Assembly: GCF_001275135.1 (NCBI RefSeq)
Contig: NZ_LFQU01000016.1
Location: 27,853 to 91,852 of the forward strand
DNA: 64,000 bases
Origin: Xylanibacter rarus
GTDB taxonomy: Bacteria > Bacteroidota > Bacteroidia > Bacteroidales > Bacteroidaceae
Reading direction: 5' to 3'
Below are positions 1 to 64,000 of this stretch, one piece after another (positions within the stretch are counted from its first letter, which is position 1; each line of letters begins with the position of its first letter). A program made the translations under genes and the position numbers. The notes under the pieces are model-generated. The model worked only from the letters and a program-made list of their open reading frames with translations. It ran no database searches and was not told where the DNA came from.

Positions 1-1003
1 AATGAAACCGTTTTTATCTTTTTTTAGCTTGCCATTACCAATAAAGACCAATCCTTTATCTATAGAATGCAGATTAAAGCTTTCTATGTTAATACTATTG
101 TAAGTTCCTGTAAATGTGGTTTTTAATGATAAAGGCGTGATGTTATGTTTAATCCTAGGCAGAAAGCATTTTAGGTCAGAAAAATTAATTCTATTGATAT
201 TTATGGCTCCTGAATAAGCGATGGTCTTATTGTCGATTTTGCCGTTAATTGTTTTGTAAACTAAAGATAGTGATTCAGATTCAATTTTGGAGTTAGGTAA
301 AGATAAGTTGAAATTATGAAGCTTAGCGCACTTCTTATTGAAAGAGAAATCAAACGATAACTTTCTCAGGTCTAAGCCTGAAGACTCTTTAAAGGATAAG
401 TTTTTTTACAGAAATGTAGGTGCTGTCCTGTGTGTAATATGGAATAATAATATGAGCGCTGATGTCATTTAATTTGATGTGTTTGAGATTGAAATGTGAT
501 GATGTATAAGGTGCGTCATAGATATCATAACTAATGGCGCCATGTCGGATTATTAATGAATTAATACTTAGCTTTAAATTTGATTTTTTATTTTTATCTT
601 TAGATGAAAGTGAGTCTAATACGAATTGGTAATTTGGTTTTGAAGTGTTAGTCTTTTTGTAAAAGTTCCCGTCAAATCCAAATATCTGTGCAGAAGATAT
701 GTATATACATCCGTTTTTAATTAGTTGATAATAATCTATTTTTGCTGCAAGGCGTGATGCTGAAATCATTTTTTTTGATGTCTGATCATATATTTCAACG
801 TCATCGATAATTATTCTATTTAGAAAACCTAAGTCAACATTTCCAATGCTTACATGTGTGTTGAGTTTTGTTGATAGGGCATTACTTATGCGTGTACCGA
901 ACCAATTTTGTATAAACGGTATATGAATAAATATGATTATAGACCAATATCCAATTATTGCAGTCCATAATATCCCATTAACAATATGCTTTAATGTTTT
1001 CAA
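1..1003 (-). CDS. tamB: TamB-like translocation/assembly protein, N-terminal part, frameshifted and partial
   Basis: The start is the ATG at 1003, followed by a membrane anchor at about residues 8-28 and then the beta-rich, AsmA/TamB-like start (FGTRISNALS, VSIGNVDLGF) typical of Bacteroidota TamB proteins, which help build the outer membrane from the inner-membrane side. The uninterrupted frame stops at 389. Skipping one base in the A7 run (T7 on the plus strand, 401-407) reopens a frame (SVKNLSFKESSGLDLRKLSF) with the same repetitive beta character, open to the window edge. The gene is therefore broken by one extra A, or the assembly is wrong there. Full TamB proteins exceed 1,000 residues, so most of the gene lies outside. 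Family assignment is good; the intactness of the gene is unresolved. Confidence 0.72.
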
Positions 1004-1316
1004 TATTCGTTATGCTTTAATGAATGTTTAAAGGCAAAAGTGGTATAGCCATTTCGAAATTTCCTACAAAAATACATGAATTCATTGTAATAAACGAATA
1101 AAATATGGAAAATGGTATAAACAACATTTACATTGGATGTATTATGAGTATGATTAATTTGTTTGGATAGCACAAACTTTAATTTTTGATTTATTTAGAT
1201 TAGTTATTGCGCATGTAAATAATACACTTTTCTTAAATTTTGTTCGTTTTTTACGTTGATTTTATGTAGATTTGCGCCATAATAAATTAAAATATCCAGT
1301 TCTTTTAACTGACACT
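1004..1316. promoter_or_regulatory. Divergent promoter region between tamB-like gene and nqrA
   Basis: This 313-bp AT-rich gap separates two divergent genes. On the plus strand TAGATTTG at 1267-1274 matches the TAnnTTTG -7 element and sits about 40 nt before the nqrA ATG. On the minus strand CACTTTTG (1035-1042) is a one-mismatch -7 candidate for the tamB-like gene. No clear -33 box at standard spacing and no other structure was seen. Confidence 0.5.
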
Positions 1317-2666
1317 ATGACAAAAGTTATTAAATTACGTAAAGGATTAGACATTCACCTTAAAGGCAAGGCCGAGAAAGTAAAAATGAAAATCAATATT
1401 GGCAAAGAAGTTGCGCTTTGCCCGGATTCTTTTCCCGGAATACAGCCTAAAGTTGTTGTAAAAGAAGGTGAACATGTAAAAGCAGGTGAAATCTTATTTG
1501 TCAATAAGCAATTCCCATCAGTGGGTTTTTCTTCTCCTGTCAGTGGAAATGTTTCTTCAATTGTACGAGGTGAAAGAAGAAAGGTTTTACAGGTTGTTAT
1601 TAGTTTGGACGAAAATCAGGAATACGTTGATTTTGGAGTAAGAAATGTTAATGATGTCTCTTCGAAAGAAATAATCGATTCATTGCTGCGTGCTGGGCTT
1701 TTCGGTTATATAAATCAATTACCTTATGCGATATCTACAAATCCAGATGTTTTGCCAAAAGGAATATTTATTAGCGCATTACGCGATAAACCCCTTGCTT
1801 GTGATTTTGAGTATGAACTGATAGGTAATGAAATAGATTTTCAAACGGGTTTGACTGCTTTATCAAGGATATCTAAGACATATTTAGGCATTGGACGTAA
1901 TCAGTGTTCTGAAAGTTTGCGCCGTGTAAAGGATGTTGAGGTAAACATATTTGATGGTCCGTGCCCGGCAGGTAATGTAGGCGTTCAGATAAATCATATT
2001 AATCCTGTGAATAAGGGAGATGTTGTTTGGACCGTAGATCCTACTACTGTCATTTATATTGGAAGATTATTTAATAAAGGTAAAGTGGACTTACATCACA
2101 CAATAGCTATTGTTGGAAGTGAAGTGCATGAGCCTTGTTATGCTGATGTTTTGGTAGGGCAGAAGATAGAAACTTTATTGAAAGATAAAATTTCACACGA
2201 AAGAAATGTCAGAATTATTAATGGAAATGTACTTACAGGACGTAAGTGTTCTTTAAATGATTTTGTAGATGCTCATGCTTCAGAACTGACTGTGATTCCT
2301 GAAGGTGATGAAACAAATGAACTGTTTGGATGGATTATGCCGCGTTTCAAGGACTATTCTGTTAATAGAAGCTATTTTAGCTGGTTGACGAAGAATAAAG
2401 AATATGCATTAGATGCGAGAGTAAAAGGTGGCAGAAGAAATATGATAATGAGTGGAGAGTATGACAGCGTATTGCCCATGGATATTTTAGGTGAATATCT
2501 TATAAAAGCAATAATTGTTGGAGATATTGACAAAATGGAGGCATTGGGTATATACGAAGTCTCTCCTGAAGATTTTGCTTTGCCTGAATTTGTTGATTCT
2601 TCAAAACTGGAACTTCAAGATATAGTGAGAAGAGGGTTGGATATGTTGCGTAAAGAGAATGCTTAA
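1317..2666 (+). CDS. nqrA: Na+-translocating NADH:quinone reductase subunit A
   Basis: NqrA is the cytoplasmic subunit of the six-subunit sodium-pumping NADH:ubiquinone/menaquinone oxidoreductase. It carries no redox cofactor. The reading frame is open from a TTG at 1272, but that codon lies inside the promoter -7 element, so I chose the ATG at 1317 (MTKVIKLRKGLDIHLKG), giving 449 residues, the usual family size. The barrel-sandwich-like N-terminus (VVVKEGEHVKAGEILF, about residues 45-60) is typical. It is first in the nqrABCDEF operon, 12 bp before nqrB. Confidence 0.95.
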   Translation: MTKVIKLRKGLDIHLKGKAEKVKMKINIGKEVALCPDSFPGIQPKVVVKEGEHVKAGEILFVNKQFPSVGFSSPVSGNVSSIVRGERRKVLQVVISLDENQEYVDFGVRNVNDVSSKEIIDSLLRAGLFGYINQLPYAISTNPDVLPKGIFISALRDKPLACDFEYELIGNEIDFQTGLTALSRISKTYLGIGRNQCSESLRRVKDVEVNIFDGPCPAGNVGVQINHINPVNKGDVVWTVDPTTVIYIGRLFNKGKVDLHHTIAIVGSEVHEPCYADVLVGQKIETLLKDKISHERNVRIINGNVLTGRKCSLNDFVDAHASELTVIPEGDETNELFGWIMPRFKDYSVNRSYFSWLTKNKEYALDARVKGGRRNMIMSGEYDSVLPMDILGEYLIKAIIVGDIDKMEALGIYEVSPEDFALPEFVDSSKLELQDIVRRGLDMLRKENA

Positions 2667-2678
2667 ATATTACTTAAT

Positions 2679-3836
2679 ATGTTGAGAAATTATTTAGATA
2701 AAATAAAGCCTTTATTTGAGGATGATGGAAAGCTCCATTGTTTTCGTAGTGTTTTTGAAGGTATAGAAACATTTTTATATGTTCCAAATTCCACATCAAA
2801 GACGGGGACAAATATACATGACGCTATTGATTCAAAGCGTATTATGAGCATTGTCGTGATAGCATTGCTGCCCGCTTTATTATTTGGTATGTATAATGTC
2901 GGTTATCAGAATTATTTGGCTGCTGGCCGGTTAGCTGATGCAACTTTTTTTGATCTCTTCATATATGGATTTCTCGCCGTTTTGCCTAAAATTCTTGTTA
3001 GTTATATTGTTGGCTTGGGCATCGAGTTTATTTGGGCTCAGATGAAAGGAGAAGAAATTCAAGAAGGTTATCTTGTTAGTGGAATATTAATACCTTTAAT
3101 TATACCAATTAATTGCCCGCTGTGGATATTGGCTATAGCTGTAGCGTTTTCTGTAATCTTTGTGAAGGAGATTTTTGGCGGTACAGGTATGAATATCTTT
3201 AATGTGGCGTTGGGAGCACGTGCATTTTTATTTTTCTCTTATCCAACAGAAATGAGTGGTGACAGCGTGTGGGTAGCAAATGACACAATATTTGGTTTGG
3301 GTAATGTTTTGCCTGATACATTTACGCAGGCAACACCTTTGGCTCTGACAGCACAGAATATGAGTATTGGATATGACCTTCGTGAGCTTATTGTAGGTTT
3401 AATTCCTGGTTCTATTGGTGAAACAAGCGTAATTGCTATAGGCATAGGAGCATTAATACTATTGTTTACGGGCATCGCAAGTTGGAAGACAATGTTAAGT
3501 GTCTTCTTTGGTGGGGCATTTATGGCCTTTGTCTTTAAAGAATTAGGTATGACATCTATTACATGGTATGAACATTTGTTCCTTGGAGGCTTCTGCTTTG
3601 GTGCTGTGTTTATGGCTACTGACCCTGTTACATCTGCAAGGACTGAAACCGGAAAATATATCTATGGATTTCTTATTGGCGTTGTTGCAATAGCAATAAG
3701 GATTATGAATCCAGGATATCCGGAGGGAATGATGCTCTCCATATTATTAATGAATATGTTAGCGCCTCTTATTGATCATTGTGTCGTTCAGCACAATATT
3801 TCAAAGAGAGCTAAGCGTACTTCACAAAAAATCTAA
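2679..3836 (+). CDS. nqrB: Na+-NQR subunit B
   Basis: This integral membrane subunit carries covalent FMN and riboflavin and belongs to the RnfD/NqrB family. About ten hydrophobic segments are visible from residue 55 on. The motif QATPLA at residues 217-222 matches the flavinylation site; Thr219 would carry FMN through a phosphoester bond (ApbE-type modification). At 385 residues it is slightly shorter than the Vibrio protein. It lies between nqrA and nqrC with gaps of about 12 bp, so co-transcription is expected. Confidence 0.95.
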   Translation: MLRNYLDKIKPLFEDDGKLHCFRSVFEGIETFLYVPNSTSKTGTNIHDAIDSKRIMSIVVIALLPALLFGMYNVGYQNYLAAGRLADATFFDLFIYGFLAVLPKILVSYIVGLGIEFIWAQMKGEEIQEGYLVSGILIPLIIPINCPLWILAIAVAFSVIFVKEIFGGTGMNIFNVALGARAFLFFSYPTEMSGDSVWVANDTIFGLGNVLPDTFTQATPLALTAQNMSIGYDLRELIVGLIPGSIGETSVIAIGIGALILLFTGIASWKTMLSVFFGGAFMAFVFKELGMTSITWYEHLFLGGFCFGAVFMATDPVTSARTETGKYIYGFLIGVVAIAIRIMNPGYPEGMMLSILLMNMLAPLIDHCVVQHNISKRAKRTSQKI

Positions 3837-3848
3837 ATTAATAGCATT

Positions 3849-4574
3849 ATGGCAAAAGATAAAAAGATATTGAATACTAATTCAAATATTTATACCATCG
3901 TTTATTCTGCGATAATTGTTGTTGTTGTTGCTTTTTTGCTTGCATTTATTTCAAGTTATCTGAAGCCTGCACAAGACGTAAACGTCGCATTAGATAAGAA
4001 AAAGCAGATATTGGCAGCACTTAATATTCGTGGGCTTAGTGATAATGAGGTAGCTGAGCAATACAAAAGTATTGTAGAAAGTGATGATGTTATAAACTCC
4101 GATAATCAGATTTTGACAAAAGGAACAAAAGGAGGAGAGCAGGCCGGATTTAAATTAAATAGTGCAGATTTCAAAGCTGGGCGTCTTGCTTTGTATGTCT
4201 GCAAGATTAATAATGAAACAAAATATGTTATACCCATATATGGAATGGGCCTTTGGGGACCGATAAGCGGATATATAGCAATTGATTATGACAAGAACAC
4301 CGTTTTCGGAGCATATTTCACACATGAAAGCGAAACGGCAGGCTTGGGTGCAGAAATTAAAGATAATATAGAATGGCAAAAACAGTTTATCGGTAAAAAA
4401 CTTACAAAAGATGGTGTTTCCGGTATAGCTCTTTCTGTGGTAAAAAAGAATGACGTTAAAGACAAACACACGCAATGTGATGGCATAACTGGAGCGACAT
4501 TGACATCTAATGGTGTTGACTTAATGCTAAAGGATTGTTTAGGCAAATATATGAGTTTTCTTAATGACAAATAA
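3849..4574 (+). CDS. nqrC: Na+-NQR subunit C
   Basis: NqrC carries the second covalent FMN of the pump on its periplasmic side. There is one N-terminal membrane anchor (about residues 13-36), then an FMN-binding domain ending in DGITGATLTS (211-220), in which Thr217 is the expected flavinylated residue. Length is 241 residues, a little shorter than proteobacterial NqrC. The ATG at 3849 follows nqrB by 12 bp. Confidence 0.95.
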   Translation: MAKDKKILNTNSNIYTIVYSAIIVVVVAFLLAFISSYLKPAQDVNVALDKKKQILAALNIRGLSDNEVAEQYKSIVESDDVINSDNQILTKGTKGGEQAGFKLNSADFKAGRLALYVCKINNETKYVIPIYGMGLWGPISGYIAIDYDKNTVFGAYFTHESETAGLGAEIKDNIEWQKQFIGKKLTKDGVSGIALSVVKKNDVKDKHTQCDGITGATLTSNGVDLMLKDCLGKYMSFLNDK

Positions 4575-4587
4575 AAAATAATGTGTT

Positions 4588-5214
4588 ATGGGAAAGTTAA
4601 TTTCAAAAGAAAATAAAAAGATTTTCACCACGCCGTTGAGTGTAGATAATCCTATACTTGTTCAGGTCCTTGGTATTTGTTCAGCCTTGGCTGTTACTTC
4701 TCAATTGAAACCTGCGATAGTTATGGGACTAGCTGTAACAATCATTACGGCTTTCTCAAATGTAATAATATCTCTTATAAGACATACAATACCCAACCGA
4801 ATCAGAATTATAGTCCAGCTTGTAGTTGTTGCGGCATTAGTAACTATAGTAAGTCAGATTCTAAAGGCTGTGGCATATGACGTAAGTGTGCAGTTGTCTG
4901 TATATGTCGGTCTTATTATTACAAACTGTATATTAATGGGACGTCTGGAAGCTTTTGCTATGATAAATAAACCCATTCCAAGCTTTATAGACGGTTTGTC
5001 AAATGGTCTTGGATATGCGATGATATTGGTAATAGTCGGTGCTGTGAGAGAATTTCTTGGTAGAGGTTCTTTGCTGGGAATACAGATTATTCCTGACAGT
5101 TTCTATGATGCCGGTTATATTAATAACGGTATGATGACAATGCCGGCGATGGCATTGATACTTCTGGGGTGTGTTATTTGGATACATAGGGCATTCTTTT
5201 CCGAAAAAGATTAA
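4588..5214 (+). CDS. nqrD: Na+-NQR subunit D
   Basis: This polytopic membrane subunit of the RnfAE/NqrDE family has 208 residues and six hydrophobic segments. The conserved stretch TNCILMGR (about residues 110-117) contains a Cys of the kind that coordinates the intramembrane iron centre shared by NqrD and NqrE. The C-terminal [11 protein letters not shown] is a typical NqrD end. It lies 13 bp after nqrC and 23 bp before the nqrE ATG. Confidence 0.94.
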
Positions 5215-5237
5215 ATGTTTTGAATAAGATATTTGTT

Positions 5238-5865
5238 ATGGATCACATTATAAGTTTATTTTTCAGGTCAATATTTGTTGACAATATGATTTTCGCATTC
5301 TTTCTTGGAATGTGTTCGTTTCTAGCTGTTTCAAAAAATGTTAAGACCTCATTAGGGCTTGGTGTGGCAGTTACTTTTGTTCTTATTATCACTGTACCTG
5401 TTGACTATTTGTTGCAGGTCTATGTATTAGGACCAGACTGTCTTGCGGAAGGCGTTGATTTGTCATATTTGAGCTTTATTCTATTTATTGCCGTTATAGC
5501 CGGAATAACGCAACTTGTGGAGATGGTTGTAGAAAGATTCTCACCATCTTTATATTCTTCTTTAGGAATATTTTTACCTTTGATAGCTGTTAACTGTGCT
5601 ATTATGGGAGCGTCCTTATTTATGCAGCAGCGAATAAATCTTGATCCGTCTAATTCTCAGTATATCGGTTCTGTTGTAGATGCTGTGGTATATGCGGCAG
5701 GTAGCGGAATTGGCTGGACCTTAGCAATTGTTTCTATGGGAGCTATAAGAGAAAAAAATGCAATATTGTGATGTGCCACGTCCCTTGCAAGGGCTAGGCA
5801 TTACATTTATAACGGTAGGTCTCATGGCGATGGCAATGATGTGTTTTTCTGGATTTAAAATATAA
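5238..5865 (+). CDS. nqrE: Na+-NQR subunit E, frameshifted near the 3' end
   Basis: NqrE is the partner of NqrD in the membrane and supplies the second half of the intramembrane Fe site (VNCAIMG). I prefer the ATG at 5238 ([13 protein letters not shown]) over the TTG at 5220. The open frame stops at 5771 after [12 protein letters not shown], too early. The A7 run at 5752-5758 should hold six A: with one A removed the frame continues [21 protein letters not shown] to a stop at 5863-5865, restoring the standard NqrE C-terminus and about 208 residues. Because NqrE is needed for the pump and all other nqr genes are intact, an assembly error is the simplest explanation. Confidence 0.9.
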
Positions 5866-5872
5866 ATTTAAT

Positions 5873-7141
5873 ATGGTACAGTTTATTTTTACGAGTATAG
5901 CAGTATTTCTTATAATAATTCTTTTGCTCGTTACTATTTTGCTGATTGCAAAGCGCTATTTGTCGCCAAGCGGCAATGTTAGTATCAATATAAATGACAA
6001 GACAACTATATCGGTGCCTCAAGGAGCGTCGCTGATGTCTACACTGACAGAAAATGGTATATACCTTCCGTCTGCCTGTGGTGGAAAGTCAAGCTGCGGA
6101 CAATGCAGGCTTCAGGTGCTTGAAGGAGGTGGAGAAATTCTTGATTCAGAAAAACCACACTTTACACGTAAGCAAATAAAAGATCATTGGCGACTTGGAT
6201 GTCAATGCAAGGTGAAGGGTAATTTAAAGATTAGAGTTCCAGAAAGCATTTTGGGCGTAAAGGAGTGGGAATGTACTGTAATCAGCAACAAAAACGTAAG
6301 TTCTTTTATTAAAGAATTTATTGTTGCCCTTCCTGAAGGCGAGCATATGGACTTCGTTCCAGGATCATATGCTCAAATTAAAATACCTGCATATGATTGT
6401 ATTGATTATGACAAGGATATTGACAAAGACAGCATAGGGGAAAAATTTCTTCCTATGTGGGAGAAGTTTAATATATTCTCGCTAAAGGCAAATAATCCAG
6501 AACCAACAATTAGGGCATATTCAATGGCAAACTATCCTGCAGAAGGCGACAGGATCATGCTTACAGTCCGTATTGCCACGCCTCCATTCAAACCAAGGCC
6601 TCAGGTCGGCTTTCAGGATGTTCCTACAGGAATAGCGTCATCTTATATTTTTAGCCGTAAACCTGGTGATAAGGTAATAATGAGCGGACCTTATGGAGAT
6701 TTCCATCCTATTTTCAACAGCAAGAAAGAAATGATTTGGGTTGGCGGTGGAGCTGGTATGGCTCCTTTGCGTTCACAGATAATGCATATGACGAAAACTT
6801 TGAATGTTAGAGATCGTGAACTTCATTATTTTTACGGAGCAAGGTCGCTTGCAGAAGTGTTCTATCTTAATGATTTCTTGGAATTAGAGAAGGAGTTTGA
6901 TAATTTCCATTTCCATCTGGCATTGGATAGACCGGATCCTGAGGCAGATAAGGCCGGTGTAAAATATACGCCAGGATTTGTACATCAGGTAATGTATGAT
7001 ACTTATCTTAAGTTTGTCGACTCTCCTGAGGATATTGAATATTATATGTGTGGTCCTGGCCCAATGAGTAATGCAGTAGTAAAAATGCTCGACAGTCTAG
7101 GAGTTGAACCTGAGTCGATAATGTATGATAATTTTGGATAA
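5873..7141 (+). CDS. nqrF: Na+-NQR subunit F, NADH-oxidising flavoprotein
   Basis: NqrF takes electrons from NADH through FAD and a [2Fe-2S] cluster. It has an N-terminal membrane anchor (residues 3-27), a ferredoxin domain with cluster ligands Cys69, Cys75, Cys78 and Cys110, the FAD-binding motif RAYSMA (214-219), and a ferredoxin-reductase NAD domain with YMCGPGPM near the C-terminus. Its 422 residues are slightly longer than in Vibrio (about 408). It is last in the operon and is followed by a strong terminator hairpin. Confidence 0.96.
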   Translation: MVQFIFTSIAVFLIIILLLVTILLIAKRYLSPSGNVSININDKTTISVPQGASLMSTLTENGIYLPSACGGKSSCGQCRLQVLEGGGEILDSEKPHFTRKQIKDHWRLGCQCKVKGNLKIRVPESILGVKEWECTVISNKNVSSFIKEFIVALPEGEHMDFVPGSYAQIKIPAYDCIDYDKDIDKDSIGEKFLPMWEKFNIFSLKANNPEPTIRAYSMANYPAEGDRIMLTVRIATPPFKPRPQVGFQDVPTGIASSYIFSRKPGDKVIMSGPYGDFHPIFNSKKEMIWVGGGAGMAPLRSQIMHMTKTLNVRDRELHYFYGARSLAEVFYLNDFLELEKEFDNFHFHLALDRPDPEADKAGVKYTPGFVHQVMYDTYLKFVDSPEDIEYYMCGPGPMSNAVVKMLDSLGVEPESIMYDNFG

Positions 7142-7171
7142 TTGGGCAATGTTTATGCCTAGTATCTTAGC

Positions 7172-7218
7172 AATAAAGCCGAAAGAGAAATATTTTAATA
7201 TTCTTTTTCGGCTTTATT
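7172..7218. terminator. Bidirectional terminator after the nqr operon
   Basis: A long inverted repeat (left arm 7172-7194, right arm 7197-7218) pairs AATAAAGCCGAAAGA with TCTTTTTCGGCTTTATT-type sequence, with few mismatches and A/T-rich flanks. It separates nqrF from the convergent glycosyltransferase gene and could serve both. Confidence 0.8.
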
Positions 7219-7333
7219 ACGTTCAGTTATTGAATGTCTTTTGTATGAAAAGAACTATTATATATCTTTTACAATTGGTTACAGTCTTCCGTTCAATGGG
7301 CTTTTATGATATAAAAATATATGGAGACCAATC

Positions 7334-8296
7334 TTATTTTAGAACTAAAGACAAACATTTCCGCAGCATTCTGTTCTTTGTCAGTTTTCTTAATATAGTG
7401 TAACTGCGACTATATCTTTTATCCGGCAATGGGAACAGTCCGCAATCTTCAAGGCGTTTCAAGCGTGAGCTAAGCTGTTTAGAAGAACGTGTAAGCCTTA
7501 TAATGCTGAAGATGTAATCAATCGTAAGTTGTGAAACACGTCTTTGTAATGCCTGGCTGTCTGCGATTGGCAATTGTTCAGATAGTTCTTTCAAATGAAA
7601 TATAATGTGTTCTATGTCATTCAGGCGTTTTAGTATAAGTCGGGGATCTTTATCCTTTATCGAATCAGATGGTCGTTTCTTGTATGAATAGGCGACAATG
7701 TCTGTGCTGTAAACTTTTTCAGCACGTAGAAACAGTTGTGGGGTGAATTCTTCATCCGTATTCAATAAGCTTGGGTTGAAACGTAAGTCCAACAATATTT
7801 TTCGGTTAAATATATAACCCCATGCCGTGGCATGAAGATTGTTGTGACGCATATAGTGGGCACCATCCATAGGCTCCGGTATATAAAAAGATGATGTTTC
7901 CTTCTTTTTACCGGAAGAGTTGAACAGTACAATATCGGGTACGTTATATCTGACTATATCCAAACAATGTTCGTATGCATCAGGGATTAGTTTGTCTTCA
8001 CCATTTATAAATTGTATAAAGTTACCAGAGGCCATTCTTAAGCCAAGGTTTCTTGCTGAACTGACGCCGTTCTTTTTCTGTCTGACATATATTATTTCAT
8101 CGCGATATTTTTCTAAACAGTCAATTATCGAAACATCAGAACCGTCGTCGATAACGATTATTTCTTTCTCTTGTGTTCTAAGCGATAGGCCTGTGATGCT
8201 GTCTAGGCATTCAGTTATTTGTTTTACAGGCAGGTTTCTGCATGTAATAATAAAACTTACTAAGGGACTATTGCTGCTGTCAAAACTAGTATTCAT
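7334..8296 (-). CDS. Family 2 glycosyltransferase
   Basis: This 320-residue protein has a GT-A fold start: VSFIITCRN near residue 12, then IVIDDGSD and SARNLGLRMASG, the usual nucleotide-sugar-binding stretch. The position of the DxD-type metal motif reads NGED. The C-terminal third has no recognisable domain. Acceptor and sugar cannot be told from the sequence; a surface polysaccharide or glycan role is typical. The frame is open to 8389, but TAATTTTG of the promoter (plus strand CAAAATTA just upstream of the ATG) places the transcription start almost at the ATG at 8296, so I use that start. It is monocistronic and convergent with nqrF. Confidence 0.8.
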   Translation of the reverse strand: MNTSFDSSNSPLVSFIITCRNLPVKQITECLDSITGLSLRTQEKEIIVIDDGSDVSIIDCLEKYRDEIIYVRQKKNGVSSARNLGLRMASGNFIQFINGEDKLIPDAYEHCLDIVRYNVPDIVLFNSSGKKKETSSFYIPEPMDGAHYMRHNNLHATAWGYIFNRKILLDLRFNPSLLNTDEEFTPQLFLRAEKVYSTDIVAYSYKKRPSDSIKDKDPRLILKRLNDIEHIIFHLKELSEQLPIADSQALQRRVSQLTIDYIFSIIRLTRSSKQLSSRLKRLEDCGLFPLPDKRYSRSYTILRKLTKNRMLRKCLSLVLK

Positions 8297-8396
8297 AATT
8301 GCAAAATTAATGTTTAATTTGCAAATTTGCAACATTACAGATTGCTTAATAAGTATTTTTATTGCATATAATAATCTGTGTTTAGGCAAATGGTAG

Positions 8397-8990
8397 TATT
8401 ATATAATTTGCATTTTGTGTCTTAATCAAACAATGTCGTTTTTAGCGGGTTTAAGGCTGGTTAACATTGCTGTATGCAAAAATTAACTTACGGCGGATTT
8501 GCGTTAACACTTTTATTGCGTGTGCTCTAGCTTTGTTTTTGTTCGATAAGTAATGCCGATAGGACAGTTTCTGTTCGGTTTTTCTGTTTTTAGTAGGGAT
8601 GTTATCATTGATTTATGATTATTTCTACACAAAAACATATTGTCTTATAAGTCAAAACACATTGATTTGTGTTATGAAACATGCTTAATTAGCCGGTAAA
8701 AGGCGGTATATTATAGGTGCGTTTTTTATGTGTTCTTCAAGCGATATTATAAGTGCTTGATATTCAGGCTGTTATATCGGTGCTGTTTTTGCGTCTGTTT
8801 TGCAGAAAACTATAGCCAATATTGGAAATAATATGAAATATAAGGCTTGAATTTAACACAAATGAGATAATTTAACTGACATTAGGTTAATATACGTTTA
8901 CTTGACATACGGAATGTTTGCCGGTCTATTGCTATGTTTTTATTTGCATGGAATATCAGGTAATACATAAGTCAGTTTTTATTTGAAACG
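8397..8990. other. Long intergenic region upstream of pheT
   Basis: About 600 bp without a convincing gene. A weak hairpin lies at 8556-8584 (CCGA and ACAG arms pairing with CTGT and TCGG, followed by TTTTT), which might end a small transcript. No tRNA, known riboswitch or long repeat was recognised. Confidence 0.3.
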
Positions 8991-9022
8991 TTTGTATAAA
9001 TGATTTAAAATTAGTACTTTTG
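8991..9022 (+). promoter_or_regulatory. Bacteroidota promoter of pheT
   Basis: TTTG at 8991-8994 and TACTTTTG at 9015-9022 are separated by 20 bp and match the -33/-7 consensus closely. The expected transcript start is about 25-30 nt upstream of the pheT ATG. Confidence 0.8.
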
Positions 9023-9056
9023 CGTCCGATTAAAGGAAAGTATAAAACTAATTTCA

Positions 9057-11519
9057 ATGAATATATCTTATAAGTGGCTCAAAGAGTATGTCGATTTCGA
9101 CCTGACTCCACAAGAAGTGTGTGACGCACTTACGTCAGAAGGTCTTGAAGTTGATGCTCTTGAGGAGGTTCAAAGCATCAAAGGCGGCCTGAAAGGCCTG
9201 TATGTAGGCAAGGTGCTTACATGTGAAATGCATCCAAATTCTGATCATCTGCATGTTACGACCGTTGACTTGGGTCGTGAGACTCCGTCGCAAATTGTTT
9301 GTGGCGCACCAAATGTTGCTGCCGGTCAGAAAGTTATTGTTGCAGACTTAGGATGCGTGTTGTATGATGGTGACAAGGAATTTGTCATTAAAAAGTCAAA
9401 ATTACGTGGAGTAGAAAGCTTTGGAATGATTTGTGCTGAAGACGAAATAGGCGTTGGCACAGATCATAACGGCATAATAGTTTTGCCTGAAGATACCAAG
9501 GTCGGTATGCCTGCTGCAGAATATTATAATCTGGAAAGCGACTGGCTGATAGAAGTAGATATAACAGCCAACAGGGCAGATGCCCTTTCTCACTGGGGCG
9601 TAGCGCGTGATTTGTACGCTTGGCTCGTGCAAAATGGATACAAAACATCACTTCATCGTCCTGATTGTGAAGCATTCAGTGTTGACAATGAAGATTTGCC
9701 TGTAGAAGTAACCATTGAAAACAACGAGGCCTGCAAGCGTTATGCATGTGTAAGTATTACTGGATGTGACGTAAAGGAAAGTCCTGAGTGGCTTCAGAAT
9801 AAATTACGCACAATTGGTCTGCGACCGATAAATAATATAGTTGACATTACAAACTACATCATGATGGCCTATGGACAGCCGCTGCACTGCTTTGATGCGG
9901 ACATGGTTAAAGGACATCATATTGTCGTTAAGACAATGCCGGAAGGCACGCCATTTGTTACGCTGGACGGCGAGGAGCACAAGCTGAGCAATCATGACCT
10001 CGCGATATGCAATGAGGAAGATGCCATGTGTATAGCCGGTGTGTTTGGTGGAAAGGGTAGTGGTACATATGATTCAACTACAAATGTAGTTCTTGAGAGT
10101 GCATATTTCCATCCGACATGGATTAGAAAGAGCGCGCGTCGTCATGGACTTAGCACCGATGCGTCGTTCAGATTTGAACGTGGTATTGATCCCAATGGAG
10201 TAATTTATGCTTTGAAACAGGCCGCCATAATGTGTAAAGAACTTGCCGGTGGTAAGGTTTCAATGGAGATAAAGGACGTTTATCCGGAGCCAATACAGGA
10301 CTTCAAGGTGTCATTGAAATATGACTATGTCAATAGCCTTGTGGGTAAGGAAATACCTGCAGAAACGGTTAAAAGCATTGTTACAAGCCTTGAAATGAAG
10401 ATAGAAAGCGAAACTTCTGAAGGGCTTGAACTGTGCGTGCCGCCATATCGTGTTGATGTTCAGCGTCCATGTGACGTTGTAGAGGACATTCTCCGAATAT
10501 ATGGTTATAATAATGTGGAAATCTCTACACAGCTTAAAAGCTCATTGGTTATTAAGGGCGATGAAGACAACAAGCATAAGCTTGAAAACCTTATAGGCGA
10601 ACAGCTCGTAGGTGATGGCTTTAACGAGATTCTTAACAATTCTCTGACAAAGGCAGCATATTATACAGACCTTAATTGTTATAGTCAGGAAAATCTTGTT
10701 AAGATTATGAATCCGCTGAGTTCTGACCTGAATGTTTTAAGAGGTACATTGCTTTTCGGCGGCTTGGAGAGCATAGCATACAATGCAAACAGAAAGAATC
10801 CTGATCTTAAATTCTTTGAGTTCGGCAATGTTTATCATTATTCTCCCGAAAAGAAGAACAATGACAATCCAATGCAGGCTTATAAGGAAGAAACACATCT
10901 TGGACTATGGATAACAGGTAAGCGAGTGTCAGGAAGCTGGATTCATGCAGATGAAGATTCTTCGTTCTTTGAACTTAAAGCTCATGTGTTGAATATATTC
11001 CGCCGTATTGGTTTGCCATTGGGAAGCGTTGTTTTCAAGGAGTGTTCTAATAATATTTACCATAAGGGACTTTCTGTCATGAATCGTGGAGGCAAACTTC
11101 TGGCAGAGTTAGGCATTATATGCAAGAAGCTGCAAAAGGCTATGGGCATAGAGAACGAGGTTTATTATGCAGATATCAATTGGACTGCTGTTACAAAGGC
11201 TGTAAGAAAATCGACAATAAGCTTCCGCGAGATAAGCAAATATCCTGCTGTGAGTCGTGACCTGGCTTTGTTGCTCGATAAGGATGTAAAGTTTGAAGCA
11301 ATTGAGCGTATTGCATATCAGTCTGAAAAGAAATTCCTTAAGGAAGTTGACCTTTTCGATGTTTATGAAGGTAAGAATCTTCCGGAAGGCAAAAAGAGCT
11401 ATGCCGTCAACTTTATCCTGCAAGATGAAAGCAAGACATTGAACGACAAGCAGATAGATGCTATAATGACAAAGATTATAGCTAACTTGAAGAAAGAGCT
11501 TAAAGCCGAACTTAGATAA
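9057..11519 (+). CDS. pheT: Phenylalanine-tRNA ligase beta subunit
   Basis: PheT pairs with PheS to charge tRNA-Phe. It has 820 residues with the family layout: N-terminal MNISYKWLKEYVDFD, an EMAP-type tRNA-binding domain at about 40-150 (VGKVLTCEMHPNSDHL), B3/4 and B5 domains in the middle (FRFERGIDP, DVVEDILRIYGYN), and a C-terminal ferredoxin-fold anticodon-binding domain (FREISKYPAVSRDLAL onwards). pheS is not adjacent, as is common in Bacteroidota. It is followed 31 bp later by yebC. Confidence 0.97.
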   Translation: MNISYKWLKEYVDFDLTPQEVCDALTSEGLEVDALEEVQSIKGGLKGLYVGKVLTCEMHPNSDHLHVTTVDLGRETPSQIVCGAPNVAAGQKVIVADLGCVLYDGDKEFVIKKSKLRGVESFGMICAEDEIGVGTDHNGIIVLPEDTKVGMPAAEYYNLESDWLIEVDITANRADALSHWGVARDLYAWLVQNGYKTSLHRPDCEAFSVDNEDLPVEVTIENNEACKRYACVSITGCDVKESPEWLQNKLRTIGLRPINNIVDITNYIMMAYGQPLHCFDADMVKGHHIVVKTMPEGTPFVTLDGEEHKLSNHDLAICNEEDAMCIAGVFGGKGSGTYDSTTNVVLESAYFHPTWIRKSARRHGLSTDASFRFERGIDPNGVIYALKQAAIMCKELAGGKVSMEIKDVYPEPIQDFKVSLKYDYVNSLVGKEIPAETVKSIVTSLEMKIESETSEGLELCVPPYRVDVQRPCDVVEDILRIYGYNNVEISTQLKSSLVIKGDEDNKHKLENLIGEQLVGDGFNEILNNSLTKAAYYTDLNCYSQENLVKIMNPLSSDLNVLRGTLLFGGLESIAYNANRKNPDLKFFEFGNVYHYSPEKKNNDNPMQAYKEETHLGLWITGKRVSGSWIHADEDSSFFELKAHVLNIFRRIGLPLGSVVFKECSNNIYHKGLSVMNRGGKLLAELGIICKKLQKAMGIENEVYYADINWTAVTKAVRKSTISFREISKYPAVSRDLALLLDKDVKFEAIERIAYQSEKKFLKEVDLFDVYEGKNLPEGKKSYAVNFILQDESKTLNDKQIDAIMTKIIANLKKELKAELR

Positions 11520-11550
11520 AACTTTTGTTGAATATTAAAATATAGATATA

Positions 11551-12276
11551 ATGGGAAGAGCGTTTGAGTATCGTAAAGCTACGAAATTAAAGAGATGGGG
11601 CCACATGGCCAGAACATTTACAAAAATTGGTAAGCAGATAGCTATAGCTGTGAAAGCAGGTGGACCGGATCCGGACAACAATCCTCATCTTCGTTCTATC
11701 ATTCTTAACGCTAAGCGTGAGAATATGCCGCTTGAGAATGTTAAGCGTGCAATCAAAAATGCTATGGGTAAGGATCAGAGTGATTATAAGGAGGTTACAT
11801 ATGAGGGATATGGTCCTCACGGAATAGCCATATTTGTTGATGCTGCCACAGATAACACAACACGTACGGTAGGAAACGTAAGAGCTATATTTAATAAATT
11901 CAGCGGTAACCTCGGCACAATGGGAAGTCTGTCTTTCCTTTTTGATCATAAATGTGTGTTCACATTCAAGAAAAAGGATGGTGTTGAAATGGATGAGCTG
12001 ATACTTGATCTTATCGATTATGGTGTTGATGACGAATACGACACAGATGAGGAATCTGGTGAAATAACCATCTATGGCGATCCGAAATGTTTCGGTGAAA
12101 TTCAGAAACACCTTGAAGAGAATGGCTTTGAAGTTACCGGTGCGGAGTTTACACGCATACCTAACGACCTGAAAGACGTTACACCGGAAGAGCGTGAAAC
12201 TATCGATAAGATGGTTGAGCTGCTTGAGGATGATGACGATGTTCAGAACGTTTATACAAACATGAAACCGGAATAA
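11551..12276 (+). CDS. yebC: YebC/PmpR family protein
   Basis: This is a 241-residue member of the YebC/TACO1 family, which contains transcriptional regulators and proteins that help ribosomes through difficult sequences. The signature start is present (KRWGHMARTFTKIGKQI), followed by NPHLRSIILNAKRENMP and the GYGPHGIAIFVDAATDN segment. An acidic insert around residues 155-170 (DEYDTDEESGE) is normal for the family. It sits in a housekeeping run after pheT. Whether it acts on DNA or on translation cannot be decided here. Confidence 0.92.
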   Translation: MGRAFEYRKATKLKRWGHMARTFTKIGKQIAIAVKAGGPDPDNNPHLRSIILNAKRENMPLENVKRAIKNAMGKDQSDYKEVTYEGYGPHGIAIFVDAATDNTTRTVGNVRAIFNKFSGNLGTMGSLSFLFDHKCVFTFKKKDGVEMDELILDLIDYGVDDEYDTDEESGEITIYGDPKCFGEIQKHLEENGFEVTGAEFTRIPNDLKDVTPEERETIDKMVELLEDDDDVQNVYTNMKPE

Positions 12277-12299
12277 TCATTCCTTGACTTTTTGTAATA

Positions 12300-12551
12300 A
12301 TGAAAAGTATATCTTATAAGACTTCAGGCACTTGCAGCCAGATGATTAATCTAAAGGTTGATGATAATGGCTGCATAGTAGACGTTAGCTTTGAAGGCGG
12401 CTGCAACGGAAACTTACAGGGAATATGTTCCTTGGTAAGAGGGATGAATGTCAACGATGTTAAAGCGCGGTTAGACGGAATACGTTGTGGCTACAAGGCG
12501 ACAAGTTGTCCTGATCAGCTTTGTAGGGCTATTGATGAACTTTATAAGTAA
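12300..12551 (+). CDS. Small TSCPD-domain protein (TIGR03905-type)
   Basis: An 83-residue protein with the Cys pattern of TSCPD domains: TSGTCSQM, GGCNGNLQGI, the TSCPD box written here as TSCPDQL, and a conserved RCGYKATSC segment. Similar domains occur at the end of some ribonucleotide reductases, but the free-standing proteins have no established function. It lies 24 bp after yebC, is probably co-transcribed, and is followed by a terminator. Confidence 0.88.
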   Translation: MKSISYKTSGTCSQMINLKVDDNGCIVDVSFEGGCNGNLQGICSLVRGMNVNDVKARLDGIRCGYKATSCPDQLCRAIDELYK

Positions 12552-12564
12552 AAAATAGTCAATT

Positions 12565-12611
12565 TTTTGCCGTTAATCCAAATGCACTTAGAACTTGGGT
12601 TAACGGCAAAA
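12565..12611. terminator. Terminator after the pheT-yebC-TSCPD run
   Basis: TTTTGCCGTTAATCC (from 12565) pairs with GGGTTAACGGCAAAA (12597-12611) around an 18-nt loop. T-rich and A-rich flanks make it usable from both sides; the convergent lipoprotein gene ends at 12631. Confidence 0.8.
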
Positions 12612-12630
12612 TTATATATCAGGTTTGATT

Positions 12631-13023
12631 CTATTTGGTATTGTATTCTTTTGGAGTGATTTTTACATCCAATAGTATTTGGCCTTTGTTCTTCGTTGAA
12701 TAGTAAGTGTATGCAAAGTTGAAACCGTTTTCTTTGTAGTTGCGTATTCCTGTTGCATCTTTTATTCCTTTTATAAGTTCTGCTTTCGCCTGCTTCTTGT
12801 CTAATGCAGTTGTATCAGCCTTGCCCTTTATTGAGTAATAATAGTGTATCGTGCGGGAGTCTTTTTCGTATGTCATACTATCGTTTGTGACATATTCAGA
12901 TACTTTCATGGGACAATTCTTTTTGGTAAACTCTTTGGCTTCACGCTCGGCCCTTTCCTCGAGGCTTTCATGGCATGAGGCCAGAAAGACGGCAACAAAT
13001 GGAATAAACAAATACTTTTTCAT
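12631..13023 (-). CDS. Small predicted lipoprotein of unknown function
   Basis: 130 residues. A signal peptide ends in a lipobox (FLASC, Cys at about residue 17), followed by a charged stretch (ESLEERAEREAKEF) and a mixed alpha/beta domain with no family I recognise. It should be anchored in the outer membrane or periplasm. A TACTTTTG -7 element lies 21 nt upstream of the ATG (plus-strand CAAAAGTA, 13045-13052). Monocistronic. Confidence 0.75.
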   Translation of the reverse strand: MKKYLFIPFVAVFLASCHESLEERAEREAKEFTKKNCPMKVSEYVTNDSMTYEKDSRTIHYYYSIKGKADTTALDKKQAKAELIKGIKDATGIRNYKENGFNFAYTYYSTKNKGQILLDVKITPKEYNTK

Positions 13024-13044
13024 AAATCCTCTTTATTTTGTTTG

Positions 13045-13052
13045 CAAAAGTA
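13045..13052 (-). promoter_or_regulatory. -7 element of the lipoprotein gene
   Basis: Reads TACTTTTG on the minus strand, an exact TAnnTTTG match, 21 nt upstream of the ATG at 13023. Confidence 0.6.
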
Positions 13053-13144
13053 ATTAATATCTTTTGATAAGAACCAATGTATATTGTTTTTTTATTTTAT
13101 TCATAAAAACGGCTAATTTATTAGGAACGAAATGCATTTTTTTG

Positions 13145-13152
13145 TATATTTG
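13145..13152 (+). promoter_or_regulatory. -7 element of lepA
   Basis: TATATTTG matches TAnnTTTG and is followed by GCG, 21 nt upstream of the lepA ATG at 13174. It rules out the upstream in-frame ATG at 13132, which would lie before the transcript start. Confidence 0.7.
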
Positions 13153-13173
13153 CGTTCCAAAAATAAATTACTG

Positions 13174-14955
13174 ATGAACGAAATAAGAAACTTCTGTATA
13201 ATCGCACATATTGACCACGGAAAATCAACTATAGCTGACCGACTTCTTGAGTATACAAAAACCATTCAGATAACAGAAGGTCAGATGCTTGATGATATGG
13301 ATCTAGAGCGTGAACGTGGAATAACAATCAAAAGCCATGCAATACAAATGGAGTATGAGCTGAACGGAGAAAAATACATACTTAATCTTATTGACACTCC
13401 GGGGCATGTCGATTTCTCTTATGAAGTTTCACGTAGTATAGCAGCATGTGAAGGAGCCTTGCTGGTTGTTGATGCAACTCAGGGTGTTCAGGCTCAAACT
13501 ATTAGTAACCTTTACATGGCGTTAGAGCATGATTTGGAAATTATTCCTGTTATAAACAAAATAGATATGCCTTCTGCTATGCCCGACGAAGTTGAAGATG
13601 AAATTGTAGACTTGTTGGGTTGTGACAGAACGGAAATAATTCGTGCCTCAGGAAAAACCGGTGAAGGTATTCCGGAAATTCTTAATGCAGTTGTAGAACG
13701 TATTCCTCATCCGTCAGGTAATCCTGATGCCCCTCTACAGGCTCTTATTTTTGATTCTGTATTCAATTCTTTCAGGGGAATTATTGCTTATTTCAAGATT
13801 GAAAATGGCAGTATAGCAAAAGGTGATAAAGTTAAGTTTTACAATACCGGAATGGAGTATACTGCTGACGAAGTTGGCGTATTAAAGATGGATATGATTC
13901 CGCGACAAAGGCTGTCAACTGGAGATGTCGGATACATTATCAGCGGTATAAAAGACAGTAAGGAGGTTAAGGTCGGTGATACTATTACGCATGTGGCACG
14001 TCCATGTGAGAAAGCTATTTCTGGATTCCAGGAAGTGAAGCCAATGGTGTTTGCTGGCGTTTATCCTATAGACCCGTCGGATTATGAAAATTTGAGAGCA
14101 TCATTAGAGAAGTTGCAGCTTAATGATGCGTCTTTGACTTTCTCACCGGAATCGTCTGTAGCGTTAGGCTTCGGCTTCAGATGCGGCTTCTTGGGACTTC
14201 TTCATATGGAGATAGTTCAGGAGCGTCTTGACCGTGAGTTTGATATGGACGTGATAACAACAGTGCCGAACGTTTCATATATGGTTTATGATAAGCACGG
14301 CAATGTTAAAGAAGTACATAATCCGTCAGGACTACCTGACAGCACATTGATAGACCATATAGAGGAACCATATATCAGAGCCTCAATAATAACAAGTTCT
14401 AATTTCATTGGCCCGATAATGAAATTGTGTCTTGACAAGCGAGGTGAGCTCATAAATCAAGAATATGTTAGTGGCAATAGAGTTGAACTTCATTTTATGA
14501 TTCCTTTGGGCGAAATCGTCATAGACTTTTATGATAAATTAAAAAGTGTATCAAAGGGTTATGCGTCTTTTGATTATCATGTTGACTGCTTCCGTCCTTC
14601 AAAACTTGCCAAACTTGACATATTGTTGAATGGTGAGCCTGTAGACGCCTTGTCTACTTTAACTCATCAGGATAATGCTGCAACATTTGGGCGACGTATG
14701 TGTGAAAAGTTGAAGGAGCTGATTCCGCGTCAGCAATTTGATATTGCAATTCAGGCTGCTATCGGAGCAAAAATAATAGCAAGAGAAACAATTAAATGTG
14801 TCAGAAAAGACGTAACAGCAAAGTGTTATGGAGGAGATGTCAGCCGTAAGCGTAAACTTCTTGAAAAGCAGAAGAAAGGAAAGAAGAGAATGAAGCAAAT
14901 CGGTAATGTCGAAGTACCCCAGAAGGCTTTTCTTGCAGTATTGAAATTGGATTAA
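13174..14955 (+). CDS. lepA: Elongation factor 4 (LepA)
   Basis: LepA is a ribosome-bound GTPase related to EF-G that acts on stalled or mis-translocated ribosomes. It has 593 residues from the ATG at 13174. G motifs are AHIDHGKST (G1), RGIT (G2), DTPGH (G3) and NKID (G4). The LepA-specific C-terminal domain ends with [20 protein letters not shown]. The longer frame starting at 13132 is rejected because it begins upstream of the -7 element. A Crp/Fnr-type gene follows 26 bp later. Confidence 0.97.
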
Positions 14956-14970
14956 TCTTAATCAAGAAGA

Positions 14971-14976
14971 AGGAGG
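14971..14976 (+). promoter_or_regulatory. Strong Shine-Dalgarno of the Crp/Fnr-like gene
   Basis: AGGAGG lies 5 nt upstream of the ATG at 14982, within a longer purine run. Most genes here have no SD, so this one stands out and fixes the start. Confidence 0.7.
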
Positions 14977-14981
14977 ACACA

Positions 14982-15578
14982 ATGAAGGAAGTATTGAAAA
15001 CAACACGTGACATTGCACGTGAGCTTGCGCGTAAATATAGTACGATGACTCATGATGAGCTAGACATATTAGAGAATATCCTTGTGCCGATGAAATTTGC
15101 AAAGGGGCAGATGATTCTAAGTGAGGGCGAGATATGTAAGCACATTTACTATATAGAGAAGGGGCTTGTCAGGCAATTCTATTTTAAAAAAGGTAAAGAA
15201 GTTACAGAGCATATGGCTGTTGAGGGCAATATCGTTATGTGTATAGAAAGCCTTTTTAAAGAAGAACCTACGAGTCTGCAGGTGGAGGCTTTGGAGCCTG
15301 TATTGATATATGCTTTACCAAAAGCGCGTTTGGAGGAAGTTGCTCTGCATAATGTGAATATACAAATATTGTACAGGAAAATATTGGAGGAGTCATTAAT
15401 CCTCTCACAGATACATGCAGATTTACTTAGGTTTGAAACTGCGCAAGACAGATATCGCAAAATGTGTAAACTGGCTACGCAAGTAACACTTCGTGCCCCA
15501 TTGGTTTATATTGCAAGCTATTTGCAGATGACTCCCGAAACATTAAGTCGAGTACGTTCTAATATAGTATTAGGTTAA
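14982..15578 (+). CDS. Crp/Fnr-family transcriptional regulator
   Basis: 198 residues. A cyclic-nucleotide-binding-type beta-roll spans about 30-115 (KFAKGQMILSEGE, IYYIEKGLVRQFYF), a long dimer helix follows (about 120-155), and a short C-terminal helix-turn-helix reads IASYLQMTPETLSRVR. The last motif is typical of the Bacteroidota Crp/Fnr branch. There are no Fnr-type FeS cysteines, so oxygen sensing is unlikely; the ligand is unknown. The gene follows lepA with a strong SD and precedes the glycogen cluster, which it might control, but nothing in the sequence proves this. Confidence 0.85.
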   Translation: MKEVLKTTRDIARELARKYSTMTHDELDILENILVPMKFAKGQMILSEGEICKHIYYIEKGLVRQFYFKKGKEVTEHMAVEGNIVMCIESLFKEEPTSLQVEALEPVLIYALPKARLEEVALHNVNIQILYRKILEESLILSQIHADLLRFETAQDRYRKMCKLATQVTLRAPLVYIASYLQMTPETLSRVRSNIVLG

Positions 15579-15623
15579 ATGTCTTTTATTTCTATCTAAA
15601 ATGGGTAGAAATAAAAGACATTT
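15577..15623. terminator. Terminator after the Crp/Fnr-like gene
   Basis: A perfect 18-bp inverted repeat (15577-15594 with 15606-15623; arm AAATGTCTTTTATTTCTA) overlaps the stop codon region of the regulator gene. It is AT-rich but very long. Confidence 0.75.
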
Positions 15624-15632
15624 TAAATATTT

Positions 15633-15990
15633 GTGGTATTATCAGCTCTTGAGGCCTGCTAATTTAATAGGTTTTGAAAATATTTGTAAGAAAAATATTT
15701 TCAAATATATAATGCTGTACTTGTGATGACAATCTTCTGTAAAGGAGGGTTTTTAACATAGTGTAATTTTATGTATATAAGATGCGGTTTATATCTCCGT
15801 AGTATATATATTTAAATGGTACATAAAATTACTTTTATATTTAAAAACTTTGCTCAATTTTGAAAGTAAAGTTGACGTGAAATCTGTTAATCACAGACGG
15901 ATTTTATTAGAATACGCCTATAAAATAGAATCCTTAATGATAAATTGTTTATAAGTAGGCTTATTCAATTAAAAAAAATAGAATTTGTTC
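15633..15990. other. Intergenic region before the glycogen cluster, with inverted repeats
   Basis: No gene seen. It holds a perfect 13-bp inverted repeat (15763-15775 and 15820-15832, 44-nt spacer) and a GAAAATATTT palindrome near 15680-15705. These could be a structured RNA, a regulator site or a second terminator; none can be assigned. Confidence 0.35.
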
Positions 15991-16019
15991 TTGTTTTAAA
16001 AATAATTTTAGTACTTTTG
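15991..16019 (+). promoter_or_regulatory. Promoter of the glycogen cluster
   Basis: TTG at 15991-15993 and TACTTTTG at 16012-16019, 18 bp apart, match the Bacteroidota consensus. The leader to the ATG at 16102 would be about 75 nt. Confidence 0.75.
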
Positions 16020-16101
16020 AACTGTCTTTTGAGATGATAGGATCAATTGGTCTCAAAATGATTTAAGAAATGCAAACTTTAAATCTTATATATATACAAC
16101 T

Positions 16102-18045
16102 ATGAGTTATCTTCGATTCGAAAAAGCTCTTATGACTAATCTTGAAGAATCTCTTTCAAGAGAGTTGTTGCGTACAAACCGTTCAGGGGCTTATTCATGT
16201 TCTACAATTGTGGATTGTAACACTCGTAAGTATCATGGTTTACTTGTTGTTCCTGTTCCGGAACTAGATGATGATAATCATGTTTTGCTTTCATCGTTAG
16301 ACGTTACTGTGGTTCAGCATGGTGCTGAGTTCAATTTAGGACTGCATAAGTATCAAGGTAATAACTTTAGTCCAAAAGGGCATAAATACATTCGTGAATT
16401 TTATTGTGAAAAAGTGCCTACAACAATTTATCGTGTTGGAGGAGTTCTCTTGAAAAAAGAAGTTGTTTTTCAGCATTACGAGCATCGTATATTGATACGT
16501 TATACATTGTTGGATGCACATAGTGAAACAACCTTAAGATTCAAGCCTTTCATGGCATTTAGAAGTGTTAACCAATGCACGCATGAGAACAATACAGCCA
16601 GCCGCGACTTTCAGATGGTTGACAATGGTATTAAAACTTGTATGTATGCAGGTTATCCTGATCTCTATATGCAGTTTAGTAAGGCAAATGAATTTGTTTT
16701 TGTTCCTGATTGGTATCGTGGTATCGAATATCCGAAAGAGCAAGAACGCGGCTATTCTTATGTTGAAGACCTATATGTCCCCGGATATTTTGAGATGAAC
16801 ATAAAGAAAGGTGAAAGTATTGTATTTGCAGCTTCAACTTCAGAAATTAAAACAAGTACAATGAAGCACCTTTTTGACAAAGAAGTAGATGACCGTTCTC
16901 CGCGTGACAATTTTTTTCATTGTTTAGTGAATGCGGCCCATCAGTTTCATAATAGTGCCAATAAGACAGAGAGGTATCTTCTTGCTGGATATCCGTGGTT
17001 TAAATGCCGAGCTCGTGATACATTTATATCTCTTCCAGGACTAACCCTTTCAATAGACGAGCAAGATTATTTTGAACTTGTTATGAAAACGGCAGAAAAG
17101 GGGTTGAGAGAGTTTATGCAAAACAAGCCACTTACAGTTAAAATTACGGAGATAGATCAGCCGGATGTTTTGTTATGGGCAATTTGGGCTATACAGCAAT
17201 ATGCAAAGTCTGCCGGTGACGAAAAATGCATAAGCATGTATGGTAAGTTGATAAGTGATATTATATGTTATATCATAGACGGCAAACATCCAAATTTGCG
17301 TCTCGACACTAATGGTCTTCTTTATGCAAATGGCCATGATAAGCCGATAACATGGATGAATTCTATTGTTAATGGTAAGCCGGTTGTACCAAGATCTGGT
17401 TATATCGTGGAATTTAATGCTCTATGGTTTAATGCACTTAAGTTTGGAGCTAAATTAGCAAAGCAGAATAACAATGAGACAAAAGCTAACCAATGGGAAG
17501 ACTTGGCAGAATCATGTAAACAATCATTCGTAAGGACATTCTTGAATGATTATGGATATCTGTTTGATTATGTGGATGGCAATATGATGGATTGGAGTGT
17601 GCGCCCGAACATGATATTCCCGGTCGCTTTTGATTATTCTCCTTTATCACCAGAACAGAAAAAAAGTGTTTTGGATATTTGTACACGTGAATTGTTAACT
17701 CCTAAAGGATTACGTTCGCTTTCACCTAAGAGCGGAGGTTATAGTCCTGTATGTTCAGGAGCAAATCGTGATTATTCTTATTATCAGGGTACAGCATGGC
17801 CTTGGCTTGGCGGATTCTATATGGAGGCTTGTCTAAAACTATATAAACGTACAAGATTAAGTTTTATTGAAAGGCAGATGGTTGGATACGAGGATGAGAT
17901 GATTATTAATTGTCTAGGAACTATTCCGGAACTATTCGATGGTAATCCGCCATTCAAGGCTAGAGGAGCGATATCTTATGCTATGAATGTCGCTGAAATT
18001 CTTCGTACTTTAAATCTTTTGGAAAAATATTCATATGTAAAATAA
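16102..18045 (+). CDS. Amylo-alpha-1,6-glucosidase (glycogen debranching enzyme)
   Basis: This 647-residue cytoplasmic enzyme removes alpha-1,6 branches of glycogen. It has a debranching-enzyme N-terminal beta domain (about 15-240; NRSGAYSCSTIVDCNTRKYHG) and a GH133-type (alpha/alpha)6 domain from about 285 on, with AGYPWFKCRARDTFISLPG and, near the C-terminus, YYQGTAWPWLGG. It is first of three co-oriented genes with a glycosyltransferase and a GH57 enzyme, the glycogen arrangement known in Bacteroides and Prevotella. Confidence 0.93.
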   Translation: MSYLRFEKALMTNLEESLSRELLRTNRSGAYSCSTIVDCNTRKYHGLLVVPVPELDDDNHVLLSSLDVTVVQHGAEFNLGLHKYQGNNFSPKGHKYIREFYCEKVPTTIYRVGGVLLKKEVVFQHYEHRILIRYTLLDAHSETTLRFKPFMAFRSVNQCTHENNTASRDFQMVDNGIKTCMYAGYPDLYMQFSKANEFVFVPDWYRGIEYPKEQERGYSYVEDLYVPGYFEMNIKKGESIVFAASTSEIKTSTMKHLFDKEVDDRSPRDNFFHCLVNAAHQFHNSANKTERYLLAGYPWFKCRARDTFISLPGLTLSIDEQDYFELVMKTAEKGLREFMQNKPLTVKITEIDQPDVLLWAIWAIQQYAKSAGDEKCISMYGKLISDIICYIIDGKHPNLRLDTNGLLYANGHDKPITWMNSIVNGKPVVPRSGYIVEFNALWFNALKFGAKLAKQNNNETKANQWEDLAESCKQSFVRTFLNDYGYLFDYVDGNMMDWSVRPNMIFPVAFDYSPLSPEQKKSVLDICTRELLTPKGLRSLSPKSGGYSPVCSGANRDYSYYQGTAWPWLGGFYMEACLKLYKRTRLSFIERQMVGYEDEMIINCLGTIPELFDGNPPFKARGAISYAMNVAEILRTLNLLEKYSYVK

Positions 18046-18047
18046 TC

Positions 18048-18055
18048 GAGGAGGG
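18048..18055 (+). promoter_or_regulatory. Strong Shine-Dalgarno of the glycogen glycosyltransferase
   Basis: GAGGAGGG lies 6 nt upstream of the ATG at 18062, unusual in this SD-poor genome and supporting the start choice. Confidence 0.65.
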
Positions 18056-18061
18056 ACTATA

Positions 18062-19331
18062 ATGAAAGTTTTAATGTTTGGTTGGGAATATCCTCCTCAT
18101 ATTTTGGGAGGTCTTGGAACTGCAAGTTATGGTATAACTAAAGGTTTGGCTGCTCAGGGAGACGTTGAAATAACATTTTGTCTCCCTAAACCATGGGGTG
18201 ATGAAGATCGCAGTTTCTTGAATGTTATTGCAATGAATGCCGTTCCTGTAGTTTATCGTGATGTAAATTATGATTATGTGAAAGAACGTGTCGGTAATAT
18301 AATGGATCCGGATTTGTACTACAAAATGCGGGATCACATATATGCTGATTTCAATTACATGTTGGTAAATGACCTTGGTTGTATTGAATTTTCCGGTAAA
18401 TATCAAGACAATCTTCATAGTGAAATAAACAATTATTCAATTGTTGCTGGCGTCGTTGCACGTCAACAGGAGTTTGATATTATACATGCACATGATTGGC
18501 TTACATATCCGGCTGGAATACATGCTAAAAAAGATTAGTGGAAAGCCTTTGTGTATACATGTTCATGCAACGGATTTTGACCGTAGCCGTGGCAAGGTGA
18601 ATCCTACTGTTTATTCTATAGAGAAAGATGGTATGGATAATGCTGATTGTATAATGTGTGTTAGTGAACTCACACGTCAAACGGTGATTAATCAGTATCA
18701 TCAAGACCCACGTAAATGCTTTACTGTACATAATGCTGTATATCCATTGCGTCAGGAATTACAAGATATCCCGCGTCCAGATCATACGAATAAGGAAAAA
18801 GTTGTGACTTTCTTGGGACGAATAACAATGCAAAAAGGACCTGAGTATTTTGTTGAAGCTGCAAATATGGTATTACATCGTACAAGAAATGTGCGTTTTT
18901 GCATGGCTGGAAGTGGTGACATGTTGGATGCAATGATATATCTTGCAGCAGAACGTGGTATTGCTGACCGTTTCCATTTTCCTGGTTTTATGCGTGGCAA
19001 GCAAGTTTATGAATGCCTTAAGGATTCTGATGTATATGTAATGCCGTCTGTTAGTGAACCCTTTGGAATATCTCCGCTGGAGGCCATGCAATGCGGTACT
19101 CCAACTATTATATCAAAGCAAAGTGGATGTGCTGAAATACTGACCAATTGTATTAAAGTTGATTATTGGGATATCCATGCACTTGCAGATTCAATTTATT
19201 CAATCTGCCACAATGAAAGCCTGTTTAAATATCTGCAAAGTGAGGGTAAGCGTGAAGTTGACGATATTACGTGGGAGAAAGTTGGTTTATGGATACGTGA
19301 ACTTTATGAACGTACTTTAGGGTACAGATAA
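18062..19331 (+). CDS. Glycogen-cluster glycosyltransferase (glycogen synthase-like), frameshifted
   Basis: The gene starts at ATG 18062 (MKVLMFGWEYPPHILGGLGT, the ADP/UDP-glucose-binding start of glycogen/starch synthases). The first frame runs to HAHDWLTYPAGIHAKKD and stops at 18538; the second open frame carries ISGKPLCIHVHATDFDRSRG onwards, then the GT-B C-terminal domain (FLGRITMQKGPEYF, PSVSEPFGISPLEAMQCG). The A6 run at 18527-18532 should hold five A (GCT AAA AAG ATT). With one A removed the two pieces join into one protein of about 422 residues. It probably extends glycogen chains. The 16-bp gap to the debranching enzyme and 53-bp gap to GH57 suggest an operon. Confidence 0.88.
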
Positions 19332-19384
19332 TCATATACAACAAATAATATTTAAGACAAATACAAATAAAAAAGACTTTTGCT

Positions 19385-20794
19385 ATGAAAACAATATGCC
19401 TATATTTTGAAATACATCAAATTATTCATTTAAAACGTTATCGTTTCTTTGATATAGGAACTGACCATTATTATTATGATGATTTTGAAAATGAGCGTAG
19501 TATAAGTGATATCGCGGAGCGCTCATATATGCCTGCATTAAATGCATTTCAAGAAATGATTCGTGATAATGGAAAATATTTTAAACTTGCATTTTCTATT
19601 TCTGGCGTAGGTTTAGAGCAGTTGGAGATGCATGCTCCTCAGGTAATAACCAAATTGCAAGAATTAAATGACACTGGGTGTGTAGAATTTCTCGCAGAAC
19701 CATATTCGCATGGTTTGTCTTCTCTTGTCAACGAAGAGACATTTGCAGATGATGTTAAGAAACAGGCTGCAAAAATGCAGGAATATTTTGGTAAGAAACC
19801 TACTGTATTGCGTAACTCTTCTCTGATTTATACAGATTCTATTGGTGCACAAGCGGCAGCGATGGGATTCAAGGGAATGCTTACTGAAGGTGCAAAACAT
19901 GTTTTGGGATGGAAGTCTCCACATTATGTTTATAATTGTCCGATGGCTCCAAATCTTAAACTGTTATTAAGAGATATTGAACTTAGTGATGATGTAAGTT
20001 TACGTTTTAATAACAGTGAATGGGATGGGTATCCTTTGTTTGCTGACAATTATATGGACCGAATTGCATCTCTTCCGGAAAATGAACAAATAATTAATAT
20101 TTTTATGGAGCTTTCTGCTATAGGAATTGCTCAACCATTATCTTCAAATATACTTGAGTTTATAAAAGCATTGCCGGCATGTGCAAAAGCTAGAGGCATC
20201 AATTTCTCTACACCGACAGAAATTTGTTTAAAGATGAATAGTGTTGGTGATTTGGATGTTCCCGACACTTTATCTTGGGTAGACGAGGAGCGTGACGTAA
20301 GTTGTTGGCTCGGAAATCCGATGCAAAGAGAAGCATTCAACAAATTATATAGTGTTGCAGATCGTGTCAGGATAGCAAATGATCCGCGCATTAACCAGGA
20401 TTGGGATTACTTACAGGCAAGTAATAATTTCCGATTTATGACAACCAAACCATCAAATGTTGGTTTAGATAGAGGTATCTATAGTTCTCCTTTTGATGCC
20501 TTTACAAATTACATGAATATATTAGGTGATTTCATGAATCGTGTGAATACGCTTTATCCAGAGGAGATAGACAATGAAGAACTTAATTCTTTACTTACAA
20601 CCATAAAGAATCAAGGTGATGAAATCGAAATGAAGGATAAAGAAATTGTACGCCTAAAAGCTAAAGTTGAAAAGATGCAGGCTGCTGAAGAAAAATTAAA
20701 GGTGAAGATGGAAAAGGCAAAATCTGCAAAACCAGCAGCAAAGAGAACATCAACAAAAAGGGTCGCCTCGAAGACTCCTGATACTGAAAAATAA
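19385..20794 (+). CDS. GH57 alpha-glucan enzyme with basic coiled-coil tail
   Basis: A 469-residue family GH57 protein (alpha-amylase/4-alpha-glucanotransferase type) probably acting on glycogen. The N-terminal FEIHQIIHL corresponds to the HQP region, FLAEPYSHGL to the second conserved region, and LSDDVSLRFNN to the region carrying the catalytic acid Asp. From about residue 400 there is a coiled coil (ELNSLLTTIKNQ, KEIVRLKAKVEKMQ) and then a Lys/Ala/Ser-rich end (SAKPAAKRTSTKRVASK) resembling histone H1-like tails. The tail may bind glycogen, nucleic acid or partners; function unknown. Third gene of the cluster, followed by a terminator. Confidence 0.9.
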   Translation: MKTICLYFEIHQIIHLKRYRFFDIGTDHYYYDDFENERSISDIAERSYMPALNAFQEMIRDNGKYFKLAFSISGVGLEQLEMHAPQVITKLQELNDTGCVEFLAEPYSHGLSSLVNEETFADDVKKQAAKMQEYFGKKPTVLRNSSLIYTDSIGAQAAAMGFKGMLTEGAKHVLGWKSPHYVYNCPMAPNLKLLLRDIELSDDVSLRFNNSEWDGYPLFADNYMDRIASLPENEQIINIFMELSAIGIAQPLSSNILEFIKALPACAKARGINFSTPTEICLKMNSVGDLDVPDTLSWVDEERDVSCWLGNPMQREAFNKLYSVADRVRIANDPRINQDWDYLQASNNFRFMTTKPSNVGLDRGIYSSPFDAFTNYMNILGDFMNRVNTLYPEEIDNEELNSLLTTIKNQGDEIEMKDKEIVRLKAKVEKMQAAEEKLKVKMEKAKSAKPAAKRTSTKRVASKTPDTEK

Positions 20795-20827
20795 TATTTG
20801 ACAATTATATTATTGATGAATAAAGGA

Positions 20828-20867
20828 TTGAGACTTGTCATTTAATTTGTGGCAAGTCTCAATTTTT
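20828..20867 (+). terminator. Terminator of the glycogen cluster
   Basis: TTGAGACTTG (20828-20837) pairs perfectly with CAAGTCTCAA (20853-20862), followed by TTTTT. Confidence 0.85.
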
Positions 20868-21017
20868 CTATCATTGAGATACTATCTATTTTATAATATA
20901 AAACGTGTGCGGTGTCGTTTGGTTAGGATATAATTTATTGCATAATTTCAATTATTCCATATCTCATCGAAATTATATATAATGTTTTTCTAGAATTTAA
21001 AAACTTAAAATTATAGT

Positions 21018-21203
21018 CTAATATTTTATGTTATTTGATTTTTCGGATGATTTACAATTGTCTTTCTTTTTTCCTTTTGAACATGCATCACTAAGAGGAC
21101 ATCCTGTACATGGACCATTATTGTGTGTAAATGTTCGATATATTTTTATACCAATATATACGATGCCGGAGATGAGTATTATTGCTACTATGATAATCTG
21201 CAT
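21018..21203 (-). CDS. FeoB-associated-type Cys-rich membrane peptide
   Basis: A 61-residue peptide with one N-terminal membrane helix (about 2-20) and a short cytoplasmic tail with the motif CTGCPLSDAC followed by Lys-rich sequence and another Cys. This matches the small proteins usually encoded just after the ferrous-iron transporter feoB. No feoA or feoB lies nearby; it sits 218 bp downstream of ruvC on the same strand. Role in iron transport is inferred from the family. Confidence 0.75.
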   Translation of the reverse strand: MQIIIVAIILISGIVYIGIKIYRTFTHNNGPCTGCPLSDACSKGKKKDNCKSSEKSNNIKY

Positions 21204-21421
21204 GTTGAAATTTCGACTGAAATAGATTATTGATTTTGAGATGCAAATTAGAAAAAGCTTACCACTGATATTGTTATAGAATTGTTAGAATCTTAATTTA
21301 TCGACATTGATAAGCAGTTTAATCTTCTTTCTAAAAAGGACAAATGTGGTTTACTGAATTAAAACGTGTGTTTACTATTTCTTTTATTATATTTGCTTAT
21401 GAGAAAATTAAATCTCTTCTT

Positions 21422-21988
21422 TTAGGCATGTATTTTTTCTTTATTCTTGTTTATAAAATCTTTCCAACTTCTATATGTATGGCTTGTAGTTGGGGCGTTA
21501 GACTGCAGGAAATGACAATATGCAGCAGCCAATGCATCTGTTGCATCCATAAATGGGGTCAATTCTTCTTCTTTTATATTTAATAAACGTTTGAGCATAC
21601 CGGCAACTTGTTCTTTTGAGGCAAGCCCCTGTCCTGTTATTGCCATTTTAATTTTTAATGGGGCATATTCGTGTATTGGAATATCGTAGTGTATCGCTGC
21701 TGCAATAGCAACTCCTTGTGCTCTGCCAAGTTTGAGCATCGATTGTATGTTTTTACCGAAAAAAGGTGCTTCAATCGCCATTTCGTCAGGTAAAAATTCT
21801 TTTATAAGACTACTCACTCGGTCGAAGATGCGTCCTAGTCTTAGATATGGATCATGAATTTTTCTCATATCTATGACGCCCATAGCCATCATTGAAGCTT
21901 TGTTGCCATTAACTTTGAGTAACCCATATCCCATTATATTTGTTCCGGGGTCTATGCCTAATATAATCTTTTCCGGTTTAATTGTCAT
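21422..21988 (-). CDS. ruvC: Holliday junction endodeoxyribonuclease RuvC
   Basis: RuvC cuts Holliday junctions made by RuvAB branch migration. It has 188 residues. Acidic active-site residues are visible in LGIDPGT (Asp near residue 12), [10 protein letters not shown] (Glu) and [12 protein letters not shown] (Asp pair). It lies 16 bp downstream of the MBL hydrolase gene in a four-gene minus-strand run. Confidence 0.95.
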
Positions 21989-22004
21989 TACGTTGTTTAA
22001 ATAT

Positions 22005-22649
22005 TTATTTAAAATATGGGTTATATGTTATCTCGTCTTTGAGTGTTGTCTTGTCGCCATGCCCAGGAAGTATTATTGTTTCTGCAGGGAGAGACGAGGC
22101 AATTTTCTTTAAACTATTTATTATTTCATTATAACTACCAAATTCAAAGTCAGTCCTGCCTATACTCATTCTAAATAAGGTATCTCCAGAAAATGCTATA
22201 GATTCATCTTTACAATAAAACAATACGGAACCGGGCGTATGGCCTGGGGTTTGCAGTATGCTGAAACAATGTGTACCAAATGAAATTGTATCTGCTTCTT
22301 TTAAATATTTTTCAACTTCAGGGATTTCTTCGTTGTAAGTTAATCCGATAAAAGTATAGGCTTGTTCTTTTAATTTATGCATCAATATTTTATCATTAAT
22401 GCATACTTCCGGTTTAAGCCCAAATTCTTTACATATAGCATAATTCCCAAAATTATGATCAATATGTGCATGTGTACAAAGCAGATGTTTTGGAATGAGT
22501 TGGTTGTCTCTTATATAATTTGTAATTTCCTTTTTCTCTTCTTCATAAAAAGCACCACAATCAATGATAACACATTCTTTGGTGTCATCGCTTACAATGT
22601 AACAGTTTTCTTGAAACATGTTACATACGATTCTTTGTATGTTCAGCAT
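22005..22649 (-). CDS. MBL-fold metallohydrolase (glyoxalase II-like)
   Basis: A 214-residue metallo-beta-lactamase-fold hydrolase. The dinuclear metal motif reads THAHIDHN (HxHxDH), followed by PGHTPGS, FSGDTLF and LPGHGDKT, which supply the remaining ligands. It resembles the YcbL/glyoxalase II group that hydrolyses thioesters, but the substrate is not fixed by sequence. It is placed between rsmG and ruvC with 15-16 bp gaps. Confidence 0.88.
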
Positions 22650-22664
22650 TGCATTTAATATAAC

Positions 22665-23285
22665 TTAAAGTGGAACGTAAATAAGATATTTATTCTTAAA
22701 CCATTCTTCATTAAACATTTTGCTTATATCTGTAACTTCTGCAATATGCTTAAACTTGCTTATTTCATTAGAGACGTCTCCTCCTTTGAGGCAGAATATG
22801 CCATTGGGCATAGAATTGCGGTGATTATTACTTATATTTTTCTTTATTATGCGTATTAAATCAGGCAATTGCATTACAGCCCTGCTAACGACAAAATCAT
22901 ATTTACCCTGCTCGTTTTCACCTCTTATTTGTTCAGCTTCACAGTTCTTCAGCCCGATAGCTTTCGAGACTTCATTTACAACTAATATTTTTTTACCTGT
23001 ACCGTCTATTAATTTGAATTGAGTTTCAGGAAACATTATTGCAAGAGGAATACCAGGAAATCCGCCTCCGGTACCAAAATCTAATACTTTTGTTCCAGGT
23101 CTGAATTTTATCGCATTAGCTATTGCCAAGGAATGTAAAACATGATGTTCATATAAAGAATCAATGTCTTTTCTTGATATAACATTTATTTTATTGTTCC
23201 AGTCGTGATATAAATCATACAATGCTTCAAACTGCTGCTTTTGAGCATCTGTAAGTTTGCTGAAATATTTTAATATTGTCTCCAT
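22665..23285 (-). CDS. rsmG: 16S rRNA (guanine527-N7)-methyltransferase RsmG
   Basis: RsmG (GidB) methylates G527 of 16S rRNA with S-adenosylmethionine. It has 206 residues. Family features are YHDWNNKINVISRKD near residue 30, HHVLHSL, and the SAM-binding loop VLDFGTGGGFPGIPLA (about 68-83), then VVSRAV. It lies 6 bp after the lipoprotein gene and 15 bp before the MBL gene. Confidence 0.95.
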   Translation of the reverse strand: METILKYFSKLTDAQKQQFEALYDLYHDWNNKINVISRKDIDSLYEHHVLHSLAIANAIKFRPGTKVLDFGTGGGFPGIPLAIMFPETQFKLIDGTGKKILVVNEVSKAIGLKNCEAEQIRGENEQGKYDFVVSRAVMQLPDLIRIIKKNISNNHRNSMPNGIFCLKGGDVSNEISKFKHIAEVTDISKMFNEEWFKNKYLIYVPL

Positions 23286-23291
23286 TAGGCA

Positions 23292-24110
23292 TTATTTCTT
23301 CTTAAAAAGATTTTCCAATTCAGAATTACTAATATCAACTCTAATTTCTCCTGCTGCATGATATGCAATTTCGTCAGGCGAATAAATGAAAGTTATTCCA
23401 TTATCATTAATTATAAAATTATCTGAAGGGTAAACATCTATACCCATAAAGATGCTTTTTTCGTTAAGTTCATTCAAATTTTTCACATTATATGTCTTAC
23501 ATAGATTTTTTACAATCAAATCATTCAGCTCAATTTCATAACCAGGTACAAAAAGGTCTTTTAATGAAACAATTTTACCGCTTTTTTTATCTATGTTCTT
23601 TGTTATTATAACAGAACTCCCATGAGCACCGCCACCATAACTATAAATGTTTGCTATATAGGTATAGTAATCTTCAGCTTCTTGGCTGACATATGTTTTG
23701 ACAATATATTCACAATTGTATGAACTGCCATGAGTTTTGTCTGCTTTATATAAACTACCATAATCAACCTTATAATCATTCAGATACCTTGTCATAAAAG
23801 AATCTGCAGCTTCAGGTACAGATATTTTCTGTGGTGTTATAGAAAAGTAGTCAGGACACAATACTCCAGATCTTATAATAGAATCGTTTATATATTCAGC
23901 GTTTTTCCCTTTTGCATAAGTGAGACATAAACTGATATGGCATCGTGGACCTGCCGTATCTTCTGTAAGAAATACTGTAGAATCCATTTTGATACTGTCA
24001 AACATGATGCTGTCCGTTCCACTCTTATTGGAACTAGATGTGCCTCCGCATGAACAAATTATTGATAATACGGAAAAAACAAAGCATAAGGAAATTATTA
24101 ATCTTCTCAT
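23292..24110 (-). CDS. DUF3298/RsiV-like lipoprotein
   Basis: A 272-residue lipoprotein from the ATG at 24110. The frame extends to a TTG at 24131, but that codon lies within the TAATTTTG promoter element. The signal peptide ends in a lipobox (IICSC). The body has a PdaC/DUF4163-like part and a C-terminal DUF3298 domain with the GGGAHG segment and FIYSPDEIAYHAAG. In RsiV of Bacillus this fold senses lysozyme; here no sigma factor is adjacent, so no such role is claimed. First gene of the run to ruvC. Confidence 0.82.
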   Translation of the reverse strand: MRRLIISLCFVFSVLSIICSCGGTSSSNKSGTDSIMFDSIKMDSTVFLTEDTAGPRCHISLCLTYAKGKNAEYINDSIIRSGVLCPDYFSITPQKISVPEAADSFMTRYLNDYKVDYGSLYKADKTHGSSYNCEYIVKTYVSQEAEDYYTYIANIYSYGGGAHGSSVIITKNIDKKSGKIVSLKDLFVPGYEIELNDLIVKNLCKTYNVKNLNELNEKSIFMGIDVYPSDNFIINDNGITFIYSPDEIAYHAAGEIRVDISNSELENLFKKK

Positions 24111-24128
24111 TTTATCACTATTTAATTG

Positions 24129-24196
24129 CAAAATTAAATCAAACCAAGGAAAACCACAAATAATTTCTGTTTTATTTTATAAATTGATTAATTTTG
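24129..24196. promoter_or_regulatory. Divergent promoters between DUF3298 lipoprotein and HAD phosphatase genes
   Basis: Minus strand: TAATTTTG (plus-strand CAAAATTA at 24129-24136), about 18 nt before the ATG at 24110. Plus strand: TAATTTTG at 24189-24196, 22 nt before the ATG at 24219. Both match TAnnTTTG. Confidence 0.65.
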
Positions 24197-24218
24197 CAGT
24201 CGTAAAATTATATTAGTT

Positions 24219-24878
24219 ATGGCAAGTAAACAGATTCGTGCAGCACTTTTTGATTTAGATGGTGTTGTCTTTAATACAGAGGACCAGTATACTGTTTTCT
24301 GGGGCAGTCAGTGCCGTTTATATCATCCTGATAAACCTGGATTGGAATATACCATTAAAGGACAAACTCTTGTGCAAATATTTGATAAGTATTTTGCAGG
24401 AATGGAGAAAGAACAGTCTGAAATAGTAAAGCGACTCGATGAATTTGAGCATACAATGAAGTTCGAGTATGTAGACGGATTTATTGATTTTATCAAGGAT
24501 CTTAAGGAGAATAATATAAAGACAGCGGTAGTTACCAGTTCTAATATAATGAAAATGAATTCAGTGTATGAGTCAAGACCAGAATTTAAATCATTATTTG
24601 ATATTATACTTACTTCTGAGGATTTTGAGAGAAGCAAGCCAGATCCTGATTGTTATTTAAAAGGTGCAAAACACTTTGGTCTGTCACATGATGAATGTGT
24701 CGTTTTTGAAGATAGTTTTAACGGATTGAAATCGGGAAGGGCCGCACAAATGATGGTTGTCGGATTGGCTACAACAAATACAAAAGAGTCGATTTCTCCA
24801 TATTCCGATTATGTCATATCTGATTTCAAAGGGCTTAATTATCAAAATTTATGCAAAATATTGTGTAACTTAATTTAA
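24219..24878 (+). CDS. HAD-superfamily phosphatase (beta-phosphoglucomutase-like)
   Basis: A 219-residue HAD protein with motif I FDLDGVVFNTE (Asp12 nucleophile, Asp14), a helical cap, motif II VVTSSN, motif III RSKPDPDCY and motif IV VVFEDSFNGL. This is the subfamily that includes beta-phosphoglucomutases and many sugar-phosphate phosphatases; the substrate is unknown. It has its own promoter and is followed by the panB promoter. Confidence 0.87.
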   Translation: MASKQIRAALFDLDGVVFNTEDQYTVFWGSQCRLYHPDKPGLEYTIKGQTLVQIFDKYFAGMEKEQSEIVKRLDEFEHTMKFEYVDGFIDFIKDLKENNIKTAVVTSSNIMKMNSVYESRPEFKSLFDIILTSEDFERSKPDPDCYLKGAKHFGLSHDECVVFEDSFNGLKSGRAAQMMVVGLATTNTKESISPYSDYVISDFKGLNYQNLCKILCNLI

Positions 24879-24892
24879 AAGCATTAATTTTG
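24861..24892 (+). promoter_or_regulatory. Promoter of panB
   Basis: TTG at 24861-24863 and TAATTTTG at 24885-24892, 21 bp apart, partly overlapping the end of the upstream phosphatase gene. Leader about 60 nt. Confidence 0.65.
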
Positions 24893-24955
24893 CAGCCAAT
24901 TTTAAGATAGGGGTTTAATTGTAAATACTCAAAACATATCAAATAAAAGATAAAT

Positions 24956-25777
24956 ATGACAGGATATTTGGTTAACGACACCCGTAAGGTAACAACCCAT
25001 CGTTTTATTGAGATGAAGCAGCGTGGAGAAAAAATATCTATGCTGACATCTTATGATTTTACGACAGCAAGCATTGTAGACGGAGCCGGTATTGATGGAA
25101 TATTGATTGGTGACTCAGCTTCAAATGTTATGGCTGGTAACGGAACTACGTTGCCTATAACAATAGATCAGATGATTTATCATGCAAAATCTGTTGTACG
25201 CGGAGTTAGTCGTGCTTTAGTTGTATGCGACATGCCGTTCGGCAGTTATCAGGTTGACCGCAAGGAAGGCATAAAGAATGCTATCCGCATAATGAAGGAA
25301 AGCGGATGCGATGCTTTAAAGCTTGAAGGTGGTGCTGAAATTATAGACACGATAAAAGGTATACTTGATGCCGGAATTCCTGTAATGGGCCATCTCGGTC
25401 TGACACCACAGAGCATCAACAAGTTTGGCACTTATGCTGTACGTGCTAAAGATGATGCAGAGGCTAATAAATTGCTTTCAGATGCCAAGTTGCTTTCTGA
25501 GGCAGGGTGTTTTGCCTTGGTTCTTGAAAAGGTTCCATCTGTTTTAGCTACAGAAGTTTCAAAGGAAATTCATATACCTACAATTGGTATTGGTGCAGGA
25601 AATGGCACTGACGGTCAGATTCTTGTTGTTGATGACATGTTAGGTAAAACAAAAGGATTTAATCCTCGTTTCTTACGTAGATATGCAGATCTTAATAGCA
25701 TCATGACTGATGCAATAGGACAATACATCACTGACGTGAAAGATTGCTCCTTCCCGAATGAAAACGAATCTTATTAA
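24956..25777 (+). CDS. panB: 3-methyl-2-oxobutanoate hydroxymethyltransferase
   Basis: PanB makes ketopantoate from 2-oxoisovalerate and methylene-tetrahydrofolate, the first step of pantothenate synthesis. It has 273 residues. Family motifs are [26 protein letters not shown] (Mg-binding Asp), [17 protein letters not shown] and IGIGAG. panC and panD are not adjacent. Its stop overlaps the start of the MFS gene (TAATG), indicating translational coupling. Confidence 0.97.
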
Positions 25778-26958
25778 TGTACACACAAAATACTCCAGTA
25801 CATGTAAAGCTTTGGCATAAGGATTTTTGGCTAATGGCGGTAGCCAATTTGTTATTGACAGTTGCCGTTTATATCCAAATACCCTTATTGCCAATATGGA
25901 TGATAAAGGATGCCGGATTTTCGCCTGGTGTAGTAGCTGTATCATTAGGAATATTTGGCCTGGGAGTTTTTTCTCTTGGCTTTTTTTGTTCCTATCTTGT
26001 GCAGAAGTATCGCAGAAATCTTGTATGTATCAGATCGATTTGGGTATTGGTCATATGTTTTTGCGCACTTTACTACATACAGCGTGGGCATGTATTTCAG
26101 ATAGAGGGATACATACTGATTCCTGTACTTCGGTTTATTCAGGGAGCCGCCTTTGGCTTAGCTCAGATGGTATTGTCCAGTACATTAATAATTGATACAT
26201 GCGAGTCTTTCCAACGTACAGAAGCAAATCATTCTTCTGCTTGGTTTTCCAGATTGGCATTATCTGTCGGACCATTAATATCGATATTACTCATGCCAAT
26301 GTTGAGCGTTAGCACTATTACTTTAATTTCTGCTGTATTGTGCTTATTGTCAACGTTTTTGATATTATCGGTGAAGTTTCCGTTCAGAGCACCTGAAGAT
26401 GTGATATGTAAGGTTTCATTAGATAGATTCTTTCTCCCTCAAGGCAAATGGCTGTTTCTAAATCTTTCATTGGTTGCCGTTGTCGTAGGGTTGTTTCTAT
26501 CCGCAGAACATACGTCCACTTTTTACGCCATGCTGATGGCGGGATTTATTCTTGCTATGTTGTCGCAGCGTTTTGTGTTCGTAAATGCAGAATTAAAGAG
26601 TGAGGTTGTCACTGGAATATTGCTGATGATGGCAGCGTGCCTGATGTATTTTTCGGGTGACAGGAATGCGATTAATTTAATTTCACCAACATTGTTGGGA
26701 TGTGGAATTGGCATAATTGGAGCACGTTTTCTTTTGTTCTTTCTGAAGTTAAGCCTTCATTGTCAGCGTGGAACGTCGCAAAGCACGTTTTTCTTGTCAT
26801 GGGAATTTGGTATTTCCTTAGGAATATTTTTGGGATATTATTTTTTCTATAATGACATTAGTGCTATGTACATTGTGGCATTGACAATATTGTGTATGGC
26901 CATGCTGATGTATCTGCTGTTTACGCATACTTGGTATATTAAAAATAAGAACAGATAA
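25777..26958 (+). CDS. MFS transporter
   Basis: A 393-residue protein with about 12 hydrophobic segments and major-facilitator traits (first helix WLMAVANLLLTVAVYIQIPLLPIW, and LRFIQGAAFGLAQM at helix 4-5). It starts within the panB stop codon, so the two are translated from one mRNA. Substrate is unknown; the coupling to panB hints at a link with pantothenate metabolism but is not proof. A terminator follows. Confidence 0.85.
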   Translation: MYTQNTPVHVKLWHKDFWLMAVANLLLTVAVYIQIPLLPIWMIKDAGFSPGVVAVSLGIFGLGVFSLGFFCSYLVQKYRRNLVCIRSIWVLVICFCALYYIQRGHVFQIEGYILIPVLRFIQGAAFGLAQMVLSSTLIIDTCESFQRTEANHSSAWFSRLALSVGPLISILLMPMLSVSTITLISAVLCLLSTFLILSVKFPFRAPEDVICKVSLDRFFLPQGKWLFLNLSLVAVVVGLFLSAEHTSTFYAMLMAGFILAMLSQRFVFVNAELKSEVVTGILLMMAACLMYFSGDRNAINLISPTLLGCGIGIIGARFLLFFLKLSLHCQRGTSQSTFFLSWEFGISLGIFLGYYFFYNDISAMYIVALTILCMAMLMYLLFTHTWYIKNKNR

Positions 26959-27009
26959 GGAATATAAACTTTCGTGCATATTTAGATAGTTTTATTCTGA
27001 ATGTGCCAG

Positions 27010-27068
27010 AAAAGAATAATGGCGGGGAATATAGACTTTGTTCTGCTTTCCGTCATTATTCTTTTTTT
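27010..27068 (+). terminator. Terminator after panB-MFS
   Basis: AAAAGAATAATGGCGG (27010-27025) pairs with CCGTCATTATTCTTTT (27050-27065) with one mismatch, followed by more T. Confidence 0.8.
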
Positions 27069-27119
27069 AAAGCCATTTGGTCAAAAAAAATATAATAATA
27101 TTTGTTGATTTAAAAATAT

Positions 27120-27137
27120 GTTCGTATATTTGCGAAC
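27120..27137 (+). promoter_or_regulatory. Predicted ArsR operator 1 overlapping the arsR promoter
   Basis: GTTCGT-ATAT-TTGCGAAC is an imperfect palindrome flanked by further AT symmetry (AAATAT on the left, AATATTT on the right). It contains the -7 element TATATTTG (27125-27132), so a bound repressor would block transcription of arsR. The same pattern recurs at 27505 and 29382. Confidence 0.7.
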
Positions 27138-27150
27138 AATATTTGATTAT

Positions 27151-27480
27151 ATGGATGAAAAAAGGGATTATACAATAAAGCAGGAAAGACTTGCCAGATT
27201 TGCAAAAGCATTGGGCCATCCGGCACGTATTGCCATAATGAATTTCTTGGCAAAGCAAAAAACTTGCTATTTTGGTGACATTAATGAAGAGCTTCCTATT
27301 GCAAAGGCTACTGTTTCTCAGCATCTAAAGGAACTTAAAGATGCCGGTCTGATACAGGGTGAGGTAGAGGCTCCTAAAGTGAAATATTGTATTAATAATG
27401 AGAATTGGAATTTGGCTAAAGCCTTATTCTCAGAATTCTTTGGGCAATGCATATGTAAAGCAGGAGGGTGTTGCGACTGA
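27151..27480 (+). CDS. arsR: ArsR/SmtB-family metalloregulator
   Basis: A 109-residue winged-helix repressor from the ATG at 27151; the upstream frame from 27118 would begin before the promoter. The family core is ALGHPARIAIMNFLAK and KATVSQHLKELKDAGLI. A Cys lies at the third helix (QKTCYFGD), and a C-terminal cluster CICKAGGCC could bind As(III) or another soft metal, a layout unlike the classic ELCVCDL sensor. It heads the ars operon and has an operator over its promoter, so autoregulation is expected. Confidence 0.9.
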   Translation: MDEKRDYTIKQERLARFAKALGHPARIAIMNFLAKQKTCYFGDINEELPIAKATVSQHLKELKDAGLIQGEVEAPKVKYCINNENWNLAKALFSEFFGQCICKAGGCCD

Positions 27481-27504
27481 CAACCTTCTCTTTTTATGTC
27501 TTAT

Positions 27505-27522
27505 GTTCGTTGTTTTGCGAAT
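27505..27522 (+). promoter_or_regulatory. Predicted ArsR operator 2 between arsR and arsE
   Basis: GTTCGT-TGTT-TTGCGAAT repeats operator 1 with identical half-site spacing. No perfect -7 element overlaps it, although TTGTTTTG is close. It may give a second control point for the genes after arsR. Confidence 0.55.
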
Positions 27523-27548
27523 AACGTTTAACTAATAAATATTGTAAA

Positions 27549-27779
27549 ATGGAAATTAAAGTTTTAGGTACTGGATGTGCAAATTGTAGAGCACTTTATT
27601 CTGCGGTAGAGCAGGTTGTTAATGAGTTAGGCTTAAAAGCTGATTTAGTGAAAGAGGAGGATTTGATGAAAATAATGGAATATAACGTCATGAGTCTTCC
27701 TGCTTTGGTTGTTGATGGAAAAGTTGTAGCCAAAGGACGTATAACTAAAGATGAGATACGCACAATTTTGACAAAATAA
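27549..27779 (+). CDS. arsE: Thioredoxin-like small redox protein (ArsE-type)
   Basis: A 76-residue protein of the redox-active disulfide protein 2 type: MEIKVLGTGCANCRAL carries a CANC active site, and SLPALVVDGKVVAKG is the typical cis-Pro region. In Bacteroides a homologue is encoded as arsE together with arsF and arsG. It probably passes electrons to ArsF or ArsG. It lies 68 bp after arsR and 13 bp before arsF. Confidence 0.82.
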   Translation: MEIKVLGTGCANCRALYSAVEQVVNELGLKADLVKEEDLMKIMEYNVMSLPALVVDGKVVAKGRITKDEIRTILTK

Positions 27780-27792
27780 GAATATTGAAATT

Positions 27793-28197
27793 ATGAAGAA
27801 ATTCGTGTTGCTTTCATTATTGTGCATGTTCTTGTCTACAGGATGGGCTTTTGCACAAACCGGCAAGTATGTTGAGGTTATTTATTTTCATGGCAAACAG
27901 CGATGTCCGACATGTAGAGCTATTGAAAAATACACCAAAGAAGTTGTGTATAACGATTTTGCCAAGTTTGTCAAGAGCGGCAAAGTACGTTTCAAAGAGG
28001 TTGATATTTCTACACCACAAGGCGAAAAGATAGCCGATAAATATCGTGTCAGCTGGTCTTCGTTATATGTAAACGGATGGAATAACGGAAAAGAAAAAAG
28101 GAACGACCTGACACGTATGGGTTTTAAGTATGCCAGAAATAATACGGCACAATTTAAAACCGAGCTTAAGAAAAAGATTAATCAGTTGTTGAAATAG
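27793..28197 (+). CDS. arsF: ArsF-family exported thioredoxin-fold protein
   Basis: 134 residues with a cleavable signal peptide (to about residue 21, WAFAQ) and a thioredoxin-like motif HGKQRCPTCRAIEKY (CPTC near residue 37). It matches the family annotated as nitrophenyl compound nitroreductase subunit ArsF of the Bacteroides arsEFG set. Whether it reduces nitro-arsenicals here is inferred from that family. Operon position between arsE and arsG supports the name. Confidence 0.8.
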   Translation: MKKFVLLSLLCMFLSTGWAFAQTGKYVEVIYFHGKQRCPTCRAIEKYTKEVVYNDFAKFVKSGKVRFKEVDISTPQGEKIADKYRVSWSSLYVNGWNNGKEKRNDLTRMGFKYARNNTAQFKTELKKKINQLLK

Positions 28198-28206
28198 CAT
28201 TTACGT

Positions 28207-28920
28207 ATGGAATACTTGCAAAGCTTGCTTGATAGCAGCGAGATACCTGTTGTTACAGCATTTTTGCTTGGGCTGCTTACAGCTGTAAGTCCTTGCCCTC
28301 TTGCAACCAATATTACTGCAATAGGTTTTATCAGTAAAAATCTTGACAGCCGTAATCGCATATTCTTGAATGGTTTGTTATACACAGCCGGCCGTATGAT
28401 TGCGTATTCCGTCCTTGGCGCAATACTTATAGTGTTGCTTAGGCGTGGAGCCGACATGTTTTTTATACAAAAAGGTGTTAGCGAGTGGGGCGAGCTGCTT
28501 CTTGCTCCAGCATTGGTTCTAATCGGCTTGTTTATGCTTTTTAGCGACAAACTTCATTTGCCGAAATTTGGCTTCAGTGCCTCGGAAAGGACTGAAAGGC
28601 TGAAAGGAGCATGGGGCAGCCTTCTTCTTGGGATATTATTTGCTATGGCATTTTGTCCTACAAGTGGACTGTTTTATTTTGGTATGCTTATTCCTATGGC
28701 TGCTATGGAAGGTGAGGGCTATTTCCTGCCCGTTGTCTATGCCCTGGCTACAGGCTTGCCGGTCATGCTGGCGGCATGGGTATTAGCCTATAGTGTGTCC
28801 GGAATAGGAAAATTCTATAATAAAATGCAAGTCTTTCAGAAATGGTTCAGCCGTATAGTTGCAGTTGTGTTTATATTTGTCGGAATATATTATGGCTTGA
28901 TGATGTATAATTTGATATGA
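28207..28920 (+). CDS. arsG: ArsG-family CcdA/DsbD-like membrane protein
   Basis: A 237-residue polytopic protein with six hydrophobic segments. AVSPCPLATN (Cys near residue 38) and AFCPTSG (Cys near 151) are the paired membrane cysteines of CcdA/DsbD proteins, which carry electrons across the inner membrane. In databases this branch is named ArsG, an aromatic arsenical efflux permease, though electron transfer to exported ArsF fits the cysteines equally well. It overlaps arsC by 4 bp. Confidence 0.8.
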   Translation: MEYLQSLLDSSEIPVVTAFLLGLLTAVSPCPLATNITAIGFISKNLDSRNRIFLNGLLYTAGRMIAYSVLGAILIVLLRRGADMFFIQKGVSEWGELLLAPALVLIGLFMLFSDKLHLPKFGFSASERTERLKGAWGSLLLGILFAMAFCPTSGLFYFGMLIPMAAMEGEGYFLPVVYALATGLPVMLAAWVLAYSVSGIGKFYNKMQVFQKWFSRIVAVVFIFVGIYYGLMMYNLI

Positions 28921-29363
28921 AAATTTTGATATTGTGTACCGGAAACAGTTGCCGGAGTCAAATTGCGCATGGTTTCTTACAGTCGTTTGACGATAGTCTT
29001 TATGTACGTTCAGCCGGAACAAAGCCGGCTGAACAGGTAAACTCGAAAGCTGTGGCCGTAATGAAAGAGGCCGGAGTTGACATAAGTAGTCATATTCCTG
29101 TGAATGTGATGGAATATCTTGATGAGTATTGGGATTACGTCATAACAGTATGTTCCGATGCCGATGCAACATGTCCGGCATTTAAAGGCAGGGTGGGCAA
29201 GAGGCTGCATATCGGTTTTGATGATCCTTCAAGATTGTCGGGTGACGTAAATTTTATTATGACGGAATTTAGGAGAGTGCGCGACGATATTAAAAATGCC
29301 TTTGCCAGATTTTATCTGACAGAAATAAAAAAAGCGGAACAGCCCCGCTACGTGTGTGAATAG
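28917..29363 (+). CDS. arsC: Arsenate reductase, low-molecular-weight phosphatase type
   Basis: 148 residues of the LMW protein-tyrosine-phosphatase fold. The P-loop LCTGNSCRSQ carries the nucleophilic Cys and Arg; a second Cys pair occurs in ITVCSDADATCPAF, as in thioredoxin-coupled ArsC, and DDPSR is the catalytic Asp region. It would reduce arsenate to arsenite. It starts inside the arsG stop (ATGA). Confidence 0.92.
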   Translation: MKILILCTGNSCRSQIAHGFLQSFDDSLYVRSAGTKPAEQVNSKAVAVMKEAGVDISSHIPVNVMEYLDEYWDYVITVCSDADATCPAFKGRVGKRLHIGFDDPSRLSGDVNFIMTEFRRVRDDIKNAFARFYLTEIKKAEQPRYVCE

Positions 29364-29381
29364 TATTTTTTTATATTTTCT

Positions 29382-29399
29382 GTTCGTATTTTTACAAAC
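29382..29399 (+). promoter_or_regulatory. Predicted ArsR operator 3 upstream of arsP
   Basis: GTTCGT-ATTT-TTACAAAC differs from operator 1 at three of 18 positions and lies 18 nt before the arsP ATG. It could regulate a separate arsP transcript; no strong -7 element is visible at it. Confidence 0.5.
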
Positions 29400-29416
29400 A
29401 TAAAAGATGTGATATT

Positions 29417-30385
29417 ATGATACAAAGTTTTGCAGATTGGCTTGTGTATGATGTGTTTGGTCTTAATGCAGGTACGGCGTTGGGATCGTCAGTTAATTTC
29501 TTTTTTTATGATACGATTAAAATATTGCTGCTGTTGCTTCTGATTAGTATAATCATGGGCATTATTAATGCATATTTTCCAATAGAGCGTCTGCGCGAAT
29601 ATCTGGTTTCGCGTAAGTTATATGGCTTGCAGTATTTTTTCGCTTCGCTGTTTGGTGCAATAACACCATTCTGTTCCTGTTCGTCAATACCATTGTTTAT
29701 AGGCTTCGTAAAGGGCGGAATACCATTGGGAGTTACTTTTGCATATCTTATAACCTCACCATTGGTAAATGAGGTGGCTGTAGCAATGTTTATCGGAACA
29801 TTTGGCATAAGGATAACTGCCATATATGTAATAAGCGGCATTTTACTTGGAATGATTGGCGGTTACATTCTGGGAAAAATGAGATTGGAGCGTTATCTGA
29901 GCGATTGGGTAAGGCAGATTCAACTTAATTCCATCGCCGGTTCTAATGCATGGGAACGAGATAATACTCCGTTCATGCAGCGTTTGCCGATAATAGTAAA
30001 AGAATCGTTAGGTATAGTTAAGGGTGTGTTGCTTTATGTGGTAATAGGTATTGGCATTGGGGCTTTCATGCATGGTTATGTACCAGAAGGCTTTTTTGAA
30101 CAGTATATGTCAGAGACAAACTGGTTTGCTGTTCCTCTTTCTGTTCTGTTTGCAGTTCCCATGTATGCCAATGCAGCAGGAATAGTGCCTGTTATTGAGG
30201 TGTTTGTGGCAAAAGGCATTCCTGTGGGCACGGCTCTTGCTTTTATGATGGCAGTTGTGGGCTTGTCTTTGCCGGAAGCAACACTTCTTAAAAAAGTTAT
30301 GACATGGCGTCTCATCGGCATTTTCTTTGGGACAATAACGTTATTTATAATTATCTCCGGTTACTTGTTCAACATCATCTTGTGA
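29417..30385 (+). CDS. arsP: ArsP-like permease (UPF0718 family)
   Basis: A 322-residue polytopic permease with the family hallmark PFCSCSSIPLF near residue 92 and a second conserved half beginning with the MYANAAGIVP segment. Members include ArsP, which exports trivalent organoarsenicals, and other permeases of unknown substrate. Here it follows arsC by 53 bp behind a possible ArsR site, which supports an arsenic role. No arsB or acr3 is present in the window, so it may be the only exporter of this operon apart from ArsG. Confidence 0.8.
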   Translation: MIQSFADWLVYDVFGLNAGTALGSSVNFFFYDTIKILLLLLLISIIMGIINAYFPIERLREYLVSRKLYGLQYFFASLFGAITPFCSCSSIPLFIGFVKGGIPLGVTFAYLITSPLVNEVAVAMFIGTFGIRITAIYVISGILLGMIGGYILGKMRLERYLSDWVRQIQLNSIAGSNAWERDNTPFMQRLPIIVKESLGIVKGVLLYVVIGIGIGAFMHGYVPEGFFEQYMSETNWFAVPLSVLFAVPMYANAAGIVPVIEVFVAKGIPVGTALAFMMAVVGLSLPEATLLKKVMTWRLIGIFFGTITLFIIISGYLFNIIL

Positions 30386-30541
30386 TATCTTGTTACAAAT
30401 TAGGCTGTCCAGTTCAGGGCGTATGATGTTGAATGGTCATATGCGGTTGTTCGTAAATAGGACAATTGTTAATAGCGTAAGTAGTAAAAAGTTTTGTCAT
30501 TATTTTTTTCTGTTCTAGAAAAAATGTTCCGTGTTATTCTT

Positions 30542-30573
30542 AATAAAAGCCGTAATGTAAAGCGGCTTTTATT
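30542..30573 (+). terminator. Terminator downstream of the ars operon
   Basis: AATAAAAGCCG (30542-30552) pairs perfectly with CGGCTTTTATT (30563-30573). Confidence 0.75.
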
Positions 30574-30592
30574 GAGTTTTATGTCCTTTTTC

Positions 30593-30626
30593 ACTGATTT
30601 TACTTTGAAAAATCAGTCGTTTTTTA
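30593..30626 (+). terminator. Second hairpin with T-tract downstream of ars operon
   Basis: ACTGATTTT (from 30593) pairs with AAAATCAGT (to 30617), followed by CG and a T6 tract. It lies just after the first terminator. Confidence 0.65.
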
Positions 30627-30997
30627 CTTAAAATGTGCTGAGTTTTGTTGCAAAATACATTCTTTTATTATGTAAAAGATGACCTTTTATCTTGTAAAAG
30701 GCCGTTAATGACGATGGTATTGTCATTGATGCAAAATACAGAATTATATAATACATTGATTTTCAGATGATTACGAATAAGTGGTGTTTTGCCTAAAATT
30801 TTGATGTTTTAGTCGTATTTGCTTTGAGCATGGCTATTCTGAGCGCTTTAAATGAAAATAGAATAAATTTAACAGTTCCGTAATAGTACAATTTGACGAA
30901 AAGTCAGTCGAATATTTAGGGTGGTTGAAACATCCTTGTTTTATGTTATTCTGCTTTGTTTTTTGTTACATTGCAATAGCTTATAAAAAATAATGTT
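30627..30997. other. Intergenic region with two tandem small palindromes
   Basis: No gene seen between the ars and transketolase operons. Two adjacent related palindromes occur at 30662-30678 and 30683-30701 (CTTTTAT...GTAAAAG in both). Nothing else stands out. Confidence 0.35.
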
Positions 30998-31005
30998 TAA
31001 ATTTG
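30998..31005 (+). promoter_or_regulatory. -7 element of the split-transketolase operon
   Basis: TAAATTTG matches TAnnTTTG, about 58 nt upstream of the ATG at 31064. The -33 box is not clear. Confidence 0.5.
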
Positions 31006-31063
31006 TAATTACATTATGAAAACCATTTACAAGTAGATATATTTTAATAATACCAATATAAAT

Positions 31064-31912
31064 ATGGACAAATTAATGAGCATTCCTGAGTTGACATTGA
31101 AATGCGAGGAAATCAGAAAACGTTTGTTAGAGGTCGTATATAAAGCCAAAGCCGGTCATATCGGCGGCGATCTCTCGTCTTTGAATGTATTGACAGCATT
31201 GTATATGCGTGTCATGAACGTAAACCCTGAGAATCCGAAAATGGAAGGGCGCGACCGTTTCATTATGAGCAAGGGTCACTGTGTGGAAGCACTTTATTGT
31301 GTGCTCGAGGCAAAAGGTTTCATAACAAAAGAACTTGTCGACACTTATGGTGATTATCTGTCTGTGTTGGCAGGTCATCCTACGGTTGAAGTCCCGGGTA
31401 TAGAATTTAACAGCGGTGCATTAGGTCACGGTCTTTCAATTGGTGTAGGTTGTGCCATTGCCGCAAAAATGGATAAGAAGCCTTATCGTACATTTGTACT
31501 TATGGGCGACGGCGAGCAGGGCGAAGGCTCAATATATGAGGCAGCCATGGCCGGAAGCAATTATAAGTTGGATAATCTTGTTGCAATGATAGACCGAAAC
31601 GGCTTGCAGATAAGTGACACAACTGAGAATGTGATGAAACTTGAGTCTCTTAACGAGCGCTGGAAGGCTTTCGGATGGGATGTATATGATGTTGACGGCA
31701 ACGATATTGAGGCTATTGTTAACTGCCTTGAATCGATAGATTATAACAACGGAAAGCCTCACATGGTTGTGCTTCATACAACAAAGGGCTTCCACGTTTC
31801 ATACATGGAAAATGTGCTGAAATGGCATCATGGCGTGCCTACGGCAGAGGAGTATGAGAAAGCTATCGCTGAGATTACTAACCGTATTGAAGAACTTAAA
31901 AAGAATTGTTAA
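31064..31912 (+). CDS. aptA: Transketolase N-terminal subunit (apulose-4-phosphate transketolase subunit A)
   Basis: This 282-residue protein holds the ThDP-pyrophosphate half of a transketolase: KAGHIGG near 29-35, GALGHGLSIG, and the GDG...N motif at 148-150 and N179 (MGDGEQGEG, IDRNG). The pyrimidine half is the next gene. Split transketolases have several roles; here the neighbours are an FGGY kinase and a fucose-isomerase-like protein, matching the transketolase pathway for D-apiose in which AptAB splits apulose 4-phosphate. Transketolase is certain; substrate is inferred from context. Confidence 0.88.
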   Translation: MDKLMSIPELTLKCEEIRKRLLEVVYKAKAGHIGGDLSSLNVLTALYMRVMNVNPENPKMEGRDRFIMSKGHCVEALYCVLEAKGFITKELVDTYGDYLSVLAGHPTVEVPGIEFNSGALGHGLSIGVGCAIAAKMDKKPYRTFVLMGDGEQGEGSIYEAAMAGSNYKLDNLVAMIDRNGLQISDTTENVMKLESLNERWKAFGWDVYDVDGNDIEAIVNCLESIDYNNGKPHMVVLHTTKGFHVSYMENVLKWHHGVPTAEEYEKAIAEITNRIEELKKNC

Positions 31913-31914
31913 CA

Positions 31915-32853
31915 ATGGAAATAAAAAGTGTTGCTTGCCGTAAAAGTTTTACCGATGCACTGGTTGAACTTGGTAAAAAAGATAAGAATATTGTAGCCGT
32001 AACGACCGATGCCCGTGGCTCGGTTACTCTGACTGACTTTGCAAAAGAATTGCCTGAGCAGTTTGTTGAGTGCGGTATTGCAGAGCAGGATGCTGTAGGC
32101 ATTTCTGCCGGTTTGGCTTCATGCGGAAAAAAAGTGTTCGTATGTGGTCCTGCATGCTTTTATGTAGCACGCAGTCTTGAGCAGGTAAAGGTTGACGTGG
32201 CTTATTCAGGCCAACCGGTTAAGATCCTGGGCGTAAGTGGTGGCGTTGCATATGGAGCTTTGGGCGCCACTCATCATAGTTTGCATGATATTGCTGTGCT
32301 GCGCACATTCCCCGGCATGCAGGTTGTACTTCCTTGCGATGCACGACAGACACGTAAACTTGTTGAGCAGCTTGTAGATTATCCTCATCCTGTTTATGTT
32401 CGCGTTGGCCGTAATGCTGTTCCTGATGTTTATGAAAATAATAATTTTGATTATCAGATTGGAAAATCTATACAGCTTCAGGATGGTAAGGACCTGACAA
32501 TTATTGCTACTGGTGAAACAGTTTGGCATGCTCTTCAGGCCGGAAAGCGCCTTGCAGAGGAGGGTATAAGCACTCGTGTCATCGACATGCATACTCTTAA
32601 ACCTGCTGATACTGAGGCTATAGTTAAGGCTGCACACGAGACTGGACGAATAATGACAGTAGAAGAGCACAGCATGTATGGTGGCTTGGGAGCAATTGTT
32701 GCAGAAACAGTGAGTCAGAATTGCCCTGTTCCTATGCGTATACTCGGTATTCCTGACGAAAACGCTATTCATGGCAAGCCATTGGAGATATTCCATTATT
32801 ATAAGTTAGATGCTGAAGGCATTTATGCTACAGCTAAAGACTTTTTGAAGTAA
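31915..32853 (+). CDS. aptB: Transketolase C-terminal subunit (apulose-4-phosphate transketolase subunit B)
   Basis: 312 residues from the ATG at 31915, 2 nt after the aptA stop. It has the pyrimidine-binding domain with the catalytic Glu57 in ECGIAEQDAVG and a C-terminal transketolase domain (VEEHSMYGGLGAIV). It forms one enzyme with the preceding subunit. Apulose 4-phosphate as substrate rests on operon context, not on residues I can see. Confidence 0.88.
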   Translation: MEIKSVACRKSFTDALVELGKKDKNIVAVTTDARGSVTLTDFAKELPEQFVECGIAEQDAVGISAGLASCGKKVFVCGPACFYVARSLEQVKVDVAYSGQPVKILGVSGGVAYGALGATHHSLHDIAVLRTFPGMQVVLPCDARQTRKLVEQLVDYPHPVYVRVGRNAVPDVYENNNFDYQIGKSIQLQDGKDLTIIATGETVWHALQAGKRLAEEGISTRVIDMHTLKPADTEAIVKAAHETGRIMTVEEHSMYGGLGAIVAETVSQNCPVPMRILGIPDENAIHGKPLEIFHYYKLDAEGIYATAKDFLK

Positions 32854-32884
32854 AAGCCTTTAGTAACTTATAGAAGGTTTTGAA

Positions 32885-34363
32885 ATGAGATATATTATAA
32901 CCGTTGATCAAAGTACGTCAGCCACAAAGGCAGTGCTCTTTAACGAGCATTGCCAGTTGGTCTGTCGTAAGAATGTTGCCCATAAGCAATATTATCCTCA
33001 GCCGGGATGGGTTGAGCATGATGCAGAGGAGATATATAATAATATGGTCGAGGCCATACGTGAGGTGGTTAAGACTGTAGATGATGCCGAAGCATCTTAT
33101 TCTTTGGCAATTACAAACCAGCGTGAAACGGCTGTGGTTTGGAACCGTTTTACTGGTAAGCCGGTATACAATGCCGTGGTTTGGCAGTGTCAGCGTGGAG
33201 CCGCTATATGCAATGAATTGAGAGAGCGTGGATATACAGACCTGATTCGTGAGCGTAGCGGACTGCTCATTGACCCATATTTTGCCGCTAGTGGTGTCAA
33301 ATGGATATTGGATAATGTTCAGGGAGCACGTCAGGCTGCAGATAATGGAGAACTTCTGATGGGTACGATTGACACATGGCTTGTGTGGAAACTGACAGGT
33401 GGCAAGGAGCATGTGACAGACTATACCAATGCGTCGCGTACTATGTTGTTTAATATCCATACATTAGACTGGGATGATGAACTCCTCAACTTGCTGACAA
33501 TACCCCGCAATATGATGGCAAAGCCTATGCCTTGCGATTCTGTGTTCGGTGAAACAACTGTAGAGGGAGTTTTTGATGAGCCTATTGTTATTGCCGGTAT
33601 GCTTGGCGATTCACATGGTGCTTTGGCTGGTCAGATGTGTTTTGAGGCTGGTATGGGTAAAGCAACATATGGAACAGGTTCGTCTGTTATGGTGAATATC
33701 GGCGAAAACGCTGTGGCTGCTCCCGAAGGTCTCGTAACTTCAGTTGGCTTTGCTGCAAAAGGCAAGATTTTCTATGCTTTTGAAGGAAATATTCATTGTA
33801 CGGGTGCGACAATCAAATGGATGACTGACAACCTGCATCTTATTGAAAGTCCTGCGGAGATAGAGAAGTTTGCTCTTGAAGTTCCGGATAACGGAGGAGT
33901 TTATATGGTACCGGCATTTGCAGGTCTCGGTGCTCCGTGGTGGAACTCTCAGGCAAAGGCTATGATATGTGGAATGACTTTGGCTACAGAGAAAGGACAT
34001 ATCTGTAGGGCTGCATTGGAGGCAATAGCCTATCAAATAAAAGATTTGATTGACCTGATGACAAAACAAGCCGGAATAACTTTAAAGGAGCTGCGTGTGG
34101 ACGGAGGACCAACAAAGAATCAACTTTTGATGCAATTTCAGGCAGATATGCTTGATGCATGCATCAATCGCTCTGATATAGAAGAGGCATCTGCAATGGG
34201 AGCTATGATTATGAATGGTCTGGCACGCAAGGTTTGGAAGGATATGGATGAGGTGGCTGCATTGCGCACATCTGACAATCGTATATTCCCGACCATGTCA
34301 CGTGACGAACGTGAACGCCTTTATGCAGGTTGGACAGAGGCCATACATACTGTTAATAGATAA
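32885..34363 (+). CDS. aplK: FGGY-family carbohydrate kinase (probable apulose kinase)
   Basis: A 492-residue sugar kinase of the glycerol kinase/xylulokinase fold. The ATP-binding start TVDQSTSATKAVLF, the substrate region ITNQRETAVVW, GTIDTWLVWKLTGG, and the C-terminal DGGPTKNQLLMQF are all present. It is closer to glycerol kinases than to xylulokinases in the NQRET motif. Placed 31 bp after aptB and 30 bp before the isomerase gene, it would phosphorylate apulose. Glycerol or another ketose is possible. Confidence 0.8.
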   Translation: MRYIITVDQSTSATKAVLFNEHCQLVCRKNVAHKQYYPQPGWVEHDAEEIYNNMVEAIREVVKTVDDAEASYSLAITNQRETAVVWNRFTGKPVYNAVVWQCQRGAAICNELRERGYTDLIRERSGLLIDPYFAASGVKWILDNVQGARQAADNGELLMGTIDTWLVWKLTGGKEHVTDYTNASRTMLFNIHTLDWDDELLNLLTIPRNMMAKPMPCDSVFGETTVEGVFDEPIVIAGMLGDSHGALAGQMCFEAGMGKATYGTGSSVMVNIGENAVAAPEGLVTSVGFAAKGKIFYAFEGNIHCTGATIKWMTDNLHLIESPAEIEKFALEVPDNGGVYMVPAFAGLGAPWWNSQAKAMICGMTLATEKGHICRAALEAIAYQIKDLIDLMTKQAGITLKELRVDGGPTKNQLLMQFQADMLDACINRSDIEEASAMGAMIMNGLARKVWKDMDEVAALRTSDNRIFPTMSRDERERLYAGWTEAIHTVNR

Positions 34364-34393
34364 TAAATCATAAATAATAAAGACGAAAACACT

Positions 34394-35824
34394 ATGAAGA
34401 AACAAGCTAAAACAGGAAAGGAAACGTTTGGACTGATTATCGGTACCCGTGCGTATTTCAACTCAGAGTTGGCTGTTGATGTACGTAAGACGTTGTTGGA
34501 AGAGTTAGATAAAGCCGGATACGGCTATGTTATATTGGATGAGCAGGACACTCCTACCGGTGGTTCTATGGAGACGGTTGAAGACGGCAAAAAATGTGCT
34601 GCGCTGTTCCGTGCTAACCGTGATGACATCGACGGAATAATTGTGTCTCTGCCTAACTTTGGCTTTGAAGTAGGAATAATCAATGCTATCAGTCGCGCAG
34701 AGTTGCATGTACCTGTTCTGGTGCAGGCTTGCGACGACCAAAACGACAAAGTTGATCTTGATAGCCGCCGTGATGCCTTCTGTGGAAAGATATCTGTTTG
34801 TAACAACCTGTATCAGTATGGAATACCGTTTACAGACACAACATTCCATACCTATTCTATACACAGCGACCTGCTGATGAAGGATATCAACAAGTTTGCT
34901 GCCATCTGCCGTGTTGTACGTAAACTTACTCATGCACGTATAGGCCAGATTGGTACACGTCCACTCGGATTTAACACATGTCGTGCAAGTGAGAAACTTC
35001 TCCAGGCAAGTGGTATAACTGTTGTGCCTGTAGACCTCAGTGAGATTCTTTTCAATGCAAGAAAAATAGATAATGAAGCATCTGCTTTGAAGGCAAAAAT
35101 GGAGGAGATAAGCCATTATGCAAAGGTACCAGAGGCTTATCAGGAAAAGTTGGCATTACAGGCTAAGTTCGGATTGGCAGTAGAAGAATGGATACAGACT
35201 AATGAGGTTGATGCAGCTGCAATTCAGTGTTGGGATTCTCTTGAGCAGAACTATGGATGCGCAGCATGCGTTACAATGAGTATGCTTGGCGAAAAGCTTA
35301 TTCCTTGTGCTTGTGAAACTGATATCGCCGGAGCGGTGTCTATGTATGCTCTGAGTCTTGCTTCAGGCAAACCGGCTGCATTGCTAGATTGGAATAACAA
35401 CTTTGCTGAAGACCGTAATAAATGTGTATGTACTCACTGTGGAAACTTCCCGAAGAGTTTTGTTAATAACGACCTTAAGCTTGGACCGCTTGGCGTTCTT
35501 GGCAGAACCTTGGGTAAGGTTAATACATTCGGTGCTGTGTATGGAAAATGCACTGAAGGAGATTTTACATACTTCCGCATCTCTACGGATGATACGCTCG
35601 GCTGTATAAAGAGTTATCTCGGAAAGGGAGAGCTTACAAATGATCCATATGGTATGGATGGATGTATAGCTGTCACCAAAGTGAACAATTTGCAGAAACT
35701 TATGAAGTTTATTTGCAAGAACGGCTTTGAACATCATGTGGCAATGGTTCGCACTGATGTAGTAGATATATTGAGTGAGGCCGTAGAAAATTATCTTGGT
35801 TGGGATATTTATGTTCATGAATAA
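34394..35824 (+). CDS. apiI: L-fucose/L-arabinose isomerase-like protein (probable D-apiose isomerase)
   Basis: A 476-residue protein of the fucose isomerase-like superfamily (LIIGTRAYFNSELA; QIGTRPLGFNTCRASE; CACETDIAGAVSMYAL with the metal-binding Glu and Asp; CTHCGNFPKSF). In the D-apiose pathway an isomerase of this superfamily converts apiose to apulose. It ends the four-gene operon and is followed by a terminator. Assignment to apiose rather than another aldose relies on the linked split transketolase and kinase. Confidence 0.78.
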   Translation: MKKQAKTGKETFGLIIGTRAYFNSELAVDVRKTLLEELDKAGYGYVILDEQDTPTGGSMETVEDGKKCAALFRANRDDIDGIIVSLPNFGFEVGIINAISRAELHVPVLVQACDDQNDKVDLDSRRDAFCGKISVCNNLYQYGIPFTDTTFHTYSIHSDLLMKDINKFAAICRVVRKLTHARIGQIGTRPLGFNTCRASEKLLQASGITVVPVDLSEILFNARKIDNEASALKAKMEEISHYAKVPEAYQEKLALQAKFGLAVEEWIQTNEVDAAAIQCWDSLEQNYGCAACVTMSMLGEKLIPCACETDIAGAVSMYALSLASGKPAALLDWNNNFAEDRNKCVCTHCGNFPKSFVNNDLKLGPLGVLGRTLGKVNTFGAVYGKCTEGDFTYFRISTDDTLGCIKSYLGKGELTNDPYGMDGCIAVTKVNNLQKLMKFICKNGFEHHVAMVRTDVVDILSEAVENYLGWDIYVHE

Positions 35825-35829
35825 ATAAT

Positions 35830-35870
35830 AAAAGTCTTGCTGTTATTTATAACTGCAAGACTTTTGTTTA
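35830..35870 (+). terminator. Terminator of the apiose-type operon
   Basis: AAAAGTCTTGC (35830-35840) pairs perfectly with GCAAGACTTTT (35855-35865), followed by a T-rich tail. Confidence 0.85.
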
Positions 35871-35874
35871 GTTG

Positions 35875-36146
35875 CCTAACTTTGCTGTCTTCTTTGATGG
35901 CCAAGTTAGGTTTCCTTTTCTCTATCAATTGATTTTTGGTAGAATTTATATAGACATTTTCTTTATTATAGAGAAAACATAAAGATACTTATAAGGTATG
36001 AATATTTAGATTATGGAAGACATAAAATCCGTTTTGTGTTAAAATATATGTATTAAACTTGCATAATGATTCTATTTCTTTATGAAAGAAATAGTTTTTC
36101 ATATAAAAATATTTACCAATAATTTTCATTTATAGTGTGGATTGTG
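35875..36146. other. Intergenic region upstream of the POT transporter
   Basis: Begins with a second hairpin (CCTAACTT 35875-35882 with AAGTTAGG 35903-35910, then TTTCCTTTTC). The rest is AT-rich sequence in which I see no gene or repeat. Confidence 0.35.
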
Positions 36147-36154
36147 TATATTTG
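36147..36154 (+). promoter_or_regulatory. -7 element of the POT transporter gene
   Basis: TATATTTG followed by CATAATG; exact TAnnTTTG match. The leader to the ATG at 36263 would be about 100 nt. Confidence 0.65.
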
Positions 36155-36262
36155 CATAATGAAAATATAAGATAAAAATACTTTCTGTGTTTATTGTCTT
36201 GTATGTTTGTAAAAATACTATGAAATGAAATAAATATTAATAATTTAAAAAGTAGATATTAT

Positions 36263-37939
36263 ATGTTTGAAGGACAGCCTAAAGGGCTTTATGCGTTAGC
36301 GCTTGCAAATACGGGCGAACGCTTCGGTTATTACACAATGCTTGCAATTTTTACATTATTCTTGCAGGCTAAGTTTGGCTTTACAGCCACAGTTACATCC
36401 AATATCTTTGCCGGATTCTTGGCATTGGTCTATTTCCTCCCGGTTGTAGGCGGTATATTGGCTGATAAATTTGGTTTCGGTAAGATGGTGACATCCGGAA
36501 TCGTAGTTATGTTTATCGGCTATATATGTCTGGCGATACCTACTGGCAATAATGCTGTAGGAATTGCTGCCATGGTAGGATCTTTATTCCTGATAGCCCT
36601 AGGTACCGGTCTTTTTAAAGGCAACTTGCAGGTAATGGTTGGTAATCTTTATGATGATCCAAAGTATTCTGCAAAACGTGATACAGCCTTCTCAATATTC
36701 TATATGGCAATTAATATTGGTGCACTTTTTGCACCTACAGCTGCTGAGAAGATCACAGACTGGTATATGAAAACCCATAATTATGTTTATAATGGTGATA
36801 TTCCTGCCCTTGCACATCAGTATCTTGATGGTACTCTTTCTGGAGAGGCTTTGACGAAGTTTATATCTTTGGCATCTTCTCAGAATGTTGCAACTGACGC
36901 TTCTTCTCTTACAAATTTTGCAAACGACTACATCAACGTGCTTTCACAGTCATATCACATGGGATTTGCTGTAGCATGTGTATCATTGATTATTTCTATG
37001 CTTATTTATGTTTTAGGCCGTAAGACATTTAAGCATGCAGATGTGAATGTTAAGCAGGAAGCAGAAAATAACGGCGAATCTTCAGTTCATGTTCAAGAAC
37101 TTACTCCTGCAGAGACAAAGTCACGTGTCGTAGCTCTTTGCTTAGTGTTTGCTGTTGTGATTTTCTTCTGGATGGCATTCCATCAGAATGGTCTTACACT
37201 TACGTTCTTTGCGCGTGACTATACGGCTGCAACAGCCACAGGACTTACACGTATTGGCTTTGACGTATGGAATCTGGTACTCATTGCAATAGCTGTTTAC
37301 GGAATATTTGCTATATTCCAGTCAAAGGAATCAAAAGGTAAAATCATTTCTACAATTGTTACTATAGTTTCACTTGTTGTGTTGTACTTTAATTACAACG
37401 CAATGGACGAGTCTATAAGTATTCTTCCTCAGAAGTTCCAGCAGTTTAATCCCTTCTTCGTTGTTGCACTTACTCCTGTTTCTATGGCTGTATTCAGCTA
37501 TTTGGCTAATAAGGGCAAGGAACCTTCTGCACCGCGTAAAATAGGTATAGGTATGTTTATCGCTGCTGTTGGTTTCATGATCATGGTTCTTGGTTCATTT
37601 GGACTTCCTGTTCCAGATGCACTTGCATCAACTACGGGTGATTATCGTGTAACTCCAAACCTCCTAATCGGCACATATCTTGTTCTTACATTTGCCGAGT
37701 TGTTCCTTTCTCCGATGGGTATCTCTTTTGTATCAAAGGTTGCTCCTCCAAAGTATAAGGGACTTATGATGGGCGGATGGTTTGCAGCAACAGCCATTGG
37801 TAACTATTTAGTTTCTATTATCGGTATGCTATGGGGCAGTCTGCCATTGTGGATCTTGTGGGGTATTCTTGTTGTACTCTGTTTAATATCTGCAGTGTTT
37901 ATCTTCTCTATAATGAAGCGTTTGGAGAAGGTATGCTAA
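36263..37939 (+). CDS. POT/PTR-family peptide transporter
   Basis: A 558-residue proton-coupled oligopeptide transporter. The N-terminal NTGERFGYY is the family ExxERFxYY-type proton/peptide motif; about 14 membrane segments follow, with FSIFYMAINIGALFAP as the PTR signature (near residue 150) and a periplasmic or cytoplasmic insert at about 170-230. It imports di- and tripeptides in known members. It has its own promoter and terminator, so it is a separate unit from the sugar operon. Confidence 0.92.
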   Translation: MFEGQPKGLYALALANTGERFGYYTMLAIFTLFLQAKFGFTATVTSNIFAGFLALVYFLPVVGGILADKFGFGKMVTSGIVVMFIGYICLAIPTGNNAVGIAAMVGSLFLIALGTGLFKGNLQVMVGNLYDDPKYSAKRDTAFSIFYMAINIGALFAPTAAEKITDWYMKTHNYVYNGDIPALAHQYLDGTLSGEALTKFISLASSQNVATDASSLTNFANDYINVLSQSYHMGFAVACVSLIISMLIYVLGRKTFKHADVNVKQEAENNGESSVHVQELTPAETKSRVVALCLVFAVVIFFWMAFHQNGLTLTFFARDYTAATATGLTRIGFDVWNLVLIAIAVYGIFAIFQSKESKGKIISTIVTIVSLVVLYFNYNAMDESISILPQKFQQFNPFFVVALTPVSMAVFSYLANKGKEPSAPRKIGIGMFIAAVGFMIMVLGSFGLPVPDALASTTGDYRVTPNLLIGTYLVLTFAELFLSPMGISFVSKVAPPKYKGLMMGGWFAATAIGNYLVSIIGMLWGSLPLWILWGILVVLCLISAVFIFSIMKRLEKVC

Positions 37940-37968
37940 TGCCTGAAAATAATTATATCAAATAGATA

Positions 37969-38012
37969 ACAACCGGATAGCATATAAAAGAAGCTATCCG
38001 GTTGTCGTATTT
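37969..38012 (+). terminator. Terminator after the POT transporter
   Basis: ACAACCGGATAGC (37969-37981) pairs perfectly with GCTATCCGGTTGT (37993-38005), followed by a T-rich stretch. Confidence 0.9.
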
Positions 38013-38048
38013 TTTGAACTAATCTATTTTTTACTATAAGTTTTTATT

Positions 38049-39446
38049 ATGAGGATAATTTTATATGCATTCTTATTTGTGCTTTTGGGCTTTCAAAAAA
38101 TATCTGCTGACACTTTTCGTTGTATAGAATCAGAGCGGATTAACAAGCGTGATTCGTTATTGTCCATTATTACAGGAGCAAAAATTTCAGACAATATAAT
38201 TAGTATCACAGATTTTGGGGCCATTGGAGATGGGGTTAGGAATGATAAGCCGGCTTTTGACAAAGCAATGCAAAGTGCAGCGAAGCAGGGTGGGGCTCAT
38301 ATTATAGTGCCCCCTGGAACATTCCTGCTTAAAGGACCCATACATTTTGTGAGTAATGTTTGTCTTGAACTAATGGATGGGGCTATTATAAAATTTGATT
38401 CTAATCCTAAATATTATCTTCCTCTTGTTAAAACAAGTTGGGAAGGCACATTCTTATATAATTACAGTCCGTTTATTTATGGATATAATCTTCATGATAT
38501 ATCAATCATTGGCAAAGGAAAAATAGATGGCAATGCCTCTTCAACGTTTGCAACATGGAAGTCAAAGCAGAAGGAAGGGCAGGCTCTCAGCCGTAAAATG
38601 AATCATGAAGAGATTCCCATTGAATTGCGTCGTTTTGGAAACGGTTTTTGGTTAAGACCACAGCTTATACAATTCTACAATTGTAAAAATATAACCTTAT
38701 CTGATGTGTTTATAACTAATTCGCCTTTTTGGTGTATTCATTTACTTAAGAGCGAGAATGTCATATGCTGTTCCCTTCGTTACGATGCAAAACTTGTGAA
38801 TAATGATGGTATCGATCCTGAGTGTTCACGAAATATTTTGATAGAGAATATTGAGTTTAATAATGGTGATGACAATATTGCAATAAAAAGTGGACGAGAC
38901 AATGACGGATGGGCATCAACTATGCCTTCTGAAAACATTATTATACGTAATTGCCGTTTTAAAGGTTTGCATGCTGTAGTGCTTGGCAGCGAAATGTCTT
39001 CAGGAGTTCAAAATATTTTTGTCGAGAATTGCACATATGGTGGTTATTGTAAACGTGGAATATATATTAAGACCAATCCTGATCGTGGTGGATTTATCAA
39101 AAATCTATATGTGAAGAATTGTAGGTTTGATGAAGTAGAAGACTTGTTCTATGTTACAAGTATGTATGCTGGCGAAGGACTTAATAATATTCATTATACA
39201 GATGTAAAGAATATTTATGTTGACAGTCTTTTTTGCCGTAAAGTAAGAAAGGCAGGACTAGTATTACAGGGTACGTCTCAGAAACCGATGTCAGATGTTA
39301 TTTTTAGCAATGTTGAAATTCAAGAGGTGGATAATGCTGTAAGTTTTGACAATACGTTGAACGTTGAGATGCGAAGTTGCCATATTGGTGGACGTGTTGG
39401 TGTACCGTCTCAGGCTTCATCTGCAGATAAACTATTTGTGAAATAG
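38049..39446 (+). CDS. GH28 pectinase (polygalacturonase-like)
   Basis: A 465-residue secreted protein: signal peptide to about residue 20, ITDFGAIGDGVRNDKPAFDKA start typical of parallel beta-helix pectinases, then catalytic Asp motifs NNDGIDPEC and NGDDNIAIKSG, and RGIYIKTN matching the RxK substrate motif. The usual GHG triad reads LHAVVLGSE, keeping the His but not the second Gly. It would cleave pectic galacturonan or a related rhamnogalacturonan in the periplasm. It lies alone between two terminators, 3.6 kb from the apiose-type operon end to start. Confidence 0.88.
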   Translation: MRIILYAFLFVLLGFQKISADTFRCIESERINKRDSLLSIITGAKISDNIISITDFGAIGDGVRNDKPAFDKAMQSAAKQGGAHIIVPPGTFLLKGPIHFVSNVCLELMDGAIIKFDSNPKYYLPLVKTSWEGTFLYNYSPFIYGYNLHDISIIGKGKIDGNASSTFATWKSKQKEGQALSRKMNHEEIPIELRRFGNGFWLRPQLIQFYNCKNITLSDVFITNSPFWCIHLLKSENVICCSLRYDAKLVNNDGIDPECSRNILIENIEFNNGDDNIAIKSGRDNDGWASTMPSENIIIRNCRFKGLHAVVLGSEMSSGVQNIFVENCTYGGYCKRGIYIKTNPDRGGFIKNLYVKNCRFDEVEDLFYVTSMYAGEGLNNIHYTDVKNIYVDSLFCRKVRKAGLVLQGTSQKPMSDVIFSNVEIQEVDNAVSFDNTLNVEMRSCHIGGRVGVPSQASSADKLFVK

Positions 39447-39522
39447 TGATAATTATGTGTCATGCAAACATTGCAATCAGCATGTATAAAGTAAAATCAT
39501 GATAAGATAAATACATTATAAC

Positions 39523-39558
39523 AAAGAGGGCGTCTTAAAAAAGAAAGACACCCTCTTT
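39523..39558. terminator. Bidirectional terminator between GH28 gene and lpdA
   Basis: AAAGAGGGCGTCTT (39523-39536) pairs with AAGACACCCTCTTT (39545-39558) with one G-T pair; T and A flanks serve both convergent genes. Confidence 0.85.
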
Positions 39559-39591
39559 GGCGTTTGGTAGTAATCTGCTTATAGTCAGAAG

Positions 39592-40917
39592 CTATAATGC
39601 TGCATCATGAAGAATTTCTTCAAGCGTTGGATGAGTATGAATTATATCAACTAAGTTTTCTGTTGTTCCGTTGAAATTCATAATAGCCGTTGCTTCCTGA
39701 ATCAAATCAGCAGCATGAGCCCCATATGCATGGCATCCGATAATCTTATTATCTTGATCTGTTATCAACTTTACCATGCCTTCGCTTTCATCCATAGCCA
39801 GAGCTTTACCATTAGAACGATAAAATCCTTTACGGGTATTATATTCAATACCCATTGAGTCACATTGGTCAGAAGTTAAACCAACTCCTGCAACTTCAGG
39901 ATTAGTGAACACAGCTGCGGGCATAATTTCCATGCGTATAGCATCTTTCTTTCCGCAAATATGATTTACTGCCCTCATGCCTTGAGCAGTGGCAGCATGT
40001 GCAAGCATTGCACGTCCGTTAACATCACCAATAGCATATATTCCACATATGTTGGTTTGCATATTGTCATCAACTTTGATTCCCTTGTTATCATAGTTGA
40101 TATCTGTATTTTCAAGCCCAAGTCCTTCTATGTTTGGTTTGCGGCCTGTCGCAACAAGTACAATATCGGCTTCAACTTCTTGAGGTCTGTTTTTCTTGTC
40201 AAAGCATACTATTAACTTATTGTTATTTTTATGTATGCTTTTTACAGCAGACTGCATATTAAAGTTAATTCCGCGGCGCTCCATAACTTTGCGCATGCGT
40301 TTTGCTATATCAGAGTCAATTGCGGGGAGACATTCTTTTAGAAACTCAATGACAGTAACATCGCTTCCAAACGTTTTAAACACTGAAGCGAACTCCATCC
40401 CTATTACTCCTGCTCCAATTATGCATAAATGTTTTGGAAGCTTTTCCAAATTAAGAAGTTCTGTTGACGTAACAACTCCTTCTTCGTCAATGCCTTCGAT
40501 TGGAGGTAATTTTGATTCCGAACCGGTTGCAATTATAATGTTATCAGCTGTATATTCTTCACCGCCTGCAATAATAGTCTTAGAATCTTTAAATGAAGCA
40601 CGTTCTTTTATAAATGTTATGCCAGGAGATTTCATAAGTCCCTCAACTCCTTCACGGAGTTGGGCGGTTACTTGTTCTTTGCGAGTCATGGCTTTGTTGA
40701 AATCAACTTCTGGTCGTGAACCTGTCATTGTTGCAACTGCTTCTATCATGTCTGCTTCATGGCATAGTGTTTTTGTTGGTATACATCCTCTGTTAAGACA
40801 TGTTCCACCTGCTTGTCTGTCTTCAAAAATTATTGTATTGAGGCCATTTTTTGCTGCATGGCATGCAGTGTTATATCCACCGGGCCCACTACCAATTATA
40901 ATAAGGTCTGTTTTCAT
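39592..40917 (-). CDS. lpdA: Dihydrolipoyl dehydrogenase (glycine cleavage L-protein)
   Basis: A 441-residue flavoprotein disulfide reductase that reoxidises dihydrolipoyl-H-protein with NAD+. It has an FAD motif IIGSGPGGYNTA, the redox pair Cys40 and Cys45 in CLNRGCIPTK, an NAD motif IIGAGVIGMEFAS, and the catalytic HTHPTLEE at the C-terminus. It is last in the gcv cluster; a hairpin lies between it and gcvPB, so it may be expressed partly on its own. Confidence 0.94.
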   Translation of the reverse strand: MKTDLIIIGSGPGGYNTACHAAKNGLNTIIFEDRQAGGTCLNRGCIPTKTLCHEADMIEAVATMTGSRPEVDFNKAMTRKEQVTAQLREGVEGLMKSPGITFIKERASFKDSKTIIAGGEEYTADNIIIATGSESKLPPIEGIDEEGVVTSTELLNLEKLPKHLCIIGAGVIGMEFASVFKTFGSDVTVIEFLKECLPAIDSDIAKRMRKVMERRGINFNMQSAVKSIHKNNNKLIVCFDKKNRPQEVEADIVLVATGRKPNIEGLGLENTDINYDNKGIKVDDNMQTNICGIYAIGDVNGRAMLAHAATAQGMRAVNHICGKKDAIRMEIMPAAVFTNPEVAGVGLTSDQCDSMGIEYNTRKGFYRSNGKALAMDESEGMVKLITDQDNKIIGCHAYGAHAADLIQEATAIMNFNGTTENLVDIIHTHPTLEEILHDAAL

Positions 40918-40984
40918 TTATTAGTATTTTCTTTAATTATATTGTATAAAGATATTCTTCTTTAAAACATTTTTATGGGATAAA

Positions 40985-41032
40985 AGTAAGTCTTGCCGGC
41001 TTCGTGTATTTCAGAAATCGACAAGACTTACT
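40985..41032 (-). terminator. Hairpin between gcvPB and lpdA
   Basis: AGTAAGTCTTG (40985-40995) pairs perfectly with CAAGACTTACT (41022-41032). On the minus strand it is followed by TTTT, so it could stop or attenuate transcription from gcvPB into lpdA. Confidence 0.7.
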
Positions 41033-41054
41033 GCCAAAATAGTCTGTAAAGAGA

Positions 41055-42500
41055 TTATCCTTTATATCTCAACACAGGTTGTTTGGCTGCCAACACATCA
41101 TCTACACGTCCTATTGGGGTGTTGTGAGGTGCAGTTTTAACAAGTTCAGGATTATCTTTTGCCTCTTGGGCTATTATACGCATAATGTTGATAAATTCGT
41201 CTATAGTTTCCTTGCTTTCCGTTTCAGTCGGTTCAATCATCATTGCTTCATGGAATAGCAGAGGGAAGTAAATTGTCGGAGCATGGAATCCATAGTCCAA
41301 CAAACGCTTGGCAACATCCATAGTGGTCACACCTGTCGATTTGTCTTTGAGTCCGTTGAACACAAATTCATGTTTGCAAATAGAGGCAATCGGTAGGTCG
41401 TATACATCTTTTAGACGTTCTTTAATATAGTTAGCATTAAGTGTTGCTAATGGACCTGCCATCTTTATATTCTCTTTTCCTAATGACAGAATATATGAAT
41501 AAGCCTTTACCGCAACACCAAAGTTTCCTAGGTATGCTCCTACATGAATATCACCTTCACCTTGAGTCTGAACTTTGTAGGTGTCACCTTCTTTGACTAC
41601 TTTAGGGCAGGGGAGTAGATGTTCCATCCCTTTTCTTACGCCTACAGGACCACAGCCGGGACCGCCACCTCCATGAGGCGTTGAGAATGTTTTATGAAGA
41701 TTTATGTGCATTACATCGAAACCCATGTCACCAGGACGGCATACACCGAGCATTGGATTAAGGTTTGCACCATCATAATACATTAGTCCACCGCATTCAT
41801 GAACTAGCTTAGCTATTTCCGGAATTTCTTTTTCAAACAATCCTAATGTATTAGGATTTGTCATCATCATTGCAGCGACTGTATCATCAAGCAGTCCGCG
41901 AAGATCGTTTACGTCAACAATTCCTTCTGCTGTACTTTTTACCTCAACAATCTCAAGTCCACATACTGCAGCAGAAGCAGGATTTGTTCCGTGAGCAGAG
42001 TCAGGTATGATTACTTTTACACGTTTGTGGTCGCCTCGGCTCTCATGCCATGCACGAATAATCATAAGACCGGTCAACTCTCCGTGTGCACCTGCAAAAG
42101 GATTCAATGTAAACTCTTCAAGGCCTGTTATTGCAGCAAGTGATTTTTGTAGGTTATAATAAACCTCCAATGCACCTTGGCATGTATTTTCTGGTTGCTG
42201 TGGATGCAAAGCTGTAAATGCGTCTGCTGCAGCCATTTCTTCATTTATTGAAGGGTTATATTTCATGGTACAGCTTCCTAAGGGATAGAAGCCGTTGTTA
42301 ACACCAAAGTTGTTTCCGCTAAGATTTGTATAATGACGTACAACTGTAAGTTCATCACATTCAGGAAGCATGGCATCTTTGCTTCTTTTCATTTCTGCGG
42401 GCAGAGTATAATTGCCGAATTTATTTTCTGGCATCGAGTAGCCCTTTCTTCCGGGGTGAGATAACTCGAATATTAATTTGCCATATAATTTGTTATTCAT
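41055..42500 (-). CDS. gcvPB: Glycine dehydrogenase (decarboxylating) subunit 2
   Basis: The C-terminal half of P-protein as a separate 481-residue subunit. The PLP-binding Lys lies in INLHKTFSTPHGGGGPG; other P-protein motifs are PLGSCTMKYNP and PDSAHGTNPASA. With GcvPA it decarboxylates glycine and loads the aminomethyl group on H-protein. It follows gcvPA by 40 bp. Confidence 0.97.
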   Translation of the reverse strand: MNNKLYGKLIFELSHPGRKGYSMPENKFGNYTLPAEMKRSKDAMLPECDELTVVRHYTNLSGNNFGVNNGFYPLGSCTMKYNPSINEEMAAADAFTALHPQQPENTCQGALEVYYNLQKSLAAITGLEEFTLNPFAGAHGELTGLMIIRAWHESRGDHKRVKVIIPDSAHGTNPASAAVCGLEIVEVKSTAEGIVDVNDLRGLLDDTVAAMMMTNPNTLGLFEKEIPEIAKLVHECGGLMYYDGANLNPMLGVCRPGDMGFDVMHINLHKTFSTPHGGGGPGCGPVGVRKGMEHLLPCPKVVKEGDTYKVQTQGEGDIHVGAYLGNFGVAVKAYSYILSLGKENIKMAGPLATLNANYIKERLKDVYDLPIASICKHEFVFNGLKDKSTGVTTMDVAKRLLDYGFHAPTIYFPLLFHEAMMIEPTETESKETIDEFINIMRIIAQEAKDNPELVKTAPHNTPIGRVDDVLAAKQPVLRYKG

Positions 42501-42540
42501 GATTGTGCTTTTTCAGATTGTTAAAATAACGGTTACATGT

Positions 42541-43857
42541 TTATTTGCATAGATCAACTAATTTGTCTATTTCTTCTTTAGTGCGGTTCTCTGTTACTGC
42601 AAACATTATTGTGTCATCTGCTACTTTTATACCGCCCAGAATACCATTGTCCATTAGTTTTTTCTGCAGCTCGTCTACGTTCCCGTCATATTTGACGCAG
42701 AATTCATTAAAGAAAGGTTTGTCGTATGCGAGTTTAAAGTGTCCCGTATTTTTAAGTTGATCACAAAGATAGTGTGCTCCGGAATATGATAGAGTTGCAG
42801 CTTCTTTAAGGCCTTCTTTGCCCATCACTGACATATATATTGTAACAAATAATGCCATCAAACTTTGATTTGAACAAATGTTTGATGTTGCCTTTTGGCG
42901 GCGTATATGCTGTTCTCTTGCTTGTAATGTAAGTACAAAAGTGCGTTGTCCTCTGCTGTCACGTGTTTCTCCGACAATACGTCCTGGCATTTTGCGCATA
43001 AGCTTTTCTGTACAGCATAAATACCCGATATATGGACCTCCGAATGACATTGGAACACCTAAAGACTGGGCCTCACCTACAGCGATATCAGCTCCAAGTT
43101 CTCCTGGGGTCTTTAGTAGTGCTAAGTCAGCTGCTACGCTATTCATAATCATTAAGGCCTTATGTTCATGGCATTTATCTGCCAGGCCATCATAATCTTC
43201 AATTATTCCGTAACGATTGGGCTGTTGTACAACCACTCCTGCGACATTTCCTTTTTCAAGCAGAGAAGACATTGATTTCATATCTGTAACTCCCTCTTCC
43301 TGCTTTACCATTTCTATTTTGATATTGTGGAAATGAGCATATGTATTAATAACTGCAAGAGTCCTTGGATCTATTGTTTCAGATACAAGCACTGTATCAG
43401 CTTTTCTTGCAGCTCCGAATGCCATCATTACAGCTTCTGCAGTAGCAGTCGTACCATCATACATTGATGCATTTGAAACATCCATACCTGTTAGTTCTGT
43501 CATCATACTTTGATATTCAAAGATATAATGTAACGTTCCTTGTGAAATTTCAGCCTGGTATGGCGTGTAACTTGTCAGGAATTCAGAACGTTGTATTAAT
43601 TGTGGTATTATTGCTGGGGTATAGTGGTCGTATACTCCAGCTCCGGCAAAACATGTGTATTTCTTGTTCTTCTCGCCAATCTTGCTGAATAATTGACGTA
43701 TTTCTACTTCGCTTTTGGCTTCAGGTAATTCATACTGGTCCTTAAAGATAATCTCTTCAGGTACTTCGGCATAAAGTTCTTTCAGCGATTTAGCTCCGAT
43801 GACATTGAGCATTTGTTCAATGTCTTCTTCTGTATGAGGAAAATATTTGTAAGCCAT
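42541..43857 (-). CDS. gcvPA: Glycine dehydrogenase (decarboxylating) subunit 1
   Basis: The N-terminal half of P-protein (438 residues): CFAGAGVYDHYTPAIIPQL, TPYQAEISQGTLHYIFEYQS and DVSNASMYDGTTA are conserved. It lacks the PLP Lys, which is on GcvPB, as expected for the two-gene form. A 195-bp gap with a long-range inverted repeat separates it from gcvH. Confidence 0.97.
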   Translation of the reverse strand: MAYKYFPHTEEDIEQMLNVIGAKSLKELYAEVPEEIIFKDQYELPEAKSEVEIRQLFSKIGEKNKKYTCFAGAGVYDHYTPAIIPQLIQRSEFLTSYTPYQAEISQGTLHYIFEYQSMMTELTGMDVSNASMYDGTTATAEAVMMAFGAARKADTVLVSETIDPRTLAVINTYAHFHNIKIEMVKQEEGVTDMKSMSSLLEKGNVAGVVVQQPNRYGIIEDYDGLADKCHEHKALMIMNSVAADLALLKTPGELGADIAVGEAQSLGVPMSFGGPYIGYLCCTEKLMRKMPGRIVGETRDSRGQRTFVLTLQAREQHIRRQKATSNICSNQSLMALFVTIYMSVMGKEGLKEAATLSYSGAHYLCDQLKNTGHFKLAYDKPFFNEFCVKYDGNVDELQKKLMDNGILGGIKVADDTIMFAVTENRTKEEIDKLVDLCK

Positions 43858-43910
43858 TAGGATTTAAGGTGTAAGAGTTTGTATATGTTTACGATAAATA
43901 TAAAGAAGTA

Positions 43911-44037
43911 TTTGGAGTTAATTGAAGTTTTAATCTTTAGGTTGTACATATATTTATGGCTATCAAAATCAGATATTTTAGATTTTTATTCACCCTTTTG
44001 TACGAAACAAGACATGCACGCTTCAATTAACCCCAAA
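43911..44037. repeat. 17-bp inverted repeat between gcvH and gcvPA
   Basis: TTTGGAGTTAATTGAAG (43911-43927) and CTTCAATTAACCCCAAA (44021-44037) are complementary with one mismatch, 93 nt apart. It fills most of the gap between gcvH and gcvPA and would form a long stem in the mRNA. Could be a small mobile remnant, a processing site or an attenuator. Confidence 0.6.
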
Positions 44038-44052
44038 ATATTGACGTAATTT

Positions 44053-44433
44053 TTATTTCTCACAGAAATTCTTATAAGCTTCTGCGTCCATAAGTTCGTT
44101 GAGTTCTTCTTTATTTGTCAGTTCAACCTTTATGATCCAGTTTTCATATGCATCCTTGTTAACAAGTTCTGGTGTATCTTCAAGGTTTTCGTTAATCTCA
44201 ACGACAGTTCCGCTTACAGGAGATATAAGGTCGCTTGCAGCTTTTACGCTTTCAACAGCACCGAAGTCTTCGCCTGCTTCGATTTCGTCGTCAACTTCAG
44301 GCATATCAACATAAACTACGTTTCCAAGTGCATTTTGAGCGTAGTCTGTGATACCGATATAACCATATTCACCTTCAACTCTTACAAATTCGTGTGACTC
44401 AGAGTAATAGAGTCCTTCAATAACTTTTGCCAT
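44053..44433 (-). CDS. gcvH: Glycine cleavage system H protein
   Basis: A 126-residue lipoyl carrier of the glycine cleavage system. The lipoylated Lys64 lies in AVESVKAASDL. The family start YYSESHEFVRVEGEYGYIGIT is clear. It carries the aminomethyl group from P- to T-protein. Confidence 0.98.
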   Translation of the reverse strand: MAKVIEGLYYSESHEFVRVEGEYGYIGITDYAQNALGNVVYVDMPEVDDEIEAGEDFGAVESVKAASDLISPVSGTVVEINENLEDTPELVNKDAYENWIIKVELTNKEELNELMDAEAYKNFCEK

Positions 44434-44506
44434 AATATTATCTTTATTTTTAGTTGTTATTTATGTTTTAATCTTATAAAATATTGCTGTATAATGAGCT
44501 ATATTT

Positions 44507-45598
44507 TTATTTCTTATAATGTTTTTGATAGAATGCTTTTTTCACAATAGTTCCTGGATAAGATTTCTTGCGAATTTGCACTTCAACTTGATTGCCAAGT
44601 TTTGCACATTCTGCATCAATTAAGGCCATGCATACACTTTTCTGAGTGGATATTGATTGGTAGCCTGTTGTAACCTTTCCTATTTCTTTGCCATTGCATG
44701 TTACTGTATATCCATGACGTGGTATCGCTTTGTCATGCAGTTCTATACCTGCTACCTTTAGCTTAATTCCTTCTGCCTTTTGTTTCGCAATGGCTTCTTT
44801 TCCAATAAATTCTGGTTTGTCGAGTTTACAGAACATGCTCAGACCAGCCATAACAGGTGTTATCTTGTCGCTTAGTTCGTTACCATATAGAGGAAGTCCT
44901 GCTTCAAAACGTAAAGTGTCACGGCAGCCAAGACCACATGGTTTACAGCGTCCGCTCTTCATTAATTCATCCCATGCTTTTCTAATATATTCATGGCTAC
45001 TATAGATCTCAAATCCGTCTTCGCCAGTATATCCAGTACGGCTTATAATTGTTTCTACACCATCTATCATTACAGTTTTAGCTGTATAGAATGTAAGATC
45101 ACTACATTCTTGACCTAAAACCTCTCTCATGACATCTTCTGCCTCAGGACCTTGCACTGCCAACTGGCCGTAATAGTCTGAACGGTTTGTTATCTCAACG
45201 TCATAACCTTTTGCATTATCGTTAATCCATTTAGCATCTTTATCTATATTGGCTGCATTTATTACAAGGAAGAAGTTGTTTTCTCCCATTTTATATACTA
45301 AAAGGTCATCTACAACACCACCATCTTCATACAGCATCATGCCATAGTAAACTTTGCCTACTGTGGCGTCTTTAATGTCATTTGTAAATATATGACTTAC
45401 ATATTTCTCTGCATCATTACCTGTAACGGTTATTTCGCCCATATGTGACACATCAAACACTCCACAATGCTGTCTTACCGCATTGTGTTCATCGATGATT
45501 GATGTGTACTGAATTGGCATATCAAAACCGCCGAAGGGTTGCATTAGCGCTCCGGCCTCAACATGCTTGTCATGCAGACAGGTTTTTTTGTTTTCCAT
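44507..45598 (-). CDS. gcvT: Glycine cleavage system T protein (aminomethyltransferase)
   Basis: 363 residues. It transfers the methylene group to tetrahydrofolate and releases ammonia. Motifs: FGGFDMPIQYTSI, GVFDVSHMGEI, SRTGYTGEDGFEIY and LRFEAGLPLYGNEL. It lies 24 bp after lplA and 73 bp before gcvH. Confidence 0.97.
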   Translation of the reverse strand: MENKKTCLHDKHVEAGALMQPFGGFDMPIQYTSIIDEHNAVRQHCGVFDVSHMGEITVTGNDAEKYVSHIFTNDIKDATVGKVYYGMMLYEDGGVVDDLLVYKMGENNFFLVINAANIDKDAKWINDNAKGYDVEITNRSDYYGQLAVQGPEAEDVMREVLGQECSDLTFYTAKTVMIDGVETIISRTGYTGEDGFEIYSSHEYIRKAWDELMKSGRCKPCGLGCRDTLRFEAGLPLYGNELSDKITPVMAGLSMFCKLDKPEFIGKEAIAKQKAEGIKLKVAGIELHDKAIPRHGYTVTCNGKEIGKVTTGYQSISTQKSVCMALIDAECAKLGNQVEVQIRKKSYPGTIVKKAFYQKHYKK

Positions 45599-45622
45599 AT
45601 TTTCTAAGGTTTTTAAATGTTT

Positions 45623-46594
45623 TTAGTTTATTATGATATTAATAAATTCGTCTTTATTTAAGTTCATTATGACATCATCAAGCTGTTCCGGCAACGCTTT
45701 TTCAATACACTCTTTATCCAATTTTACATTCTTAAGCCGGTTTTTAATGCTTTCGTTTATGTCACCTGTGATTAGGAAATCACCCAATATTTCAATATCT
45801 TTTATTATGCCATTTTTTATATCCATCCTCAACTCAAAATCTCCTGCATGTTCAATTCTTTTACGTTTAATAACAGTATATTTGGGGTTGTTGCCGTAGA
45901 TGAACTCGGTTGAAAGATATTCTTTTTCAATTTCTTTGATTTTTTCGACATCTTCTTCCGTTAGTACAATTTCCTTATCACATAAGTTCTTCTTCACATA
46001 TTCTTTAAATTCATCAATATCAAGGCTGATATAGTCTTTTAGAAGATTTATCCTCTGTCTTATGCTCTTTATTCCTTTGCTCATCAGTTTTTCGTCTGAT
46101 GGAGTAATACTTCCTACCATGTTTTGCATGTCTGTATCATAGAGCATGGTACCATGTACTATATTTCGTCCTGGTATATGATAGAATGCGTTTCCGGATA
46201 CCTTCTTACCATCAATCAGGATGTCATTACGCCCGCTTGTTGTGGCTTCGACGCCTAATTTTCTAAGTAAATGTATTACGGTGTTAATGTATCGGTTGAA
46301 AGTGAAGCCTACACTTTCTTCACTTGTTATGTATGAAAACATGATGTTGCTCATGTCTGCATATACACACCCTCCGCCACTTTTGCGTCTATACATCTTT
46401 ATGCCATTCTTGCGACAATATTCAATGTTTACTTCATTCTCAATCAATTGATTGCGCCCAAATATCACAGATGGCTCAACTTGCCATTGAAAGAAACAAT
46501 CATATTCATTGATGTTTCTGGCTGCGTATTCTTCCATGGCAAGATAAAAAGATAACTGCCTTGTGCTATTCTCCGGTAGAGATATGTATACCAT
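45623..46594 (-). CDS. lplA: Lipoate-protein ligase A
   Basis: A 323-residue ligase that attaches scavenged lipoate to H-protein and other lipoyl domains. The lipoate/ATP site shows YRRKSGGGCVYADMSN and GRNDILIDGKKVSGNA with the conserved catalytic Lys; the C-terminal accessory domain (about 245-320) is present. Heading the gcv operon, it ties cofactor loading to glycine cleavage. No lipA or lipB is near, which suggests dependence on lipoate uptake. Confidence 0.93.
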   Translation of the reverse strand: MVYISLPENSTRQLSFYLAMEEYAARNINEYDCFFQWQVEPSVIFGRNQLIENEVNIEYCRKNGIKMYRRKSGGGCVYADMSNIMFSYITSEESVGFTFNRYINTVIHLLRKLGVEATTSGRNDILIDGKKVSGNAFYHIPGRNIVHGTMLYDTDMQNMVGSITPSDEKLMSKGIKSIRQRINLLKDYISLDIDEFKEYVKKNLCDKEIVLTEEDVEKIKEIEKEYLSTEFIYGNNPKYTVIKRKRIEHAGDFELRMDIKNGIIKDIEILGDFLITGDINESIKNRLKNVKLDKECIEKALPEQLDDVIMNLNKDEFINIIIN

Positions 46595-46709
46595 ATAATT
46601 GTTGTCTTTCTTTTTAAGGTTTCTTCTGCAAGTATGTAGTGGCTTAAGTCACTATTTTTCATGCAGATTTTAGGTTCTAAACTTGAATAGGATAATTTTA
46701 AATCCTATA

Positions 46710-46717
46710 CAAAGATA
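46710..46717 (-). promoter_or_regulatory. -7 element of the lplA-gcv operon
   Basis: TATCTTTG on the minus strand (plus-strand CAAAGATA), with TTGTTG about 20 bp upstream. Leader about 110 nt; it shows small hairpins but no glycine-riboswitch pattern. Confidence 0.6.
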
Positions 46718-46749
46718 AATAATTAATTGTTTATCAACAAGCATGTGAT

Positions 46750-47040
46750 GAAAAAATAATAGAAAATTAAACTTTTGTAATAAAACATCTTTTGCCATAA
46801 TCATTTTTTACACCTTAGTAAGATTGATAATTTGACACAATTAACTTGATTGTCGCTAGAAACGTGAAAATTGTATTTTCCATGACTGTTAATGTGATAT
46901 CATAATACGTATTTGATGTATCAAAGTGTAAATTTATATATTTGATTTGATATATGTGTTATTTGGGTACGCACAGTAATATATAAGATAAAAATAAGTA
47001 TATATTATTTATTTGAGATTTATTATGGATAGTTTTTGTC
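46750..47040. other. Intergenic region between lplA promoter and DUF1847 gene end
   Basis: AT-rich sequence without a gene, RNA or repeat that I can recognise. Confidence 0.3.
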
Positions 47041-47048
47041 AATAATAC

Positions 47049-47094
47049 GAGGGCGTGTCAAAATGTATGTTAATGTACATTTTGACACGCCCTC
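47049..47094. terminator. Strong terminator of the DUF1847 gene
   Basis: A perfect 19-bp stem (47049-47067 with 47076-47094; arm starts GAGGGCGTGTC) with an 8-nt loop, the longest perfect hairpin in the window. Its right arm overlaps the gene's stop codon. Confidence 0.85.
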
Positions 47095-47743
47095 ATTCAA
47101 TAGCTTTTTTAAAGAATTTTTTGTAGTAGTATGAATTTGCTGTATATAATGCTGCTGCAGGATTGTTTCCTGTGACACGGTCTTTAGTTACAAGTGTTGT
47201 TACATAAGCGTTGGAGTATTTATAAAATAGGCTGTCGTGACCAACGCATAATCCGATAACAACATTTAGATCTGTGTTGGCTTGATTGAGCAAGCGGGCT
47301 TGTAATATAGGATTGCACATAGCAGCACCGATATTTTCACATTCAGAAGGTATTCCGACCGACGTTTTAGACTGCCCGGCAACTTTACAAATAACAGCAA
47401 ATGGCTCAAATCCATTTGCGCGCAATATCTTTGCAAAGATACGTGCTTCATTAATTAAACCGATACAGTTGGCTATGCCGATACGTTTTGCATTTATTTT
47501 ATGTGCAAATTCCATAATTTCTTGCACTCTTGTCCATTTGCAATACCCTTCATATTCTACTTCGGCACTTGCAATCATTATGGCTTTATTGTTGGATTCC
47601 TCATATTTTTCCAATGCCCATAACCTGTCGCTTTCATCCAAATTTGTTGTAAGACAGAATTCTGGATATGTACGATTTTTATATTTGCAGTTTTGTGTGC
47701 CGCAATCCACGCAACTATGCTCATTATTTATTCCTTTTTCCAT
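47093..47743 (-). CDS. DUF1847 family protein
   Basis: A 216-residue protein with an N-terminal Cys cluster (SCVDCGTQNC and PEFC) that could bind a metal or FeS centre, and later Cys residues in KRIGIANCIGL, GFEPFAVICK and GLCVGHDSLF. This matches DUF1847, found in anaerobes; no function is established. The frame is open to 47776, but that TTG codon lies in the TACTTTTG promoter element (plus-strand CAAAAGTA 47774-47781), so the ATG at 47743 is chosen. Monocistronic. Confidence 0.85.
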   Translation of the reverse strand: MEKGINNEHSCVDCGTQNCKYKNRTYPEFCLTTNLDESDRLWALEKYEESNNKAIMIASAEVEYEGYCKWTRVQEIMEFAHKINAKRIGIANCIGLINEARIFAKILRANGFEPFAVICKVAGQSKTSVGIPSECENIGAAMCNPILQARLLNQANTDLNVVIGLCVGHDSLFYKYSNAYVTTLVTKDRVTGNNPAAALYTANSYYYKKFFKKAIE

Positions 47744-47773
47744 GCTGTCTATATATTTAAATTTTGCTGATGG

Positions 47774-47781
47774 CAAAAGTA
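47774..47781 (-). promoter_or_regulatory. -7 element of the DUF1847 gene
   Basis: TACTTTTG on the minus strand, 31 nt upstream of the ATG at 47743. Confidence 0.65.
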
Positions 47782-47799
47782 CATTATTTATTTCGTATC

Positions 47800-48416
47800 T
47801 ATATCATTATTTTGTAATTTGTTTGAACATCAATACTCGATAATAAATATTTTCTGTGCATGTATTTTTTTGCTTATAGTCCGTATTGGATTGATAATAT
47901 GCTCATCCCGTTTCTTTGATCTATTATGATATTTGCAACACACTTTTTCCTTAAATATCATAATGACAATAATAACGTGCAGTTGCTTTCCATCTGATTT
48001 CCTATAAAGCTTTCAGATTGAGATATTTGAAAATATAAATCATTTGTCTGTAAAAATCGTCTTTCTATGTGTGCATAAGCAAGCGTTTGATTTACAGAGG
48101 ATTATATGATTTTATGAATTTATGTGCAATAAAATAAGCCTGATATTATGCAAAAATGACCTTATTTTAATATGAAAACTTGCCTATGTACACTATTAAA
48201 ACTACTGAATTGAATCATAAAAGTGGCTGAATTGCATTATAAAAGTATGCCATTTATTTAATAACGTAAATATATTTTACCTAATCAGCATATTTTAAGG
48301 TTCTTGTTTTTCTAATTTTGCAGGAATTTATGACAAAACGAGAATGACATAATAACAGTAAAAACGTCGTCTCATGTATCAAAAAGAAAATTTAAATTTA
48401 GCTTTCTGTATTAAAA
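47800..48416. other. Long intergenic region with a hairpin and a short tandem repeat
   Basis: No gene seen. ATTATGATATTT (47923-47934) pairs perfectly with AAATATCATAAT (47953-47964). Two 22-bp direct repeats (48205-48226 and 48227-48248, 18 of 22 identical, starting CTGAATTG) follow. The rest is unremarkable AT-rich DNA. Confidence 0.4.
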
Positions 48417-49520
48417 TTAATGTCTGACATTACGGCAGTCCCACGTGATATATTTTTGAGAAAGCTTTCCTATCTTACCTATGACTCTTTTCTCTTGCTT
48501 AATTATTTCTTTGGGCCAGCCGTCATAGAAATAGTCTATTGAAAGATAAGTATTATATAGTAAATCATCTGATACCTGCTTATCAAAATTTTCATCCATA
48601 TCCTCTTTAACCTCATTAAATTTATCTTCATCCAAATAAGCACTGGCCACCCCTTCGATTATAGCCTTTATGTCATCTTTCGGAATGTATTTGTTAACGT
48701 CGACCACGATTCTGTAGTCATAAGTTTCATTGTTTTCCGAAACAGACACATAGGAGTCTGTTTCATAATCATCTTCAGTGGCATCTGAATGATTTGTTAT
48801 ACTGACGATGTTATATGTCGTCCCGTAATGTTTAAACATCAACTCAAGTTCATCTATATATCCTTGTACAAGTCTATCCGCGTCAACATCTTTTAATAAA
48901 GTTTTAAGATCAATACCTGCAACAGCCAAACTATCAATGATAGACATCTCTTTAATAGTTTCCATGAAAAGCTGCTTTGACTGCTTTTTTATCTCATTAA
49001 GGTTATCATATTTGATAATTTTGCCATATATGTCTGTCCTGAATTTTATGGTTGTGCCTTTTATTGCTTCTTTATATTTATCAAGTGCCTCATTTAGGAG
49101 ATTTTGTTTCCATGAATCTTTAACAGAATCAGTTTTAAAGTCAAGAAAGGAATATTCCATATCATATCCCTTCTTGGTGGAGTCTGTTACGGTTATCATA
49201 ATTTTAGTATTTATTCCGGCTGTCTTTATTGTGTCACCTTTTCTTATATCCCATGTGCTCTCATTTATCCAATATGTCATGGTGTCATTTTTATTAAACC
49301 ATGCGATTACCGACACTACTGAGTCTTCATTCTGTGCTACAGAATCTTCTCTTTCATCTGCAAGTCTTTTATGTGGCATAGATGTGAAAGAGAATAGCAT
49401 TGCCATAGTTCCGATAATTATAAAGAAGAAGAATATTCTTCTGACTATAAAATTTATATGTGAGGACGTTGCATATTTTTCCGTCAATTGCAGTATTTTA
49501 CTTTTTGCTATGTTCATCAT
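48417..49520 (-). CDS. Membrane-anchored envelope protein of unknown function
   Basis: 367 residues. One hydrophobic helix at about residues 28-45 (preceded by KYATSSHINFIVRR, so N-terminus inside) anchors a large periplasmic part. The latter has a repeated theme of threonine/tyrosine-rich beta segments (TMTYWINESTWDIRKGD, MEYSFLDFKTD) and acidic stretches, and I recognise no family. It is transcribed alone, convergent to nothing. Likely a real gene: long, with no competing frame of similar quality. Confidence 0.75.
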   Translation of the reverse strand: MMNIAKSKILQLTEKYATSSHINFIVRRIFFFFIIIGTMAMLFSFTSMPHKRLADEREDSVAQNEDSVVSVIAWFNKNDTMTYWINESTWDIRKGDTIKTAGINTKIMITVTDSTKKGYDMEYSFLDFKTDSVKDSWKQNLLNEALDKYKEAIKGTTIKFRTDIYGKIIKYDNLNEIKKQSKQLFMETIKEMSIIDSLAVAGIDLKTLLKDVDADRLVQGYIDELELMFKHYGTTYNIVSITNHSDATEDDYETDSYVSVSENNETYDYRIVVDVNKYIPKDDIKAIIEGVASAYLDEDKFNEVKEDMDENFDKQVSDDLLYNTYLSIDYFYDGWPKEIIKQEKRVIGKIGKLSQKYITWDCRNVRH

Positions 49521-49774
49521 GGAGTCCGCTTATTAATTTCTACAAAGATATGATTAAAATTTATTTTTAGCAATAATAATGATAATTTATTGGATTTGAT
49601 GTGTATTTTTATTCATTAAGTACATTTTATACTTTATATATGTTGCCATACCATCTGCTATTTCTTGATATAGCTCATTATCTTGCAACATTCTGTATAA
49701 AAATTTTATAAATTTCAAATGAACAATGATATTCTTCTAAAGAACGTTATTTGCAAATAATGAAGATATAAAAA
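49521..49774. other. Intergenic gap upstream of unknown envelope protein gene
   Basis: AT-rich, no gene seen; the terminator of the TPR/M64 pair closes it on the right. Confidence 0.3.
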
Positions 49775-49812
49775 GATATTGCCGGATATGCACAAACATA
49801 TCCGGCAATATC
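49775..49812 (-). terminator. Terminator of the M64 peptidase-TPR operon
   Basis: GATATTGCCGGATAT (49775-49789) pairs perfectly with ATATCCGGCAATATC (49798-49812), an 8-nt loop, then T-rich on the minus strand. Confidence 0.88.
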
Positions 49813-49824
49813 TTTAAATTGTAA

Positions 49825-50412
49825 TTATAGCTTGCCTGCATTTTCCTCACATCCTTTAATCATCTTATCGAGCTGAGCCATTCTTGTAGTTTTCTGCCCT
49901 GCATTGAAAGTGGTGTAATAGCTCATGGCGGACTTGAAATATTCAGCTGCACATTCCCATTTGCTGTTAAACATATAGCAGAAGCCAAGCCTGTAGTATA
50001 TGTCGCCTTTTTCTTCATTGCAGCAAACCAGCAGTTTCTTTTCGTATAAAGGAATTGCTTTTTCATACTCGTTAAGCATGAAATGGCTTTCAGCGGCAAC
50101 ATTATAATAGACACTTCTCTCTGCAGGCGAATATACATCGAGCTGATTTATCGTTTCATCAAGATAACTGCACGCTTTTTCATAATCGAATTCATGAAAG
50201 TAGCAGACGCCCAAATATGCCTTGAACCTAGGATTTAGATTATACTTTTCATCAAGCTTTTTCAGTAGCAACAATGCCTCATGATATTTTTCACCTGCAA
50301 AATAGTCTAAGGCACGTTCCAATATTTTTGAGTCTGATTTGTCGCTTTGTCCGACAGCATAATGACTTTGCAATGTTAGTAATGAGAATATCAGAATCAG
50401 TAAATATCTCAT
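49825..50412 (-). CDS. Exported TPR-repeat protein
   Basis: 195 residues with a signal peptide (cleavage near residue 21, YAVGQ) and about four tetratricopeptide repeats (ALDYFAGEKYHEALLLLKKL; AYLGVCYFHEFDYEKACSYL; AESHFMLNEYEKAIPLYEKK; YRLGFCYMFNSKWECAAEYF). Probably a protein-binding periplasmic scaffold. Its ATG overlaps the stop of the M64 peptidase gene (ATGA), so the two are translated together and may work as a pair. Confidence 0.85.
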   Translation of the reverse strand: MRYLLILIFSLLTLQSHYAVGQSDKSDSKILERALDYFAGEKYHEALLLLKKLDEKYNLNPRFKAYLGVCYFHEFDYEKACSYLDETINQLDVYSPAERSVYYNVAAESHFMLNEYEKAIPLYEKKLLVCCNEEKGDIYYRLGFCYMFNSKWECAAEYFKSAMSYYTTFNAGQKTTRMAQLDKMIKGCEENAGKL

Positions 50413-51707
50413 TTTGTATAAAAGTCAATCAAGTTGGTTAGGGCATTACGGCAGACGATGCAAAATTCAGGATTTTCGTTTGTGCGCATTCTGCAGTCCT
50501 GTACGCCTCGGTAAACACCTTTGAGACTATAACCGGCCCCTTCAAATAGTCCGACCCTGTTTTGTATTGTTTGTGGATCTGTACTTTCTGGAGTTGGGGT
50601 AGGGGTTCCTGGCTTTATAAGGTTCTCCCATTTGCCGTGAAAGTCTTTCAGTGTGGTGATATTGGGTTCCCATGGCTCTACGTCATGAGGATACATCGGT
50701 ATCTGTTCTTGCTCGTAAGCATACTCGTCGCCAAGTCCTCCGAAACTGTGGCCAAACTCATGTACAACGACCGGTTTGAATTGTTTGTGATGTGTCATTG
50801 ACAGAACATAAGAGTTGAGAATACCGCCGCCGCCATATTCGTTTGTATTTGTCAATATGATGATATGCTCGTAAGGGATGCCTGCAAGCCAATCATGGAG
50901 TTCTTTAATATTTAAGGTCGTAAGATATCTGTTACTGTAGAATGTGTCGAAATGAGAGTGCAGTGCCGTATTCTTCCATATACCCTTTGAAGGTTCGCTT
51001 GTTCCGCTTTCCTTTGATTCTGATTCTACTGCTACTATATTAAAACACTTACGTTTAGACTTAAAAGGCTCATGGGCAAAGAGTGCTTCTGTGGCAATAT
51101 TTACATCGTTGAGAAAAACATTCATCTCATCTTTTGTGTATCCTTCGGCAACAAATGCAATATGGATACATTTTGTTGTGTCAGCTGCCTGCTGGATAAC
51201 TTTATATGGAGTTATATCATGCTCACCAATGTGCCTTATAAGTATGTCGGAAGGAGCAACTGTGTGTGTAAACGTAGCACTTTTTTCACGCCTGTTATTA
51301 TATAAATCAACTGTAATATCGATGGTGTCCTTGGGCATTGGTACAAGGAAAACATTCTCAAATGATTTGCTTGTAGTTTTTGCCTCATAATATGACAGCC
51401 ATTCTTGAAACAGGGTAGAGAAGGAGTTTCTGTATATGATTTTGTCCGAATTATGTGGTCTGACTGTTATTTGACCATTGCCTTCAACGGGAACCTGGGC
51501 CAACCTTTGCCTTTTGCCATACCATCGTGGCATAGTGTTTAGTTTGTCTAGACTTATAGTCTGTTGCTTTGCGTTGCCTGAAAATATATAATCTATTCTC
51601 AGGGTCTTATCTGTAAAATACTCGTCAAATGTCTGACAAAATCCGTTCGTGGCACAGAATAGGAGCATTGACAATATCGTTAAAATATTTACGCTATATT
51701 TTTTCAT
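50409..51707 (-). CDS. Secreted M64-family metallopeptidase
   Basis: 432 residues with a signal peptide (to about residue 24, GFCQ), an N-terminal beta domain of the peptidase M64 type (about 30-165) and a catalytic domain with the zinc motif VVHEFGHSFGGLGDEY (HExxHxxxxxxD). The family includes the IgA1 peptidase of Clostridium ramosum, but most Bacteroidota members have unknown substrates. It precedes the TPR gene in the same unit. Confidence 0.92.
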   Translation of the reverse strand: MKKYSVNILTILSMLLFCATNGFCQTFDEYFTDKTLRIDYIFSGNAKQQTISLDKLNTMPRWYGKRQRLAQVPVEGNGQITVRPHNSDKIIYRNSFSTLFQEWLSYYEAKTTSKSFENVFLVPMPKDTIDITVDLYNNRREKSATFTHTVAPSDILIRHIGEHDITPYKVIQQAADTTKCIHIAFVAEGYTKDEMNVFLNDVNIATEALFAHEPFKSKRKCFNIVAVESESKESGTSEPSKGIWKNTALHSHFDTFYSNRYLTTLNIKELHDWLAGIPYEHIIILTNTNEYGGGGILNSYVLSMTHHKQFKPVVVHEFGHSFGGLGDEYAYEQEQIPMYPHDVEPWEPNITTLKDFHGKWENLIKPGTPTPTPESTDPQTIQNRVGLFEGAGYSLKGVYRGVQDCRMRTNENPEFCIVCRNALTNLIDFYTK

Positions 51708-51763
51708 AATATATTATGTAAAAAGTTTATATTCAATCATTTAAGTTATTTCGTCTGCAACTT

Positions 51764-52147
51764 TCAGAAAGGACATTCTTTCATCAATTCCTTCACGTAT
51801 CCGCGTGTCCAGTCTTTGTCGTGCAGTCTTTTATCTCCATATAGCAGGATGTCAATGTCAATCTTTACAATATTCTTGTCTTTCTCATCATTTTTCCTGC
51901 CACAGATACATTCAATTTCTTTTATGCTGCGTTCCACTTCATCAAGTCCGCATGAAGTATGGGTGAACAGCATGCAATTAAGAAATTTATCCGATTTTAT
52001 GTCTACAGGATTGGTCCACATCTGTCTGCTGAAAACAATATCGTTTTTGGCGAACATCTTGTTTAGCAGCGATATTGCTTCTATGATGTTTCGCTCCTGA
52101 TCGTAATTGCTTCCAAGCGACAATATCAGTTTCTTGTTCTCGGTCAT
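51764..52147 (-). CDS. folK: 6-hydroxymethyl-7,8-dihydropterin pyrophosphokinase
   Basis: FolK transfers pyrophosphate from ATP to hydroxymethyl-dihydropterin in folate synthesis. Seen are LILSLGSNYDQERNI at the start and VKIDIDILLYGDKR, the Mg-binding DxD region. From the ATG at 52147 it has 127 residues, short against the usual 150-160: it ends soon after the catalytic strand. The conserved RPRWxPR just before the DxD reads KNDEKDKNI here, an unusual change, so activity is less certain. An upstream ATG at 52180 is possible. The -7 element TAATTTTG lies on the minus strand at 52234-52241. Confidence 0.75.
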   Translation of the reverse strand: MTENKKLILSLGSNYDQERNIIEAISLLNKMFAKNDIVFSRQMWTNPVDIKSDKFLNCMLFTHTSCGLDEVERSIKEIECICGRKNDEKDKNIVKIDIDILLYGDKRLHDKDWTRGYVKELMKECPF

Positions 52148-52233
52148 GAGTTTGAAATATTGTTGATGTGCTGTGAGCATACACTTTAAATGCACGCTTT
52201 TGTTTCACAAGACACGCAAGTTAATCATAATTG

Positions 52234-52241
52234 CAAAATTA
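52234..52241 (-). promoter_or_regulatory. -7 element upstream of folK
   Basis: TAATTTTG on the minus strand (plus-strand CAAAATTA), about 87 nt before the ATG at 52147. Confidence 0.5.
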
Positions 52242-52320
52242 ATGCAATTTTGACTAAAAGCAAAATAAAAGAGAACTAAAAGACATTTTGTGTTTATGCC
52301 GGAAAATATAAAATATAAGA

Positions 52321-52453
52321 AAGGATGCATAAGAACAAATATTTTTATGAAATCAGGCATGTAACATGCTAATCATATCTGATTCCGAATTGCAATTTGT
52401 ACTTAGCCTAGAATTGCCAAATCTGTTTTTATTTATTGCTCTTATGCATCCTT
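52321..52453. repeat. Long-range 14-bp inverted repeat between TonB receptor and folK
   Basis: AAGGATGCATAAGA (52321-52334) and TCTTATGCATCCTT (52440-52453) are perfect complements 105 nt apart. Inner palindromes include GCATGT-AACATGC near 52364 and AATTGCAATT near 52390. It lies 4 nt after the receptor stop codon and may be a terminator with a large folded loop or a small non-coding element. Confidence 0.6.
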
Positions 52454-52457
52454 GTTT

Positions 52458-54833
52458 TTAAAATTCAAATGACGCTTTGATGTTTATCTGCCGTCCGGTA
52501 AGGTAATTAGGTACGGCATACTGTTGATTGGTTACGTCTGTAATCCAATAATATGAATTGACGTTATTTATACCCAAAAGATTAAGACAGTCAATACCGA
52601 GCCATATATTCTTGAAAATAGACTTGCGGTCACCTTTCTCATTGTTCAAAAGCCTGTAACTCATACCGATATCTGCACGTTTATACGCTGGGGCACGGAA
52701 AGGCTGCTCGTCAAGTTGTCTGTGAGGTGCACCGAAAGGAAGACCATCGGCAAATGCCAATTTAAGTGACATCCGCCATCTGTCTGTTCCAGGGAAGTAA
52801 TCGGTAAAGAATAGATTTAACGAATATCTTTGGTCTGTTGGCAGAGGTATACTCTTTCCGTTAATATTTATTCTGGTGTTCATTAGCGAAAGGCTTACCC
52901 ATGAGTCTGTACCAGGTACAAATTCTCCGTAAAGTTTTAAATCAAGTCCCATGGCATGTCCGCTGCATTGCTGGCTGGCATCGTACACAATCTTTACGTT
53001 GTCTACCGTGTAAGGAACAAGATTCGACAAGGCCTTATAGTAAGCTTCTGCTGTAAACTTATACGGACGATCCTTCATCTTGAAGCGATAGTCAAAGCCT
53101 GCAATAAAATGAATAGAGCGCTGGCTCTTTATCTTATTGTTCAGAGTGGCGTATGTTATTCCGTTTATAGTTGTTGTGTCTCGGAGCTCCTTGTAGAATG
53201 GTGCCTGATAATAGATACCCGTGGCAAATCTCATTGTTACGTCATGATTGAACGCCGGAACTATACCTAGAGATATTCGTGGACTAATGATGCTTTCTTT
53301 ATTAAAGTTCCAATGACTAAATCTTATTCCGTAATTAAGCGTAAAGAATGTATGTTCACCTTTGCTGCTGAAACGCCATGTGTCTTGTATGTAAGTCTCC
53401 AGTCTGTTTGCATCAAGCGTATTTTTCGCTTTTAGAGAATAAATCATATAAAGATCTTCACCCGTGTGAGGGATGCTATAACCGCTTGAATCACGCATTT
53501 CATATTCCTTGCTGTCTTCAGTTATATTTTCTATTCTGTAAGTCAGTCCGGCTTGGATGTCATGCTTCTTTGTTTTATGTTCAAGAGCAAACTTTATGCT
53601 TTTGACAGTCGCTTTAAGGTAGTTGCGTGCATGCTCCATATATGTACCAACGCCAAGGTTTTCGCTCGTTTCTGTCTGTGTTAGCCAATACTGGCCTTGT
53701 ATATCATATCTTTCTTGCTCATTAGTATGAAAAGCAGATGCGATAAGTGATAACTTTGTTTTCTCGCCAAACTTTCTTGATATACTCAATGAACCGAAAT
53801 ATGTGCGGAATACGTCTTTTTCCTGACCATCGAAGAACACCTTGAACGATTTGACATTCTCCATTGTGCCAAATTTTGTTTCGCGGTCTTCCGGATAAAA
53901 GTTATAATGGTTTTCTGAGATGTCACCGATAACCTCTATCGACCAATTTTTTGTCGGTTCATAAGTAAGATACGTCTGATAATCTAGGAAGTTAGGCTGA
54001 TATTCTCCTTTTGTATCAAGTGAACCAAGAAGATATTTGTTTGTCTTGTATCTGATGCCGTTGCTCCATGAAAACTTCTTTGTGCTAAAGCCAACAAATG
54101 CACTGGCGCCAAGAAGATTGGCTGCAACGTTAGCTTCAAACTTCTTGGGCTTCTTGTATTTTATATCAAGAACAGACGACATCTTATCACCATATCTTGC
54201 CTCGAAACCACCTGTTGAGAAGCCAATTGATTCAACCATGTCAGGATTGATTATTGACAAACCTTCCTGTTGACCACTTCTTACCAGGAAAGGCCGGTAA
54301 ATTTCTACATTGTTAATATATACACTATTCTCATCAAAGCTTCCACCTCGCACGTTATATTGTGAAGAAAGCTCACTATGTGTGGATACACCGGCTTGTG
54401 ATTGAATAAGCTCTTCAACGGCATTACCTGTAACGCTTGGAGTATTCTTTATATCCTTAGTTTCAAGCTGTTGGGTGCTTCCGGTCTGCCTCTTTTTTTC
54501 TGTGACAGTTATTCCGGCGAGTTGATTATCGTCATATAGCTGAATCAGAAGAGTCTGTTTTCCTCTTGGGCGTCTTAATACTCGCGTTTTTGTCTTATAG
54601 CCAACCATGGAGAATCTGACAACAACACTGTCAGCTGAGCGCAGTTGTATCGAGAATTCTCCTTTCAGATTAGTCATTGTCATTTTTCCCTGCTCAATTA
54701 CAGAAACAGTTGCCAATTCCACAGGACTCATGTTGCTGTCAGTAACCTTTCCCTGCAGGGTGAACGTCTGCGCCTTTATGCTTATAACGCATAAAAGCAT
54801 CAATAATGTTATATATAATTGTTTTATTTTCAT
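52458..54833 (-). CDS. TonB-dependent outer-membrane receptor
   Basis: 791 residues: signal peptide (to about residue 21), a carboxypeptidase-regulatory-like N-terminal domain (GKVTDSNMSPVELATVSV, about 25-105), a plug domain (VEELIQSQAGVSTHSELSSQYNVRGGS, GFSTGGFEARYGDKMSSVLDI) and a 22-strand-type barrel ending in the C-terminal aromatic signature KASFEF. No SusD partner lies next to it, so it is not a typical glycan receptor; substrate unknown (metal chelate, vitamin or peptide possible). Confidence 0.93.
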   Translation of the reverse strand: MKIKQLYITLLMLLCVISIKAQTFTLQGKVTDSNMSPVELATVSVIEQGKMTMTNLKGEFSIQLRSADSVVVRFSMVGYKTKTRVLRRPRGKQTLLIQLYDDNQLAGITVTEKKRQTGSTQQLETKDIKNTPSVTGNAVEELIQSQAGVSTHSELSSQYNVRGGSFDENSVYINNVEIYRPFLVRSGQQEGLSIINPDMVESIGFSTGGFEARYGDKMSSVLDIKYKKPKKFEANVAANLLGASAFVGFSTKKFSWSNGIRYKTNKYLLGSLDTKGEYQPNFLDYQTYLTYEPTKNWSIEVIGDISENHYNFYPEDRETKFGTMENVKSFKVFFDGQEKDVFRTYFGSLSISRKFGEKTKLSLIASAFHTNEQERYDIQGQYWLTQTETSENLGVGTYMEHARNYLKATVKSIKFALEHKTKKHDIQAGLTYRIENITEDSKEYEMRDSSGYSIPHTGEDLYMIYSLKAKNTLDANRLETYIQDTWRFSSKGEHTFFTLNYGIRFSHWNFNKESIISPRISLGIVPAFNHDVTMRFATGIYYQAPFYKELRDTTTINGITYATLNNKIKSQRSIHFIAGFDYRFKMKDRPYKFTAEAYYKALSNLVPYTVDNVKIVYDASQQCSGHAMGLDLKLYGEFVPGTDSWVSLSLMNTRININGKSIPLPTDQRYSLNLFFTDYFPGTDRWRMSLKLAFADGLPFGAPHRQLDEQPFRAPAYKRADIGMSYRLLNNEKGDRKSIFKNIWLGIDCLNLLGINNVNSYYWITDVTNQQYAVPNYLTGRQINIKASFEF

Positions 54834-54882
54834 CTCGTATATAACGAGGATTGTTCACGATTATTGTTTTCAGCAGGTATGA

Positions 54883-55857
54883 TTATTCTCTGTATGACCA
54901 AGAAAGAAGCTTGTTAATCCATTTTATTGAACATCTGAACCATCTGTATGTACCGACAGGTTTACCTCCGAAACTTAATATGAATTCTCTAAAATTATTT
55001 CTTTTGAACGGCAGTCCTACGTCCATGAAATAAATATGATTGTACCCTTCGGCATATGCATGTCTTATTGCAGTCCAAGCGGTTATTGCATTCGTTCGTT
55101 TCGTAAAGAAATTCTTTTTAGCTGCAAGATACCACATATAACAATTACTTTCTGAATAAACACAAATACACCCGCCAACCATTGTGCCCTTATGCGTAGT
55201 GGTAAACAGATTGCAGCATCCGTTATTCAGCATTTCACGAAATAATTTTATGTCAGGTATATATCTTCTGATCTTTATTGAAATATAATTCTTCAATATT
55301 TTGAAAAAATCGTTTAGCTCTTTGTCCGTTGTTGATATATTCGTCTTTAATCCGGCTCTGTTTGCATTAATAAGTAATTTCCTCATTTTATATGTGAGTC
55401 GTTTTTCTGGTTTCATGCTATGCAGCGAATTGTGTATTTCCATCCAGTGAACAGGGAAAAAGCCATTATTTCTGAATTTGCTGTATCCAAACATTTTTGT
55501 ACTGAGGTCACTGAATTCAATATAAAGGCAAAGAGCTTTGCGTAATTCTCTTGTGATGCTTTTCAGCATTTCGCCAAATATCTCTTCTTTATTATTGCAA
55601 TCAGGAGAATATTCGCCTTCGCCATACGCTCTTCCCTGTGTAAAGAGATATGGCGGAAATAATGAACCCCTGCGCCTTAACATTACAAGCATGTGTGCAA
55701 CGATATTTTCTTTATCATATGCAATGACCATATATGGTTTTTGACCAGGGGTCTTTTCTATGATTTTAAACATTTCGTCGCTGTGAAACAATTTTTTGCA
55801 TTGCATTGGCGGCAAGTTCTCACTTTTTGAAATAATGACGATTTTTATTTCATTCAT
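54883..55857 (-). CDS. FemAB/GNAT-like acyltransferase
   Basis: 324 residues with no signal peptide. Segments such as RGSLFPPYLFTQGRAYGEG, KRLTYKMRKLLINANRAGL, GGCICVYSESNCYMWYLAA and GYNHIYFMDVGLPFKRNNFREFILSFGGKPV match FemAB-related proteins of the acetyltransferase superfamily, which add amino acids or acyl groups to envelope precursors. The acceptor is unknown. The -7 element TATTTTTG (minus strand, 55862-55869) ends only 4 nt before the ATG, so the mRNA may be leaderless. Confidence 0.8.
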   Translation of the reverse strand: MNEIKIVIISKSENLPPMQCKKLFHSDEMFKIIEKTPGQKPYMVIAYDKENIVAHMLVMLRRRGSLFPPYLFTQGRAYGEGEYSPDCNNKEEIFGEMLKSITRELRKALCLYIEFSDLSTKMFGYSKFRNNGFFPVHWMEIHNSLHSMKPEKRLTYKMRKLLINANRAGLKTNISTTDKELNDFFKILKNYISIKIRRYIPDIKLFREMLNNGCCNLFTTTHKGTMVGGCICVYSESNCYMWYLAAKKNFFTKRTNAITAWTAIRHAYAEGYNHIYFMDVGLPFKRNNFREFILSFGGKPVGTYRWFRCSIKWINKLLSWSYRE

Positions 55858-55861
55858 ACCG

Positions 55862-55869
55862 CAAAAATA
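55862..55869 (-). promoter_or_regulatory. -7 element of the FemAB-like gene
   Basis: TATTTTTG on the minus strand, followed by CGGT and the ATG at 55857. Confidence 0.6.
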
Positions 55870-55902
55870 ATAAATCTTTTCTAAAAATCAATAAGTTATG
55901 TC

Positions 55903-55931
55903 TTGATTTGAATTATAAATGTCTAACTTTG
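55903..55931 (+). promoter_or_regulatory. Promoter of the nitroreductase-kdsC-maf operon
   Basis: TTG at 55903-55905 and TAACTTTG at 55924-55931, 18 bp apart. The leader to the ATG at 55965 is about 27 nt. Confidence 0.75.
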
Positions 55932-55964
55932 CAGACCTTTAATAAATCAAATGCATTTACATAG

Positions 55965-56492
55965 ATGAATAGTTTTAAAGAATTAGTTCAGAAACGACGT
56001 AGTTACAGGAATTTTACCAACGAAGAAATAGACTCAGAAGATGTTAAGCTGATATTACGCGCAGCATTGATGTCACCAACTTCAAAGGGGCGACGTTCGT
56101 GGCACTTTATTGTCGTAGATGATAAGATGGCAATCGAAAAATTATCTGATGCGAAAGACATGGGTGCAAAATTTCTTGCGAAATCGTCTTTGGCAATAGT
56201 CGTATTAGGTGAGCCTTTACAGAATGACTGCTGGATTGAAGATGGAGCTATTGCAGCTTTGGCAATGCAGCTTCAGGCTGAAGAACTCGGATTAGGCTCT
56301 TGTTGGGCACAGATGCGCGGACGTGGCCTGTCTGACGGAACATCTGCCGATACTGTAATCCGAGGTATTTTAGATATTCCTGAAAATTACAATGTTTTAT
56401 GCGTTGTGGGATTTGGCCATAAGAATGAAGGCCGTGCCTTGCAAGATGAAGAGGCTCTAAAATGGGAGAATGTGCATATAAATAAATTTTAA
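55965..56492 (+). CDS. Nitroreductase-family protein
   Basis: A 175-residue flavoprotein of the nitroreductase fold: FMN-binding KRRSYRNF (Arg/Ser contacts, residues 10-17), AALMSPTSKGRRSWHF, and the helix AIAALAMQLQAEELGLGSCW. Its NAD(P)H-dependent substrate is unknown. Its stop overlaps the next start (TAATG), indicating a coupled operon. Confidence 0.9.
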   Translation: MNSFKELVQKRRSYRNFTNEEIDSEDVKLILRAALMSPTSKGRRSWHFIVVDDKMAIEKLSDAKDMGAKFLAKSSLAIVVLGEPLQNDCWIEDGAIAALAMQLQAEELGLGSCWAQMRGRGLSDGTSADTVIRGILDIPENYNVLCVVGFGHKNEGRALQDEEALKWENVHINKF

Positions 56493-57283
56493 TGATGAAA
56501 ATTGTCTTTATTGGTGCCGGTAATCTTGCAACGAATTTAGGAAATGCTCTGCATAGTGCCGGCAATGACATATTACAGGTATATAGTCGTACATTTGAGT
56601 CTGCTTCAACACTGGCAACTGCTTTAGGCGGGGCTCCAGTGATAAATATTGAAGACGTAACAAAGGATGCTGACGTTTATATAATTTCAGTAAAAGATAG
56701 TGCTATTGCCGATATAATACCTTCGTTGTGTAACGGGCGCGACGATAAGATATTCTTACATACATCAGGTAGTGTTCCTTTGGATGTGTTTAAGGGTATG
56801 GCACAACATTATGGAGTTCTTTATCCAATGCAGACATTCTCAAAGACTAAGTTATTGGATTTTAAGAACATACCTTTCTTTGTTGAAGGTGTTGATGATT
56901 TAGCCTTTGAAACATCCCATCATTTAGCAGATAGCATATCTGAGCGTGTGTATATCCTGTCGTCCGAGGCTCGTAAGCATTTACATCTGGCAGCCGTTTT
57001 TGCTTGTAATTTTGTAAATCATTGCTATGAAATATCTTCAGAGCTTTTGGGTAAACATGATATACCGTTTGATGTAATGCTGCCTTTAATTAAAGAAACA
57101 GCAAACAAGGTTCATCATATGAAACCGGATGAGGCACAGACTGGGCCTGCTGTTAGATATGATCAGAATATCATCAGAATGCAGTCTGAAATGTTACGAG
57201 ATAATCCTATTTTCAAACAAATATATGAATGCATGAGCATAAGCATACATCATGTGGCACAGAAGAAAGGAGATAATAAATGA
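56492..57283 (+). CDS. Rossmann-like/DUF2520 oxidoreductase-type protein
   Basis: 263 residues. The start [17 protein letters not shown] is a Rossmann NAD(P)-binding loop as in NADP oxidoreductases related to pyrroline-5-carboxylate reductase; the C-terminal half is DUF2520 ([46 protein letters not shown]). Reaction unknown. It overlaps both neighbours, by 1 bp upstream and 4 bp (ATGA) downstream. Confidence 0.88.
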
Positions 57284-57798
57284 TTAATTATGATTTAAAA
57301 AAGATACGTGCAATAATATTTGACGTGGACGGAGTCTTAAGCGCAGAAACAATACCCCTTCATTTATCAGGTGAACCTATGCGCACAGTGAACATAAAAG
57401 ACGGATATGCTATTCAGTTGGCAGTAAAACAAGGTCTGCGTATAGTAATACTTACAGGAGGAACCACACAAAGTGTACAAATACGTTATGAACGTTTGGG
57501 AGTAACCGATATCTTTATGGGATGTTCTGTTAAAATAAAGGTGTATAATGATTTTTTGGCTAAATATGACTTAAAAGATGAAGATATTTTATATATGGGT
57601 GATGATATACCTGATTATGAGGTTATGTCACGTTGTGGTTGTCCATGCTGTCCGGCAGACGCTTGTCCAGACATCAAGTCTATAAGTAAGTATATTAGCG
57701 ATCATAGAGGAGGGTATGGATGTGCCCGTGATGTAATTGAACAGGTTCTTAGGGCTCAGGGTAAATGGCTTGATAGTGCTGTTGCCTTTGGATGGTAA
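57280..57798 (+). CDS. kdsC: KdsC-like HAD phosphatase
   Basis: A 172-residue C0-type HAD phosphatase. [10 protein letters not shown] carries the nucleophile Asp, VILTGG motif II, KVYNDF the motif III region and [10 protein letters not shown] motif [15 protein letters not shown] replaces the usual VAVxDA segment. KdsC removes phosphate from KDO 8-phosphate for LPS. Length and motifs fit; the canonical DVDGVLTDG is DVDGVLSAE here, so another sugar phosphate is possible. Confidence 0.85.
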
Positions 57799-57801
57799 TT
57801 T

Positions 57802-58386
57802 ATGAATAATGTTATGAAAAAGGATTATCATATAATATTAAGTAGTAATAGTCCAAGACGAAAGGAACTCTTAGCCGGGCTAGATCTTGATTTTGACATA
57901 CATGTAATACCAGGTATTGACGAATCGTATCCTGAAGATATGCCAGTCATGGAAATTGCTGAATATATTTCAACAAAAAAGGCAGAAGCATATAAAAGCA
58001 TAATAGAACCAAATAATTTGATTATTACAGCTGATACAGTTGTAATATTAGGTGATGAGGTCTTGGGTAAACCTAAAAACCTAGATGACGCAAAACGTAT
58101 TTTGCATGAGTTGAGCGGAAAAGTTCATCACGTGGTTACAGGTGTATGTCTTACGTCTTTGGTTAAGCAAAAGCATTTTTCCGTTGTAACTGATGTTGCA
58201 TTTAAGTCATTGTCTGATTCAGAAATCAACTATTATGTTGAGCATTATAAACCTTTAGATAAAGCCGGTGCTTATGGTATCCAAGAATGGATAGGATATA
58301 TAGGGGTTACCTCTATTAAAGGCAGTTATTTTAATGTCATGGGACTACCTGTACAGAGAATATATAAAGAACTACAGGAATTTTGA
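57802..58386 (+). CDS. maf: Maf-family nucleoside triphosphate pyrophosphatase
   Basis: 194 residues. Maf proteins hydrolyse non-canonical or excess NTPs to the monophosphate (dTTP/UTP group). Motifs: LSSNSPRRKELLAGL, ITADTVVILGDEVLGKP and KAGAYGIQEWIGY. It lies 3 bp after the kdsC-like gene. Two in-frame starts are possible (57802 and 57814). Confidence 0.95.
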   Translation: MNNVMKKDYHIILSSNSPRRKELLAGLDLDFDIHVIPGIDESYPEDMPVMEIAEYISTKKAEAYKSIIEPNNLIITADTVVILGDEVLGKPKNLDDAKRILHELSGKVHHVVTGVCLTSLVKQKHFSVVTDVAFKSLSDSEINYYVEHYKPLDKAGAYGIQEWIGYIGVTSIKGSYFNVMGLPVQRIYKELQEF

Positions 58387-58441
58387 TTTACCGGTCATGG
58401 TGGGAATATACTACGAATTTTGCTCTTAATCAGTGTCTTTC

Positions 58442-58472
58442 TTGTTTTTTATGTATAAAAGCAATAACTTTG
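58442..58472 (+). promoter_or_regulatory. Promoter of the DedA gene
   Basis: TTG at 58442-58444 and TAACTTTG at 58465-58472, 20 bp apart, followed by a 20-nt leader. Confidence 0.75.
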
Positions 58473-58492
58473 CAAAAAAATATTTTAATTAA

Positions 58493-59131
58493 ATGGATTC
58501 AGCAGAATTATTTAGATGGGTACTTGAGAATTTGAACTATTGGGTTGTAACAGTATTTATGGCAATAGAAAGTTCTTTCATACCCTTTCCATCTGAGGTG
58601 GTTGTGCCCCCAGCAGCATGGAAAGCAATGGCAGATGATAGCATGAATATTTTCATGGTTGTTGTTTTTGCCACTATAGGTGCAGATCTTGGTGCATTGG
58701 TTAATTATTATCTTGCACGTTGGCTTGGCAGACCAATTGTTTATAAGTTTGCCGACAGCCGTTTGGGGCATATGTGTTTAATAGACCGTGCAAAAGTTGA
58801 ACACGCTGAGATGTATTTTCGTCAACATGGTGCAGCGTCAACATTCTTTGGCAGACTTATACCAGCCGTTCGTCAGCTTATCAGTATTCCTGCAGGCTTG
58901 GCTGGAATGAGGCTAGATCATTTTTTGTTGTATACAACGCTCGGTGCTGGAGTATGGAACTCCATACTTGCTCTGTTGGGATATTTGATTTATCGCTTTA
59001 CAGACTTAAAGACGACAGCAGATGTTTATGAACGTGCAACACAATATAGTCATGAGATTGGATATGTGCTATTAGGGCTGGCTGTAGTTGTTATTGGCGT
59101 ATTGGTATATAAAGGATTGAAGAAGAAGTAA
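58493..59131 (+). CDS. DedA-family membrane protein
   Basis: A 212-residue DedA/SNARE-associated protein with about five hydrophobic segments, the family start FMAIESSFIPFPSEVVVPPA, then GADLGALVNYYLARWLGRP, and the conserved FFGRLIPAVRQLISIPAG with the functional Arg pair. DedA proteins move lipids such as undecaprenyl phosphate or phosphatidylethanolamine across the inner membrane. Own promoter and terminator. Confidence 0.93.
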   Translation: MDSAELFRWVLENLNYWVVTVFMAIESSFIPFPSEVVVPPAAWKAMADDSMNIFMVVVFATIGADLGALVNYYLARWLGRPIVYKFADSRLGHMCLIDRAKVEHAEMYFRQHGAASTFFGRLIPAVRQLISIPAGLAGMRLDHFLLYTTLGAGVWNSILALLGYLIYRFTDLKTTADVYERATQYSHEIGYVLLGLAVVVIGVLVYKGLKKK

Positions 59132-59154
59132 GTATTACAGATATAATTGATTTG

Positions 59155-59206
59155 ATATGCTACACCATATTTGTTTAGTCCGCAATAAAGTGTAGCATAT
59201 ATTTTT
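59155..59206 (+). terminator. Terminator after the DedA gene
   Basis: ATATGCTACAC (59155-59165) pairs perfectly with GTGTAGCATAT (59190-59200), followed by ATTTTTAT. Confidence 0.75.
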
Positions 59207-59227
59207 ATATTTATTCGTCCCTAAAAA

Positions 59228-59249
59228 GGGAGCAGTAGAAATTTAATGG
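59228..59249 (+). repeat. IS left inverted repeat
   Basis: GGGAGCAGTAGAAATTTAATGG; one mismatch to the reverse complement of the right end over the 21 bp from the second G. Confidence 0.85.
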
Positions 59250-59291
59250 AGATTTTTGTTGCAATTCCATAGAAATTCCGACCTTTGCAAT

Positions 59292-59678
59292 ATGGAAACG
59301 AATCAATTGGAAGTGTTAGCCCGACTGGTGCTGCCTTCAGAAATACTAGATTATTTTAGTATAGTAAGTGTTGAAGAATCTTCGAGTGAGATTCATATTC
59401 ACCTTGATGAATTAATGAATACTGAATTATCAAATGATATTCATTTTGAATCAAAGGGTTTTATGAGTCCTGTCAACGTTACTGATTTCCCAATCCGTGG
59501 CCATAAGGTTATACTGGTAATCCGCCGCCGAAGATGGACAGACCTTCGCACCGGCAAAAGTTTCAGCCTCCCAATTACGTTTGATGTGGCCTGCCAGGGC
59601 ACCCGTTACTCCAAAGAGTTTGGGGCTTTTTTAAAAGAAACGTATGGAGACATCCCAGGTGACTTGCCGTACGCTTGA
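59292..59678 (+). CDS. ISAon1-family transposase N-terminal protein
   Basis: 128 residues from the ATG at 59292 (METNQLEVLARLVLPSEILDYF); the frame is open from 59256, but a TTTG promoter-like element lies in between. It matches the separate N-terminal region protein of ISAon1 elements (HIHLDE, ESKGF, DFPIRGHKVILVIRRRRW), a DNA-binding part with basic residues. It overlaps the next frame by 35 nt; that frame is in the +1 phase. Confidence 0.82.
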   Translation: METNQLEVLARLVLPSEILDYFSIVSVEESSSEIHIHLDELMNTELSNDIHFESKGFMSPVNVTDFPIRGHKVILVIRRRRWTDLRTGKSFSLPITFDVACQGTRYSKEFGAFLKETYGDIPGDLPYA

Positions 59679-60636
59679 AACATTTTATCATATAAATGCA
59701 CATACTTTTGAGAAGCAGTACAAAGAAATATTAAGTGGTTACCGTGAGTGGGATGAGCTGGATCATGCCGACAAATGGCTGCTGTTTCCTGAAAACATAG
59801 GTCCCCGCCTCGCAATAGACGAATCCTCCCTGTCTAATGACGAACTGTATACGTTTGTTACCAACCGTGACCGCCATGCCCTTGAAGGAAGCCTGGTGGC
59901 GGTCGTTGCCGGAACAAAATCTGAGGCTATAATACAGACTTTAAAACAGATTGATAAAGCGGAACGTATGAAGGTTGAGGAGGTCACTCTTGATCTTTCA
60001 GACTCGATGCGCAAAATAGTTTCTGTAGCCTTTCCTAATGCCAAACGGGTAATAGACCGTTTTCACATACAGAAACTGGCTGGTGATGCTGTACAGGAAA
60101 TTCGCGTGGCACATCGTTGGGATGCACTGCAACAGAGCAACGAGGAAATGGAAGAATGCAAACTGTCGGGTAAAACCTATGTGCCATTTCGTTTCCCCAA
60201 CGGAGACACACGCCCCGAACTGCTTATCAGAAGTCGTTATCTGCTGTTTAAATCAGCAGATAAATGGACAGAAAGACAAAAAGAAAGGGCCGGAATCCTA
60301 TTTGACGAATACCCGGATATTAAAGTTGCTTACGGACTGTCGCACTCACTAAGAATGATGTTTTCCAAAAACACAATCAAAGATGCCGCAAGGCTCAGTA
60401 TGGCAAAATGGTATGATAAAGTGGAACGTGCAGGCATGAAGCAATTTAATGTGATTGCTGCAACATTTTATGAACATTATGGTGAAATATTGAACTTTTA
60501 TAACAATCGTTCCACGAATGCAGCTGCTGAATCATTCAATGCTAAAATCAAACTTTTCAGAGCTAATCTTCATGGAGTGACAGATAAAAAGTTTTTCCTC
60601 TTTAGAATCGCAAAGCTCTACGGATACCCCCATTAA
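59644..60636 (+). CDS. ISAon1-family DDE transposase
   Basis: 330 residues, the catalytic part of an ISL3-like DDE transposase. Likely catalytic residues lie in RLAIDESSLS (Asp), KRVIDRFHIQKL (Asp) and NAAAESFNAKIK (Glu). Its ATG at 59644 is within the end of the upstream frame. It may be made by re-initiation or as a frameshift fusion with the N-terminal protein. The stop codon lies in the right inverted repeat. Confidence 0.87.
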   Translation: METSQVTCRTLETFYHINAHTFEKQYKEILSGYREWDELDHADKWLLFPENIGPRLAIDESSLSNDELYTFVTNRDRHALEGSLVAVVAGTKSEAIIQTLKQIDKAERMKVEEVTLDLSDSMRKIVSVAFPNAKRVIDRFHIQKLAGDAVQEIRVAHRWDALQQSNEEMEECKLSGKTYVPFRFPNGDTRPELLIRSRYLLFKSADKWTERQKERAGILFDEYPDIKVAYGLSHSLRMMFSKNTIKDAARLSMAKWYDKVERAGMKQFNVIAATFYEHYGEILNFYNNRSTNAAAESFNAKIKLFRANLHGVTDKKFFLFRIAKLYGYPH

Positions 60637-60650
60637 ATTTCTACTGCCCC
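60630..60650 (+). repeat. IS right inverted repeat
   Basis: CCATTAAATTTCTACTGCCCC; complement of the left end with one mismatch. Contains the transposase stop codon. Confidence 0.85.
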
Positions 60651-60926
60651 AGAAAAACTTCATGGTATCTCACATCCACCTTTATAAGGGTTGTGGTTCA
60701 ATCTGTAATATGATTTCAATTGACTTATTATCTGTTCTGTACAAATACGCCTGTATAAAGAATTTATGTTTTTATCAATTTTTGATAAAAACACTCTGAT
60801 TTTTTGGATATCCAGACAATAATATTTAAAAATCTAATAGGGTTTATATTTATTGGGTTAGAAAGTAAAGAAAACAATCTTCAATAAATAATTAAAAGTA
60901 GAGAACTATTTTTAATCTGATTTCGA
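60651..60926. other. Gap between IS and tRNA-Gly
   Basis: No gene seen. One perfect hairpin, GTTTTTATCAA (60768-60778) with TTGATAAAAAC (60782-60792), may terminate the tRNA transcript on the minus strand although the U-tract is weak. Confidence 0.35.
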
Positions 60927-60998
60927 GCGGTAAACGAGGCTCGAACTCGCGACCCCCAGCTTGGGAAGCTAGTGCTCTACCAACTGAGCTATTACCGC
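60927..60998 (-). tRNA. tRNA-Gly (CCC)
   Basis: Cloverleaf on the minus strand: acceptor GCGGTAA/TTACCGC, D-arm GCTC/GAGC, anticodon stem CTAGC/GCTGG with loop TTCCCAA giving anticodon CCC, T-arm with TTCGAGC. The 3' CCA is not encoded. Confidence 0.95.
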
Positions 60999-61003
60999 AA
61001 AGA

Positions 61004-61075
61004 GCCGATACCGGGACTCGAACCCGGGACCTATTCATTACGAATGAATTGCTCTACCAACTGAGCCATATCGGC
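61004..61075 (-). tRNA. tRNA-Thr (CGT)
   Basis: Minus strand: acceptor GCCGATA/TATCGGC, D-arm GCTC/GAGC, anticodon stem ATTCA/TGAAT with loop TTCGTAA (anticodon CGT), T-arm CCGGG/CCCGG with TTCGAGT. No encoded CCA. It lies 5 nt from tRNA-Gly in the same transcript. Confidence 0.95.
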
Positions 61076-61093
61076 ATTCCTTTCAAAGCAGTG

Positions 61094-61101
61094 CAAAGGT
61101 A
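61094..61101 (-). promoter_or_regulatory. -7 element of the tRNA-Thr/tRNA-Gly transcript
   Basis: TACCTTTG on the minus strand (plus-strand CAAAGGTA), 18 nt upstream of the mature tRNA-Thr 5' end. Confidence 0.65.
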
Positions 61102-61161
61102 ATATTTTTTTATGTATTAAAGAAAAACCAAGATAATCATTTTTAGCGTTTTAACTTATTT

Positions 61162-63972
61162 TTAATTTATAAGTTTCTCTTTTAAATATATTCCCGTGAT
61201 ACTTGATTCACATTTTATGCAATCTTCGGGAGTTCCTTCAAAAATAAGTTTTCCACCTTTATTTCCTCCTTCTGGTCCTAAATCTATAATATTATCAGCA
61301 CATTTAACGACATCCAAATTATGTTCAATAACAATCACTGAGTGCCCATGTTGTATAAGAGCATCAAAAGCTTTTAGTAATTTTTTTATATCAAGAAGAT
61401 GAAGACCTGTTGTAGGTTCATCAAAAATAAATAAAGTTTGTTCACATTTTTCTTGGCTAAGAAAATATGCTAATTTTACACGTTGATTTTCTCCACCTGA
61501 TAGGGTAGAGGAACTTTGTCCTAATTTTATATATCCAAGACCAACATCGTCTAAAGGCTTTAATTTGTTTGCTATATTAACTTTATTATTCTTTGTAAAG
61601 AAATCTATAGCCTCAGTAACTGTCATATTTAATATGTCGAAGATATTCTTGCCAGCAAACTTTACATCTAAAACATCTGATTTAAATCTTTTACCATGGC
61701 AGCTGTCACATACGATCTCCAAATCTGCCATAAATTGCATTTCTACAGTAATTATTCCTGTGCCTTTGCATGTTTCACATCTTCCACCTTCAGCATTAAA
61801 TGAGAAATATTGTGCTGTGAATCCCATTTGTTTTGCCAAAGGTTGTTCCGCAAAAAGTTGTCTTATATCATCAAAAGCTTTAACATAAGTAACAGGATTT
61901 GAGCGAGAACTTTTCCCAATAGGATTTTGATTAACCATTTCCACATGTTTTATTTCAGCCCAATCTCCATCTAAAGAAGCAAATTCTCCTGGAGTATCTG
62001 CTACTTCATCTAATCTTCGTTTTAAGGCAGGGTAGAGTATACCCCTAATTAATGAAGATTTACCCGAGCCACTCACTCCTGTAATGACATTTAAAATGTT
62101 TAAAGGAATGTCTACATCAATCCCCTTTAGATTATTCATTCTAGCTCCCCTGATTATTATTTTTTTATTCCAAGAACGACGTGTTTTTGGGATTTCTATT
62201 TTATCCGTATTAAATAAAAATTTCAGTGTATGACTATTTGAATAATTCTCTAGATCGCTATTTCTTAAATTTGCCGGGTTTCCACTGAAAACAATTTCTC
62301 CGCCATTAGCACCTGCATCGGGTCCAAGATCAATCAGATAATCAGCAGCTTTTATAATATCTTCGTCATGTTCTACGACAATTACAGTATTACCTAGTGA
62401 TTGTAATTCTTTTAAGACATGAATAAGCTTATATGTGTCTTTACTATGAAGACCAATACTAGGTTCGTCTAATATATATAGCGATCCCACCAAGCTACTT
62501 CCAAGAGCTGTTGTTAAATTAATACGTTGGCTTTCACCACCACTCAAACTATTAGACGCCCTGTTTAATGTTAGATATCCTAATCCTACATCTAACAAAA
62601 ATTGTAGTCTGTTATTAATTTCAGCTAAAAGTCGCTTACTGATTTTTTTCTCTGTTTCATTTAGTTCTAAATTGTCAAACCATTTTTTAAGGTTGTCAAT
62701 GGACATTTCTACTAAATTATTGATACTTTTATCACCAATCTTAACATAATGTGCTTCCTTTCTCAATCTAGTACCTTTACATTCAGGACATATTGTTCTC
62801 CCTCTATATCTACTCATCATAACACGATATTGGATCTTATACTGATTCTCCTTTACCATTTGGAAGAAAGAATCAATACAGATTTTTTCTTCTGTATTTT
62901 TATTTTTTTGTGACGGTAAGCCATGCCATAACCAATCTTTGTGATTTTGTGACAGATTATAGTATGGTTCAAAAATAGGGAAGTTGTCTTTTGCAGCAAG
63001 ATAACAAAATTCATCTTTCCATTTTGCCATTTTTTCTCCATGCCAACATTGTACGCATCCTTCATACACACTTAGCGATGGATTTGGAATAACTAGTTTT
63101 TCGTCAATTCCTATGACATTACCGAAACCTTCACAAACAGGACAGGCTCCAAATGGGGTGTTAAATGAGAACATATTATCATTAGGTTCTTCAAAACGTA
63201 TTCCATCTGCTTCAAACTTATCAGAGAAATCATAAGAAATATATGATGGGATAAATACAAGTCTGCATGCTCCGCTTCCTTCAAAAAAAGCAGTTTCTAA
63301 TGAATCGTAGATTCTCGATAACGTATCAGTATCGTCACTTACAGATAGTCTGTCAATTAATAAAAATGATTCATCTTGTGATATTTCTATATTTGACTCT
63401 AAAATATCTTCAATTCTGTAAAACTCGTGATTATGATAAATACGTGAGAAACCCTGCTGAAGATATATCTGAAGTTGCCTCCTTAGTGTATATTGTTCAT
63501 TTATATGCAATTGTGATAATATTACAAATTTTGTACCTTTTGAAAAGGACATTATACAATTTACTACATCTTTTAATGAATGTTTTTTTACCTCTTTGCC
63601 CGTTATAGGCGAATAGGTATGCCCAATCCTTGCATAAAGCATTCTTAAATAATCGTATATTTCAGTGCTGGTACCTACTGTTGAACGAGGATTACGCGTA
63701 TTAACTTTCTGTTCAACAGCTATTGCTGGAGGCAAATTGTTAATATAATCAAAGTCTGGTTTATTCATTCTGCCTAGAAATTGTCTTGCATATGACGAAA
63801 GACTTTCTACATAGCGCCTTTGACCTTCTGCATAGAGAGTATCAAAGGCTAATGATGATTTGCCAGAGCCCGAAACACCTGTTATAACAATAAACTTATT
63901 ATGAGGAATTTTTAGTGAAATATTCTTTAGATTATTTACTCGTATATTTTTTAATTCAATATAATTAGTCAT
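61162..63972 (-). CDS. uvrA: Excinuclease ABC subunit A
   Basis: UvrA is the damage-scanning ATPase of nucleotide excision repair. It has 936 residues with two ABC modules: Walker A GVSGSGKSSLA (about 33-43) and GVSGSGKSSLI; signatures SLSGGESQR and TLSGGENQR; Walker B segments LYILDEPSIGL and LFIFDEPTTGL. Zinc-binding Cys pairs are CPVC...CPEC and CETC...CDSC. NQNPIGKSSRSNP is the canonical segment after the second zinc module region. The length is normal. The ATG at 63972 lies close to the window end, so its promoter is outside or at the edge. Confidence 0.96.
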   Translation of the reverse strand: MTNYIELKNIRVNNLKNISLKIPHNKFIVITGVSGSGKSSLAFDTLYAEGQRRYVESLSSYARQFLGRMNKPDFDYINNLPPAIAVEQKVNTRNPRSTVGTSTEIYDYLRMLYARIGHTYSPITGKEVKKHSLKDVVNCIMSFSKGTKFVILSQLHINEQYTLRRQLQIYLQQGFSRIYHNHEFYRIEDILESNIEISQDESFLLIDRLSVSDDTDTLSRIYDSLETAFFEGSGACRLVFIPSYISYDFSDKFEADGIRFEEPNDNMFSFNTPFGACPVCEGFGNVIGIDEKLVIPNPSLSVYEGCVQCWHGEKMAKWKDEFCYLAAKDNFPIFEPYYNLSQNHKDWLWHGLPSQKNKNTEEKICIDSFFQMVKENQYKIQYRVMMSRYRGRTICPECKGTRLRKEAHYVKIGDKSINNLVEMSIDNLKKWFDNLELNETEKKISKRLLAEINNRLQFLLDVGLGYLTLNRASNSLSGGESQRINLTTALGSSLVGSLYILDEPSIGLHSKDTYKLIHVLKELQSLGNTVIVVEHDEDIIKAADYLIDLGPDAGANGGEIVFSGNPANLRNSDLENYSNSHTLKFLFNTDKIEIPKTRRSWNKKIIIRGARMNNLKGIDVDIPLNILNVITGVSGSGKSSLIRGILYPALKRRLDEVADTPGEFASLDGDWAEIKHVEMVNQNPIGKSSRSNPVTYVKAFDDIRQLFAEQPLAKQMGFTAQYFSFNAEGGRCETCKGTGIITVEMQFMADLEIVCDSCHGKRFKSDVLDVKFAGKNIFDILNMTVTEAIDFFTKNNKVNIANKLKPLDDVGLGYIKLGQSSSTLSGGENQRVKLAYFLSQEKCEQTLFIFDEPTTGLHLLDIKKLLKAFDALIQHGHSVIVIEHNLDVVKCADNIIDLGPEGGNKGGKLIFEGTPEDCIKCESSITGIYLKEKLIN

Positions 63973-64000
63973 AGATTTATCATTTTTACATTTATCATAA

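Follow-up and report, generated by a model that had tools for sequence, protein, structure and literature searches.

What sugar is served by four plus-strand genes at positions 31064–35824 of a 64,000-nucleotide stretch of Xylanibacter rarus DNA (the window), which encode a split transketolase pair, a GlpK-like FGGY kinase and an enzyme with the fucose/arabinose isomerase fold? D-Apiose is a branched and rare sugar found in plant cell walls, and a first-pass annotation had read the locus as a probable isomerase-kinase-transketolase operon for its use. That these genes are adjacent and co-oriented was confirmed by the open reading frames and their Pfam matches (Table 1). The claim as a whole gained support from matches to AplK and AptAB, the isomerase match, the clade of the kinase and the ties of related operons to apiosidase and rhamnogalacturonan II (RG-II). 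Sequence and genomic context lend the D-apiose reading good support, and the four-gene unit is in all likelihood a D-apiose catabolic operon. The pathway itself is already known from other bacteria.

Table 1. Features of the four-gene unit and its downstream neighbours
Feature	Position	Strand	Basis
AptA-like apulose-4-phosphate transketolase, N-terminal (ThDP) subunit, 282 aa (predicted)	31064..31912	+	Transketolase_N 148 bits
AptB-like apulose-4-phosphate transketolase, C-terminal subunit, 312 aa (predicted)	31915..32853	+	Transket_pyr + Transketolase_C (Pfam)
AplK-type FGGY kinase (putative apulose kinase), 492 aa	32885..34363	+	FGGY_N/FGGY_C; clade; pocket residues
Candidate D-apiose isomerase (ApiI/ApsI-type), L-fucose/L-arabinose isomerase fold, 476 aa	34394..35824	+	Fucose_iso_C
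Intrinsic-terminator-like hairpin closing the four-gene unit	35827..35868	+	MFE -19.7 kcal/mol, z -6.25
POT-family (PTR2) transporter, downstream neighbour	36263..37939	+	Pfam PTR2
GH28 pectin hydrolase, downstream neighbour	38049..39446	+	Glyco_hydro_28

The two transketolase frames overlap or lie 2 bases apart, depending on the start codon (an alternative TTG start is found at 31906, besides 31915), and gaps of 31 and 30 bases precede the kinase and the isomerase gene, respectively. None of 200 shuffles was equally low in MFE as the hairpin after the last stop. The 678 bases 5′ of the operon hold no open reading frame of at least 100 aa, and the window, when scanned against Rfam and for tRNAs, yielded two tRNAs and nothing else. 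We followed orthologues of the N-terminal transketolase half, the kinase and the isomerase through 90 genomes of the same genus, a total inferred from 149 genomes in 60 genera; an isomerase orthologue had at least 74% identity. All three genes were present in 27 of these genomes and a partial set in just three (G033, G068, G074), we hence conclude that the grouping is not due to chance. The isomerase gene of G081 lies about 130 kb away from those of kinase and transketolase, and the operon genes are split over different contigs in G032, G036, G049, G063 and G072. For upstream genes of 580–600 aa in G031 and in G035, no domain hit was informative.

Both transketolase halves matched the E. coli SE15 proteins when compared with AptAB, as the first-pass annotation had suggested, with 43% identity to AptA for the N-terminal and 36% to AptB for the C-terminal half. 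A tree of 70 N-terminal halves (rows after thinning) placed that of the window among 50 from isomerase- or kinase-linked loci, with weak edge support (66/85).

We then compared operon carriage with that of apiosidase, scored as a PF13204 match above 300 bits (genus) or at E 1e-30 (phylum). The genus count excludes weak matches (G019; second copies in G000, G006, G052), and all sets were compiled by hand from per-genome match tables. Within the genus, apiosidase was present in 27/30 genomes with operon genes versus 7/60 without, and in 26/29 with the isomerase versus 8/61 (Fisher 1.5e-12). The isomerase also tracked GH106, the single pectin control family (28/29 versus 36/61, p 1.3e-4); among GH106-bearing genomes only, apiosidase was found in 25/28 with the isomerase versus 8/36 (6e-8). 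Phylum-wide the link was weak (5/18 versus 34/376, p 0.024). Seven same-genus genomes have apiosidase and no operon, and no apiosidase was found in the operon-bearing G068, G070 and G074, which are 63–84% complete. In G031, G009 and G086 the operon lies within 16 kb of a BT_1020-like/GH95/GH140 (rhamnogalacturonan-II) cluster; in the genome of the window, such a cluster is on another contig than the operon.

The isomerase matched Fucose_iso_C (PF02952) with 114 bits at a gathering cut-off of 29.3, and a fold search returned AraA and FucI, i.e., L-arabinose and L-fucose isomerases. A PDB sequence search gave no match at E 0.01. The protein keeps invariant metal-site-like residues, for which we presume the roles of their counterparts in AraA. 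It is 45% identical over 98% of its length to enzymes of Sodalis, Rahnella and Klebsiella that sit between aptB and aplK homologues, and whose identity as ApsI/ApiI is assigned from this position; in the comparison that the first-pass annotation had called for, the isomerase thereby matches an enterobacterial enzyme from the same cluster type. Among the best 80 named isomerase loci (546 confirmed), 52 carry a split transketolase together with a GlpK/AplK-like kinase, and 24 have no split transketolase in the stretch examined.

The isomerase family is mixed, with members also placed in other sugar loci. Phylum-wide, 14 of 18 isomerase loci are without a split transketolase and none of the 18 has a GlpK/AplK-like kinase, in the stretch examined. 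Some family loci adjoin a class II aldolase gene (Aldolase_II), one of them (L143) also an FGGY kinase of another kind. The isomerase tree was thinned to 83 of 104 rows. Relatives at 45–50% identity whose loci contain class II aldolase or other FGGY genes, the L-arabinose/L-fucose isomerase type of fold and the presence of several rare sugars in RG-II all speak for another aldose as substrate (D-arabinose, L-arabinose, L-fucose, L-galactose or another RG-II sugar), whose ketose phosphate would pass to the transketolase. However, the kinase and the transketolase resemble those of the apiose set, the isomerase co-occurs with the apiosidase family, and the genome has its own AraA-AraB-AraD, RhaA-RhaB and XylA-XylB genes elsewhere. 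L-Arabinose, L-rhamnose and D-xylose were rejected on account of these dedicated genes, and we regard another aldose in general as improbable.

By overall similarity, the kinase resembles glycerol kinase. It passes the cut-offs of the NCBIfam glycerol kinase models TIGR01311 (605.1 bits, cut-off 590.35) and NF000756, and NCBIfam naming would mislabel it accordingly; three other Bacteroidales operon kinases straddle the TIGR01311 cut-off (570.9, 582.7 and 598.2 bits). It is 46% identical to E. coli GlpK (479 bits) and 43–47% to stand-alone Bacteroidales GlpKs, compared with 40% (361 bits) to E. coli AplK. Each of the 29 relatives of solved structure that were listed at E 1e-30 bears the name glycerol kinase or glycerol kinase-like. 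Moreover, it is the sole GlpK-like kinase found in its genome, where the other three FGGY kinases are accounted for by the Ara, Rha and Xyl gene sets. These observations would fit the use of glycerol or dihydroxyacetone, with an ordinary GlpK and incidental neighbours.

Tree and pocket residues, in contrast, put the kinase with AplK. In a rooted tree it falls inside a clade of operon kinases with E. coli AplK (support 96/91), the root being less sure than this figure because the outgroup branches are long. Kinase trees were thinned to 69 of 89 rows, the rooted version to 65 of 89 plus five outgroup rows. The pocket reads D242-S243-H244 and S266-S267 where GlpK has D-Q-Q and C-F, and R83-E84-W103 of GlpK are retained; the roles of these residues in the GlpK pocket are those we presume. 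All 15 stand-alone GlpKs examined have D-Q-Q and C-F, which the window kinase lacks, and the AplK-type signature was found in 74/74 full-length context-linked kinases and 0/15 stand-alone GlpKs, read from aligned columns for open reading frames of >450 aa and >330 bits. Ten further kinase-type frames in isomerase loci were left out of this count: five truncated ones have the same GDSH and GTGSS motifs, and neither motif occurs in the truncated L132 or in the remote FGGY kinases L053, L054, L130 and L135 (24–27% identity).

We hence consider the kinase to be supported as AplK-type by clade membership and pocket residues. The first-pass annotation had named closer similarity of isomerase and kinase to enzymes of another sugar as evidence against apiose; in overall identity the kinase is nearer to GlpK, whereas clade and pocket side with AplK. 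Two genomes (G103, G127) hold the operon kinase alongside a distinct GlpK with GlpK residues, the genome of the window gave no match to a MIP/GlpF glycerol facilitator, and glycerol use requires neither isomerase nor transketolase. Glycerol was rejected on the missing GlpF, the kinase clade and the pocket residues, and is a very unlikely substrate of this locus. Sulfoquinovose breakdown of the sulfo-transketolase type, suggested by the split transketolase and by SftI (NF048012) as sole NCBIfam match of the isomerase, deserves hardly any credence and was rejected on the SftI score (123.4 bits, far under the cut-off of 700), no sulfoquinovosidase or sulfonate gene being evident by eye among the window frames and an FGGY kinase not being known to have a place in that pathway.

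For D-apiose, we propose steps that follow the chemistry of the ApiI/AplK/AptAB route. A GH140-type apiosidase whose gene lies elsewhere in the genome (G000:C32) would free D-apiose from rhamnogalacturonan II or other apiosides, and the sugar would enter the cell through a carrier. The isomerase would convert the branched aldose D-apiose into the ketose D-apulose. The kinase would then phosphorylate one of the two branch-carbon CH2OH groups, at the presumably targeted glycerol-like end of apulose, to give apulose 4-phosphate. Finally, the two-chain transketolase would transfer the C1-C2 ketol unit to glyceraldehyde 3-phosphate, yielding dihydroxyacetone phosphate and xylulose 5-phosphate, two common phosphates of central metabolism.

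Carter et al. 2018 is said to be the original enzyme paper on the non-oxidative D-apiose pathway of Enterobacterales. This pathway (apsI/apiI, aplK, aptA, aptB; MetaCyc PWY-8089) has the same four enzymes and the same A-B order of the split transketolase; kinase and isomerase follow in this order in the window and in the reverse order in Enterobacterales. Unlike there, no ribose-type ABC importer or sugar-binding regulator is evident adjacent to the window operon. On the GlpK model, the window kinase scores 605 bits versus 495 for its E. coli and 480 for its Sodalis counterpart. PMC13001218 names an apiose cluster of E. coli ST131/ST1193 (in SE15, ECSF_RS02670-02715) and reports growth on D-apiose for strains that share the sequence type and carry the cluster. 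Homologues of AplK and AptAB are common to this cluster and the window, but the cluster contains two SDR oxidoreductases and lacks an isomerase of the window type. Isomerase-transketolase-transketolase-'glycerol kinase' operons of Listeria and Monoglobus have the same four functions and kinases with AplK-type pocket serines, but their isomerases are only 27–28% identical to that of the window. Nearby genes are PTS in Listeria and ABC in Monoglobus, and an apiosidase-domain gene follows immediately 3′ of the Monoglobus operon. An oxidative route in a Rhodobacteraceae strain, described in PMC11747546, acts on the same substrate with different enzymes (apiose dehydrogenase, apionate oxidoisomerase), none of which was recognised in the window operon.

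In the window kinase, Q246 and F270 of GlpK are replaced by serines, and it belongs to a separate clade. The balance tips, in our view, towards a deep sister clade of glycerol kinase that consists of apulose kinases, marked by Q246→S and F270→S (GlpK numbering) and present in Bacteroidota, Pseudomonadota, Verrucomicrobiota, Planctomycetota, Chloroflexota, Acidobacteriota, Balneolota and Bacillota. If so, many 'glycerol kinase' genes of plant-wall degraders, including the only one of this genome, would serve the use of apiose, a trait that would then be far commoner among pectin degraders than annotation shows. The two-residue signature would offer a simple means of telling apulose kinases from glycerol kinases, a distinction that the curated family models applied here fail to make. 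Within the paper library searched, no paper had glycerol kinase and apiose together. RG-II of plant walls is, according to the literature, linked by borate through its apiose, and free apiose was detected during growth of B. thetaiotaomicron on an RG-II fragment (PMC7939467). Carriers of the downstream pathway in the genus would indicate which members could eat apiose.

The four-gene unit holds no carrier gene. Upstream, beyond arsenic-type genes, lies an MFS_1 gene (25777–26958). The GH28 protein gave 312 bits with its nearest galacturonidase model, NF049892, below the cut-off of 800. Downstream of the operon, the PTR2 and GH28 genes recur in G004, G053 and G078 with 57–59% and 68–70% identity, respectively, the PTR2 gene with different outer flanks.

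Four plus-strand genes at window positions 31064 to 35824 encode the two chains of a split transketolase, an FGGY kinase and an isomerase, with coordinates and gene types as the first-pass annotation had given them. Gaps of 31 and 30 bases precede the kinase gene and the isomerase gene, respectively, and the transketolase halves are 2 bases apart or overlap, depending on the start codon. The terminator-like hairpin closing the operon folds far better than shuffled sequences and separates it from the POT and GH28 genes. No ORF of at least 100 aa was found in the 678 bases 5' of the operon.

Features of the window and of fetched loci (L) with relatives of its isomerase
Sequence	Position	Strand	Feature	Remark
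Window	27118–30385		arsenic-type island, 5' of operon	ArsR-family regulator, DsbD-like membrane protein, low-molecular-weight phosphatase/arsenate-reductase-like protein, ArsP_1 permease
Window	27793		thioredoxin-like ORF	in arsenic-type island, by eye only
Window	within 31064–35824	+	transketolase N-terminal chain	282 aa
Window	within 31064–35824	+	transketolase C-terminal chain	312 aa
Window	within 31064–35824	+	FGGY kinase	492 aa
Window	within 31064–35824	+	isomerase	476 aa; L-fucose isomerase C-terminal domain
Window	35827–35868		terminator-like hairpin	end of operon
Window	36263–39446		POT transporter, GH28	3' of operon
Window	59256–59678		ORF before transposase	perhaps its truncated N-terminal portion (by eye)
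Window	59644–60636		ISL3-type transposase gene
Window	60925–61075		tRNA-Gly, tRNA-Thr	adjoin transposase gene
L053 (G096)	274–3069		isomerase, non-GlpK FGGY kinase	isomerase 37% identical
L054 (G111)	7459–11390		isomerase, non-GlpK FGGY kinase	isomerase 37% identical; class II FBP-aldolase-type gene also present
L076, L077	~6001–7416		isomerase
L112, L113, L133, L138, L148	~2900–7400 of each locus		isomerase	near apiosidase-like gene
L143	2243–7407		isomerase relative	class II aldolase gene, FGGY kinase
L200	5781–13001		isomerase relative	class II aldolase gene, sodium:solute symporter, transketolase-like ORF

The annotation's reading of these genes as a D-apiose catabolic operon is supported by matches to AplK, AptA and AptB, by the kinase clade and by co-occurrence with apiosidases, and on this sequence evidence the operon very probably serves D-apiose breakdown. 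From homology and context, the isomerase would most likely convert D-apiose to D-apulose, the kinase would phosphorylate D-apulose to apulose 4-phosphate, and the two-chain transketolase would yield DHAP and xylulose 5-phosphate from apulose 4-phosphate and glyceraldehyde 3-phosphate. The pathway itself is already known, and the operon is an additional case of it.

The apiose cluster described for E. coli SE15 (ST131) contains the apulose kinase gene aplK (ECSF_RS02700) and the split transketolase genes aptA and aptB (ECSF_RS02710, 02715); cluster-bearing ST131 and STc14 strains, unlike K-12, are reported to grow on D-apiose, and the isomerase gene apsI is described as known in Pectobacterium and lacking in Escherichia (PMC13001218). 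The window proteins are 40% (AplK), 43% (AptA) and 36% (AptB) identical to those of SE15. The window isomerase matched 14 plasmid records, the top three of which (Sodalis, Klebsiella and Rahnella; 427–432 bits vs at most 150 for the others) were 45% identical over 98% of its length. In these three the isomerase gene is flanked by a transketolase pair on one side and a kinase gene on the other. Since the transporter, regulator and kinase types are those of the E. coli cluster, this is, judged by gene position, the putative enterobacterial D-apiose isomerase. A 94% identical enterobacterial isomerase adjoins apparent ABC importer and regulator genes in Escherichia sp. ESNIH1 (L076) and Pseudescherichia vulneris (L077), with no operon-type transketolase or kinase within 6 kb. 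Compared with the known pathway, the window operon differs in gene order, has no adjacent ABC importer, and its kinase is more GlpK-like.

Indeed, the window kinase passes the NCBIfam glycerol kinase cut-off (605 vs 590 bits) and shares 46% identity with E. coli GlpK vs 40% with AplK, as would be expected of an ordinary glycerol kinase. Because GlpK also scores well above AplK in a same-program comparison, we hold the apiose reading slightly less firmly and its glycerol rival slightly more, and still consider the latter very improbable. We aligned 74 full-length kinases from loci bearing the isomerase and/or split transketolase with 15 stand-alone GlpKs (14 from Bacteroidales and E. coli K-12). 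All 74 carry D-S-[H/Q/E] at GlpK positions 245–247 and serine at 270; all 15 stand-alone enzymes carry D-Q-Q and C-F there, and R83, E84 and W103 are conserved in all 89. These residues of GlpK line the glycerol site, and the kinase signature is a useful by-product of the analysis. Ten further kinase-type ORFs did not pass the length or score thresholds; of these, five truncated ORFs share the signature, and neither motif is present in another truncated ORF or in four remote FGGY kinases. With other FGGY kinases as a long-branched outgroup, the operon kinases, including the window kinase and E. coli AplK, form one clade (96/91) sister to GlpK (95/92) in the rooted tree, and two genomes (G103, G127) carry one kinase of each kind. 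The window's genome gave no match to the glycerol facilitator family (MIP/GlpF), and the window kinase is its only GlpK-like kinase. Its other three FGGY kinases match ribulokinase beside AraA and AraD, rhamnulokinase beside RhaA and xylulokinase beside XylA (rhamnulokinase and xylulokinase below equivalog cut-offs, AraD below equivalog and above subfamily cut-off). A kinase of the glycerol kinase line would suit apulose phosphorylation, because one carbon in the apulose tail bears two CH2OH groups and so resembles the middle carbon of glycerol.

BT1012 is described as a beta-apiosidase of rhamnogalacturonan II (RG-II) (PMC7939467). Among 90 same-genus genomes, 29 had the isomerase orthologue, 34 a strong PF13204 apiosidase and 26 both (Fisher 1.5e-12, a value overstated, like the others for this genus, because related genomes are not independent). 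Apiosidases occurred in 27 of 30 genomes with any operon gene vs 7 of 60 others; the seven apiosidase genomes with no operon and the three operon genomes with no apiosidase count against the apiose reading. The pectin control family GH106, present in 64 of the 90, tracks the isomerase too (28/29 vs 36/61, p 1.3e-4); within these 64 the isomerase-apiosidase link persists (25/28 vs 8/36, 6e-8). Operon and apiosidase lie at most 16 kb apart on one contig in G031, G009 and G086. By Pfam, the genes near the G031 operon encode a 589-aa protein with no informative domain, a DUF5123/DUF4957 protein, a multidomain hydrolase resembling the RG-II enzyme BT_1020, a protein with weak resemblance to esterases, a GH95 and the apiosidase. 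The hydrolase, the esterase-like protein, the GH95 and the apiosidase have homologues in G009 and G086, and the same four-gene cluster, 55–78% identical, is on contig C32 of the window's genome. In G081, kinase and transketolase are about 20 kb from the apiosidase and the isomerase is not there. Also against the apiose reading, the operon genes are non-adjacent or on different contigs in some genomes.

Across the phylum the isomerase-apiosidase link is weak, which counts against the apiose reading: of 395 evenly drawn Bacteroidota genomes, 19 had the isomerase family and 40 the apiosidase, and with the window's genome removed, 5 of 394 had both (p 0.024). The fetched stretch held a split transketolase in 4 of 18 phylum-wide isomerase loci and a GlpK/AplK-like kinase in none; belonging to the isomerase family should therefore not be taken as a sign of apiose use outside close relatives. 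A scan of named-species genomes with the isomerase alignment confirmed at least 546 loci. Among the best 80, which we analyzed, the fetched stretch contained a split transketolase gene in 56 and none in 24, transketolase plus GlpK/AplK-like kinase in 52, and an apiosidase-like gene in 7 (two with transketolase). Kinase-bearing loci came from Pseudomonadota, Verrucomicrobiota, Planctomycetota, Chloroflexota, Acidobacteriota, Balneolota and Bacteroidota. Listeria and Monoglobus have the same four functions as the window operon, but their isomerase is remote (27–28% identity); in Monoglobus the next gene has a Pfam Apiosidase domain (60 bits).

In the fetched stretch of five loci from Chloroflexota and Trueperaceae (L112, L113, L133, L138, L148), neither split transketolase nor GlpK/AplK-like kinase was present; these genes may be located elsewhere, or apulose may have another fate. 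L053 and L054 probably represent an isomerase-kinase-aldolase route for another sugar, and L143 and L200 are, from their gene content, candidates for isomerase relatives serving another sugar route. A 492-aa isomerase paralogue (28–29% identity) occurs in four same-genus genomes (G015, G030, G042 and G045; L066, L059, L057 and L058), with no operon-type transketolase or kinase in the fetched stretch. The POT and GH28 genes 3' of the operon are also found in three close relatives, where other flanks differ; with the operon, the six genes appear as if moving as a block.
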